Assembly (NCBI GenBank): GCA_025362955.1 | Contig: JANYFB010000308.1 | Location: 1-48,345 of the forward strand | Source: Akkermansiaceae bacterium | GTDB taxonomy: Bacteria > Verrucomicrobiota > Verrucomicrobiia > Verrucomicrobiales > Akkermansiaceae | Reading direction: 5' to 3' | DNA: 48,345 nt | Shown: in pieces, positions 1 through 48,345 of the stretch | How positions within the stretch are numbered: the first letter of the stretch is position 1 | Layout: every line of letters starts with the position of its first letter | The notes under the pieces: generated by a model | Told to the model about the DNA's origin: nothing | Databases searched by the model: none | The model's input: the letters and a program-made list of their open reading frames with translations, nothing else | Program-made: the position numbers and the translations under genes

Positions 1-210
1 AAGGATTTGGATACAACAGACGTGGGCAGTAAAGGAATCAGTGATACTTTCTTAGATACTAAAGGCTTCGGCGAATACAAAGACACAAAGCCAAAGGACC
101 AGTCCTACGTTTGTATTAGCTTTGGAAAAGACGCGAAGAAGGGGAAAATGGGTGCGACACCGAGTGCTGTCGTTCCTTACGCTGGATCGGACGATGTGAT
201 CTCTTGGTAG
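1..210 (+). CDS. C-terminal fragment of a type II secretion pseudopilin-like (GspG-like) protein, 5' truncated by the window edge
   Basis: Open frame from base 1 to TAG at 208-210; C-terminus ...GSDDVISW resembles the DDITSW ending of many GspG-like pseudopilins. Confidence 0.4.
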   Translation, partial: KDLDTTDVGSKGISDTFLDTKGFGEYKDTKPKDQSYVCISFGKDAKKGKMGATPSAVVPYAGSDDVISW

Positions 211-215
211 GCTTT

Positions 216-701
216 TTATCCGATCCCGAGCGATTTTAATATTCCTCCGCAGCCATCCTCAAGCAGTGCGATTACGTGGTCGAACCCACGTTGCTCACCA
301 TAATAGGGGTCAGGCACTCTGGGATCGTCGTGGGAGTGACAGTAGCTCACGAAGGGGTGAACCTTGGAATGGTAAATCCCGGTTTTATCGAGTGCTTTCA
401 CATCCGAAAAATTGGATTCATCCATGGTTACAATTAGGTCGAAATTTTCCAAATCTTCGGCTTCAATTTTTCTCGCATTTCCATGAATCGAGTAGCCTTT
501 ACGCTTGAGAGCGTCGGACATGCGGGCGTCGGGCGACGACCCTTGATGATGCCCGATGGTGCCTGCCGAATCGACCACGAAGTCCTGCTTGCGGCCGGCA
601 TCGCAGACGAGTTTCGTGAAAATAATCTCGGCAGCAGGAGACCTACAAATATTACCCAGGCACACGAAAAGGACTCGGCAAGGCGGAGGTGAGTTTGGCA
701 T
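216..701 (-). CDS. Low molecular weight protein-tyrosine phosphatase
   Basis: N-terminal VLFVCLGNICRSPAAE P-loop (CX5R) and C-terminal VPDPYYG motif. Confidence 0.92.
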   Translation of the reverse strand: MPNSPPPCRVLFVCLGNICRSPAAEIIFTKLVCDAGRKQDFVVDSAGTIGHHQGSSPDARMSDALKRKGYSIHGNARKIEAEDLENFDLIVTMDESNFSDVKALDKTGIYHSKVHPFVSYCHSHDDPRVPDPYYGEQRGFDHVIALLEDGCGGILKSLGIG

Positions 702-752
702 TTTGGAGGGGAATTACTTTCGCGGAAACTTCTTAGTTTTTGGATTTTTGAA

Positions 753-788
753 CCGCAGATGAACAGGATAAACGCAGATGAAGAGGAT
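753..788. repeat. Short imperfect tandem repeat, unit about CGCAGATGAASAGGAT
   Basis: cgcagatgaacaggat (754-769) and cgcagatgaagaggat (773-788), 19 bp apart. Confidence 0.6.
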
Positions 789-848
789 TGGGTATGATCC
801 TAAACGACTTGAATTATGATATTAGGGGCGATGCCGCTTGTTCAAGCC

Positions 849-1622
849 TCACCTGCCATGAGATTTTTGGTCCAGAATCAAGCTGGCAGGCACGTCCAGA
901 TAGATTCTGGCCGCAGGGTGGGTTTGTAAATACGAGGCGCAGGTTTTTGGTGAAACCGGCCCTTCAACCGCCCGCCGGACAATTCTGTTTTTCTTCGACC
1001 CCCAGGCTAGCAGGGCAATCTTGCGGGCCTTCAAGATTGTGCCGCAGCCCATGGTGACCGCCTGCGTGGGGACGTTTTCGATTTCACCGAATGCACTGAT
1101 CGCATCGGTACGAGTCATTTCATGGAGATCTACTTTCCGCGTTCTGGAACTGATGGGAGTGCCGGGCTCGTTGAACCCGATATGGCCATTTCGACCAATG
1201 CCGAGGATCTGATAGTCGATCCCGCCCGCCTGCACGATCTCCTTTTCGTATCCGGCGCAACGGGCGGCTACACAGGCATCAGCGACGCCCGATAGAAAAT
1301 GAATATTGGCCGCTGGAATGTCCACATGATCGAAAAATTCCCGCTGCATGAAGAACCTCATGCTGCGCGGATCGGTGTCTCGCAGCCCGAGGTATTCGTC
1401 CAAATTGAAGGTGACTACATTTTGGAACGACAAACCTTCCTCGCGATGCAGATAGACGAGTTCCTGATAGAGCGGGCGGGTTGTTTTTCCAGTGGCCAGA
1501 CCGAGGACGGCACTGCGACCCAGGGTGGCCCGCTCACGGATCAGTTGGGCAATTTCTGCTGCGACTTGAACACAGGCCGAGTCCGGACTTTCGAACACCC
1601 GGTATTGGATCGGAGGAAGCAT
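849..1622 (-). CDS. nagB: Glucosamine-6-phosphate deaminase
   Basis: LGLATGKTTRPLYQEL, VVTFNLDEYLGL, LGIGRNGHIGFNEPGTP motifs. Confidence 0.93.
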   Translation of the reverse strand: MLPPIQYRVFESPDSACVQVAAEIAQLIRERATLGRSAVLGLATGKTTRPLYQELVYLHREEGLSFQNVVTFNLDEYLGLRDTDPRSMRFFMQREFFDHVDIPAANIHFLSGVADACVAARCAGYEKEIVQAGGIDYQILGIGRNGHIGFNEPGTPISSRTRKVDLHEMTRTDAISAFGEIENVPTQAVTMGCGTILKARKIALLAWGSKKNRIVRRAVEGPVSPKTCASYLQTHPAARIYLDVPASLILDQKSHGR

Positions 1623-1640
1623 CTTGGACTCGCAGCAGCT

Positions 1641-2096
1641 TTAAGCTTCGATCTCGACAATCAGATTGATCTCAACAGCGACGTTGAGCGGAAGGGCTGC
1701 CGCGCCGAGTGCAGTGCGGGAGTGTTTTCCACGCTCGCCGAAGATTTCGACGAGAAGTTCGGAAGCCCCATTGATGACTTGAGGATGGCCGTAAAAGTCC
1801 GGCTCGGAATTGACGAACCCGGTGAGTGCGACAATCTGCTTCACCTTGTCCAGCGAGCCGATCTCAGCCTGAATCACGGCGAGCCGGTTAAGCACGATCA
1901 TGCGGGACGCTTCCTTGGCATCCTCAATGGACACCACCGTCGGGACTTTCCCGATCACCTTCTTTTCGCCGTCAATCGGCAGTCCGCCTGATAGAAATAG
2001 CAAATTTCCACTGCGGACGCAGTTGACATAAGCCGCGACGGGCACGGGCACCTCGGGAAGAGTGAGGCCAAGTGAGTTGAGTTGTTCAAGGATCAT
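1641..2096 (-). CDS. RidA/YjgF family protein
   Basis: YVNCVRSGNLLFLSGGLP and C-terminal ALGAAALPLNVAVEINLIVEIEA, typical of the RidA/YjgF fold. Confidence 0.85.
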   Translation of the reverse strand: MILEQLNSLGLTLPEVPVPVAAYVNCVRSGNLLFLSGGLPIDGEKKVIGKVPTVVSIEDAKEASRMIVLNRLAVIQAEIGSLDKVKQIVALTGFVNSEPDFYGHPQVINGASELLVEIFGERGKHSRTALGAAALPLNVAVEINLIVEIEA

Positions 2097-3142
2097 GGAT
2101 GAACGGGTTTCGGAATGGGAGGAGCAACCGGGAAATCGTCGGACAGCAGCGCGACAAGTTGTTTCCCCGCAGGTGTTAGGCTGGCTTGATTTCCTTCCCC
2201 AAGGACCAGGCCTCGGGTCAGGTAACGTTGCGGTACCGTGGAAGGCCGGATTGAGGTAACGAGCGGTGCGGCGACCTCACGTGTGCTGGGATTGAAGGCC
2301 AAAGGCAGCCCGGTGGCGCTGAAGCTAATTTCCCAGGAGACGGCACTTTCTGCAGCACCGTGATTGAGCCACGGGTAGCGCTTGACGAAATCCGGAGTGC
2401 CATGCGACGGGAGCGTGACTTTGAAATAGACAGGAGTGGTGGAAATAAATCGGCTGAACTGAAGCTCTGGACTTGCCTTTTGTTCAACGAAAAACCGCGA
2501 AACTTCAGCACCGATGATGTTCATGCCGTTGAAGTTGCCGTGGTAGTTTTCCGCCCCGCCGGATTTTTTGGTCCAATCGTCATAGCGCGTGCTCATCAGC
2601 ATCCCAAGCTCAAGGTGGCAATGGGCGCGTGTGCGGTCGATTCCGGCGCCGGTAAACCCCATTTTCCCCAAAACCGCACCGGCGTCCACCGCATCGCCCG
2701 GCTGACAGGTGATTTCTGCAAGGTGGGCGTAAATGGAATAGAACAACGAGTTCTCCCACGGATGCTCGACGACCACGTATTTTCCGTAGTTGCTACGCCC
2801 GGCGATGGGGCTGGTGTGGACCACGCGCCCCGGGGCGATGCTGGAAACGAGGTCGAGCGGGTTGCCTAGTTTGTCACGGTTCATCGGAGCGATATCAATG
2901 CCTTCATGAAATTTGGTAAGCACGATCTGGTCGCCCACCCGGATCGGCGAACGGACGATTCCAAAACATCCCGCCTGCCACTCCTTGGAGCTCTGCCCCT
3001 CGAAGTTCCGGTCCACATACATGTAAAATTGGTCCAACTCGCCCGTCAGCAGATGGTGGTTCTCTGTCGGCAAGCGGAGATCGATCGGGGCGGCCCCCAG
3101 CACGCTGGCTAAGGAGAAAATGAGAGCGATCAAGCGAATCAT
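2093..3142 (-). CDS. Secreted M23 family metallopeptidase
   Basis: Signal-peptide-like N-terminus; FHEGIDIAP...GRVVHTS...GKYVVVEHPW...YAHLAEITCQPGDAVDAGAVLGKMGFTG...AHCHLELG; ATGA overlap with the downstream RidA gene. Confidence 0.8.
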   Translation of the reverse strand: MIRLIALIFSLASVLGAAPIDLRLPTENHHLLTGELDQFYMYVDRNFEGQSSKEWQAGCFGIVRSPIRVGDQIVLTKFHEGIDIAPMNRDKLGNPLDLVSSIAPGRVVHTSPIAGRSNYGKYVVVEHPWENSLFYSIYAHLAEITCQPGDAVDAGAVLGKMGFTGAGIDRTRAHCHLELGMLMSTRYDDWTKKSGGAENYHGNFNGMNIIGAEVSRFFVEQKASPELQFSRFISTTPVYFKVTLPSHGTPDFVKRYPWLNHGAAESAVSWEISFSATGLPLAFNPSTREVAAPLVTSIRPSTVPQRYLTRGLVLGEGNQASLTPAGKQLVALLSDDFPVAPPIPKPVHP

Positions 3143-3151
3143 TTGAGTGTG

Positions 3152-3646
3152 CTATTTCTTCTTTTTCTCCTTCGCGCCGACGCGTGGCAACTCGGCATCC
3201 AATAGCGCGATATCCGCTAGAGTCACGCCCTTCCAAATGACGAGGACGCCGTCATCGACCTGCTTATCAATCATCACGCCACCCACGATCCGACCGTTCA
3301 TTTGCGAGAGCATCCACCTACCTTGGCTAGCATTGGTGATAGCGGACAATCGGTTCGCGATATTCCCCTTAAGCCGGAATGCTACGCCGTAATCGTCCCC
3401 GACATCTGCGGGAAATGGGCTGAAAGCCACCATGTCCTTGAGGGAAAACTCTGGAATGCGGCGGAAATAGCGGGTCTGTCCGTTCGTCAACTGCGGGAAA
3501 ATCATTTTCTGGTTGTCCGTGCCCTCAGTCTCCATGTGAAAAGTGACGGAACATTTCTCCTCCTTCTTCCCACCCGCGAAAACGGAGGGAGCCAAGGCCA
3601 GAATGACCATCATCGTGACTGCTGCGATGCGCGTCTTCATGACCAA
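3152..3646 (-). CDS. Small secreted protein of unknown function
   Basis: Signal-peptide-like N-terminus (MKTRIAAVTMMVILALAPSVFAG), Lys-rich C-terminus; same strand as neighbouring genes. Confidence 0.6.
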   Translation of the reverse strand: MVMKTRIAAVTMMVILALAPSVFAGGKKEEKCSVTFHMETEGTDNQKMIFPQLTNGQTRYFRRIPEFSLKDMVAFSPFPADVGDDYGVAFRLKGNIANRLSAITNASQGRWMLSQMNGRIVGGVMIDKQVDDGVLVIWKGVTLADIALLDAELPRVGAKEKKKK

Positions 3647-3779
3647 AGTGAAGCAGAAGATGGCGATCCCGGAAGGAAAATCGCGAAGCTCCGCTGTCCT
3701 GATCGTTACGAGATGCTACCCGGTGATGGATTTGGATTCAAGGGCTGAGAAACCGTTAGCCACTGGAATAAGAAGGAAG

Positions 3780-3814
3780 TACGAGGACTGGGATTCGAAC
3801 CCAGGACCAATTCC
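3780..3814 (-). other. 3'-half tRNA fragment (remnant)
   Basis: Minus strand GGAAT TGGTC CTGGG TTCGAAT CCCAG TCCTCGT A reads as anticodon-stem 3' strand, 5-nt variable loop, perfect T-arm, 3' acceptor strand and discriminator; no D-arm or anticodon loop upstream. Confidence 0.65.
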
Positions 3815-4049
3815 GCAGGTGCTGTGGCGAGGTGGGCAAACAAATGCCGGGTGCCCGCGCATAGGTGCCTGCTTGAGGTCTCTTCGAGGCTCGGCGGGCG
3901 CCAACTGTTAGGCGAGGAAATCGCGGGCGTGATTGAAAATGGTCGACAGCATTGTCTCCCAGATAGAGAAGATCGCTAGCTCTTAGCCGAAAACGTCGCC
4001 GGAATGAAGACCGTTCGAGTGCCTGAAATAGTTTATCAATGTCCCGCAT
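3815..4049 (-). pseudogene. Degenerate DUF4186-like gene (frameshift, internal TAA, truncated C-terminus)
   Basis: MRDIDKLFQALERSSFRRRFRLRASDLLYLGDNAVD, then in another frame IFNHARDFLA*QLAPAEPRRDLKQAPMRGHPAFV; remaining C-terminal region replaced at the tRNA fragment. Confidence 0.65.
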
Positions 4050-4153
4050 CGTAATAACGCTTTGGTTTTCTCCCGGCCTGACGACGGGGGTGTATTATTT
4101 GTTTTCGTCAGCTCGTCAAAACCTCAGTTCGCTCCCGTGCCTTGGGTGCCGGC

Positions 4154-4191
4154 GACGCAAAATAGCCCGTGAATGACGCAATTTCACCCTA
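4154..4191 (+). promoter_or_regulatory. Putative AraC/XylR-type operator pair A
   Basis: gacgcaaaatagcccgt (4154) and gacgcaatttcacccta (4175), 21 bp apart, upstream of the transporter gene. Confidence 0.7.
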
Positions 4192-4349
4192 GAACCGGCA
4201 CGAGCAAGCCTGCTATGCATCTGCTACGTCTTTTAAAATGCACTGGGTTGATTTGCGAAATTTTCGTTCTCAGGAATTGATTTAATGGCTTCCAAGACAA
4301 CCTGAAAAGTTGAACTTCGAAAACCCATTGCCGAAGAACGCTTTTTTTC

Positions 4350-6959
4350 ATGAACCCACCTCACAAACTCCACTCCTTCTTGAGTCCTAATTGCCCATGG
4401 AGTCAATTGCTTTGCTTGCCTGTTGTCATGCTATTTCTGTGGCTGATTCCGGCGGCCAATTCTTCAGCTGCCGCGGAAGGATCGACGGTGGCCGAGCAGC
4501 AGAAGTTTGAACTCATACAGCGTGAGGTATCACCCCTGGTGGCGGATCTCAGCGGGGGATTTGCGGCCGCGTGCGGGGAGTTTTTGATGGTCGGAGGGCA
4601 AGAGGGTCCCGGAACATCTGGGATTTCAATTTGGTCGCTGCCGTTGGATCACGATGGAAAAGTCTCGTGGACGAAGGCGGAGGTGAGTGGGCCAGTTTGG
4701 AGCGGCTCTGCAGTTTGGAGAGATAGCGTCATCTGCGCCGGCGGCCTTGTGGAAGGGAAGCCCACGGATCGGGTTTTGAAAATCGTGATGTTAGGCGGTC
4801 AGATGAGCGCGAGCGAACTTCCGAAATTACCAAAGCAACTAGCTGGTGCGGGGGCGGCGGTGATCGGCAAGAATCTGTTGGTTTTCGGTGGCCTCTCGTC
4901 AGTCGATCCGCCTGTTTTTGAAAATACCCTGTGGACTCTCGATCTTGAAAAATCAGGGGCGCAATGGGCTGCCGCCACGCACTTGCCGGGAGCGGGTCGT
5001 GCTTTTGCGGCAGTAACGGCTCAATATGACGCTTTGTGCGTTTTCGGCGGACTCGGAGCAGGCGAGACGACCGCAACCACGGTATCGAACGAAGCTTGGA
5101 TGTTCCGCCTCACTCCGCCGGAAGCGTCCTTGCGTTCCGGTTGGACGCGGGTGGCCGACGTCCCACATCCCTCGGTAGGTGCCGTGGCGTTTCCCGTTGG
5201 ACAGGCAGCTGTCGCACTTGTGGGAGGAAGCGAGATTCCGCCTGCCGCGTTGTTTCCAACACGTATGGAACTGACAGGCGGCCGCGCACCGAAACTTTTC
5301 CACACCATCACTGACGCTTGGTGTGATTTCGACCAGCCGCTCAGCAGGCAGTGCGTTCTAGCAGCGCAGCAAACCTCGAAGCTTGAAACCAAATTTCTGC
5401 TGCTAGGCAGGGTTCCGGGTTCCGATGAAATCCGCATGGATGAGTTCAAACTCGTGCGCACCGTCCGCAGCCTCTCGTGGGTCGATTACCTGGTCATCGC
5501 CTGCTATTTCCTGTTCATTGCGACAATCGGAATGATCGCGTCGCGGCGGCAGAAATCGAGCGCGGACTTCTCACTCGCAGGCCGCAATGTGCCGTGGTGG
5601 GTCGCAGGCATCAGCATGTTCGCCACGGGGGCGAGTGCCATCAGTTTCATGGCTATCCCGGCGCTGGCGTTTTCTACCAACCTGGTTTTCCTGTTCCCGA
5701 TCATCATCTATGTCATGGCGTATTTCGTGCAGTCACGGTTGATTTTCCCGCTGTTGCGACGGATGGAAATCACCTCGACCTACGAATATCTTGAGCGCCG
5801 TTTCAACTGCACGCTGCGGCTTATTGCCAGCGCTCAATGCATCGTGTTCCAGACGTTCGGCCGCGCCAGCGTGGTGTTGGTCCTGCCGTCGCTTGCCATC
5901 TCGGCCACGACGGGTATCAGTGTTTATGTTAGCTTGGTGCTGATGTGGGCGATCACCACGGTTTATACAGCAGCGGGCGGCTTCCAGGCCGTGGTTTACA
6001 CCGACGTTTTCCAAGGAATTTTGAAATTTGTCGCGCCGCTTTGCATGATCGGACTTTGCATTTTCACGATCCCTGGTGGAGCGAAAGAGTTCGTACACAT
6101 CGGCATGTTGCATCACAAATTCGACTTCGCGCTGATGACTTGGGATGCCACCCTGCCAGCGGTGTGGATCTTGTTCATCGCCACCTTCATGGCTGGAACG
6201 ATCGTGCAGGCGGGCGATCAACCGACGATCCAGCGTGTCTTTTCCTCGCCGGAAAAAGAAGTGCGCCGGGTGGCAGCGATGAGTGCCGCGTGTGGCATCT
6301 TGATTTCCATTGTTACGAATGTGCTCGGCATTGCGATTTTCTCCTACTTTCACGCGAATCCAGCAAAGCTCGATCCGCTCGCGCAAAACGACAAAATTGT
6401 CCCGCTTTTTGTCATCCAAGCGCTGCCACACGGCTTCGTCGGCATGGTCATCGCCGCAATTTTCGCATCGGCCATGACCACCGTGGCCAGCAGCATGAAC
6501 AGCTCGGCCACGGTTTTCACCGAGGACTTCTACATGCGTTTCAAACCAGCCGCGACCGACAAACAGCGCGTGCGGGTTCTGCGGATCAGCTCCACGCTGG
6601 TGGGGCTGGTGGCACTCGGCATCGCGCTGCTGCTGGCCACGCTCAATCTCAAGTCGCTCATGGTGACATGGTCGATCATCAGTGCTTTGTTAGGCGGAGG
6701 AATTGTCGGCGTCTTCTCACTGGGCATGTTTACGCGTCGGGCTAACGGTTTCGGCGCGGTGTCCGGAGCAATCCTCAGCATCGTGATCACGGCCTGGGTG
6801 AAATTTTATACACCGCTCCACTGGCAGACTCTCATCCCGATCGCAATCATCTCCTGCATGGTCACGGGTTATTTCCTCAGCCTTTTCTCACCCCAAACAA
6901 ACAACCTCGAAGGCCTGACGGTTTTCACACCCAAAAAACCTGCCGGTGAGGAACGGTAA
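4350..6959 (+). CDS. Kelch/beta-propeller fused to a sodium:solute symporter (SSS family)
   Basis: Signal peptide, repeated GG-motif blades (FLMVGGQ, LLVFGGL, LCVFGGL, VALVGGSE), then YLVIACYFLFIATIGMIASRRQKSSADFSLAGRNVPWWVAGISMFATGASAISFM with multiple TM segments. Confidence 0.9.
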   Translation: MNPPHKLHSFLSPNCPWSQLLCLPVVMLFLWLIPAANSSAAAEGSTVAEQQKFELIQREVSPLVADLSGGFAAACGEFLMVGGQEGPGTSGISIWSLPLDHDGKVSWTKAEVSGPVWSGSAVWRDSVICAGGLVEGKPTDRVLKIVMLGGQMSASELPKLPKQLAGAGAAVIGKNLLVFGGLSSVDPPVFENTLWTLDLEKSGAQWAAATHLPGAGRAFAAVTAQYDALCVFGGLGAGETTATTVSNEAWMFRLTPPEASLRSGWTRVADVPHPSVGAVAFPVGQAAVALVGGSEIPPAALFPTRMELTGGRAPKLFHTITDAWCDFDQPLSRQCVLAAQQTSKLETKFLLLGRVPGSDEIRMDEFKLVRTVRSLSWVDYLVIACYFLFIATIGMIASRRQKSSADFSLAGRNVPWWVAGISMFATGASAISFMAIPALAFSTNLVFLFPIIIYVMAYFVQSRLIFPLLRRMEITSTYEYLERRFNCTLRLIASAQCIVFQTFGRASVVLVLPSLAISATTGISVYVSLVLMWAITTVYTAAGGFQAVVYTDVFQGILKFVAPLCMIGLCIFTIPGGAKEFVHIGMLHHKFDFALMTWDATLPAVWILFIATFMAGTIVQAGDQPTIQRVFSSPEKEVRRVAAMSAACGILISIVTNVLGIAIFSYFHANPAKLDPLAQNDKIVPLFVIQALPHGFVGMVIAAIFASAMTTVASSMNSSATVFTEDFYMRFKPAATDKQRVRVLRISSTLVGLVALGIALLLATLNLKSLMVTWSIISALLGGGIVGVFSLGMFTRRANGFGAVSGAILSIVITAWVKFYTPLHWQTLIPIAIISCMVTGYFLSLFSPQTNNLEGLTVFTPKKPAGEER

Positions 6960-6968
6960 ATTCCGATC

Positions 6969-9227
6969 ATGATTCCTTCTTGCATCACCGATGTGAACGA
7001 GTGGCTGGCCGGCCAGCGCTGCGTAGTCACAGCGCGGCTCGGTCAATATGCGCCGGAGCGATTCAACCTGCTGGTGAATGAAGCGAGGACTAAGCTAACC
7101 GAAAAGCCGTGTGAGGTGCATCTGTCCGGTTCTCGTTGGGTGGTAACAATGAAACGGACGCCAATCTTGGGAGATGTGCGGGCTTTGGATCTGGAGGTCG
7201 TCTTCACTTGTGAGTCGGGATTCTTACCGACGGCCAACGTTTCCGTGGAGTTGAATTTTTCCGATTGGTCTGATAAGAACTACGTGCTCATGCCCGCAGC
7301 CGCGTATGATGGAAATCGTTTCACTTCTCGCCGGTTGCCGTATTCCCCGAAGTTATGGTTTGTGGAGGATATCGGTCCTGACAAGCCAATCATCGTCACG
7401 GACATTCCGAAACTCAATGAACGTGGCGGTCCCTCACGCATTCAGGAACGCAGCGGCAGCATGTCGGTTCCATCCATCGGATTCCGATCCGCTGCGGATC
7501 GCAGGGGATTTTGGGTCAGGACTGGTCAGGGGAATTCACTTGGCGACTATGGCATCAGTATCGAGGAAAATCGCGATCGCACCAAGGCGACAATTTCCAT
7601 CAACTCCCCCCTGGTCCGTGAATTATATAGTTACCGGATATGTGACATGCGGTCTCCTTCGATGGATGTGCCGATGGATTTTAAAACAGGCGACGAGGTG
7701 AGAATTTCGTTTCGCCTCTACGCCTTCGATGCTCCGTCAGCACAATCGCTGTTCGATGAGTATGTAAAGATAAGGAAACCTGCCGTCACGCAACTCATAA
7801 ATCTCCTGCCATTTTCCGCATGTTTCGAGTTACAGGAAGAAAAATTCAATCGCGACAATTTCGTTCCTGAACACGGCTACTATTCCGTGGGACCACGCCA
7901 GAATTTTCTTCAGGACTGGCAGATCGGTTGGACCGGAGGCATGATCAGCACCTATCCGTTGCTCTTCGCGGGCGACGAACGCACGCGCGGCAATGTGTTG
8001 CGGAATTTCGACTGGCTCTTCCCTAACGGAATTAGTCCCTCGGGGTTTTTCTGGGACAGTGGAGCTCGCGGCACGGAATGGTATGGTGGTGACATCCGCA
8101 AGCCTCACACCGCGAACTGGCACCTCATCCGCAAAAGCGCCGACGCGGTTTTCTTCATCATCAAGCAATTCATGCTGATGGAGAAGCTTGGCATCGAGGT
8201 GAGACGATCCTGGAAGGAGGGCACGCGTTTGGTTTGCGACTCGTTGATGAGGCTGTGGAGGGACAACGGACAATTCGGGCAGTTCGTAGATTCGGTGTCA
8301 GGGGAGATTCGCGTTGGCGGCTCGACCAGCGCCGCGATTGCGCCCGCCGCGCTCGTGCTTGCGGCGGAATATTTTGAACAACCTGTCTATCTCGAAGTGG
8401 CGGTGGCCTCGGCCGAATATTTCTATCAAAACTACACCGTCGCCGGTTTGAGCTGCGGTGGGCCCGGAGATGCCTTGCAGAACCCCGATTCGGAATCCTG
8501 GTATGCGTTGATTGAATCCTACGTCGCGCTTCACGATGCCACAGGAGATCCGAAATGGATCGAGCGGGCAGGGGAAGCGGTCCGCCAGTTTTCGACATGG
8601 GTAGTGTCATATGATTTTAAATTTCCCCCGGAATCGATGTTTGGAAAAGCTGACATCCGCACGACGGGCTCGGTTTATGCAAATACCCAAAACAAACACT
8701 CCGCGCCGGGGCTGTGCACGTTTTCGGGGCTTGGCCTGTTCAAGTTGTTTCGGGCAACCGGTGATCAGTTCCCGCTGAATCTGTTGAGGGACATCGCCCA
8801 TGGACTGCCGCAGTATCTGCCGCATCCATTAAATCCGCTTGGTGATGCCGTCATCGGCCACATGTGCGAGCGAGTGAACATGACCGACTGGGAAGGCCCA
8901 GAGCGCATCGGTGAGACGCTTCGCATGACGACTTGGGCAGAGACCTCGCTGATGCTCACGACGGTTGAAATACCGGGAATCTATGTTCAGGCGGATCGAT
9001 CACTGGTTATCGCTTTCGATCATGTCATTGTGGATATCGTCTCGGATGATGAGGCGGAGTTTAGCGTGAAGATATATAATCCTACTGCGGCCACGGCCAG
9101 CGTTAGGATTTTTTCGGAAATTGCCGCCGGGTTGCTACTGCCTTTGCCTGAGAATTATCTTTTTGAGTGTCCTGCCGTAAACCTCATGCCCGGCGAATCA
9201 ACCGAAATTGCGTTTTCGAAATCATGA
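6969..9227 (+). CDS. Cytoplasmic-type alpha/alpha-toroid-like protein, putative glycosidase, family unassigned
   Basis: 752 aa, no obvious signal peptide; beta-rich N-terminus then helical W/Y-rich repeats (WQIGWTGGMISTYPLLFAGDE, GGPGDALQNPDSESWYALIESYVALHDATGDPKWIERA). Confidence 0.6.
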   Translation: MIPSCITDVNEWLAGQRCVVTARLGQYAPERFNLLVNEARTKLTEKPCEVHLSGSRWVVTMKRTPILGDVRALDLEVVFTCESGFLPTANVSVELNFSDWSDKNYVLMPAAAYDGNRFTSRRLPYSPKLWFVEDIGPDKPIIVTDIPKLNERGGPSRIQERSGSMSVPSIGFRSAADRRGFWVRTGQGNSLGDYGISIEENRDRTKATISINSPLVRELYSYRICDMRSPSMDVPMDFKTGDEVRISFRLYAFDAPSAQSLFDEYVKIRKPAVTQLINLLPFSACFELQEEKFNRDNFVPEHGYYSVGPRQNFLQDWQIGWTGGMISTYPLLFAGDERTRGNVLRNFDWLFPNGISPSGFFWDSGARGTEWYGGDIRKPHTANWHLIRKSADAVFFIIKQFMLMEKLGIEVRRSWKEGTRLVCDSLMRLWRDNGQFGQFVDSVSGEIRVGGSTSAAIAPAALVLAAEYFEQPVYLEVAVASAEYFYQNYTVAGLSCGGPGDALQNPDSESWYALIESYVALHDATGDPKWIERAGEAVRQFSTWVVSYDFKFPPESMFGKADIRTTGSVYANTQNKHSAPGLCTFSGLGLFKLFRATGDQFPLNLLRDIAHGLPQYLPHPLNPLGDAVIGHMCERVNMTDWEGPERIGETLRMTTWAETSLMLTTVEIPGIYVQADRSLVIAFDHVIVDIVSDDEAEFSVKIYNPTAATASVRIFSEIAAGLLLPLPENYLFECPAVNLMPGESTEIAFSKS

Positions 9228-10282
9228 ACAAGCGCTATCTGTTTGCTGTTTTCTCATTTCTCCTTCTGCCAATCCATACCGGATGGTCTGGGGATGTTTC
9301 CGGCAATCTTGCATTTGAGACCAGTGCTCTAATGAAGGAATTCGCCCATGTGGAGAGGAAGAAGCCACCGGTGGATTGGCAGTCGCGATCCGGCGCATCC
9401 GGTATGAATTTACTGTGGGAGGCGGACCATTCCAAACCTTGGTATATCGAATACCAAAAGGAGGGGAGAAACTTCATCACGGCGGGTCTGGCTTATGATA
9501 ACAAGGAATCGGTCCACTGGGGTCTGAAAATCCTTGCCTGGGGATTCTCTCGGATGGCCCCGGATGGACAGTTCAAGCATCCGGATTGTTATCATAGCGC
9601 ATCGTTTTTAGTGGAAGCTGCCGCCCATTCCATACTTCTGCTAGAGTCATCTCCATGGCGCGATGAATTCGCCGATGAAACTGCAGCGATCAAGCCAATG
9701 TTACATGCTGCCGCCCGCTGGATGATCCGACCGGATATCGACGTACTCAATTGGCCCGACGACAACAACTATCCACGCATTTTCGGCGAGCGGCGCTATG
9801 CCCACCGCCGGTTCCTCGATGCTGCGGCGCTTGGCGAGGTCGGTATGATTTTTCAAGACAAGGAGTTGTTGGAAAAAGCGGTCTGGCTGGTCCGCAATGG
9901 CATCGCTTTCCAACAGTCGGATGGAGTCAATCCGGAAAAATATGGGCACGACACGTCCTATCAGGCACTCGGTCTGACTTACGCCTGCCGTTACTATCAG
10001 ATCGTAGCCAGTGATGCCACGCGTATAGAAATGCAGCCGATGCTGGACAAGGGATTTGGCTGGTTACTTAATCGCATCCAGCCGGATGGAAGTGTGAATG
10101 CCACAGGCAACACGCGGACTGGACCCGCCGCAGAACCGGGCCGTGATGGCAAGCCTAAAGGACTCGACTATCAAACGACCGCTGTCTGCATCGCTTGGCA
10201 CTCACAGCTCGTAGGTCGCCCGGACTTGGAAAAAACCGCGCGCCGGGTTTTTGAATTCGATCTGAAATCCAAAGGGAATTGA
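9224..10282 (+). CDS. Secreted alpha/alpha-toroid-like protein of unknown family
   Basis: ATG at 9224 (ATGA overlap with upstream gene) gives signal peptide MNKRYLFAVFSFLLLPIHTGWSG; the ORF-track start 9167 lies inside the upstream gene. Confidence 0.65.
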   Translation: MNKRYLFAVFSFLLLPIHTGWSGDVSGNLAFETSALMKEFAHVERKKPPVDWQSRSGASGMNLLWEADHSKPWYIEYQKEGRNFITAGLAYDNKESVHWGLKILAWGFSRMAPDGQFKHPDCYHSASFLVEAAAHSILLLESSPWRDEFADETAAIKPMLHAAARWMIRPDIDVLNWPDDNNYPRIFGERRYAHRRFLDAAALGEVGMIFQDKELLEKAVWLVRNGIAFQQSDGVNPEKYGHDTSYQALGLTYACRYYQIVASDATRIEMQPMLDKGFGWLLNRIQPDGSVNATGNTRTGPAAEPGRDGKPKGLDYQTTAVCIAWHSQLVGRPDLEKTARRVFEFDLKSKGN

Positions 10283-11808
10283 ATTTTGTGGCTTACAAGA
10301 ATCCCATTATCCCCGGCTTTTATCCCGATCCAAGTGTCTGCCGGGTTGGGGAGGATTTTTACTTGGTCAACAGCTCGTTCGAGTATTTTCCCGGAGTTCC
10401 GATCTGGCATAGCCGGGATCTGGTGAACTGGCGGCAGATTGGCAATGTGTTGTCCCGCGAGTCTCAATTGCCCCTTTACGGCTGCGCTTGTTCCGATGGG
10501 ATTTATGCGGCCACGATCCGCTATAACGCAGGAGTATTTTATATGATCACGACGCTGGTGAAATCCGGCGAGTATCTAAACTTTTACGTGACCGCCACCA
10601 ACCCAGCCGGTCCATGGTCGGAGCGGGTAATTTATGACCAGAGCGGCATTGATCCCTCGTTGTTTTTCGATGATGATGGAAGGGTCTATTTCCAGTCGAA
10701 TCGGGGCATGACTTTCAAGATGGCGCGGGCCATCTATCAAAGCGAGATCGATGTCAATACCGGGCGACGGCTCTGCGAACCGAAGTTACTCTGGCCCGGA
10801 ACAGGCGGATGTTATGTGGAGGCGCCGCACCTTTATAAAAAGAACGGCTGGTATTACCTGATGGCAGCGGAGGGCGGCACTGCATACGGACACATGGTGA
10901 CTATAGCCCGTAGTCGCAGTGTCTGGGGGCCATTTGAGTCGTGTCCTCACAATCCGATTCTCTCGAACCGCCATGCCTACGAGGAACTTCACGGCACCGG
11001 CCATGGCGATCTAATCGAAGCCCCAGGCGGCTCATGGTGGATGGTGCACCTCGCGTTCCGCAAAACCGTGGGAGATGTCCATACGATAGGCCGGGAAACG
11101 TGTCTTGCTCCGGTCACATGGATGGACGACTGGCCGGTGGTGAATGGAGATGGAACTAACAAAGAGTTGGTGGATGTGCCGGTCTTGCCGCAACAACTTT
11201 GGCCGACGGTGGCTGATGACTTTGCCGGGGTGGAGTTACCATTCAACTGGATGTATCTCCGAAACCCCAAGGCCTCTAATTACTCACTGAGCGAGCGCAA
11301 AGGATATCTCCGATTGCATGGCGCGGCGGAAACTCTAGGAGAGATCGCTTCACCTACTCTCGTCGCACGGCGTCAGCAACATTTTGACTTCCAAGCTGAA
11401 ACCCGGTTGGAGTTTGATCCGCTGAACGAAAACGAAGAGGCTGGGTTGACCCTGCTGATGACGAACGAGCATCATTATGATTTCCATATCACTCGCAAGA
11501 ACGGCCAGCGGATGTTGCTGGTCAAATATACTTTGGAGACCATCCGACAAACTGCAGCGGAGATTCCGCTTATGGAAGGGGCGGTCGATCTTCGGATTTC
11601 AGGCACCAGGGCATACTATCATTTTTCATTCGCACAACGCGATGGGATCTTCGGGGAAATCGCCAAGGTTAATACCCGCTATTTAGCGACGGAAGTCACT
11701 GGCGGCTACAATGGCGTCGTCATCGGGCTTTATGCGACGGGGAATGGTGAAGCCTGTGCTGCCAACGCGGACTTTTGCGGATTCAAATATCTACCGGGCA
11801 ATCATTAA
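10279..11808 (+). CDS. Glycoside hydrolase family 43 (beta-xylosidase/arabinofuranosidase-like)
   Basis: NPIIPGFYPDPSVCRVGEDFYLVNSSFEYFPGVPIWHSRDLVNW; GIDPSLFFDDDGRVYF; C-terminal beta-sandwich region; TTG start overlaps upstream TGA. Confidence 0.93.
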   Translation: MNFVAYKNPIIPGFYPDPSVCRVGEDFYLVNSSFEYFPGVPIWHSRDLVNWRQIGNVLSRESQLPLYGCACSDGIYAATIRYNAGVFYMITTLVKSGEYLNFYVTATNPAGPWSERVIYDQSGIDPSLFFDDDGRVYFQSNRGMTFKMARAIYQSEIDVNTGRRLCEPKLLWPGTGGCYVEAPHLYKKNGWYYLMAAEGGTAYGHMVTIARSRSVWGPFESCPHNPILSNRHAYEELHGTGHGDLIEAPGGSWWMVHLAFRKTVGDVHTIGRETCLAPVTWMDDWPVVNGDGTNKELVDVPVLPQQLWPTVADDFAGVELPFNWMYLRNPKASNYSLSERKGYLRLHGAAETLGEIASPTLVARRQQHFDFQAETRLEFDPLNENEEAGLTLLMTNEHHYDFHITRKNGQRMLLVKYTLETIRQTAAEIPLMEGAVDLRISGTRAYYHFSFAQRDGIFGEIAKVNTRYLATEVTGGYNGVVIGLYATGNGEACAANADFCGFKYLPGNH

Positions 11809-11826
11809 TCGATTCCACAGCATTAT

Positions 11827-13581
11827 ATGTCCGCATTCATTCTTGATATGGTCCACCACAATCCGGGCGAACCGCCGTTCCAGTCGCGGTTTCTTGATCC
11901 CGCGCATCTGGTGGACTACGGGTTCAATGGCCAGGTTTTCAAACACATCAATTGCATCGCCACGTTTGAAAAGCTGGGTGTGGATGTGTTTCCCGCGGGC
12001 ACGCCAGAGCGGAAGTGGCTGGATGAGTTCACGCCGGGGATTGAGCAGCAGATCGCGGCGGCCAAAGCAAAGGGGCTGACGGTTTTCTATCATATTGATC
12101 TTTTCGTTCTGCCGAAGCGGTTGGTAGATCATTTCCGGGAAGAGATATGTGATCCGGTATCCGGGCGAATCCTGTTGGAGCGGCCCATGACTTTGGAAAT
12201 CCATCGTGCTTTGTTCGCGGAGCTTGTAGAGCGCTTTCCGGAGGTGGATGGTTATATCATCCGTGTGGGTGAAACATATCTATTTGATACGCCCCACCAT
12301 GTCGGAAATGGCCCGATTCCAAGAATAGGAGATGCGTGGTCGCCCACCTATCTTTATGAAGAAACTCTGGCGAAAACCCAGGGCGGGCAGGTTTGGACAT
12401 CCGCGCAGGTGGAGGCCTATGTCGAACTGATCGGCTTCCTGAGGGATGAAATTTGTGTGATCCATGACCGGATGCTTTTTTTCCGCACATGGGATATCTT
12501 TCCGGATAAATTCCATGCGCGGCTTGATCACTATCTGGAAGTGACGGATCAGATCGAGCCTCATGCAAATTTGGTTTTTTCCGTCAAACACACGGCTCTC
12601 GATTTCTGGCGGCATGTGAAATTCAACGAGTGCCTGACGAGGGGAAGGCATCGCCAAATCATCGAGGTCCAATGCCAACGCGAGTATGAAGGCAAGGGGG
12701 CCTATCCGAACTATGTGATGGATGGCGTGATCAACGGCTTCGAGGAGAATGCCATAAAAAAGGGTCTGGGTGAGGTGCTGGACGATCCTTTGATTGTCGG
12801 AGTCTATGCTTGGTCGCGAGGCGGCGGATGGTATGGTCCTTACATTTCAAATGAACTGTGGCCCGATTTGAATGCCTTCGTGTTGGCCCGGTTCGTCAAA
12901 GATCCGTCGCGGTCGGAGGAGGAGATATTCCACGAGTATGCAGTCGGTAAAATCGGACTCACGGCGGCAGACGCGAGGCGCTTCCGGCAACTTTGCCTGC
13001 TCTCGGCGACGGCAATTCTCAAAGGACGGCACTGCGAGGTGTTCGACCGTGAGTTGGATGAAGCAGTGCTTCCGACCGCTTGCTGGATGCGTGATGATCG
13101 GCTCGGCGGACGCGAACAGTTAGGGCTCGTCCTCGACTACCTATCAAAAAACGATCTGCTCGTTCATGCGCTTACTGAGAAAGCCGAAGCGGTTGCGATC
13201 TGGCGGCAAATCGCGGATCTCGCGAATACCATCGACTGGCCGGAGGGGCCTGCGGGCGGATTCGCAAGAATTTCTGCTGAATATGGGCGGTTGCTGTTTG
13301 AAATCATCCATCACGGCTGGCGGGTGCTGATCGCCGGACAGCGCGGAGAGAATGCGGGGGATTATGACTCCAAGGAACTCGCGGATGCGATTTTCTGCTA
13401 CTTGGAAAGCTGGCAGGATTACCGTTTGCTGGCAGCCCATCATGGTTGCCCGTCGCTTTATCGGGGAGATTACTTCAGTTTGCCGGGTGCTCCGGCTGCT
13501 CCCGGATTGAATGAATCGGTCTCGCATTACAAGAGACTTTCACTGTTAGGAAAAACGTCTTTGAACCAATTACCGAAATGA
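11827..13581 (+). CDS. TIM-barrel glycoside-hydrolase-like protein, remotely GH67-like
   Basis: RQIIEVQCQREYEGKGAYPNYVMDG and NELWPDLNAFVLARFVKDPSRSEEEIFHEYA echo GH67 alpha-glucuronidase blocks (EFQITQEYLGQ..HLVY; AQANWYAFGRLAWDP..S.E.I..EW). Confidence 0.5.
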   Translation: MSAFILDMVHHNPGEPPFQSRFLDPAHLVDYGFNGQVFKHINCIATFEKLGVDVFPAGTPERKWLDEFTPGIEQQIAAAKAKGLTVFYHIDLFVLPKRLVDHFREEICDPVSGRILLERPMTLEIHRALFAELVERFPEVDGYIIRVGETYLFDTPHHVGNGPIPRIGDAWSPTYLYEETLAKTQGGQVWTSAQVEAYVELIGFLRDEICVIHDRMLFFRTWDIFPDKFHARLDHYLEVTDQIEPHANLVFSVKHTALDFWRHVKFNECLTRGRHRQIIEVQCQREYEGKGAYPNYVMDGVINGFEENAIKKGLGEVLDDPLIVGVYAWSRGGGWYGPYISNELWPDLNAFVLARFVKDPSRSEEEIFHEYAVGKIGLTAADARRFRQLCLLSATAILKGRHCEVFDRELDEAVLPTACWMRDDRLGGREQLGLVLDYLSKNDLLVHALTEKAEAVAIWRQIADLANTIDWPEGPAGGFARISAEYGRLLFEIIHHGWRVLIAGQRGENAGDYDSKELADAIFCYLESWQDYRLLAAHHGCPSLYRGDYFSLPGAPAAPGLNESVSHYKRLSLLGKTSLNQLPK

Positions 13582-16133
13582 AACTCATCTTAGCTCTCAT
13601 CTTCGCTTCTGCGACTATCAAACCGTGCGCTTTCGCACAGGATGTAGTGCAGCGCAAACTTTCGACTGAATCGAGTGCGGACGAGGTTCTCGATGGCAAG
13701 TATCCTTTCCCTCCTTCGCCCGAAGTGAAAACCGGGAGTGATCTTGCGGGATTTGCTGAGGACCGGATTTCCAAGGTTCCCGCGCCCGGAATCCATCCGA
13801 GGATCTTGCTCAGTCCGCAAGATTTGCCGGACCTCCGCCGCCGGCTGAAGGACACAGAAACCGGACGCGCGCTTTATGCCACGTTGAAATTCCGCACCGC
13901 CGGCGCGCTCCGCAACCCGAAAGAATGGAGCAGCCAACTGTATGCCAAGCTCGCTGCGGGGGATGAAGCCGGGGTGTTGGCGTTGGTGGAAGAGCACAAG
14001 GGTTTTCCTCCCGGCATCGGGCACTATCAGCCTTGGTTGTATGCCATCGTCATGGAGTCGTTCGACGCGATGATTTCCGGCGACGAGGCGCAGGGAAAAC
14101 AGGCCGCCACCGCCATCGCCACCTATGCGAAACTGATTCAGCCAAATTTGGAGCGCGTTCTCAACGGGCCGATGAATGACGACGTCTGGCGAGCGAAAAC
14201 CTCCGGTCCCACCACAGGCTATGGCTCATCCGATCAGGGGATGCGCGAGGGAGTGGGCGGGCATTTGTTAGGATATGCCTATGATTTCAGCTATAACTTC
14301 ATGTCGGACTCACAGCGCGCCACGGTGCGTGGTGTGATTTCAACGGCCACCAAAGGCCGCTTGTGGATGGGGGCGCGGCTGCCGCATCATTTCAGGAATT
14401 GGAACTGGATCGCGGTGGGTCTCCAACAGCCGTTGTTGGCGCTGGCAATCGAAGGTGAGGAGGGTTCCGATCCGCGGGTTTATAAAATGGGGGTGGAGAT
14501 TGCCCGGGACTATCTAACTTACGCCATTTCTCCTAGTGGTGAGTCAACGGAAGCGGTGGGCTACACCCAATTCGGCTTGGTCTGGGGAAATCCGTTTTTT
14601 GTCGCTGCCACCCGGCGCGGAGACAATCTGCTAGGCCACAGCCATCATCGGGCGATGCTCGACTGGTATATCCAGAGCATGGAGCCAAGCCTGGACCATT
14701 TCACCAGCCATGGCGATGGCGGCGATGGCCCGCCGACGATCTGGACGCTCTCAATGTGGCATTACTTTTTCCCTAAAGACCGGCGGGCGGACTTTCTTTG
14801 GCATTGTTTCCTAACGAAATCCGAAGGCACACCGCTGGCGGCAAACGCGCTCGATGTGCAGAACGATCCCGCCACGCGACACCTCCCGGTGCCAGAGAGT
14901 TTCAGTCCGCTGAAGGGGAATTTCCACATCATCGAGCCGATGCTGTGGGCCAGCGACGACCGCATGGATCTGTCGGTCAAACCCGGCGATTTTAAATTTC
15001 CGACGATGAGATTCGACCCCGTTCGCGGATCGCTGAATGCCCGCAGTGGTTGGGATGCGGATGCGACGGCGGTGCAGTTCGAGTGTCGTGTGGATTCCGT
15101 CGGTGGAAGCCATGAACATGCCGACCGCACGAATTTCACCTTATTCGCGCTCGGGCGCGCCTGGGCATCAGATTAATTTCGCTCGGTCGAGACGCGTCAT
15201 CATAACAACATTTTGATCGACGGTCTGGGGCAGGGGTTCTGGCCAGGACCGGGCGAGTGGCTGGGCTATCAGGAGAAGGGCGGCGTGATCATCGCAGCGG
15301 CGGATGCAAAGGACGCCTATAACTGGGTGTGGCCCAAGCAGATCGCCAGTGAGCCAGCGGAGTTCGAACGTTTCAAGTTTCCGCGCTGGGAGAGTTATGC
15401 CCAAGAGTCCGAGATTTTCCGAGAGAAGTATGCCAATGTGCCGGTCGAGCGTGACACGCGGCCCGGGGTGGTTGCATTTTGGAAAGGCTATGAAATGACC
15501 GATCCGAGGTTGTGGGATGAAGACGCCTGGCCGGTGCGGCTGCCCCATAATCCGGTGCAGCGTGCATTTCGAAGCATTGCATTTAACCGGAATGAAAAGC
15601 CATGGCTGCTCGTCGTCGATGACATTCAAAAGGGAGATACGGAACACCTCTACGAATGGCTGATGCAGACCGGCTTCAACACCGAAACGATTTCCATCAA
15701 TGGCAACGACATCATTCTGGGTGATGCCACGGTAAAGCGCGATGCAAGGGGCATGCCCGCTCCGCAGAAGGGTGATCGGCAGCTTCTGGTCCGTGTGCTG
15801 GACTTGAAGGATCCCGCTGATCCGCGTTTTTTCTGCACTAAGCCGTCTTTCCGGTTAGAGGCGTTCGAGCGCAAGGACACGCTGGTTCCTGAGAATAAAA
15901 CGGGGGCACTCAGCGGTGCGCGTTCTTTCGGGATGGACAAGCGGCTCGTCATTGCAAGCCGTGCGGTAGCTCCGGATTTTAAAATCCTGTTGTTTCCCCA
16001 TCGTAAGGGCGACGCATTGCCGGTCACGAGCTGGAGTGAGGATTCTACGCGGCTTACGATTGAGACAGGTAGCGAAAAACACACGCTTACCCTGAAAAAA
16101 GAAGGCGGGCGGACGCTACTGTCGTCAGAATAA
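13578..16133 (+). pseudogene. Heparinase II/III family protein interrupted by an in-frame TAA
   Basis: 13578-15176 (VPAPGIHPRILLSPQDLPDLRRRL...HEHADRTNFTLFALGRAWASD) continues in the same frame after TAA 15174-15176 as FRSVETRHHNNILIDGLGQG... to 16133. Confidence 0.8.
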
Positions 16134-16145
16134 AAGCATGGAGCT

Positions 16146-16183
16146 GACGCAAAAAAGCCCCACTGCGACGCAACAATGCCCCT
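16146..16183 (+). promoter_or_regulatory. Putative AraC/XylR-type operator pair B
   Basis: gacgcaaaaaagcccca (16146) and gacgcaacaatgcccct (16167), 21 bp apart; gatact -10-like hexamer at 16196-16201. Confidence 0.75.
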
Positions 16184-16224
16184 CAACAAGTGCTGGATAC
16201 TGCGGCAGAATTTCAGGCGATCCA

Positions 16225-17094
16225 TTGAACGCAACCCTGCACAACCCCGTGTTCCGTCTGGGAATCCGCGCCCACGACATCGGTCAGTTTCCCGCCAAGG
16301 TCTTGGCACGCATGGTTTCGGACAAGGGATTGGACTGTGTCCAACTTGCCTTGGGAAAGGCCATTGAGGGATTGGACCTTAAACCAGGGCTGATCACTAC
16401 AGCCTTGGCTGCCGAGATAGGTGGAGCCTTTGCAACACATGACGTGCGGATCGAGGTTCTGGGTTGTTATATCAATCCAATCCATCCCGATTTGACAGTT
16501 AGAAAATCACTGCTGGGACTGTTTAAGGAGCATTTGAGGCACGCGCGGGAGTTCGGTTGCAACATCGTGGCACTCGAAAGCGGATCTTTAAACGCTGATT
16601 ATTCGCCTCATCCGGGCAACTCGGGCGAAGCCGCGTTTCTTGAGCTATTGGAAAGTGTCCGCGAACTGGTAGCTGAGGCGGAATGCTGCGGAGTCTGCGT
16701 CGGAATTGAGGCGGTGACCCACCATGTGCTTTCGACACCCGAGCGGATGCGGCGCTTATTGGATGAGATTCCTTCGCCCCACCTGCAGGTGGTTTTCGAT
16801 CCAGTGAACCTTCTCTCGCTGGAGAATTGGGTGGCGCAGCGTGAGATTTTGCAGCGTTCGTTCGATCTGTTTGGGGATCGAATCGGCGTGGTCCACGCGA
16901 AAGATTTCCGGATCGGGCAGGGCCGTCTGCTGGTCTGTCCAGCGGGCACCGGGCTGTTGGATTTCAGACTGATCCTTTCCTGGCTGGCACGCCACAAGCC
17001 TGGGATAGCAATGTTGTTAGAAGAGGTCGCTCCAGAACACATCGCCTCGTGCGCCAGTCATCTTGAATATTCCAAATATCTATCCATTTCATGA
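16225..17094 (+). CDS. Sugar phosphate isomerase/epimerase (xylose isomerase-like TIM barrel)
   Basis: VFRLGIRAHDIG...LDCVQLAL...GCYINPIHPD...VGIEAVTHHVL...VVFDPVNLLS...IGVVHAKDFRI...LEEVAPEHI. ORF-track start 16138 falls at an apparent operator; in-frame TTG 16225 or GTG 16249 more likely. Confidence 0.8.
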   Translation: MNATLHNPVFRLGIRAHDIGQFPAKVLARMVSDKGLDCVQLALGKAIEGLDLKPGLITTALAAEIGGAFATHDVRIEVLGCYINPIHPDLTVRKSLLGLFKEHLRHAREFGCNIVALESGSLNADYSPHPGNSGEAAFLELLESVRELVAEAECCGVCVGIEAVTHHVLSTPERMRRLLDEIPSPHLQVVFDPVNLLSLENWVAQREILQRSFDLFGDRIGVVHAKDFRIGQGRLLVCPAGTGLLDFRLILSWLARHKPGIAMLLEEVAPEHIASCASHLEYSKYLSIS

Positions 17095-18899
17095 AAAGTC
17101 CGTTGAAAACCGTCAGCAGGATCGGAGACAAGCTCATCCGTGACACGCCATTTGAATACCGCCTGGAAGTCGCCAAGGTGACACATCTGTTGGACAGGAT
17201 GCATTGTGTGGATTTCGGCCGGACATTCGGACTCGGTCGTGCGGCGGTGGCCTATGCTTGGACCTGTCTCACCTGTGTGGAGGAGACGGTTTTATCCCTC
17301 CAGGTGGAGCACAACGACGGCTGCAGCATCTGGTTGAACGGCGAGTTAGTTTACAAACAATTCGGTGACCGTGTCATCCAATTGCATTTCGAGGAGCGCA
17401 GCCTGGTGATGTCAAACGAAGTCGTACTGCAGTTGCGCCGAGGCACGAACTCCCTGCTGGTAAAGTCCGAAACCCGTGGTGAGGAATGGAAGGTTTTTGT
17501 CCAGCCACCCGCCACGAAGGGTGCGGTTCTCGCCGAAGATCCATGCCATCCGGAAATCGGTCTGCACGGGGTGAGGAACATCGATCCGAAAGTCGCGGGG
17601 TTGTCGAACTGGCTGGTGGTAGGGCCGTTTGCGAATCCCTCCGATGGCTCCCGTCGCACGGGTCTTGAAGAAGTGATGGCACCTGAAGCTGAGTTTCGCT
17701 TCGGTAGGATGTACGCCGGAATCGACGGTCCCGTGACATGGACGATTCCCAAGGTGGAAGTCCTCGGCGGATTAATCGATCCATTGCCCTGGGGGACCAA
17801 CTATAACTGGAACTATCACAACGGCGGTGTGGCGTGGGCGATGCAGGAGCTGGCGGATCTTTCAGGGGATTCACAATACAGCGCCTATGCGTCCCGTTTC
17901 TGCGACTTCCATCTCGATGGCATCCCCTTCGTCAGCTATCAGGTGAAAAAACTGAATGCCGTGGACTCGGCGAACCATTTCATCATCGACACTCCGTTGC
18001 TGGATTTCACGCTGGCACCGTCGTTGCCGTTTATCAGCCGCCTGCGGAGGGAGGCCTGGTTTCCCAAGCGGGAGAGATATGTCAATTGGATCGCACAAAT
18101 GATCCGATATGCGCGCGACACGCAGGTCCGCCTGCCAGCCCACAACATTTTCACACGCACCACTCCAGTAGAATTCACGACGTGGGTGGATGACATGTTT
18201 ATGGGTATCCCTTTCCTGGTGCAGGCGGCGCTTTATTGCGATGGCGAAGACGCGCGCGCCGCGTTCATGGACGATGCCGCCCATCAGGTGTTAGAATTCA
18301 ACACCCAGGTTTGGGACGATGAGGCAGCGCTATACATGCATGCCCGTTACCATGGAAATCCGGTGAAACTGCCCCATTGGTCGCGCTGCAACGGCTGGGC
18401 GATCTGGGCGATGAGCGAGGTGCTCATACATCTGCCTCCGTCACATAAAGACTATCAGAAAATTCTCGCCCATTACAGAACCCACTGCACATCACTACTC
18501 CGATATCAGCACGCAAGCGGACTTTGGCCGAATGTGCTCGATCACCCGGAATCGGCATTGGAAGTCTCGGGATCTGCGATTTTCGTGATGGCGATGGCAC
18601 GCGGTGTGATGCACGGCTGGCTGGACGCGGCGGTCTATCAGGCGGCGGTCATCAAGGGCTGGAATGGTCTGGCATCCCGCATCGAGGACGACGGCACGGT
18701 TCACGGGATTTGTGTGGGGACGATGTGTACCGAGGATGTGAATTACTACGTGAACCGCCCGTTTTATGACAACGATACGCACGGATTGTTCGCAGTCTTG
18801 TTCGCGGGAATAGAAGTGGAGCGGATGCTGGGAGCGCCTGCTAGTCGCGATGAAATGGAGGCGGATCATTTGGCAATGCGAGCGCCGGTGACGGCCTGA
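17091..18899 (+). CDS. GH105-like unsaturated glycuronyl hydrolase with an extra N-terminal beta domain
   Basis: TWVDDMFMGIPFLVQAALY, LPHWSRCNGWAIWAMSEVLIHLP, HASGLWPNVLDHPESALEVSGSAIFVMAMARGV; ATGA overlap with upstream gene. Confidence 0.88.
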   Translation: MKSPLKTVSRIGDKLIRDTPFEYRLEVAKVTHLLDRMHCVDFGRTFGLGRAAVAYAWTCLTCVEETVLSLQVEHNDGCSIWLNGELVYKQFGDRVIQLHFEERSLVMSNEVVLQLRRGTNSLLVKSETRGEEWKVFVQPPATKGAVLAEDPCHPEIGLHGVRNIDPKVAGLSNWLVVGPFANPSDGSRRTGLEEVMAPEAEFRFGRMYAGIDGPVTWTIPKVEVLGGLIDPLPWGTNYNWNYHNGGVAWAMQELADLSGDSQYSAYASRFCDFHLDGIPFVSYQVKKLNAVDSANHFIIDTPLLDFTLAPSLPFISRLRREAWFPKRERYVNWIAQMIRYARDTQVRLPAHNIFTRTTPVEFTTWVDDMFMGIPFLVQAALYCDGEDARAAFMDDAAHQVLEFNTQVWDDEAALYMHARYHGNPVKLPHWSRCNGWAIWAMSEVLIHLPPSHKDYQKILAHYRTHCTSLLRYQHASGLWPNVLDHPESALEVSGSAIFVMAMARGVMHGWLDAAVYQAAVIKGWNGLASRIEDDGTVHGICVGTMCTEDVNYYVNRPFYDNDTHGLFAVLFAGIEVERMLGAPASRDEMEADHLAMRAPVTA

Positions 18900-18914
18900 C
18901 ATCGTCGAATCCCC

Positions 18915-20126
18915 TTGTATTTCCGGGCGTCCGGGATTGTCCTTAACCTCCGACAAGCTGTGAAATCCAAAAAGAAACGCATTGCCCTGATCGGACTGCC
19001 GGTCCTGCAGTCGGTGAACAACCTTTCCAACGCCGCGATAGCCCGGCACGCGGAAGAGGGAGGCAACTGGAGCTTCGTATTCAGCGCTGAGGCTTCGGTG
19101 GATGCTTTCAAATTCCTTAGAACCTTGAATTGTGACGGTGCCATCGTCCGCATCATGAATACGGCGATGCTGCGCGAGGCTAAAAAAGTCCAGTTTCCGC
19201 TGGTGAATGTGTCGTCGTGGTTAGAAAAACCAGGAGTGCCCACCGTGCGGCACGACTACGCTGCGGTAGGCCGGATGGCTGCGGAACACCTGTTAGAAAA
19301 AGGCTTCCGCCGCTTCGGCTGTGTGGTGGTGCCGGGAGGCTGGTTTCTGGAACAGCGACACAATGCTCTCGTCCGCTCGATCCGTGAGCACGGAGGCTCC
19401 TTGAAGTCGTTTCATCTGGAAACCACGATGCCGGGCCTTATCCAACCCGTTACTCAAGCCGAGCGGCGTCGCTTCGTGGAGTGGGTGCGGACGCTGCAAC
19501 GCCCGGCGGCACTGGTTCTGATGGACGATTGGGATGCCCCACTTCTGATGGAACTTTGTCGCGAGGCGGGCTACGAGGTTCCGCGGGATCTGGTGATGAT
19601 CACCACCGGCTGCCACAGCGAGGTGCTGCCTCTCTGCCGGGTGCCTCTGAGCGCCGTCCAGGAGGATCAGGAGCTCCAAGCAAGACTCGCCGTCGGATGC
19701 CTTGATGTTCTCATGACCGACAAGCAACCGCGCGAGACGATGATCAGCGTGCCGCCTCTTGGAATCGTGGAGCGGGCTTCAACCGCCACCATGGCCATTG
19801 AGGATCTCGAGGTTGCTCATGCCGTCGAGTTCATCCGTGGCCATGGGTTTGAACCGATCAACGTGACTGATGTCAGTAGCCGGGTGCAAGTCGCGCGGGT
19901 GACGCTCGAGCGGCGTTTCCGACAGTTGATGGGCAAGACCATGCACGAGTACCTCACCGAGCTGCGGGTGCGCCGGGCGAAAGAATTGTTAGGCGGCGAA
20001 TCACCTCTCAGTCTTCAAGCCATCGCCCAGCAATGTGGTCTGGCGGACCGCAGGCGTCTCAACCAAGTGTTCATCAGCGTTACCGGGAAAACACCTGCGG
20101 CGTGGCAGCAGGAGCAATCGGAGTAA
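18915..20126 (+). CDS. XylR-type transcriptional regulator: periplasmic-binding-like domain plus C-terminal AraC HTH
   Basis: KKKRIALIGLPV..., RHDYAAVGRMAAEHLLEKGFRRFGCV, C-terminal VARVTLERRFRQLMGKTMHEYLTELRVRRAKELLGG...SLQAIAQQCGLADRRRLNQVFISVTGKTPAAW. GTG at 18960 is a plausible alternative start. Confidence 0.92.
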   Translation: MYFRASGIVLNLRQAVKSKKKRIALIGLPVLQSVNNLSNAAIARHAEEGGNWSFVFSAEASVDAFKFLRTLNCDGAIVRIMNTAMLREAKKVQFPLVNVSSWLEKPGVPTVRHDYAAVGRMAAEHLLEKGFRRFGCVVVPGGWFLEQRHNALVRSIREHGGSLKSFHLETTMPGLIQPVTQAERRRFVEWVRTLQRPAALVLMDDWDAPLLMELCREAGYEVPRDLVMITTGCHSEVLPLCRVPLSAVQEDQELQARLAVGCLDVLMTDKQPRETMISVPPLGIVERASTATMAIEDLEVAHAVEFIRGHGFEPINVTDVSSRVQVARVTLERRFRQLMGKTMHEYLTELRVRRAKELLGGESPLSLQAIAQQCGLADRRRLNQVFISVTGKTPAAWQQEQSE

Positions 20127-20137
20127 TCACGGTCGGC

Positions 20138-20175
20138 GACGTAAAATTCCACGCTCGCGCCGCATTTTCGCCCCT
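20138..20175 (+). promoter_or_regulatory. Putative AraC/XylR-type operator pair C
   Basis: gacgtaaaattccacgc (20138) and gccgcattttcgcccct (20159), 21 bp apart; gatacc -10-like hexamer at 20188-20193. Confidence 0.7.
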
Positions 20176-20231
20176 GTCTCCGGGTGCGATACCTGCTGTT
20201 ATTGTTTCAACCCATTCTTGGTTTCGAGTCC

Positions 20232-23200
20232 ATGACCATAGTTCGCTTTTTTTTCAGTCTAGCAGTTTTATCCTGCTTTTTACTGCTCGGCTCCCCGGCC
20301 TTGCTTGCTGGCCCTGACGATCCCGCCTTGCGTGCGAAGGTAATTCCTGCAGGCCAGCCCCTCACCGCGGCCCACCAACCGATTCTTGCGCTGCCACTCT
20401 TTGGCCCTGCCTCCGCCACACTGGTCGCGGAGGCGTTTCAGTTTGCTCCGACAAATTATGTTTGGTCGCAGGTTCTGCCCGTGTCCTCGCATCTCCATGC
20501 TGCCAAAGCAGCGGTCACTTTCGGAGCCACCTCAACCTCCGTCCCGCAGACCAGCGTTTCGTTTCCCGAGCGTGGCATTTATGAACTGCAGGTGGTCGCT
20601 ACCGACGGTACCACCAACGCATCCCACTCCATCTGGATTCAAGTTTGGGACCGTCTCTCGGGATTGAATCCGCTCCAGCAGATCGGCCGCAGTCCGGGCA
20701 TCGCGCCGCCTACTTCCGTCCGCCAACTCTCGCCCGATCCCGGTCCCTATCAGCACCCGCGACTGCTATTCTCTGATGCTGACTGGCCCGAATTCAATGC
20801 CAAGAGCACCGCATCTACCGATGTCGCCAGTTCGCTGGCGTCCCTGCAAACCTCACTGAATAGCAATTTCGACAAAACCACCGGAAGCCTCCGTCTTTAT
20901 GCCAATGCCCTCGTCACATGGTCAAATGGAGGCTTTGGTTCAAGTGCATTTACCTCCAGCGTCCTACCTGTTTATAATTATTCCGCTAGCAGCATTCTAT
21001 GCCGTGATCCCGGCGGTCAAATGCCCGATGCCCTGCTTGCCGCCGCTTATCTGGCATGGGTTCGCACCAATCCCGCGCTGGCACAAAGCGCTGTGCCTGT
21101 CTCTGATCAGGCGCGTTTCCGCTACCTTGCTCAGGTCGCCGCTGCCGCCGCCCGCGCGGAACTCACCCGTGCCGAAATTGGAGCGTCAGCCAGCCCGCCA
21201 GTTACTCCCGTTCCAGCGCATGATATGGCGGTCGTTTACGATTTACTTTATGATTGGATGACCGAGGCCCAGCGCACCGATTTCCGCGATTATCTCTACG
21301 CCATCGGCTACGGTTACTACAATACCGGTGGTGGTGGCATCGCCCGCAACGTGCAACCTACTTATTCCGCCAATGGCGATTTTCCGAATCTAGCGGATGC
21401 CGTCACCTTATCCGCACTGGCCATCGAGGGTGAGGAAGCGAGCGTATCTCCCGCCATCATAGCCATCCATGGTCCGACCGCACCCGTCGCCACCGGACCG
21501 GATGCTTGGCCGCATGCCTCGCCCGCCTCGGTGTGGAACACCTACCGCATGGCCCGTTGGTATTCTGAATATTTCATCACTCCATGGGGCTCCCCGCTCA
21601 ACCACCACGCCTATCTGGAATTAAGCACCGGATCATCCGCCGGTGCCATGCTCGCGATTGCCCGCCGCGGACAAAATATTTTCGTCACCGGCAATCTCTA
21701 TCAGGCGTCGCTCCATGCCTTCAATAACCTTAACCCGCGCCCGTCCGATGGTAATATGGTCCTATGGGATCACCACGATAGCATGGGCTTCGGAAATGGC
21801 CCCAATGCGTACGCCGGACGCTATATCCTGCGCTATATGTTCCCCGACGATCCACTGATGGACTACGTTTACGCGTCGTTCCGTCGCGAAAACAACAATT
21901 CGTTTCTCACTGCTGTCTTCCATGTGGACCGGGCAACACCGTCGCTTTCGACCGTCGCGACCGCCAAGCAAGCTTCGCTCACCCGCTTCGATCCCTTTCG
22001 CGGAGCCGCAGTCACCCGCAATTCGTGGGCGGAAAACGACCTCTCTCTCTACTTCGAGTGCCGCCCTGACGTTCAGGGCCACATGCACGCCGAGGCTAAC
22101 AATTTCTCGCTCTACGCACTGGGCCGTGCTTGGGCCTCGCCTTCTGGCTATCACATCACGGTCAATGACGCCGCCTCCACCGTCCTCATTCAAGATCCTA
22201 CCCTTGCCGCTGATCCTGCTACCCAAGGTTACATCGGGCAAAGCGGCAGCTCCGCCACTACCACCACCAGCCGCAGCCAGTTTCCCACACCACCGGCCAA
22301 GTTTCTCGAAGCCACTGAAGATCCCGGTGGTCATTGGGCGCTATTCGCCGGTGATGCCACTTCCGCGTATCAATATGCCTTCGAGCGAAACGGCACCAAT
22401 GTGAACACCGGTCGGCGCACTGCATCCTATTACTACGGCGAATCGCGTGCCCAGCTCTATGCCGGCTATGATGCTGCGGCCGATAATGCCACTCTATCTG
22501 CTAGTAATCTTGCCTACAATCCCGTCCAGTATGCCCTGCGCTCCACTCTAACAGTGCGTGGTCCCCGCCCCTACGTGCTGGTCATGGACGACATTACTAC
22601 CGATGGCGTTACTCCACGAAATTTCCGCTGGAACATGTCCGCCGCAGTGAGTTTCGGCGGCAGCGGCGGCCGTTACGTCAATGCCCTTGGCCAGGAAGTT
22701 TATTCGTCCATGCGGATTCAACCCGGCTCCACCGCCACCGATGCCGTCCTCTATCACGAGGCCGATGCGGTCTCCGGCCCGCGCCTGCTAGTGCGCGATC
22801 TCACGGAGCAATCCACCTCAGGCCAGCCATCCATTTTCCTCGATACCCGCCCGTCCAACCATCCGGGCGGAGCACTCACCTATGGTTATGATAACAACTC
22901 GGGCACGTTTACTAACTTCTCCAGCAATCGCTTGCTCATCCCCCGCCTGAACGTTGTGAGTCCGAAATTCAAGATTCTGCTTTTCCCCCATCAGTCTGGC
23001 GAACTTACCCCGCTGACTTCGTGGAATGCCGCGCAAACCATCGCCACCATCGATCTGCGCAACGGCTTCACCGACCATCTAACACTTGACTCCACCCGCG
23101 CCGACAAACGCACCCGCGTCACCGCCTTCACCCGCACCAAGTCTGGTCGCGCCGCGCCTGTCCTCACCCTTCCGGGCAATATCACGATTGCCGCTGTTGC

Positions 23201-26200
23201 CGCCACTCCCGCCTTTACCGGCCAGCCAGGTGCTGTCGTCACCTTCAGCGTTGCCGCGACTTCCGATACCGCCGCAAGCCTCACCCCGTCGGTTAGCTCG
23301 CCCTCCGGCACCATTTTTCCCGCCGGGGCGAATACCGTTTTCGTTACCGCCACCGATAGCGAAGGTCAGGTCAGCTCCGGCCAATTCACCGTCACCGTCG
23401 TTCCCGCCGGACCCGTTGTCACCGTCACTTCGGCCACCAATTTCCCCGGCGCGACTGATGGCGTGAACCTCCGCTGGACGCCTGTCACCCGCGCCACCTC
23501 CTACTCGGTCAAGCATGCCACCACTTCCGGTGGCCCCTACACCGTCGTTTCGGAGCGCCAGACCGGCCTCACATTCGGGGAAATCGGTCTGCCGGATGCC
23601 GTCTATCGCTACGTCGTTACGGCATGGTTCGATGACTTGGAAGGTGCCCCAAGTGCGGAAATATCGCTGGCGCCGCCTGTTAGCGGACCCTTTCTTGGCA
23701 CTCAGATCGGCACTGCGGTCAGCGATACCGGCGTCTATCGGGATGGCAATAACTACCTTCTAACCGCCCGGTCGGGAAATAGCGGCGGCTCGGGTGACAA
23801 TGTCGCATACGCCTACACGCCGTGGACCGGCGATGGCTCCTTCATCGTCCGCGCCACTTCGCTAACAGGCTTCGGGGCGAATGTTAGCGAGTTCCTCAAT
23901 CTCGGGATCAGCCTTCGCGCCAGCCTCGCCAGCAACGCCATTTCGGCGCTCTCCGGCTACACCAGCCATCCCGCCGGCCCGTGGTTGTTTTCCTATCGCA
24001 CTGCCACCGGCGGCGGTTCGACCTCGGCGGGACCGGGCATTTCCGGCTACCAGCCACTGCCACTATGGTTCCGCGCCACCCGCGTAGGTAATTTCGTCAC
24101 GGCGTTCTATTCTTATGAGGGCAACACCTGGACCCCTATGACTGCTGGCACCACGCTGAACCTCCCGCCCACCTGCTTCGTCGGTTTCGCGTTAGGGGCG
24201 CAAAACACCACTCTCACCAGCGCGGTTTTCGATAACATCGTCTTCCTCGGTAAGCCCGCCGTCACCACGACCGCCACCTCGGCCACGCTCGATTGGTCCG
24301 GTGCCACCGCCCGTTCTTTCTCAGTCCAGCGCGGTTCATCACCCGCCGGCCCATTCACAACCATTGCCGAGGGACTGGAAACGACAACCTACACCGATCT
24401 AGCAGTCTCCCCCGGTCAGGTCTTTTATTACACCGTCACCGGCATCAGTGAGAACGGAAGCTCGACTGTTAGCCCGGCCGTGAAGGGCGCGATCACCAAG
24501 ATTAACTTCAATCTGCCCGCACCGATCAGCGCGACTACCGACAACGCGGCGGGTGCCCCCGTGACGTTCAGCGTCACTGCCAGCGACACAATCGACGGCA
24601 GTCTAACACCCTCCGTCGCGCCGGTATCCGGTAGCATCTTCGCCCCTGGGACCACTCAAGTCATGGTCACCGCCACCAATTCCAATGGGATCATTGCCAC
24701 GGCATCGTTTCCGGTCACAGTCACGTTACTTGCCCCGCAAAGTCCGACCAATTTTACCGTCACCTCCGGCTTCACCACGAATGCCCTCACTTGGTCTGCC
24801 GCCACCGGCGCGGTCAACTATTTGGTGAGACGCGCCACCTCCGTTGGTGGCCCCTACACCCTGATAGCCACTGTTCCAAGCGGCACCACGGCTTATACCG
24901 ACACCGGCCTCGTCACCGGGGTCACTTATTTCTATAAGGTCTCATCCATCAACCCCACCGCTGAATCTGCCGCTACTGCCACGACCGGAGGCACGCCGAT
25001 CCCCGGCACTGCCACCAAGGCGAACAACACCACCGCGCTCGATCTCGGCGCGAGTTGGAGCACGGGCACCGTGCCCACTCCCGCGGACGCCGCGCTGTGG
25101 AATGGAACTTATGCAAATGGCAGCGTCGCCATCGGCAGCGGACTCGCGGTGAGCCGACTTCAGCTAACAAGTCCGTCGCAGGGCATCACGATCAACTCCG
25201 GCACGGGTCCGCTGGCACTGGGTTCGGGCGGCCTCGACATGAGCGCCGCCACCCAGAATCTAACGATCAATGCACCCGTCTCGCTGGCCACCAGCCAAAG
25301 CTGGAACATTTCCAGTGGCCGCACGCTCACCGTCAACGCCGGGGTGGGGGAAAGCGTCGCGAATCAGGGAATCAACCTCGACGGTTTCGGGACAATCGTT
25401 CTATCAGGGGTAAATGCCTTTTCCGGCTCACTGCTGATGGCTCCGCCTGCGGGTGGACTTACGGTCTATAAATACGGCGGGAACAATCCTTCTTCCTATC
25501 TCAAGCTCACCGGCGGCAGTTCGCCAGGGCCGATCACCGCGCAGGGCCGGCTCGATATCACCGGCGGTCTTTCCAATATCGGGACGCTGTCGGGAAGCGG
25601 AGCGATCGGCTTGATCTATAACTCGAGCACGGTGGGCAACATCATCCGGTTCTCGGCGGGCAGCAGTTTCTCGATGTTCCAGATCGGGGCGAACAATGCC
25701 AGCGCCACCCTGCGGCAGACCGGCGTGGGCGGCGTATCGTTTGCTTACTTCGGTTACAATTCCGCCTCGCCCGGTGCTGTGCACACTTTCGACGGCGGAA
25801 CCTGGGTGATCAACCAGATCGGCCAGAACAACACCGGCGCCCAAACCAGCGGCACCTGCACCATCACTAACGGCGCGAATTTAACAGTTACGAACGGTGG
25901 CTTCGCGCATGGAACCTGGAACGTTACTAACGGACAGATGCAGTTCGGCAGTGCCGTTAGCGAGGGTAACGGGAGCAGCACCGCCAATGCCACCTCACTC
26001 GTCTTCAATGTAAATAATTCGGGCGGCGCTCCGGGCTTCTTGAAATTCGCTAACACCCTGACTCTGGCTGACGGCGGCAGCGCTACTAACACCAACTCGC
26101 TGGTCATCGGAAACGGCGGCACGGTGCAAATCCTGCCGAGCGGGCAATTGACTCTCGGCAGCACCACTGCACGCACGGCGGAAAACGATACCGTCACATT

Positions 26201-27122
26201 GCAAAGCGGCGGCAAACTCATTCTTAACGGAACGCTCGCCGCCGCTGCTACCGCCGCCGGACAAACGCGCGTGTTCGAGTGGACCGGCGGACAGTTGACT
26301 GCATCCGTCATCACCGCTGGCGCAGGCTTCACGTCTCCCGCCTCCGGCGGCGGATTGACGGCAACCACTCTGGCGCAAAATTCCGGCACCCTCGCCCCCG
26401 GTGACGTGGGAATCGCTGGCAAGACCTCGATCACCGGAGCCTACAGCCTTGGCGCCTCGGGCACACTTGCGATCGACCTTGGCGGCACTACTCAGGCCAC
26501 CGCATTCCAGACCGGCCAATACGATTACCTAACCGTGTCCGGCACCACGGTGCTGGCAGGAAAACTTTCGGTGAATTTGGTTAGCGGCTTTACACCATCC
26601 AATGCGACCCCCTTTACTGTGGTGAACTCCACTGGCGCACTCACCGGCGGGTTCTCCAATGTCGCCGCCGGGCAGCGGGTAGGCACCTCCGGCGGGGAAG
26701 GAAGTTTCCTCGTCAGCACTGCCAGCAACAAGGTCACCCTCAGCGGCTACACGGCACTCACTCCACTTCAATCCTGGCGATTTGCATATCTCGGCGATAT
26801 CAATTCTCCTGACACTGCCGATCCGGATGGTGACGGCATGGCCAACCTGATGGAGTATGCTCTCGGCACCCTGCCGAACTCCGCCGCGTCCATGGTGGCG
26901 CCTGTTCTAGCCACAGTGGCAGACCGGCTCACGTTAAATTTCACCCGCGTCCGTAGCGACGTGACCTACATCGTCGAGGCGGGCTCCAATCTCGCAACAT
27001 GGACGTCGCTCGCCATTAACCCCGGCATAGTCGGCCAAAACGTCACCGTGACGGACAGCGTCCGTATTTCCACTGCCAATCCGCCGCGCCGTTTTCTCCG
27101 CCTCAGGGTCAGCAATCCATGA
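20232..27122 (+). CDS. Giant secreted modular protein: heparinase II/III domain, Ig/FN3-like domains, autotransporter-associated beta-strand repeats, C-terminal DPDGDG-type domain
   Basis: ATG 20232 gives signal peptide MTIVRFFFSLAVLSCFLLLG; HPRLLFSDADWPEF; HMHAEANNFSLYALGRAWAS; SVSSPSGTIFPAGANTVFVTATDSEG (HYR-like); repeated G-rich beta segments (LTINAPVSLATSQSWNISSGRTLTVNAG); C-terminal DPDGDGMANLMEYALG...PPRRFLRLRV. Confidence 0.85.
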   Translation: MTIVRFFFSLAVLSCFLLLGSPALLAGPDDPALRAKVIPAGQPLTAAHQPILALPLFGPASATLVAEAFQFAPTNYVWSQVLPVSSHLHAAKAAVTFGATSTSVPQTSVSFPERGIYELQVVATDGTTNASHSIWIQVWDRLSGLNPLQQIGRSPGIAPPTSVRQLSPDPGPYQHPRLLFSDADWPEFNAKSTASTDVASSLASLQTSLNSNFDKTTGSLRLYANALVTWSNGGFGSSAFTSSVLPVYNYSASSILCRDPGGQMPDALLAAAYLAWVRTNPALAQSAVPVSDQARFRYLAQVAAAAARAELTRAEIGASASPPVTPVPAHDMAVVYDLLYDWMTEAQRTDFRDYLYAIGYGYYNTGGGGIARNVQPTYSANGDFPNLADAVTLSALAIEGEEASVSPAIIAIHGPTAPVATGPDAWPHASPASVWNTYRMARWYSEYFITPWGSPLNHHAYLELSTGSSAGAMLAIARRGQNIFVTGNLYQASLHAFNNLNPRPSDGNMVLWDHHDSMGFGNGPNAYAGRYILRYMFPDDPLMDYVYASFRRENNNSFLTAVFHVDRATPSLSTVATAKQASLTRFDPFRGAAVTRNSWAENDLSLYFECRPDVQGHMHAEANNFSLYALGRAWASPSGYHITVNDAASTVLIQDPTLAADPATQGYIGQSGSSATTTTSRSQFPTPPAKFLEATEDPGGHWALFAGDATSAYQYAFERNGTNVNTGRRTASYYYGESRAQLYAGYDAAADNATLSASNLAYNPVQYALRSTLTVRGPRPYVLVMDDITTDGVTPRNFRWNMSAAVSFGGSGGRYVNALGQEVYSSMRIQPGSTATDAVLYHEADAVSGPRLLVRDLTEQSTSGQPSIFLDTRPSNHPGGALTYGYDNNSGTFTNFSSNRLLIPRLNVVSPKFKILLFPHQSGELTPLTSWNAAQTIATIDLRNGFTDHLTLDSTRADKRTRVTAFTRTKSGRAAPVLTLPGNITIAAVAATPAFTGQPGAVVTFSVAATSDTAASLTPSVSSPSGTIFPAGANTVFVTATDSEGQVSSGQFTVTVVPAGPVVTVTSATNFPGATDGVNLRWTPVTRATSYSVKHATTSGGPYTVVSERQTGLTFGEIGLPDAVYRYVVTAWFDDLEGAPSAEISLAPPVSGPFLGTQIGTAVSDTGVYRDGNNYLLTARSGNSGGSGDNVAYAYTPWTGDGSFIVRATSLTGFGANVSEFLNLGISLRASLASNAISALSGYTSHPAGPWLFSYRTATGGGSTSAGPGISGYQPLPLWFRATRVGNFVTAFYSYEGNTWTPMTAGTTLNLPPTCFVGFALGAQNTTLTSAVFDNIVFLGKPAVTTTATSATLDWSGATARSFSVQRGSSPAGPFTTIAEGLETTTYTDLAVSPGQVFYYTVTGISENGSSTVSPAVKGAITKINFNLPAPISATTDNAAGAPVTFSVTASDTIDGSLTPSVAPVSGSIFAPGTTQVMVTATNSNGIIATASFPVTVTLLAPQSPTNFTVTSGFTTNALTWSAATGAVNYLVRRATSVGGPYTLIATVPSGTTAYTDTGLVTGVTYFYKVSSINPTAESAATATTGGTPIPGTATKANNTTALDLGASWSTGTVPTPADAALWNGTYANGSVAIGSGLAVSRLQLTSPSQGITINSGTGPLALGSGGLDMSAATQNLTINAPVSLATSQSWNISSGRTLTVNAGVGESVANQGINLDGFGTIVLSGVNAFSGSLLMAPPAGGLTVYKYGGNNPSSYLKLTGGSSPGPITAQGRLDITGGLSNIGTLSGSGAIGLIYNSSTVGNIIRFSAGSSFSMFQIGANNASATLRQTGVGGVSFAYFGYNSASPGAVHTFDGGTWVINQIGQNNTGAQTSGTCTITNGANLTVTNGGFAHGTWNVTNGQMQFGSAVSEGNGSSTANATSLVFNVNNSGGAPGFLKFANTLTLADGGSATNTNSLVIGNGGTVQILPSGQLTLGSTTARTAENDTVTLQSGGKLILNGTLAAAATAAGQTRVFEWTGGQLTASVITAGAGFTSPASGGGLTATTLAQNSGTLAPGDVGIAGKTSITGAYSLGASGTLAIDLGGTTQATAFQTGQYDYLTVSGTTVLAGKLSVNLVSGFTPSNATPFTVVNSTGALTGGFSNVAAGQRVGTSGGEGSFLVSTASNKVTLSGYTALTPLQSWRFAYLGDINSPDTADPDGDGMANLMEYALGTLPNSAASMVAPVLATVADRLTLNFTRVRSDVTYIVEAGSNLATWTSLAINPGIVGQNVTVTDSVRISTANPPRRFLRLRVSNP

Positions 27123-30100
27123 ATAAATTTCTAGCAAATCATTCCCAAGGAACGTTAGGGCTGCTCCTTGCAGCGGGAAAGATCATGGGCGGCTCAATCT
27201 GCAGTTGGCTGTTTTTGATTACCGCACCGGCCGACGCGGCCACGAAATCTTGGGATGGGGGAGGGGCGGTGGATAACTGGAGCGATAGCCTGAATTGGAA
27301 TGCCGACGGCGTGCCGAGTTCGAGTGATGTGGTGGTGCTCGATAACAGCGTGGTCAGCCCGTTGTCGACGATCAATGCCCTGTCCGGCGCCAATTGCGGG
27401 ACGTTGAGGTTCGATGGCACTGTGACTGGTAATTTTCTCAGCTATGCCGGGGCCACGCCTTATGTCCTGAATATTTATGGCGCAACGGTCAATGCCGTGA
27501 ACACCGGCCCGCTCATTACAGTCACTGCGAACGCCCAGTCTTCCTGCGCCGTCAACAAGCTGAATTTTCAGCTTCGCACGAACGGCGAGTTCTATGTCGA
27601 GACCGGGAAAAAGCTCACTCTAACCAACAGTTTTATTTCCGAATCCGGCTCGCGTGTTCTAACGAAATCAGGCGCCGGCACGCTCGACTTTTCGGGTAGT
27701 GGACCAAAAGTGACCTTCACGGGCGGCCTCAACATCGCGGCGGGCATATTCAACCCTTCGGCTCACACGTTATGCCTGCCCACATCAGGAACGATCACCT
27801 TTACGAATCCAGTTGGCACTCCAGCGGAAATCCAGTCCAGCCAAAGTCACACGATTGCCGCTCTCGCCGGTGGAAATGTGGACAGCACCCTTATTGTCAC
27901 AGGCACCAGCGGACTGACGGTGAATGGCTCGGCTAACACCACGTTCGGAGGTGTCATTTTGGACAACGATACCGGAACTAGCCTCACAGCTCTAACTTAC
28001 TCAGGCAGCGGCTCGCTCACGCTTACGGGTGCGAACACCTACTCAGGCGCAACGACCATCACCTCCGGCAAGCTCGCCCTTGGTTCCACGGGTTCCCTCG
28101 ACAGCCTTATTTTTGCAATCTCAGGTGGCGCGAAGTTCGATGTCAGCGCGCTGGCGTCCGGCTTCACCCTTGGCAGCGGCGGCACGCTCACCGGAGGCTC
28201 CGGCGTAAACGCAGGCCTCGTGAGTGGCTCCTTCATCGCAGGGAGCAACTCCACCATCTCGCCGGGTGGCACGGGGACGGGGACACTCTCTTTTTCTAAC
28301 GGTTTCACTCTCGTTTCGGGTGGCCACTTGCCTTTCCACCTCAATAGCACGACGCCGGGTACGGGCTACGATCAACTCCTCGTCACGGGTGGTAACGTCG
28401 CTCTCGCTGGCGACCTGGGTGGTTCCCTGTTGGGCTACGCTCCGGCGATCGGCGATACCTTTTACCTTATCCGCAATACGGGGTCCGGCAGCACGAGCGG
28501 AACCCTCAATGGAATCGCAAATGGCGGCAAGCTGGACTTTGGCGGCCAGTGGTTTCGCGTCAGTTTCACCTCCGTTCAAGGCGGCGCGGGTTTCCAGACT
28601 GCAGGGACCGGAAAAGATGTCGCCATCCAGCGAATCAATGATCCGACTCCCAGTGCATTCAAGGCCTCCATCGTCGGCCCCACCGACCAGAGCGTGGTCC
28701 AACTTCAAATAACTTGGCAGGACAACGCCTCGACTGAAACGGGCTTCCATATTTACCGAGTCGGGGATGGCGGCACTTTGCAACTCGTCTCTACGCTCGC
28801 CGCCAATGCGACATCGTATTCGGAAACGATCTCTGGTTCCTCGATTTTTACTTACGCGATTCAGGCTTTCAATGCCTCTGGCCCAGTCGGCGATCTCAAT
28901 TACGTAACTTCCCCCAACTTGGGGAATACTCTCGCCGACCGCCAGAACTTGATCCTCAACTACCTCAACACTAACACGCCCAATCTCGGCCAGACCGGCG
29001 CCGGCCCGCACCGCGTCGGCCGCACCGGATTCTGGTTCGGCGAGGGCCGCCTGCAACGTGGCGACACCGTTACGGGCCTGAACTACATCGCCACCGCCGT
29101 GGAGGATGCCGATGCCGAAAGCTCCAACGCGGGCTTCTCACTGTGGCCGGGTATGGACGCCTACTTCCGCTGGGGTTCCATGTTCTCTCCCGCGCTAAAA
29201 AGCCGCTATCAGACGATCTACACTTCCGCTTCCCGCTACAACGCGGGCTCGACGCCGAATCAGCGCTTCATGATCTGCGCGGCCTCTTATCTGGCCAACA
29301 CAGTCTGGGGGACCGCTACTAACACGGTCTCCAACGCCGGTTACCAGACCATCAACCTCCTCGGGCAAGTGGATAACACCACGGCCACCGATCACACCGG
29401 CCTGACCTACCTAAAAAAGGAAACCGAGCGCACTCCGCGCCGAGGCTTCGAGGAGGATGACTCCGTCCATTATCTGCACTTCACCCTCGCCCCGACCCGG
29501 ACACTGGCCCTGTTTGCAGCCGATCCAGACCTACGGAACAAGGCTCGGATGGTGTTCGACTACGGCATGGCCGTAGGGGCATCGGGTTGGTCAAACGGCC
29601 GGAGCGCGATTTCCTCCTCCCGCGGTGGTGTCACCGGTCAGCAGAACGCCTACGACATCACGACGCGGACGTATTGGCTCGGATTCGGAGGCGTGACACC
29701 CGGCAGTTTCACCGAAGCCGAAAACACGGCCATTTTCGCCCAGCCTGACTTCACCGGGGTGCTGCCCGAGATCGCCGCTGCCGCCACCGACCGCACGCAG
29801 TCCTACACGCGCAGGTCCATCGCCCAACGCCAGATCGGCCCCGAAGTCATCTACTTCAAGCAAACCTGGATGACGCCGCACTACGCGTTGTGGAGTCAGG
29901 CCGAAGGCGAAGTCGGGTTCAATCCCGGAGACGCTAGCTTTACCCTCAAAAATCTCAACGTCCAGGCGATCCACGATGGCTGGCAGGCTCAACGCTGGGC
30001 GCTGGTGTGGGACGATCCGACCAGTTCCGATTCCCTCATCAGACTAACCGCCCCGACCAACTACAGCACTGCGACGAACGCGGGGATGTCCATCTACGAA

Positions 30101-32083
30101 GACACCCTTCAGAAGGAGGACACGATGGTCGCCGTTTACAACATCCCGACCAACGATTTCACCAGCGGCAACAACGGCGTGTCACCCTGCCACCTGCTCA
30201 ACGGTCACATCTCTCTCAACTACCTCGCGATCACTGACGAAGCGGCCACCAGCGGTCGGATCTTCCTGCATTATAACAACGTCCTGGTTGCCCTCTACCT
30301 CAGCGCGCCTTTTTCCTGGTCTAACGATTTTCAAATCAGCCCATGGAGCAAGGGCTCGCTCGCCGTGGAAACGGCTCCCCTCAGTGACTACCCACAGGCT
30401 ACTGCGGCTGCGCGACTAGCCGCATTTCGAAGCGATGTGCTCACTAATGGAAGTGTCAACATCAGCTCAATCAACGCTACAGCCCCGCGTTTTATCTATA
30501 AAACACGAAAAGGCCGTATCCTCGACCTGACCTATGGCCAAGCCGGCATCGTGGACAGCGATCCCGTGGATTACCTCCAGTGGCCCATGCTGGAGAGTCC
30601 GACGATGTACCAACCGCAAATGGGAAATCTAACCATCACCGGGCCCAACCGCACCATTCTTTATAACTATAACGATTGGACAACGACTATCAACAACCGT
30701 CCGACCCTTTCCTCCACGCCGCTTTTCACGCTTTCCGCTCCTATGGACATTGACCTCGCCACACGGGCAAGTGACGTGGAAACGACTTCCAGTAAATTGG
30801 CCTTCGCCGTAAGCGGTGCGAGCAACGGCACGGTGCAACTCCTGCCGGATGGTCATACGGCGCGCTTTACCCCAACCGCGGGCTACCTCGGTGCTGCGGC
30901 CTACAACATCGCGGTGAATGACCGTGGGATCGATCCGAGGCTTGTGCTGGACTATGACTTCGAATCGCCCTCCACGCTTTCCGGCGGGATAATCGACGTT
31001 TCCCGCAATGCCCGCGACGCTACCGCACAAGCCGTGGCCAGCGGCACCGCGAGCCTTGATGCGGATGTTCCTTCGCCACTCGGTGCTAACAGCGCCCAAT
31101 CCCTGCGGCTCAATGAAAACGGCACGTCGGGCTACCGGCTGTCCCGCACCGTTACGCCGAGCAACCTGCAGATGAGCAATGGGAGCTGGACCTTTGCGAC
31201 CTGGTTCAAGCGGGCAAGTCGCACCACGGACGATTTCATCTTCTACGCTGGAAATGGCGATGGTTTGGGCGGCAGCGGCGATGAACTCCAACTCTGTTGC
31301 GCGGCTAACACAGATACCCTGTCCTTGAAGCATTATAACGCAGCGAATGTAATGGACATTAATCTCTCCTCCGCTGTCACCGTTGGCGTCAATGAATGGC
31401 ATCATGTCGCACTCACATTTACCCGTACCTCCGCGAATACCGGCACTGTGCGGTTATATCGGGATGGTGTGCTTTCCGCCACCTCCACTCCTATCACTTG
31501 GGCGCTGCATCAGGATGTGCCTCTCATCTTCGGTGGCCACGCTTCGACGAGTGCTTCGATCAATCGTTACTTCAACGGTTGGCTCGATGACCTCGCGCTT
31601 TTCCGCGGAGCGTTAGATGCTGGCGAACTTGCCAATCTCGCTCGGCAGAGTGTGGCTACCTTTGGGGGGCTCAGTGCAGGCGGTACGGTGAACGTCATGG
31701 TTCTCACGCCATTGCAGGCATGGCGTCGGCAATATTTCGGCACCACCGCGAATACAGGCGCAGCAGCCGATACGTCTGATCCCGACGGCGACGGCGCGGC
31801 CAACTTGCTCGAGTATGCGCTCGGAACCGCCCCGGATTCCGCAGCCTCCACTGTGAAGCCCGTACTGGGAAAATCTGGGAATTTTCTGACCTTGAGCTTT
31901 TCCCGATTGCGCGGCGACCTCACCTACGTGGTCGAGGGAAGCTCCAATCTTACCACATGGTTGCCCGTTGCCAGTAACCCCGGCATGGTCGGGGGGGCTG
32001 TTACGGTGACTGACAGCTTCAATATTTCTAACTCGAATCCGCCTCGCCGCTTCCTGCGCCTGCGGGCAATGTCCACTCCATGA
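27119..32083 (+). CDS. Giant secreted modular protein: autotransporter-associated beta-strand repeats, central toroid-like lyase-candidate domain, LamG/ConA-like domain, C-terminal DPDGDG-type domain
   Basis: GSGSLTLTGANTYSGATTITSGKLALGSTGSL (PATR repeat); central helical region LADRQNLILNYLNTNTPNLGQTG...; SNGSWTFATWFKRASRTTDDFIFYAGNGDGLG...NEWHHVALTFTRT...GWLDDLALFRGALDAGEL (LamG-like); same C-terminus as upstream neighbour. Confidence 0.8.
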   Translation: MNKFLANHSQGTLGLLLAAGKIMGGSICSWLFLITAPADAATKSWDGGGAVDNWSDSLNWNADGVPSSSDVVVLDNSVVSPLSTINALSGANCGTLRFDGTVTGNFLSYAGATPYVLNIYGATVNAVNTGPLITVTANAQSSCAVNKLNFQLRTNGEFYVETGKKLTLTNSFISESGSRVLTKSGAGTLDFSGSGPKVTFTGGLNIAAGIFNPSAHTLCLPTSGTITFTNPVGTPAEIQSSQSHTIAALAGGNVDSTLIVTGTSGLTVNGSANTTFGGVILDNDTGTSLTALTYSGSGSLTLTGANTYSGATTITSGKLALGSTGSLDSLIFAISGGAKFDVSALASGFTLGSGGTLTGGSGVNAGLVSGSFIAGSNSTISPGGTGTGTLSFSNGFTLVSGGHLPFHLNSTTPGTGYDQLLVTGGNVALAGDLGGSLLGYAPAIGDTFYLIRNTGSGSTSGTLNGIANGGKLDFGGQWFRVSFTSVQGGAGFQTAGTGKDVAIQRINDPTPSAFKASIVGPTDQSVVQLQITWQDNASTETGFHIYRVGDGGTLQLVSTLAANATSYSETISGSSIFTYAIQAFNASGPVGDLNYVTSPNLGNTLADRQNLILNYLNTNTPNLGQTGAGPHRVGRTGFWFGEGRLQRGDTVTGLNYIATAVEDADAESSNAGFSLWPGMDAYFRWGSMFSPALKSRYQTIYTSASRYNAGSTPNQRFMICAASYLANTVWGTATNTVSNAGYQTINLLGQVDNTTATDHTGLTYLKKETERTPRRGFEEDDSVHYLHFTLAPTRTLALFAADPDLRNKARMVFDYGMAVGASGWSNGRSAISSSRGGVTGQQNAYDITTRTYWLGFGGVTPGSFTEAENTAIFAQPDFTGVLPEIAAAATDRTQSYTRRSIAQRQIGPEVIYFKQTWMTPHYALWSQAEGEVGFNPGDASFTLKNLNVQAIHDGWQAQRWALVWDDPTSSDSLIRLTAPTNYSTATNAGMSIYEDTLQKEDTMVAVYNIPTNDFTSGNNGVSPCHLLNGHISLNYLAITDEAATSGRIFLHYNNVLVALYLSAPFSWSNDFQISPWSKGSLAVETAPLSDYPQATAAARLAAFRSDVLTNGSVNISSINATAPRFIYKTRKGRILDLTYGQAGIVDSDPVDYLQWPMLESPTMYQPQMGNLTITGPNRTILYNYNDWTTTINNRPTLSSTPLFTLSAPMDIDLATRASDVETTSSKLAFAVSGASNGTVQLLPDGHTARFTPTAGYLGAAAYNIAVNDRGIDPRLVLDYDFESPSTLSGGIIDVSRNARDATAQAVASGTASLDADVPSPLGANSAQSLRLNENGTSGYRLSRTVTPSNLQMSNGSWTFATWFKRASRTTDDFIFYAGNGDGLGGSGDELQLCCAANTDTLSLKHYNAANVMDINLSSAVTVGVNEWHHVALTFTRTSANTGTVRLYRDGVLSATSTPITWALHQDVPLIFGGHASTSASINRYFNGWLDDLALFRGALDAGELANLARQSVATFGGLSAGGTVNVMVLTPLQAWRRQYFGTTANTGAAADTSDPDGDGAANLLEYALGTAPDSAASTVKPVLGKSGNFLTLSFSRLRGDLTYVVEGSSNLTTWLPVASNPGMVGGAVTVTDSFNISNSNPPRRFLRLRAMSTP

Positions 32084-32102
32084 TCCAGCATTCCCTTACT
32101 CT

Positions 32103-34268
32103 ATGATATCACACCGTTACTCGATCCTGTTAAATCTGGCGGTTTTTGGCCTCGCCGGTTTCGCTATGGCGAAAGACAAAAGCCTTACCCTCTACGTTTC
32201 CCCCAGCGGTGACAACGCCCGCGACGGGCACACGGAAGCAGGAGCGTTCCAGTCAATCAATCGCGCCCGAGATGAAATTCGCAAACTTAAATCCGGCGGG
32301 ACGATGCCTGACAATGGGGTCACCGTCGAAATTCTGGGGGGTAAGTATGTGTTGAAGGATTCCCTCGATTTCAATGAATCGGATTCGGGCACCGCCCCGG
32401 CACCGGTGATCTATCGCGCCTTCAGAAATCAGACTGTGGAGCTAATCGGCGGGCGGGTGTTGCAGACCTCAGACCTGCGCCCTGTTGCCGACGCAGCGAT
32501 GTTGAAACGCCTCGATCCTGCGGCGAAGGGCAAGGTGCTTTGCGCATCAATCGCGGCGCTTGGCTTGAGCCACGCAGATCCATATCCCCCAAAATTCGAT
32601 GATAACGGCGGGATTTTCGAATTGTTTTGGAACGGCAAACGCCTGCCCATTTCGCGCTGGCCTAACGAAGGCTGGACGACCATGAAAGCGGCCATCGTCA
32701 ACGGGGATAACAAGACGCCCGGCGTGTTCGAGTATCGCGATGACCGCCCCGAACGTTGGGTGAACAATCCCAACGTCTGGCTCAAAGGACAGTGGCGGGT
32801 GGCCTGGGAGGAACCGGCGATCAAGGTCGCAAAGATTGACGCTGTCGCACGCAAGATCACCTTTGCCGAAGGGATCGCCCAAGGCATCGGCAATAAATAC
32901 ACGCGCCCAGCCGGTAACGGCAAGGAACCTTGGTGCGCGCTGAATCTTCTGGAGGAAATCGACACGCCGGGCGAGTGGGCAATCGATTTCGCCACCCGGA
33001 CATTGTATTTCTGGCCACCGGATGGCTCGGGTGAACTGAGTATTTCGCAACTCGAAAAGCCGATGATCACGGTGAACGGAGCGGCTCATTTGCAATTCAT
33101 CGGCCTGACTCTCGAATGTTCGCTCGGTGATGGTATAGTCATCCAAAAAGCGGAGTCGAACCTGATCGCCGGGTGCACCTTTCGCAACCTGGCTAAGAGT
33201 GGGGTGGTGATAGACGGTTACCGCAGCGGTGTGCGAAGTTGTGACATGTATGATCTCGGCGCGGGATGCATCCAGATTTCCGGCGGCGATCACAAACAGC
33301 TCACCCGATCGGAGAACTTCGTGATCAACAACCATCTGCATGACTACGGGAAATTGAAGGCAATGTATTCCGCAGCGGTGGATGTTGGCTTCGGTGGTGC
33401 TTCGAATGCGGTAAATCACAAGATCGCAGTGGGCGTGCGGGTGGCTAACAACCTGATCCACGATGCTCCGCGTGACGCCGTGCTGGTGTCCGGTCAGGAC
33501 AATCTCTTCGAGTTGAATGAAATCTATCGCTGCGGTTTCGCCTCGGCGGATGTAGGCGCATTCTACTCATGGCTCGACTGGACAATCCGCGGAGTGGTCA
33601 TCCGCCACAACTACATTCATGACACTGTCGGCGGAGTGAATCCAGATGATGGTGCGTCAGGTAGCCTTATTGAGGGCAATATCTTCGCCGGTCCGCGCAC
33701 CGGTGTTTGGATTGCCTCCGGCTCGGATCACATCACGACTAACAACATTTTTATAAAAAACGAAGGGCCGGTGTTCGGCATGGACGATCGTGGTGTAAGC
33801 CGGGGCTACGCAAAGAATCCAAAACTGCTAGATGGTGTCAATGGGATCAAGCCACAGGAAAAACCGTGGTCCAAGCATTTCCCGGAGATGGCCACTTTGC
33901 TTGAAAGCCATCCCGAACTTCCTTTGCGGACAAAGTTCACCAAAAACCTCGTCGTGATCCAGAGCGGAGATCCTCTAAATTTGAAGTTAAACAAGGAGAA
34001 CAAGGCAAATCCCGCCCTGTTTGAAAGCAGCGGAAATTTTGTTACAGCTACCGATCCCGGTTTCATGGATGTGGCTAACGGAAATCTTGGGCTAAAATCG
34101 GACTCCGAAGTTTTCAGTAAAATCCCCGGCTTCAAGCCGATCCCATTCGAGAAGATCGGACTCTTAAAAGATGAGTATCGTCGCAAATTGCCAGACAGCA
34201 GTGTCACCCGCCGTCCCAAGGGTAATCCGATGTTTAAGAAAGAGGACGAGAAAAATTTCGGCACATGA
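32103..34268 (+). CDS. Secreted right-handed parallel beta-helix protein (pectate-lyase-like fold)
   Basis: LYVSPSGDNARDGHTEAGAFQSINRARDEIRKL; repeated N/G/V-rich coils (GDGIVIQKAESNLIAGCTFRNLAKSGVVIDGY, GSLIEGNIFAGPRTGVWIASGSDHITTNNIFIKN). Confidence 0.85.
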   Translation: MISHRYSILLNLAVFGLAGFAMAKDKSLTLYVSPSGDNARDGHTEAGAFQSINRARDEIRKLKSGGTMPDNGVTVEILGGKYVLKDSLDFNESDSGTAPAPVIYRAFRNQTVELIGGRVLQTSDLRPVADAAMLKRLDPAAKGKVLCASIAALGLSHADPYPPKFDDNGGIFELFWNGKRLPISRWPNEGWTTMKAAIVNGDNKTPGVFEYRDDRPERWVNNPNVWLKGQWRVAWEEPAIKVAKIDAVARKITFAEGIAQGIGNKYTRPAGNGKEPWCALNLLEEIDTPGEWAIDFATRTLYFWPPDGSGELSISQLEKPMITVNGAAHLQFIGLTLECSLGDGIVIQKAESNLIAGCTFRNLAKSGVVIDGYRSGVRSCDMYDLGAGCIQISGGDHKQLTRSENFVINNHLHDYGKLKAMYSAAVDVGFGGASNAVNHKIAVGVRVANNLIHDAPRDAVLVSGQDNLFELNEIYRCGFASADVGAFYSWLDWTIRGVVIRHNYIHDTVGGVNPDDGASGSLIEGNIFAGPRTGVWIASGSDHITTNNIFIKNEGPVFGMDDRGVSRGYAKNPKLLDGVNGIKPQEKPWSKHFPEMATLLESHPELPLRTKFTKNLVVIQSGDPLNLKLNKENKANPALFESSGNFVTATDPGFMDVANGNLGLKSDSEVFSKIPGFKPIPFEKIGLLKDEYRRKLPDSSVTRRPKGNPMFKKEDEKNFGT

Positions 34269-34279
34269 TCTAAACTGTT

Positions 34280-35815
34280 ATGAAGATAATTTCGCTACAT
34301 GTAGTCTTCGGAGTTTTATGGTGGAACCTTGCATCCGCAGAAGTCCGACCCAACTCGCTTTTCAGTGACCATGCGGTCCTGCAACAATCAGCCGAGGTGC
34401 CTGTGTGGGGCACTGCGAGAGATGGGGAATCGGTCACGGTTGAGTTCCAGAATCAGAAAGTCACGACCATCGCTGCCAACGGAACGTGGATGGTGCGATT
34501 CAAAAACCTGAAGCCCGGCGGCCCCTTCATCATGTCATTACAGGGGGACAATCAGATTGTTCTCAAGGATCTGCTGGTGGGCGAGGTCTGGCTATGCACT
34601 GGGCAATCTAACATGGAATGGGCGCTGGCAAAATCTGATGGCGGCGCGGAGGCAGTGGCCAGTGCTAACAACTCCATGCTAAGAATGTGCCGCGTGCCAC
34701 ACAATCCGCAGCTGACTCCGCAGAGCGAAATGAAGGTCAAATGGGAGGAAACCAATCCTACCACCGCGAAATATTTTTCCGCGATTCCTTACTGGTTTGG
34801 TGAAAAAATACAAAAGGAAATCGGTGTTCCGGTCGGCATCATCAACAGCGCGTATGGTGGCACTGGGATTGAAGCGTGGCTGTCGGCGGAAACTCTCAAA
34901 AGGGGACCGTGGCCACAGAATAAATGGACCGATCCCACCCTGGCGAAAGCCGAATACGATCAGAGAGCGGAATCTGCCCGTCCTCTCAAAGAAAAATACG
35001 AAGCCGACAAAGCCTCCGCTCGCGATCAAAAACTTCCATCACCGCCCATGCCATCGGGATTAGTTGGTGAATTCAAGGGCGTCACCACAGTTTGGAACAG
35101 TGAGGTCGCTCCCATGTTGAATTATCGGATTCGCGCTGTGGCGTGGTATCAGGGGGAGAGCAATGCCTATGTCGGTGTCGCGAGTACATACAAAGATTTG
35201 CTTCCCGCACTGATTAAAGAATGGCGTGCTGGCTTTAATCAACCCGACCTGCCATTCTTGATTTTTCAAATTGCCCGTAACCGCAAATGGCAGACCGATC
35301 CCAATGAAAAAAGTGGGAATGCCGAGCTGCAGGAAGCGCAGCTGAAAACCGCTCTAACCACTCCCCACACGGCTCTGGTTGTCACCAACGATATGGGAGG
35401 ACCCGATGTCCATTACACAGGAAAAGAACCCGTGGCAGTTCGTGCTACGAAAGCAGCTCTTAGCTTGGTTTATGGTCGCGAAATTTCCAGCTCCAGCCCG
35501 ATCTATCAGTCCGTTGAATTTCTTGCTAACCAAGCCATCGTTCACTTCACTCATATCGACGGAGGCTTGGATGCGAGGGAAGGGGCACTCACCGGATTTG
35601 TGATTGCGGGCAAAGATCAGAAATTCGTTTTCGCGGAGGCCAAGATCGAAGGCGACACGGTGATTGTCAGTAGCTCAGATGTGCCAGAACCCACTGCCGT
35701 GCGTTACGGTTGGGCCGATTTGCCAAAAGTAAATCTATTTAATAAATCAGGCTTCCCCGCGTCTCCGTTCCGTACCGACTCCTGGTCAATTAATCAAACC
35801 AGTCCCCCAAAATAG
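34280..35815 (+). CDS. Sialate O-acetylesterase-like SGNH esterase
   Basis: LFSDHAVLQQSAEVPVWGTARDGESVTVEF; GEVWLCTGQSNMEW; AVAWYQGESNAY. Confidence 0.9.
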   Translation: MKIISLHVVFGVLWWNLASAEVRPNSLFSDHAVLQQSAEVPVWGTARDGESVTVEFQNQKVTTIAANGTWMVRFKNLKPGGPFIMSLQGDNQIVLKDLLVGEVWLCTGQSNMEWALAKSDGGAEAVASANNSMLRMCRVPHNPQLTPQSEMKVKWEETNPTTAKYFSAIPYWFGEKIQKEIGVPVGIINSAYGGTGIEAWLSAETLKRGPWPQNKWTDPTLAKAEYDQRAESARPLKEKYEADKASARDQKLPSPPMPSGLVGEFKGVTTVWNSEVAPMLNYRIRAVAWYQGESNAYVGVASTYKDLLPALIKEWRAGFNQPDLPFLIFQIARNRKWQTDPNEKSGNAELQEAQLKTALTTPHTALVVTNDMGGPDVHYTGKEPVAVRATKAALSLVYGREISSSSPIYQSVEFLANQAIVHFTHIDGGLDAREGALTGFVIAGKDQKFVFAEAKIEGDTVIVSSSDVPEPTAVRYGWADLPKVNLFNKSGFPASPFRTDSWSINQTSPPK

Positions 35816-35820
35816 TATTT

Positions 35821-38509
35821 ATGAATTTCCACATTGTAGCCTTAACGATTCTGATCTTGCCCACTCTTCAGTCAGGGCTTTCTGCTGATACGATTGCAAC
35901 TGAGGATGTCTCAAATTTAGCCGTCCCATGGCCTCCGCCGCATGACCCGAAAGATTCGCCTTTCGCAAAAATGCCCTGTATTTCTTATGCCGGATACAAA
36001 AGCAACAACACCCTCGTCAATCCCATCTGGGGAGATATAGAACCGGAAGATTTCGGCCCGCGGCCAGTTGCTTTTGACCAAACCGGGGTGCGTCAATTAA
36101 ATCAAATCCCAGCTCCTGGCATCCACCCCAGAATCTTTTGCACTCCTGCCGATCATGACAATATCCAGCGCCGGTTAAAGGAAACGCTCTGCGGCCAGGA
36201 GGCTTGGAAGAATCTGCTTTGTTATGTGAACTTTATTCACGGTACCTATGATCCAAAGGCGGACTATGCAAGAGCTCCTGAAATTGCTGGTTCCCCGGAA
36301 GGTAAGCCAAGGGGTGTCTTAGGTGATCTGCAGGGCCCCAAAACTGCGGATGCCGCAAAGCAATATCAGGCTCTCATCGCCGGAGATATGAGCCAGAAGA
36401 CAGATAGACTATGGCATGTGTTCCCTCTGGAAGCCTTTCGATGCTGGATTGAAAATGACGGAACTTCTGCTAAAGCTCTGGCCTCTGCGGTGGCTACCGC
36501 GTTGAAAATCGACCAAGCTCGAAGGAGCGCGGATCCGAGTCGAAAGCCTGGGCCGCTTGAACAACCCATTGCAGGCATTCACCTAGCATACACCTATGAT
36601 TTTCTCTACAACTGGCTGAATGCCGATCAGAAAAAGGCGATCCACGATGAATTGGCCAACGCTACCTGGAATCATGACAACTATGGCACCTTCAATGATG
36701 CGAGCCTTACCCGGAGCAACTGGGACTTTTTCCTATTGGTTGATCGAAACGCTCGCCATCGAAGGTGAACCCGGCTTCAACGATCTGAAGATTCGCGGAA
36801 TTTATAAAGGGTGGCGCAATCTCATGACCTACGGCTGGTTCCCATCGGGAGCCAACTACGAAGGCGAAGCCAAAAACCAACTGGGAGGCGATGGAATCCT
36901 GGCGCTGGCGATCCGGTGCAAGGCCTATGGATTTGATAATCTGGCAGGCCACCCCAATGTGTGCGCTAACATTCAGAATTTCACTCCAAAAAGCATCATC
37001 CCCACTCGCGATGGATTTGTAAAATATGATCTGCTAGGAGGAGTCCACCTCAAGCCGTTCCCGGCCGATCTTCTTGCCCTTAAATACCTAATGCCGGACA
37101 ATAAAACCATCGACTTTGCTTACCGATGCTCCATCGGCGAACATTATGAAAATGTCCCCAGCCGTTCCAAAGCCGGAAGCTACGATGCGATCAAGTGGGG
37201 CGGCTACACCCATCCGATGATTCCTTTCCTCGTTTTTGCATCGGACTTCGATCCCGCAAACAACGATCCCGCAAAACTCGGCATCGAGAAAACGTTTTTC
37301 TGCGGCGACCGTGCGCTCATGATGACCCGCAGCAGTTGGGACACGGATGCACTCATGGTCAATCTTCATGTCCGGCAAGCCAATGGCGGCCACCCTTTTG
37401 CCGACCGCAATTCGATCATGATCGCGGGCGCAGGTCGGGTCTGGGCTCCCATCTACGGCTGGGGATGCGAGGCATGGAAGAATAACAACAATGCGCAGGT
37501 GGTGATTGACGATCAGCCTCAGGCCGACCACACGCCCGCAAGAATGGTCGATTTTGTGGACGCGCCACTAGCAACTTTTGCAGTGGGCGATGCCAAGTAT
37601 ACATGGGATTGGAACTGGAAATTTAACGAGACATGGGGTCCGCGCGGCCATTACACCAAGGAAGATTACGATCAGGGCACCATCAAATTGGATAAGGGTT
37701 GGGAGTATGAGACCCATACCGTCAACGATTTCAGTTTCACCAAACATAACGAACCATTCCTGAATGAACCACTGGCTTTGCAACCCGAGTGGCTGCGCAT
37801 GAAAGGCTCCATCACTCCCATCGTGAAAGAGATTAACTACCCCGTGCAATACGCATTCCGCACTGCGGGATTGGTGCGTGGACCGCATCCTTACGCTCTC
37901 GTCATTGATGATATCAGGAAAGACGATGCGGCGCACAACTATGCCTGGTATTTCACTCTCGAATACGATGTGCAGATCGCCCAAGTCAAAAGGCCCAACG
38001 ATCATGAAATGGATATCATACTTACAGGAAATGATCCTCGGCAGACCAATGTGCCCAGCAAGGACGCAAAGACAATCAGCCCAGCCCTTCCTGCCGTTCG
38101 CAACCCCGATCAGCCCATCCCAGCCGGCCAACCGATGTTGCTGGTTCGGTTCCTGAATATTAAGAATGCTCCTAACGGCAGCGCGTCCAAGGATGGCGAG
38201 ACGCCAACGATTCTGGAGGATAATCCGCCGGCAAACTTCAAGGGTAGCTATTTACAGCGGGTCCGCCGGTTGGCCGTTCGCGCACAAGCCATCAGTCCTG
38301 AGTTCAAGGTTCTGCTTTTTCCATACCACCAAGGTGACGCGCTGCCGAAAACTGAATGGATCGATAGAAAAGCTGTAGCTATATCATGGTCGGAACAGAA
38401 AGATTTCTTGAGATTCTCCTCAGCTCCTTCCGGGAAAACCGATCTGATTGTGACTCGTGGTAACGTGGCGCTTCTCTCCATCGACAAGCCTATCGCGCCA
38501 ATTAGATGA
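35821..38509 (+). pseudogene. Heparinase II/III family protein split by a +1 frameshift in a T5 tract
   Basis: 35821-36768 (IPAPGIHPRIFCTPADHDNIQRRL...SNWDFF) continues in the next frame (SYWLIETLAIEGEPGFNDLKIRG... to 38509); deleting one T from 36727-36731 restores one frame. Confidence 0.8.
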
Positions 38510-38583
38510 ATCTATAGATGCGACTGGATTCATTATTCTAACAAGAAAACGGACTTTTTCTTTTATATCTAAAAACTACCCCG

Positions 38584-40200
38584 ATGCCCCAAATCCAGAA
38601 TCCCGTTCTGACAGGCTTCAATCCCGATCCCTCCATTTGCCGGGTCGGCGCTGATTACTATATTGCGACTTCCACATTCGAATGGTTTCCCGGCGTGCAA
38701 ATCCATCACTCGCGCGATCTCGCGAATTGGCGGTTGCTAGGACGTGCGCTGGACCGGGTGTCCCAGCTCGACATGCGCGGTTGCCAGAACTCCGGCGGCA
38801 TCTGGGCTCCATGTCTAACCCACGCGAACGGGAAATTCTGGCTGCTCTATACGAATGTCCATCATCACATGGGAGGTGTTGTCATGGATACGCCGAACTA
38901 TCTCGTTACAGCTGACAGGATTGAAGGTCCGTGGAGCGAGCCGGTTTTCCTCAATGCAAGTGGCTTCGATCCGAGTTTGTTTCATGATGATGACGGCAGG
39001 AAATACGTTGTCCAAATGCAAATGGGTGAAGCTCTAACACCAATCCGGTTCGATGGCATCTGGTTGCGCGAATACGATGCCGGGAAAGAAGCGTTTGTCG
39101 GCAAGCCGTCGAAGATCTGGGAGGGCAGTTCCATCGGCATCACCGAAGGGCCACACCTGTTAAAAAAGGACGGCTGGTATTATCTCATCACGGCCGAGGG
39201 CGGCACCTCGATGCGCCACGCTGTCAGCGTTTGCCGCAGCCGGGAACTTTGGGGGCCGTATGAAATCCACCCGGATAACCCAATGCTCACCTCGTTTGAA
39301 AAGGACCACCTCGTCCTAAAGTCCGCCGGGCACGGGTGTTTTGTGGAAACGCAAAATAGTGAGTGGTTCACCGTGCATCTTTGCCAGCGGCCATTGCAAC
39401 GTCCGGGACGGCAGGTTGGTGCTCGCGAGGAAAACAAGTCCGTTCCGCTTGGCCGGGAAACTTCGATTCAAAAACTGCGCTGGGATGCCGATGGCTGGCC
39501 GCGTCTCGCACAAGGAGACAACTCGCCGCTCGAAATTGTGGAGGTGGATCTAATTTCCCATCTATGGGCAACGGATGTCTTGCGAGATGATTTCGACGGA
39601 CCGGCGCTTAATCTTCATTTTCAAACCCTGCGCGAGCCAGTTGATGATTCATGGTTCTCTCTCACACGCCGCAAGGGTTGGCTCAGCCTGCGTGGCCGCG
39701 ATTCGTTGGCTTCGACCTTCGAGCAAAGTCTAATCGCCCGGCGGCTCCAACATTTTGCAGCACGCGCGGAAACCTGTCTCGCTTTCCAGCCATGGAATTT
39801 CAAACAGTCCGCCGGACTCATCGCTTATTATGATCGGTTTCACTATCATTACTTCCGAGTCACCTCTGCGGGTGATGGGACAATAAAACTCGGTGTGATT
39901 TCATCGGAAAATACCAAGTTGGATTATGTCCATGTAGTCGAGCTTCCCCTTGCCGCAGGGAATCAGCTTTTCCTACGGATGGAGAATGATTGGGCGGAAC
40001 TCCGCTTCTCGTGGTCCACGGATGGAGTTGAATGGCAGGTCGTCGATTGTGTCTTCGATGCCACCATGCTGGGTGACTGGGTTTCCCCGCACAGCAATTT
40101 TACAGGCACTTTCTGGGGCGTCTGTTGTCAGGATCTATCAGACCGCACGGCCTGGGCGGACTTCGATTACTTCGACTATCAGCCAATCGGCGAGTTATAG
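38584..40200 (+). CDS. Glycoside hydrolase family 43 (beta-xylosidase-like)
   Basis: NPVLTGFNPDPSICRVGADYYIATSTFEWFPGVQIHHSRDLANWRLLGRALDR; GFDPSLFHDDDGRKYVV; paralogue of 10279-11808. Confidence 0.94.
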   Translation: MPQIQNPVLTGFNPDPSICRVGADYYIATSTFEWFPGVQIHHSRDLANWRLLGRALDRVSQLDMRGCQNSGGIWAPCLTHANGKFWLLYTNVHHHMGGVVMDTPNYLVTADRIEGPWSEPVFLNASGFDPSLFHDDDGRKYVVQMQMGEALTPIRFDGIWLREYDAGKEAFVGKPSKIWEGSSIGITEGPHLLKKDGWYYLITAEGGTSMRHAVSVCRSRELWGPYEIHPDNPMLTSFEKDHLVLKSAGHGCFVETQNSEWFTVHLCQRPLQRPGRQVGAREENKSVPLGRETSIQKLRWDADGWPRLAQGDNSPLEIVEVDLISHLWATDVLRDDFDGPALNLHFQTLREPVDDSWFSLTRRKGWLSLRGRDSLASTFEQSLIARRLQHFAARAETCLAFQPWNFKQSAGLIAYYDRFHYHYFRVTSAGDGTIKLGVISSENTKLDYVHVVELPLAAGNQLFLRMENDWAELRFSWSTDGVEWQVVDCVFDATMLGDWVSPHSNFTGTFWGVCCQDLSDRTAWADFDYFDYQPIGEL

Positions 40201-40899
40201 AGTCGCAGCATCCGTGATGCGTTGGACTTCGGTGGTGCCGTTCACCGGATAGATGATGACCATGGTGCGCTGGCCGGGGCGGATGACCCAGTTGTTCGAG
40301 TAAAGCCGCCGGTCGTCCGCTAGGGATACGGTAGCGAAGCGGGTCTCGGGTTTTTCTCCGATCCCGGTTTTAAAAAGTTCCACGCTTGCGGGGGTGATGG
40401 TGGCTGCGGAATCTCCAAGCGTGGCAGCGAGGCGGGCGGCGGTGAGGTTGATGAACCGACAGGTGGTGTCGGGGAACGACTTTGGATCATCCGCTAACAC
40501 GAGAGTCATGAGGATTTCCGGGCGATCCGGATGGGGCAGAAACAGAACGAGAGGCAGGCTGCCACCTTTGGACAAATCTGCCTCTGCTACGACCTTGCGG
40601 ATGGGTTTACCATCGGCACCGACGGCCTTGCGAAAGAACACCACTTTACCGGGACCGAGGCGGTCGTAGTAATTGGAGCGGCTGCTGTCGAAAATGCCGA
40701 TGGTTCCTTCCTTGCCCAATTCCTTCTGGGGCGTGCCAGCCTCAGGCATCGCGGCGTAGGAGAGTTCCTCCACAGTCACCCGGCAGCCGAGAGTACGGAA
40801 CGTTCCCTTGCGATTTTGGTCGGACTCCTGGGCCGTTAGGGGCAGGAGGGCGCTGAATAGAGCGATGATGCTGCAGGGAATTTTTAGTTTAGATCTCAT
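40195..40899 (-). CDS. Secreted protein of unknown function
   Basis: ATG at 40899 gives signal peptide MRSKLKIPCSIIALFSALLPLTAQ; overlaps the end of the upstream minus-strand gene. Confidence 0.6.
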   Translation of the reverse strand: MRSKLKIPCSIIALFSALLPLTAQESDQNRKGTFRTLGCRVTVEELSYAAMPEAGTPQKELGKEGTIGIFDSSRSNYYDRLGPGKVVFFRKAVGADGKPIRKVVAEADLSKGGSLPLVLFLPHPDRPEILMTLVLADDPKSFPDTTCRFINLTAARLAATLGDSAATITPASVELFKTGIGEKPETRFATVSLADDRRLYSNNWVIRPGQRTMVIIYPVNGTTEVQRITDAATL

Positions 40900-43800
40900 T
40901 GGGTGAAAGCCAGCGGAAGGAGGTGATTGTGAAACTACGACCAAAAATCTTGTTCTTTTCGGATTTCAGGTCGGCCAGGGAAGCTTCTGCGGGATCGGTG
41001 GAGCCGTCGAGAAATTCGGGCAGGCGCTGGACCACCGCCTCGGCGATCACTTGGGCGATGACTCGCCCACTAGCGTCTATCGCCTGTCCGCAGGCTCTGA
41101 CGGTGAAGGTATCGGAGCGCACCGTCATCGCTGGGGAAAACGCCTGCACGATATCCTGCTGCATGAGATATCCCGGCATGCCGGTGGCGGTGTTGAGGGT
41201 GTTTCCTTTCGCGTCCTTCAGATTACCGGGGATCATGGCGGGTGTGCCACCGGTGACGGTGGTGGGCACGCCTGCCGCCTTGGCGGTGGCATTGACATCG
41301 GGCGAAGTATTGTCGATGGCCGCCTGGAGCGCCCCGGCGCGAGTGAGCGGGCCGTCGGGGCCGAGGCGGCGATTGAGAAAATCCGCCATGCTGAGAAACG
41401 GCCCGCGGAGCTTTACCTGCTCGACGATCCGTGCCGCGAGTTCATCCAGCTCCGCGTCATTGAGCACGCGTAATCCGTCCCATGCGGAGTTTGGGTTGCA
41501 ATTGGCGGAAGCAGACCAGAAGCGTGGGATGGGATTTTTGTTAGGACCGGTGCCGAGATCGAGAGTGGTCGCATTGCCTGAGGTGGCGTTGAAAAGGCGC
41601 AGCTTGTTGCCGGACAGGCTTCCGAGGAGCGCCTTCCAAGCACCGGTGGAGGTGGAGTTGACGTTGAAGGCACCGTCGAGAATCAAATTGGCTGCGGCTT
41701 TTTCCACCGACCGCAACTCATCCATGCGGAGGGGTTTGCTGGCTGGCGAGCGCGGCTTGATGCGTCCGTTGAGCAGCGGTTTATTAAAGTCAATGAGGAC
41801 GCTGCCTGCATTGGCGTCATTGAAATCATTCCAATAAGCAGGCAAGGTGGTACCCGACGAAGCAGCGGCGGGGGGCACGGTGGAGAGGAAAAATCGGTCG
41901 AACAAGGCCTGGTTGGCCAAGAACGAATCATCCAGGAAAAGGGTGTCGCTGGTGACACTTCCGGCGACGGTGGGTGAGGTCAATGCGTTATTGTCCAACG
42001 GGATGACTGGCGAAGGGAGCGAACCACCAACAAACATCGAACCCATTCCCAAATAGGCAAAGTTTCCAATTGTTAGGAAATTCATCGCTGGCATGTGCAT
42101 GAATTGTCCCAGCGAAACCAACGGCTGGCGCGGCACGTCGCGCAAGATGTATCGATTGCTGGGCATTCCGGATCCAGCACTGGCATCGCCGAACGAAGTC
42201 TGCCAGACATTCGGGTTGCCAGCCGGGTGGACGATCTGAACATCTGTCTGCCCATTGGTATAAATCCCGCCGAAGGGGCTTAGATAGACTTCCTTCCAAG
42301 GGTATGAGGCGGAGTCCTCCAACGGAGTGAACTGGCTGAAATTGCCATGAAACAACGGGATCTGGTTGGCGGCGTTGGAATAGGTAAATGTAGAGGCAGA
42401 GGGCTTCAGGCCTTTCTGGCGGATGTAAAAGCCAATGATCCTGCGGGGTTGGCTATTCATCTGGCTGATGGAAAGTTTCTGCCAGCTTCCCGCCGATGCC
42501 GGTTGCTGATAGGAGCCGCCCGCCTGGGCGCGGGCGGAACCATCGTTGTCAGGCCATTTGTAGTTGGGAGGATTGCAGAAAGTGTCCACGGCCTGGCATC
42601 TCAGTGAGGGTGCGCTGAGCTGGATGCTGATCTCGGCGTTCGGATCGGTAGTGGAGAAGGGAGTTCCCGAGCTTTTACCGGTGGTGGCATCAGCGGTGGC
42701 GGGCAGGTCACAATATTGCGAGTAGTCTGCGGACATTCCGGGGTTGGAAACCAAGTCGCTGAAGGTGATCGCCGCTTTCGGGTCGCTTTTCAACTCATCC
42801 GCATCGAGCGCAAAAACACGCGTCTCGCCAGGTTCAAGCGTGGCGCAGGCACCGGCTTTTGTTTTGAGGGTAAGGCGTCCGGCGTCTGCTTGGTTGATGA
42901 GAGAGTAGGGAACCGTAATCGTGGTGTTTCCGCTTTTGGCAGAAACCTTGATGCAGGTCACGGTGGGTGATGCCGCATTGTAGGATCCGGCAGTGGCGAA
43001 GGCTCCGAAGTTTCTCTGGAACTGATAGTCGCTGGCTTGAATTCTAGCGGAATAGGGATTGTAGAGAACGAGCTGTGGGTAGTAATGAAGCCTGAGCCTC
43101 CAAGCCGGCGTGGTTGCGTTACCGGCATTATAGCTGGAGATCGCGACATCGACGCGGAATGCGATTGGCATCGGTGCGATACCGGCCTGCTTGGTGCTGG
43201 AGCCTGCGAGTTTGACTCCATAATAGCGTGGAGAAAGGACATTGGGCAGGGTTTCCGGTGTTCCTGAACTCGTCGGTGCGGTGGAAGGCTTGCCACTGGA
43301 CGCTATCGGGGAACTCATTAGACTTTTATAAGTGTTGTAATGGAAATAGAGCGAATGCCACGGCAGGCCATCAGTGATTTCCGGATTGGCGGGCTGCACT
43401 CCTGAAGGAATCGTGGGATCGGTGTTGGCGCTGTTGGTGGAATAGCGGTAGAGCATTGCCGCACCGTTGCCGTAGTTGTTGAGCAAGCTTTCGAATGCCG
43501 AAGGGGTTTCAAATGCCGCAGTCAGGTCTTTTTTTAAACCGCCGTGACGAACGTCAGCGATTACCCCCTGGCTGTTCACGGTAAAATCGGGAGAATAACG
43601 GGCGATCGGGTTTTTCATCGAAACCTCGGGCAGCAATTTAACCGTTTCGAGAGTCAGGAATTTCGCCATGGTTTCCGGCGGTGATTTTCGCAAATCCAGT
43701 CCTGTGGAAGCCATTGGCAGCACCTTCTGCATGGCATTCGCCTGAGGTGCGAGATGATGGAGTTGATCGATGGCTGCCAGACCGCTGGAGAACGTGAAAT

Positions 43801-44518
43801 CTACCAGATTGGCCTTCGCCTTCAATCCCTCATCGCAAACCCAATATCCGTAGCGACCGCCGGGCGTCGAGATGGTGGAGCCTGGCACCTTCACCAGCGG
43901 CACCGTCACCTCCGCCAGATCAGCCCCAAGATTTTTTGCAATGACGACACCATCCGCATCGGTGTTGTTAGATATCGCAGTGTACCCAATAGGATCGAGC
44001 GGATTCTGGCTGCCCGGCTGGGGATTCGACACAAGCCAACGGGCGGCTAGCGTACGGCTGGTGCCTATGCTGTCGGTCCTTTGCGCTTCAGTCGGCTTGC
44101 TCCCGGTTTTCCAGACACCGGTCCAATACTTCTGGTTCACACCCTCCACTGCAGGTGTGTCAGGCTTGGAGTCCAGAATTTCCGCCCTCGCGGTGATGCG
44201 CTGATCGGGCCCGGCTTCTTTTTGAAGCTCACCGATGGCCAGCATCAGACCCATGCGGGCATTGGCACGCGCGGTCGCCATGGCCTCTTCCTGTGTGGAA
44301 CTGCGCAGCGAGATACTGGAAAGCGAGAGCAATCCGATGGCGATGACCGTGAGCAGAATCATCAGGCTTAACGTGACAACAAGCGCGAAGCCCCTGTTAG
44401 TTTGCGGGGAGCTGTCATGGCAGCGGGGAGATCGAAAAAAGGCAAAGGTCTCCCCTGTTGCCAAATCCTCCCCAGGGTCTAACGAACTATTCACGCTGTA
44501 ACCATCATGTTGATTCAT
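40889..44518 (-). CDS. Verru_Chthon cassette protein A-like protein (large, pilin/PilX-like N-terminal TM)
   Basis: RGFALVVTLSLMILLTVIAIGLLSLSSISLRSS N-terminal helix; about 1200 aa; ELDELAARIVEQVKLRGPFLSMADFLNRRLG. ORF-track start 44557 lies within an apparent operator; ATG 44518 or GTG 44494 more likely. Confidence 0.6.
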   Translation of the reverse strand: MNQHDGYSVNSSLDPGEDLATGETFAFFRSPRCHDSSPQTNRGFALVVTLSLMILLTVIAIGLLSLSSISLRSSTQEEAMATARANARMGLMLAIGELQKEAGPDQRITARAEILDSKPDTPAVEGVNQKYWTGVWKTGSKPTEAQRTDSIGTSRTLAARWLVSNPQPGSQNPLDPIGYTAISNNTDADGVVIAKNLGADLAEVTVPLVKVPGSTISTPGGRYGYWVCDEGLKAKANLVDFTFSSGLAAIDQLHHLAPQANAMQKVLPMASTGLDLRKSPPETMAKFLTLETVKLLPEVSMKNPIARYSPDFTVNSQGVIADVRHGGLKKDLTAAFETPSAFESLLNNYGNGAAMLYRYSTNSANTDPTIPSGVQPANPEITDGLPWHSLYFHYNTYKSLMSSPIASSGKPSTAPTSSGTPETLPNVLSPRYYGVKLAGSSTKQAGIAPMPIAFRVDVAISSYNAGNATTPAWRLRLHYYPQLVLYNPYSARIQASDYQFQRNFGAFATAGSYNAASPTVTCIKVSAKSGNTTITVPYSLINQADAGRLTLKTKAGACATLEPGETRVFALDADELKSDPKAAITFSDLVSNPGMSADYSQYCDLPATADATTGKSSGTPFSTTDPNAEISIQLSAPSLRCQAVDTFCNPPNYKWPDNDGSARAQAGGSYQQPASAGSWQKLSISQMNSQPRRIIGFYIRQKGLKPSASTFTYSNAANQIPLFHGNFSQFTPLEDSASYPWKEVYLSPFGGIYTNGQTDVQIVHPAGNPNVWQTSFGDASAGSGMPSNRYILRDVPRQPLVSLGQFMHMPAMNFLTIGNFAYLGMGSMFVGGSLPSPVIPLDNNALTSPTVAGSVTSDTLFLDDSFLANQALFDRFFLSTVPPAAASSGTTLPAYWNDFNDANAGSVLIDFNKPLLNGRIKPRSPASKPLRMDELRSVEKAAANLILDGAFNVNSTSTGAWKALLGSLSGNKLRLFNATSGNATTLDLGTGPNKNPIPRFWSASANCNPNSAWDGLRVLNDAELDELAARIVEQVKLRGPFLSMADFLNRRLGPDGPLTRAGALQAAIDNTSPDVNATAKAAGVPTTVTGGTPAMIPGNLKDAKGNTLNTATGMPGYLMQQDIVQAFSPAMTVRSDTFTVRACGQAIDASGRVIAQVIAEAVVQRLPEFLDGSTDPAEASLADLKSEKNKIFGRSFTITSFRWLSPNEI

Positions 44519-44527
44519 GTTTGAAAA

Positions 44528-44565
44528 CAGGGTTGTTTTGCGTCGGTATAGTGTCATTTTACGTC
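44528..44565 (-). promoter_or_regulatory. Putative AraC/XylR-type operator pair E
   Basis: Minus strand gacgtaaaatgacacta (from 44565) and gacgcaaaacaaccctg (from 44544), 21 bp apart. Confidence 0.65.
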
Positions 44566-44607
44566 AGAATCAGCGGGATGAGTGCAATCCGGAGTGAGTG
44601 CGGTCTT

Positions 44608-44645
44608 GACGTAAAATTGCACGCCATTGACGCAAAATCGCCCCT
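44608..44645 (+). promoter_or_regulatory. Putative AraC/XylR-type operator pair D
   Basis: gacgtaaaattgcacgc (44608) and gacgcaaaatcgcccct (44629), 21 bp apart; gatgct -10-like hexamer at 44658-44663. Confidence 0.75.
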
Positions 44646-44768
44646 CTTGCGGTGAATGATGCTTGAAACAAACTTTCGTATGAAAGCCCCGCCATGATTC
44701 CGATGGTGACCATATCCAGATCAATCGGCCGGAGCGCTAATTTTTAAAAAGCAGGCCAAAGTAATCAC

Positions 44769-47700
44769 ATGATAAATTTCCAACGTTTCCTTTTCAGCGT
44801 GATCTGTCCGCATCTTGCGGCGTTGCCGCTGGCGTTTTCCCAAAGCGTGCCAGCTCCCCTTGCTCCCCCCCAGCAGGATCGCGGACTACCCTATACCCGA
44901 ACGGCTATTCCGGCTGCACTCGAAAAGATCCGAGGCGGGATCGCCGTTTTTCCGGGTAGCCGCTATGGTTACGTGAAGGGCTTGCGGGTGCGGTTAGACG
45001 AGAAGGATTTGCTGCGGGCGGAAGCCGTTTCGAAAGACGGCGTGGTGTACGTGCCGGGTTCATTTGCCGCTCTGGTCGGAATAGCGGAAATCAATCCCGC
45101 GCCTGTGCCGGAGGATCTTGCCGCCATCGCGGATCGTTGGGTTTACACCCCTGGCGAGTTGGTTGGGAAAAGTCGCGGGGCATACACTCCCGCTGGAAAT
45201 GTCCGAACGCTGAAAGTTCGTGATGCGACCTACTACGCGATTGATGATGTGGCAGCGGCAACGGGTCTGAAAGTCACGAGCCATCCGCGTGGTCTGGTCT
45301 ATCTGGGAGAAAGCGCTCTCACCTTCGGAGCAGACGAGGACGCAGTGCTGGATTCCGTCATCACTCTTTTTGACACGCCGGATAAATTCGCCGATCCGGA
45401 CATCGCGACGAGATCAATCCCGAATCTAACACGCCAAGGTAAATGGACGGACCATGTCAAGGTCACTCCCGAGCAAATGGCCATTTTACACGGACCGGAA
45501 ACCGAATGGCCGACGGTGCCGAAGAATCAATATAATTTCAAAGGTTTCGACAAGACGTTGCTGGGTTCGGAAATGCCAGCGCCGGGAATCTATCCGCGTC
45601 TGCTCTTCAGTGCCAAGGACGTGCCAATGCTGGCCGCCAGAGTCAAGGCCACGACGGTCGGACAGATGTCGCTCATCGAAATGGAGCATCTATTCAAAAA
45701 AACTTTCTGGGATCCGCAAACGAGCGATGGAGAGGTTTTTCAAAAACTCGCGTCGGGAAATCTCACCGGTCTGGAGTGGCCGGACGATGTTCGCCCGGAG
45801 CAGATCGCTACCGTCAACACCGCGCAGCAGTTCAAAGGACAGAAACAGGGGATCTACAATTCACACGTTGCCTATATGCCGGAATGCCTGACCTCAATGG
45901 CGCTCTATTGCTTGATCGCCAACGACGACGATCATGGTCGCCAAGTGGCTGCGGCGGTCGCCAACTACTATAAACTGCGCGAGCCGTTGATCGACGAGTG
46001 GCTCAAAATCAGCGATTCAGAGTTCGGCTCATCACTGCGCAAACCGGATGGAACTCTCGTCTCGCTCAACGCATCGGGTGCCCGCACGCACTGGCGGAAC
46101 ATCCACGGCTTGGTCGCCCACATGAATCTCGGACTCTCTCTCGACCTCGCCGGAAAATGGATGAATGCGGTACAAAAAGACGTGATGCGCCGCGTCATCG
46201 CGAAGGCGACCTATGGCAGACGGTCCTATGGCCAGGATGCACCGGTTAGATTCCGCGATGTGAACTGGATGGCCTGGGATCTTCCCCATTTCATTGCGTT
46301 GGCGGCGATTGAAGGGCTGCCGGGATTCGACGCGGAAGCCTACGCCTCGGGGGCGGAAAGCGTGCGTGCGTTTTGTGATTGGGGAATCGACGAAGCCGGC
46401 GTGATTTTTGAAAGCACTGGGAAAAACCCCGGTGCGCTGGAGTTTGAACTCCTCTCGATGGTGATCATGGCGCGGCACGGTGAAAACCTTTTTGGCCATC
46501 CGCACTGGCGAAATCTAATGGAGGCCTCGGTCCAGATGAGCTCGCCGACAGGCCGGGTCATGGTGAACAGCGGGACGCAATATTCTCCTTTCAGCCGTCA
46601 GAAGCTGTCGCGCTTCCTCGTTCCTGAATTGAAGTGTTTCTATCCGGAAAGCCGCCTGCCGGACTATTGGCTGACATCGATGTTCAACGACGCCGGAGCC
46701 GACCCTAACGACCCCACCTGCCTTCTGCCACCCGATAAGTTTTCCGCCGATGATTACCGCGCGAAAGTCCCTACCCTCCCGCGCCTGCGACTGCCTAGCG
46801 TGACCTATCCGGGGATGGCACGGAATGTGTTATACGACGCCGATATTCAGCCGACGAAGCGCTCCGACCTAAAACTGCCGCTGGATTTTAACGCGCCATG
46901 GCAGGGTGCCTTTTCCAGCTACAGTGATCGGACGGTGGAGGCGGCATGGATGCATCTTTACGTGCGTCCCCATCATTATCTCGGTGCCGGCCATCATCAT
47001 GCCGATGCGGGCATGTTCCACTTCTCCGCGCTGGGAGTGGACTGGTTCACCCAATCGCCTTTCTCCCAAACCTACGACGGAAAGTACTATAACCTCGTCC
47101 AAGTGGACGGCGAATCCGAGCCGACCGCAATTTCAGGCGGGCCGTTAGGCTACAACGGTGCAGCCACCTATCTTGGAGCGGTGATCGGAAATGATGCCTC
47201 GGTCGGTAGCGCGGATCTAACTTACGCCTATTCATGGAGATGGAACACGCAGCCGCCGCAAGTCTGGTCGGACGAACTCGGTGCCATGGGCTGGGAACTC
47301 GATCCGTCTCCGGAAAATCTCCGTATCTGGGCGGGCACGGCCCGATACAAAATGCGGCCGTGGTGGTCTAACTACAATTATTCCAACTACATCCCGACCA
47401 GCCGTGCGCCGTTTAATCCAATGCAATATGTCTTTCGGAGCACTGCGCTCATTCGTGGAGTCCAACCCTATGGTATAGTTATAGATGATTTGAAAAAGGA
47501 CGAGTCACCGCATCTCTATCAGTGGGCAGGAATGCTGAATGGTGGAGTATGGAAAGCCGAGGTTCCGGGGCTCGCGTCCAACCAAATCGCTTTGGCCACA
47601 AATGGTCTTGATCCGGATTTGAATGCGAGTGAAACCCGGAAGACGCTGGAGCCGAAAGCGGGTGATCCGCTGTTGATCGTCACGGCGCTTGGCATGGATT

Positions 47701-48005
47701 CGAGTGGTGATTCCAAGCTGCATCTCCTTCAGGTGGAAACGGCCCCGGGACCGTCGGATCGAAACGGCAAGCCGATGTTTCATGATCGCCTGCTGATCAA
47801 CCGGCGTGCGGTCTCGGCGAACTTCCGCGTGCTTCTCCTGCCAGTGCGGGCCGGCAGCCCGATACCTGTCGTTTCGTGGGACGCCACCCGCCAAACCGCC
47901 ACCGTCAATTTCCCCGGACAGCCCGACACCTTGCACTTCAACATCGCCGACGATCAACGCACCCGCCTCGGGGCAAGCCGCGGTGACAAGGTGATGATTC
48001 ATTAG
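44769..48005 (+). CDS. Secreted heparinase II/III family protein with copper-amine-oxidase-N-like domain
   Basis: VVYVPGSFAALVGI...RTLKVRDATYYAIDDVAAATGLKVTSHPRGLVYLGE (Cu-amine-oxidase-N-like); MPAPGIYPRLLFSAKDVPMLAARV; GHHHADAGMFHFSALGVDW; RAVSANFRVLLLPVRAGSPIPVVSW. Confidence 0.85.
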   Translation: MINFQRFLFSVICPHLAALPLAFSQSVPAPLAPPQQDRGLPYTRTAIPAALEKIRGGIAVFPGSRYGYVKGLRVRLDEKDLLRAEAVSKDGVVYVPGSFAALVGIAEINPAPVPEDLAAIADRWVYTPGELVGKSRGAYTPAGNVRTLKVRDATYYAIDDVAAATGLKVTSHPRGLVYLGESALTFGADEDAVLDSVITLFDTPDKFADPDIATRSIPNLTRQGKWTDHVKVTPEQMAILHGPETEWPTVPKNQYNFKGFDKTLLGSEMPAPGIYPRLLFSAKDVPMLAARVKATTVGQMSLIEMEHLFKKTFWDPQTSDGEVFQKLASGNLTGLEWPDDVRPEQIATVNTAQQFKGQKQGIYNSHVAYMPECLTSMALYCLIANDDDHGRQVAAAVANYYKLREPLIDEWLKISDSEFGSSLRKPDGTLVSLNASGARTHWRNIHGLVAHMNLGLSLDLAGKWMNAVQKDVMRRVIAKATYGRRSYGQDAPVRFRDVNWMAWDLPHFIALAAIEGLPGFDAEAYASGAESVRAFCDWGIDEAGVIFESTGKNPGALEFELLSMVIMARHGENLFGHPHWRNLMEASVQMSSPTGRVMVNSGTQYSPFSRQKLSRFLVPELKCFYPESRLPDYWLTSMFNDAGADPNDPTCLLPPDKFSADDYRAKVPTLPRLRLPSVTYPGMARNVLYDADIQPTKRSDLKLPLDFNAPWQGAFSSYSDRTVEAAWMHLYVRPHHYLGAGHHHADAGMFHFSALGVDWFTQSPFSQTYDGKYYNLVQVDGESEPTAISGGPLGYNGAATYLGAVIGNDASVGSADLTYAYSWRWNTQPPQVWSDELGAMGWELDPSPENLRIWAGTARYKMRPWWSNYNYSNYIPTSRAPFNPMQYVFRSTALIRGVQPYGIVIDDLKKDESPHLYQWAGMLNGGVWKAEVPGLASNQIALATNGLDPDLNASETRKTLEPKAGDPLLIVTALGMDSSGDSKLHLLQVETAPGPSDRNGKPMFHDRLLINRRAVSANFRVLLLPVRAGSPIPVVSWDATRQTATVNFPGQPDTLHFNIADDQRTRLGASRGDKVMIH

Positions 48006-48016
48006 AAAATCCATTC

Positions 48017-48345
48017 ATGAAACGATTCCTGCTGATCTTCCCGACGATGCTTTTGTTCGGCGGTGCCGTTGCCGGTGAGTCCTTGGATACTTTCGAGCAA
48101 AGAAGGCAGACCGTTCTCAAGACTTTCGCCGGGGAAGGATCGGATATATTTATGCGGGCGGAATGCCTGTTCACTCTAGGTCGCGACAAGGAGGCATTGA
48201 TCGAAGTAAACAAGGGCCTGGACCCGCTGGTGCCAGGTAACAAGATCAATCGCTGGATGCACGGTGGAAACACCGGTTTCATCGCTTGGCCGGGTATCGA
48301 TTGTTATATTAGATTTGAAAAACTCCTCGATGCGGCGACCAAGGA
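48017..48345 (+). CDS. N-terminal fragment of a secreted protein of unknown function (runs off window)
   Basis: ATG at 48017, signal peptide MKRFLLIFPTMLLFGGAVAG, open to window end. Confidence 0.7.
   Translation, partial: MKRFLLIFPTMLLFGGAVAGESLDTFEQRRQTVLKTFAGEGSDIFMRAECLFTLGRDKEALIEVNKGLDPLVPGNKINRWMHGGNTGFIAWPGIDCYIRFEKLLDAATK

Follow-up and report, generated by a model that had tools for sequence, protein, structure and literature searches.

The window, by which we mean the whole 48,345-nucleotide stretch of DNA analysed here, is a single contig (C78) of an assembly of 3.92 Mb that is 90% complete, and its nearest relatives at the level of the locus are MAGs labelled Verrucomicrobiaceae or Akkermansiaceae. 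From 4350 to 20126 it carries a run of co-directional genes that ends with a regulator gene. This run, the candidate operators (A to E) and the related features are as follows, where L numbers denote the loci compared.

4154..4189, plus strand: candidate operator A, 196 nt 5' of gene 4350, at the head of the run that includes TIM-GH105-XylR
4350..16133, plus strand: upstream genes between operators A and B (kelch/SSF transporter, unknowns, GH43, heparinase-like lyase)
16138..16224, plus strand: apparently spurious 29-codon N-terminal extension (operator and leader DNA), with in-frame stops in L004, L006 and L007
16146..16181, plus strand: candidate operator B, direct repeat GACGCAAAAAAGCCC-N6-GACGCAACAATGCCC with a 21-bp period, an exact pair kept 5' of the TIM gene in L004 to L007
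16225..17094, plus strand: TIM-barrel sugar isomerase/epimerase-like gene (Pfam PF01261), with the predicted revised start TTG 16225
17091..18899, plus strand: GH88/GH105-family unsaturated glucuronyl hydrolase-like gene (PF07470, E 7e-60), adjoining the TIM gene in eight loci
18960..20126, plus strand: XylR-type regulator gene, LacI-like sensor plus AraC HTH by Pfam, with a GTG start kept across orthologues
20138..20173, plus strand: candidate operator E, a weaker match (PWM 32.9), directly 3' of the regulator gene and before the gene at 20184
44530..44565, minus strand: candidate operator D, in divergent orientation to C; the called start ATG 44557 of gene 40889-44557 falls within it
44608..44643, plus strand: candidate operator C, upstream of gene 44769

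The TIM-barrel, GH105 and XylR-like genes lie in the same direction and are nearly contiguous in the ORF list of the window, and the Pfam matches agree with the families that an earlier note on this DNA had given them. In the regulator, PF13377 (Peripla_BP_3) is followed by PF12833 (AraC HTH), which is the XylR-type architecture, and E. coli XylR (4fe4/4fe7) matches it over nearly its full length (residues 59-387, E 4e-25). A search of the regulator against NCBIfam gave no XylR equivalog above the cut-off, and the window showed no operon for xylose isomerase and kinase. The first gene of the run (4350) encodes a kelch/sodium-symporter fusion, and several proteins of the 4350-16133 stretch have no Pfam match. 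The heparinase-like lyase gene, at 13578-16133 and thus upstream of operator B, contains one in-frame stop (15174-15176); the segment around it has an intact counterpart of 73% identity in G032 (858 aa, L121 14526-17102), and the stop is a recent nonsense mutation or else an error of assembly.

Just 3' of ATG 16138, the sequence GACGCAA(A/C)AA occurs exactly at 16146 and at 16167, so that the two half-sites reported in the earlier note are both present, 21 bp apart, as a direct repeat. The operator half-site in the window is the GC-flanked GACGCAAAATNGCCC. Taken singly, this half-site is not enriched, with 13 matches at one mismatch or fewer against 12.7 expected, and therefore only the 21-bp pair is informative. 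The 3.92-Mb assembly contains the pair GACGYAA-N14-GACGYAA exactly five times, and the window accounts for four of these copies (4154+, 16146+, 44565- and 44608+); the expectation, estimated from base counts, is about 0.1 per whole assembly. In a position weight matrix (PWM) scan, for which the score cut-offs (16, 18, 20) were picked by eye, five pairs exceeded the threshold at spacing 21 and none or one at each other spacing from 15 to 39. The PWM scores of the window sites are not independent evidence, because the matrix was partly built from those sites; the spacing contrast is independent of its building, as are the matches in L008, L010, L017 and L018, whose sites were left out.

The fifth exact pair lies on contig C97 (L126), where an operator at 4791-4818 on the minus strand stands upstream of a gene whose product, autotransporter-like and rich in repeats, has 1246 aa; a weaker operator is found at 871-898, also on the minus strand, near the contig end. 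These sites suggest that the regulon extends beyond the window. Pattern matches in G029 (L145, L153) and G035 (L134, L146) were rejected as operators, being 7-bp microsatellites of the form (GACGCAA)n.

The called TIM-barrel ORF begins at ATG 16138, its first start, 4 nt 3' of the upstream stop codon at 16131-16133. The earlier note had held that this start is misplaced, and the relatives bear this out: they keep the operator and not the frame. The four closest TIM orthologues (L004, L005, L006 and L007) have the operator in the stretch that separates the TIM gene from the upstream stop codon. Counting back from the core [VF]RLG, codon -9 is TTG, TTG, GTG, GTG and TTG in the window, L004, L005, L006 and L007, a start position kept in five of five genes, and at the remaining 29 upstream codon positions start codons occur in at most one of the five genes each. 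In-frame stops precede the core in three of the four orthologues (TGA at codon -10 in L004, directly before its TTG; TAA at -15 in L007; TAA at -26 in L006, inside half-site 2), and hence these three cannot encode the 38-codon extension ahead of the core. In the same order, half-site 1 precedes the start codon by 79, 78, 73, 76 and 78 nt; these values do not all differ by multiples of three, and the operator therefore keeps no single frame. Taken together, the conservation of codon -9, the in-frame stops and the unheld operator frame indicate, on comparative grounds, that the TIM gene begins at TTG 16225, about 87 bases after the called start. The nine residues that follow this start show no conservation, as would suit a free N-terminal tail.

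We consider it very unlikely that an extended protein is made from ATG 16138 through read-through from operator A and coupling to the stop at 16131-16133, with operator B lying within coding sequence. The start does fall only 4 nt past that stop, and in L005 the frame is likewise open through the operator, making an extension possible there; however, it is impossible in L004, L006 and L007, the operator shifts frame with respect to the gene from locus to locus, and the Shine-Dalgarno match of ATG 16138 is poor. The comparison of homologue N-termini, which the earlier note had proposed, thus excludes the extension in those three loci and leaves the frame open in the fourth. Over the whole set, 70 of 80 TIM homologues cannot accommodate the 38-codon extension, and most distant homologues begin within a few residues of the core, many of them 1 to 3 residues before it. 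This last feature would suit initiation at GTG 16249, directly before FRLGIRAHDIG, which would also allow a longer leader and was one of the two alternatives in the earlier note. Both alternatives are indeed in frame, but the four closest orthologues, all of which have a start at codon -9, read CCG or CAA at the position of this GTG, and no clear Shine-Dalgarno-like sequence precedes GTG 16249; we therefore judge GTG 16249 unlikely. TTG 16225 is the conserved one of the two, with a modest Shine-Dalgarno match in the window and none clear in two of the four relatives.

To which regulator the operator belongs was addressed with a survey of 80 TIM-barrel loci (1.23 Mb) by PWM scan. Operators were found only in L004-L008, L010, L017 and L018, all of them Verrucomicrobia with the TIM-GH105-XylR unit, this being incomplete in L007, where the contig ends inside GH105 before the XylR position. 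Put as counts, the operator is present in seven of seven loci with a XylR orthologue of at least 60% identity versus one of 73 others, namely L007. Fisher's test of operator against regulator orthologue gives 2.5e-9, a value that is only descriptive because the loci share ancestry. Within the phylum, L009, L011 and L012 have neither the regulator orthologue nor the operator. Regulator orthologues of 79-84% identity occur in three genomes assigned to the same genus, G030, G032 and G036, with operator copies in each; G020, which is 59% complete, has the operator and the TIM gene on a contig that ends inside GH105. The recognition helices [SA]RVTLER[RH]FR and DRRRLNQVF are common to the orthologues and absent from the paralogues. 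With DNA-recognition helices nearly invariant and with this co-occurrence, the XylR-like gene at 18960-20126 is the foremost candidate to encode the cognate regulator, and operator B is very probably a docking site for the XylR-type regulator of its own cluster.

The operator could instead belong to another regulator, the adjacent XylR co-occurring by ancestry. The genome does encode a further XylR-like protein, on C326 and of 25% identity, as well as a weaker HTH match on C293; shared ancestry also confounds the co-occurrence, every one of the eight operator loci being verrucomicrobial. Yet the motif tracks the XylR unit in eight loci and in more than one order, the verrucomicrobial TIM loci that lack the orthologue lack the motif as well, and the distinctive helices are shared by the orthologues, so that we regard a foreign regulator as quite improbable. 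The repeats, with their fixed 21-bp period, are conserved and co-occur with the XylR-type regulator, for which they are candidate binding sites.

The regulator gene, too, appears to be called too long: its ORF starts at TTG 18915, while GTG 18960 is conserved as the start in all regulator orthologues, to which position the start should be moved. As for its own control, operators A and B both stand upstream of the co-directional run that ends in the regulator gene, and the TIM, GH105 and regulator genes adjoin one another in eight loci, of which L007 shows the first two only. Because the motif belongs with the XylR orthologue and the regulator gene is last in the run, the association supports membership of the regulator in its own regulon. 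The earlier note had read this autoregulation out of operator B; the membership is probable, with the co-occurrence behind it, but operator B need not be its cause, since operator A heads the same run and autoregulation would hold without B. Given operator A at the head and the small intergenic gaps, operator B would be an internal, additional operator.

More distant relatives bear on its history. In L008, L010, L017 and L018, which carry TIM-GH105-XylR, no operator lies directly before the TIM gene; the TIM start and the stop codon ahead of it overlap in L008 (ATGA), and L017 and L018 each have an operator about 6.7 kb upstream. Operator E is more widely shared than operator B, its position being kept in L004/L122, L006/L124, L123, L008, L010 and L017. 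Since operator B is absent in four relatives and operator E more widespread, self-control of the operon looks older than operator B, which in turn looks as if it had been added in the lineage on the Akkermansiaceae side.

Regarding promoter elements, the earlier note had pointed to a -10-like hexamer and to a transcription start near 16208, and neither is supported. GATACT is present at 16196-16201, but only L007 among the four orthologues has a similar sequence (GATACA); moreover, the best -10 score 26-41 nt past half-site 2 was no better than in shuffles (p ~0.20). An offset of 39 nt stood out at first (matched by 0 of 500 shuffles) and was discarded because the first set held many orthologous sites: after orthologue grouping p was 0.33, and the offset did not recur in held-out sites. 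No -10 distance is thus fixed, and a consensus scan of 16080-16300 gave no sigma-70-like promoter and no terminator. From the end of the second repeat to TTG 16225 there are 43 nt and therefore, if operator B drives transcription, the 5' leader would be short.

In E. coli, the XylR operators at xylA and xylF are paired direct repeats with 21-bp spacing, their half-sites are AT-rich, and the targets are xylose isomerase and kinase. The window regulator is likewise a LacI/GalR-type sensor fused to an AraC HTH, with similarity over 59-387, and its candidate sites are paired direct repeats; it differs in the GC-flanked half-site and in its predicted targets, a polysaccharide cluster with GH105, GH43 and lyase genes. 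Pairs of direct repeats are known as sites of XylR-family regulators, and in Vibrio, XylRA controls a beta-1,3-xylan regulon through several two-direct-repeat sites 5' of transcription units, with binding seen in gel shifts (PMC12125979). The window resembles Vibrio in having a XylR-type regulator, here predicted to act on a polysaccharide cluster, with several candidate paired direct-repeat sites; the Vibrio system, however, is in another phylum, its repeats are AT-rich and its ligand is xylose (PMC12125979). The ligand of the window regulator probably differs from xylose and would be a uronic-acid-related sugar. Both E. coli XylR and Vibrio XylRA are activators (PMC12125979); by analogy with them, the feedback here would be activating, and the regulator probably helps to switch itself on.

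Taking into consideration the repeat, its conservation, its co-occurrence with the regulator and the position of the start codon, all of which were computed, we hold it highly probable that operator B binds the XylR-type regulator, that TIM translation starts at TTG 16225, and that the regulator is in its own regulon via B and A. A XylR dimer would contact two GACGCAA..GCCC half-sites, two helical turns apart; the sugar-bound regulator would probably recruit RNA polymerase to a promoter starting within the called ORF; the TIM-barrel protein would be translated from a start past operator B; and the regulator would come under its own control through operator B, in addition to operator A at the head of the run. 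That the regulator binds directly and activates instead of repressing is extrapolated here from E. coli XylR, as are its ligand and the promoter elements. The mechanism is ordinary and belongs to the E. coli XylR type of direct-repeat regulation.

A search of the available literature found no AraC/XylR-type operators described for the phylum Verrucomicrobia. It is quite possible, and we put it forward tentatively, that the locus represents an undescribed verrucomicrobial XylR-type regulon that extends over the orders of both Akkermansiaceae and Limisphaerales and uses a GACGYAAAATNGCCC direct-repeat code of its own, and to which operator B was added in one lineage, replacing translational coupling and giving a private feedback promoter. 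The analysis yields an operator code that lends itself to testing, of which the cluster has about five sites, and corrects two predicted gene starts, those of the TIM-barrel protein and the regulator. It also illustrates that gene callers can translate promoters where an operator happens to keep the frame open.

Elsewhere in the window, the called start ATG 44557 of gene 40889-44557 (minus strand) is probably misplaced, as in the TIM gene, because it lies inside operator D; the conserved protein starts near RGFALVVTLSLM, with a pilin-like N-terminus. Finally, contig G005:C77 (L156) has four GACGCAA pairs of 21-bp period, at 4257, 8783, 13331 and 16460, which were rejected as members of the same regulon, having a different core and a neighbouring XylR paralogue of 29% identity, and which appear to form a parallel regulon. 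The half-site and its period may thus be a wider habit of the XylR subfamily, as this parallel suggests.

Follow-up and report, generated by a model that had tools for sequence, protein, structure and literature searches.

Near the right-hand end of the window, the 48,345-nucleotide stretch of DNA analysed here, two divergent genes are separated by an intergenic region that carries two back-to-back operators, D and E (Table 1). The gene on the minus strand encodes a giant protein with a prepilin-type N-terminal helix, here called GspK-like, and is followed by a gene for a small secreted protein. The gene on the plus strand encodes a large secreted protein, which is probably a polysaccharide lyase. 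The cluster also encodes two GH43 proteins, one GH88 protein, an acetylesterase-like protein and a XylR-type regulator, and further operators stand before other genes of the window, including one for a giant repeat protein.

Table 1. Positions of the genes and operators of the cluster within the window
Feature	Position	Strand	Remarks
Further operator	4154-4190	+	Before the SSF transporter gene (4350)
Further operator	16146-16182	+	At the start of a sugar-isomerase-like gene
XylR-type regulator	18915-20126	+	Periplasmic-binding-protein-like sensor and AraC helix-turn-helix; proposed to bind D and E
Further operator	20138-20174	+	Before the gene for a 2312-aa giant repeat protein
Small secreted partner	40195-40899	-	Its 5' end overlaps the 3' end of the GspK-like gene; absent from the sequence-only reading
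Giant GspK-like (prepilin-helix) protein	40889-44464	-	Proposed start TTG 44464; mechanical ORF from ATG 44557
Operator E	44529-44565	-	Direct repeat of two half-sites; faces the GspK-like gene
Operator D	44608-44644	+	Direct repeat of two half-sites; faces the lyase gene
Large secreted protein	44769-48005	+	Probable polysaccharide lyase, heparinase/PL15 superfamily

The back-to-back operators

In both D and E, GACGYAAAATNNCNC is repeated directly at a period of 21 bp. Operator D reads GACGTAAAATTGCAC gccatt GACGCAAAATCGCCC on the plus strand and operator E reads GACGTAAAATGACAC tatacc GACGCAAAACAACCC on the minus strand, each with a 6-bp spacer, and the two point away from each other across a gap of 42 bp. 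Repetition of a half-site every 21 bp is a geometry known for AraC-type activators. When the strict pair was searched with up to three mismatches, five matches were found in the 3.92-Mb genome (four in the window and one on contig C97) and none with a reversed-pattern control; with up to two mismatches there were 12 matches across 73 genomes of the same genus, and again none with the reversed pattern. Operator E scored 33.4 bits with a matrix made without it, compared with 9.4 bits for the best non-operator site in the window and 12.4 bits for the best site in reversed sequences; as D and the other window operators are among the 12 sites of this matrix, their own scores are not independent. 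The strict-pair counts, the empty controls and the matrix score bear out the sequence-only reading of an operator E facing left and an operator D facing right, and we regard it as almost certain that both are real.

The operator pair on contig C97 precedes genes for giant PATR-type proteins. At one place on this contig (L030, 841-898), three half-sites were seen in tandem, in 21-bp steps, ahead of a PATR protein gene.

The regulator

The candidate for binding these operators is the regulator encoded in the cluster, in which a Peripla_BP_3 domain (E 4.7e-22) and an HTH_18 domain (E 2.7e-16) were found. XylR of E. coli likewise joins a LacI-like sensor to an AraC helix-turn-helix, and it acts in the divergent xylA/xylF region through direct-repeat operators with a period of about 21 bp. 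The window shares with that regulon the domain architecture, the repeat geometry and the placing of two back-to-back operators between divergent genes. It differs in the operator sequence and in the genes served, which here are lyases, glycosidases, PATR proteins and the pseudopilin-like cassette.

Orthologs of the regulator, 79-86% identical, are present in five other genomes of the genus. The strict operator was found in five of the six genomes that carry the regulator and in two of the 67 that do not (Fisher p = 8e-6, 73 genomes), a test that counts genomes as independent when related genomes are not fully so; one of the two regulator-free genomes with the operator is only 59% complete. From its domains and this co-occurrence, it is very probable that the XylR-type regulator of the cluster binds both D and E.

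One regulator ortholog (G030, L113, G030:C126:13917-15098), 79% identical, has a single TAA stop inside the match. The genome in which it lies is the only regulator-bearing one without the strict operator pair.

Identity of the GspK-like protein

The minus-strand gene had been described as Verru_Chthon cassette A-like, and the part of this description that holds is the N-terminal prepilin helix. A profile of the protein family aligned with eight genuine Verru_Chthon A proteins over 64 N-terminal residues (profile-profile comparison, E 2.4e-5), whereas the protein itself scored 23.9 bits against TIGR02600, for which the cut-off is 332.3, and did so over residues 25-83 only. Membership of the Verru_Chthon A family was rejected on this score, far under the cut-off, and on the partner genes.

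The similarity to GspK (NF037980) is likewise shown at the N-terminus only. The match of the window protein was 24.3 bits against a cut-off of 130 and covered the prepilin helix and its flank only, and the N-terminal match was found in eight of the ten members of the family. In the C-terminal third, landmarks can be recognised by eye in the order in which they occur in GspK (FNVNSTS, GPFLSMADFLNR, VRSDTFTVR), but when the GspK profile was compared with this part by hhalign the result was not significant and the order was not confirmed. Homology to GspK over the full length was not borne out, as the profile comparison supports the N-terminal helix alone, and at about 1190 residues the protein is also far larger than GspK, with about 330. 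Searches of the PDB with the profiles of the GspK-like protein and of its small partner gave no matches. On these comparisons the minus-strand gene is a member of a giant GspK-like family distinct from Verru_Chthon A, with several copies in the genus.

It could be argued that the protein is instead a genuine Verru_Chthon A that has diverged and no longer has B, C and D genes as partners. The shared helix and the similar size would fit, as would two weak collinear matches beyond the helix, which were obtained when the middle and C-terminal parts were compared separately (E 0.024 and 0.0083). However, besides the very low score, cut-off-passing Verru_Chthon A proteins occur in 90 of the 144 genomes of the order and in none of the listed genomes of its own bacterial family (32 genomes without a match being outside the list), and wherever the partner could be read it was a small secreted protein instead of B, C and D. 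We therefore consider this explanation quite unlikely and continue to treat the protein as GspK-like.

The start of the gene

The position of operator E has a bearing on where translation begins. ATG 44557 lies inside the operator, and ATG 44518, 11 bp past it, would give a leader of 42 residues before GFALVV. The sequence-only reading had taken the closeness of the second half-site, E2, to ATG 44518 as a sign of a later start, which agrees with these values, but the codon it suggested, GTG 44494 (a 34-residue leader, 35 bp from E), fits less well than TTG 44464 (24 residues, 65 bp). Leaders of relatives run to about 11-25 residues, and the distance between the other operators and their genes is about 50-160 bp; on both counts TTG 44464 appears the better candidate. 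The sequence GGGGAGG stands directly upstream of it, nearer than a ribosome-binding site normally is.

A two-gene cassette in several copies

The sequence-only reading saw no Verru_Chthon B, C or D partners in the window. This agrees with the next gene, which encodes a small secreted protein, a partner that this reading overlooked. For the B family (TIGR02598), the best match in the whole genome was a single one below the cut-off, on another contig. The genome holds five further copies of the GspK-like gene, two on contig C161 and one each on C13, C156 and C85; the copy on C85 is cut by the contig end, and each of the four complete ones is followed by a gene for a small secreted protein. The same kind of gene follows the GspK-like copies in four related genomes (G032, both copies of G050, G055 and G065), and in G016 the following gene was not identified as a small partner and the preceding one encodes a PATR protein. 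As a gene for a small secreted protein follows most of the copies, the unit is usually a two-gene cassette.

Probable control of the GspK-like operon from operator E

Whether E serves the left-hand gene can be judged from relatives and paralogs. In G032, where the ortholog is 83% identical, the right-hand neighbour is replaced by a GH43-like gene that has an operator pair to itself, and further on comes the lyase, with another pair; the GspK-like gene nevertheless keeps the left-facing proximal half-site (E2), GACGCAAAACACCCC, 76 bp before its start. In the host genome, a perfect half-site, oriented as E is, stands 101 bp before the start of a paralogous cassette on contig C161. In G065, a GspK-like gene 47% identical is divergent from the lyase ortholog and a D-type operator faces the lyase, with no convincing left-facing site in the gap. 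No site was found upstream of the 73% identical ortholog in G050, which is also without the regulator. The full E pair was found upstream of the gene in the window and not in G032, G065 or G050. Because a half-site is kept before the genes in G032 and on C161, control of the GspK-like gene through a half-site element is recurrent, as far as the sequences tell, and the complete pair was seen in the window alone.

Another possibility is that E and D act jointly on the lyase only, with E as an auxiliary or looping site and the GspK-like operon expressed from a constitutive promoter of its own. Extra sites have such a role in some AraC-type systems, and the absence of the complete E pair from G032 and G065 would be explained, as would the short distance between E and the earliest ATG codons in the GspK-like gene. 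However, E points to the left, the E2 half-site in G032 stays before the GspK-like gene despite the different gene on the right, and the half-site on C161 precedes a paralogous cassette in the matching orientation. Control of the lyase only is therefore regarded as rather improbable, and that E controls the GspK-like operon as likely.

The shared control of both genes that had been proposed from the sequence is thus supported by the real operators, the co-occurrence with the regulator and the retention of half-site and operators in G032. Absence of the motif from orthologous loci had been named as a finding against it, and this is the case for the full E pair in all three relatives but not for the proximal half-site in G032. 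The expected pairing of the gene with a lyase and the motif recurs in G065 for the divergent arrangement and the D-type operator, though not for a left-facing site, and in G032 the gene order has changed.

The probable lyase on the right

The right-hand protein had been called a heparinase II/III. No Pfam family, including the heparinase II/III models, matched the window protein or two orthologs up to E 5, and no NCBIfam family matched up to E 0.01. With a family profile widened by paralogs, the region of HHHADAGMF matched PL15 oligoalginate lyase at E 0.0022, and heparinase II at E 0.12. A heparinase-superfamily lyase is thus a plausible, weakly supported assignment.

A possible role in export or surface assembly

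The operators, the link with the regulator, the two-gene cassette and the prepilin helix are supported by sequence comparison, and together they suggest a divergent, sugar-responsive control region between the GspK-like gene and the lyase. In the presence of its ligand, the XylR-type activator would bind the back-to-back operators, so that the lyase is switched on from D and the operon, encoding the giant GspK-like minor pseudopilin and its small secreted partner, presumably from E. The operon products could then cap or modify a pseudopilus of the type II secretion or type IV pilus kind, and the capped pseudopilus might export or assemble the large enzymes and the beta-strand-repeat (PATR) surface proteins of the regulon while polysaccharide is being used. 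The earlier proposal of a substrate-induced pseudopilus-like or envelope structure is reasonable in this respect, as the N-terminus matches GspK in most of the family, and the role itself is put forward here conditionally. That the operon works in a pseudopilus could go either way, and a minor-pseudopilin cassette induced by substrate under divergent XylR-type control and serving export or surface assembly is, as a whole, an evenly balanced proposal.

The role in export or assembly is proposed because the genome encodes platform proteins of the GspF/PilC type and a GspK homolog of ordinary size, because the regulon contains PATR genes, and because PATR-adjacent cassettes and an alginate-induced pseudopilin are found elsewhere. 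A study of Verruconatronum alginivorum describes a pseudopilin encoded in an alginate-induced cluster, with 67 homologs in the genome and a proteome of one replicate per treatment (PMC13274419). In both bacteria a pseudopilin gene would lie inside a substrate-induced polysaccharide cluster, but the V. alginivorum protein, as described there, is PulG-like, the major pseudopilin type, whereas that of the window is giant and GspK-like.

The alternative that the protein is a surface adhesin or substrate-binding protein, anchored by a prepilin-like helix and outside any pseudopilus, has to be weighed here. It would account for a size that is very large for a pseudopilin, for the co-regulation with carbohydrate-active enzymes and for the want of family or PDB matches outside the helix. 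However, the helix is GspK-like in most members, and the similarly laid-out genuine Verru_Chthon A proteins accompany prepilin-like B and C genes. An adhesin of this kind is therefore thought unlikely, and the minor-pseudopilin reading is retained.

The genuine Verru_Chthon cassettes are themselves of interest. In sister families, A-B-C cassettes lie directly downstream of PATR/PEP-CTERM surface-protein genes in eight out of eight loci, which were chosen by best score and not at random (L066, L067, L068, L070, L071, L072, L074 and L077). A literature search for 'Verru_Chthon' found no paper giving these proteins a role, and the adjacency is a lead to one. The A-B-C-D cassettes resemble that of the window in the prepilin N-terminal helix, the similar length of the protein, the multiple copies, the occurrence in Verrucomicrobiota and the company of PATR genes, but differ in having B, C and D where the window has one small secreted partner, and the homology shown is N-terminal only.

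Verrucomicrobiota break down complex polysaccharides, and it is poorly understood how enzymes and surface proteins of very large size are exported by these bacteria. With a defined operator, a regulator and a two-gene cassette, this question becomes directly testable. It is a doubtful extension that each polysaccharide regulon induces its own giant GspK-like tip and small partner, re-tipping a shared pseudopilus for new cargo, namely lyases and giant PATR surface proteins; if true, this would amount to a substrate-programmed secretion system.

Promoters of the other cassettes

The cassettes on contigs C13 and C156 lie outside polysaccharide clusters, which counts against the proposed substrate-induced role. 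Three promoters of GspK-like cassettes (L026, 5492-5608 and 10002-10130; L038, 7079-7170) have a composite element in common, in which a half-site-like block is followed after exactly 11 bp by TTGCATTGTATTCAC or a near match. Directly before the cassette on contig C156 (L028, about 3460-3500) there is an imperfect palindrome, GTAACTACATTGTAGTTGC, which is possibly the site of a different regulator.
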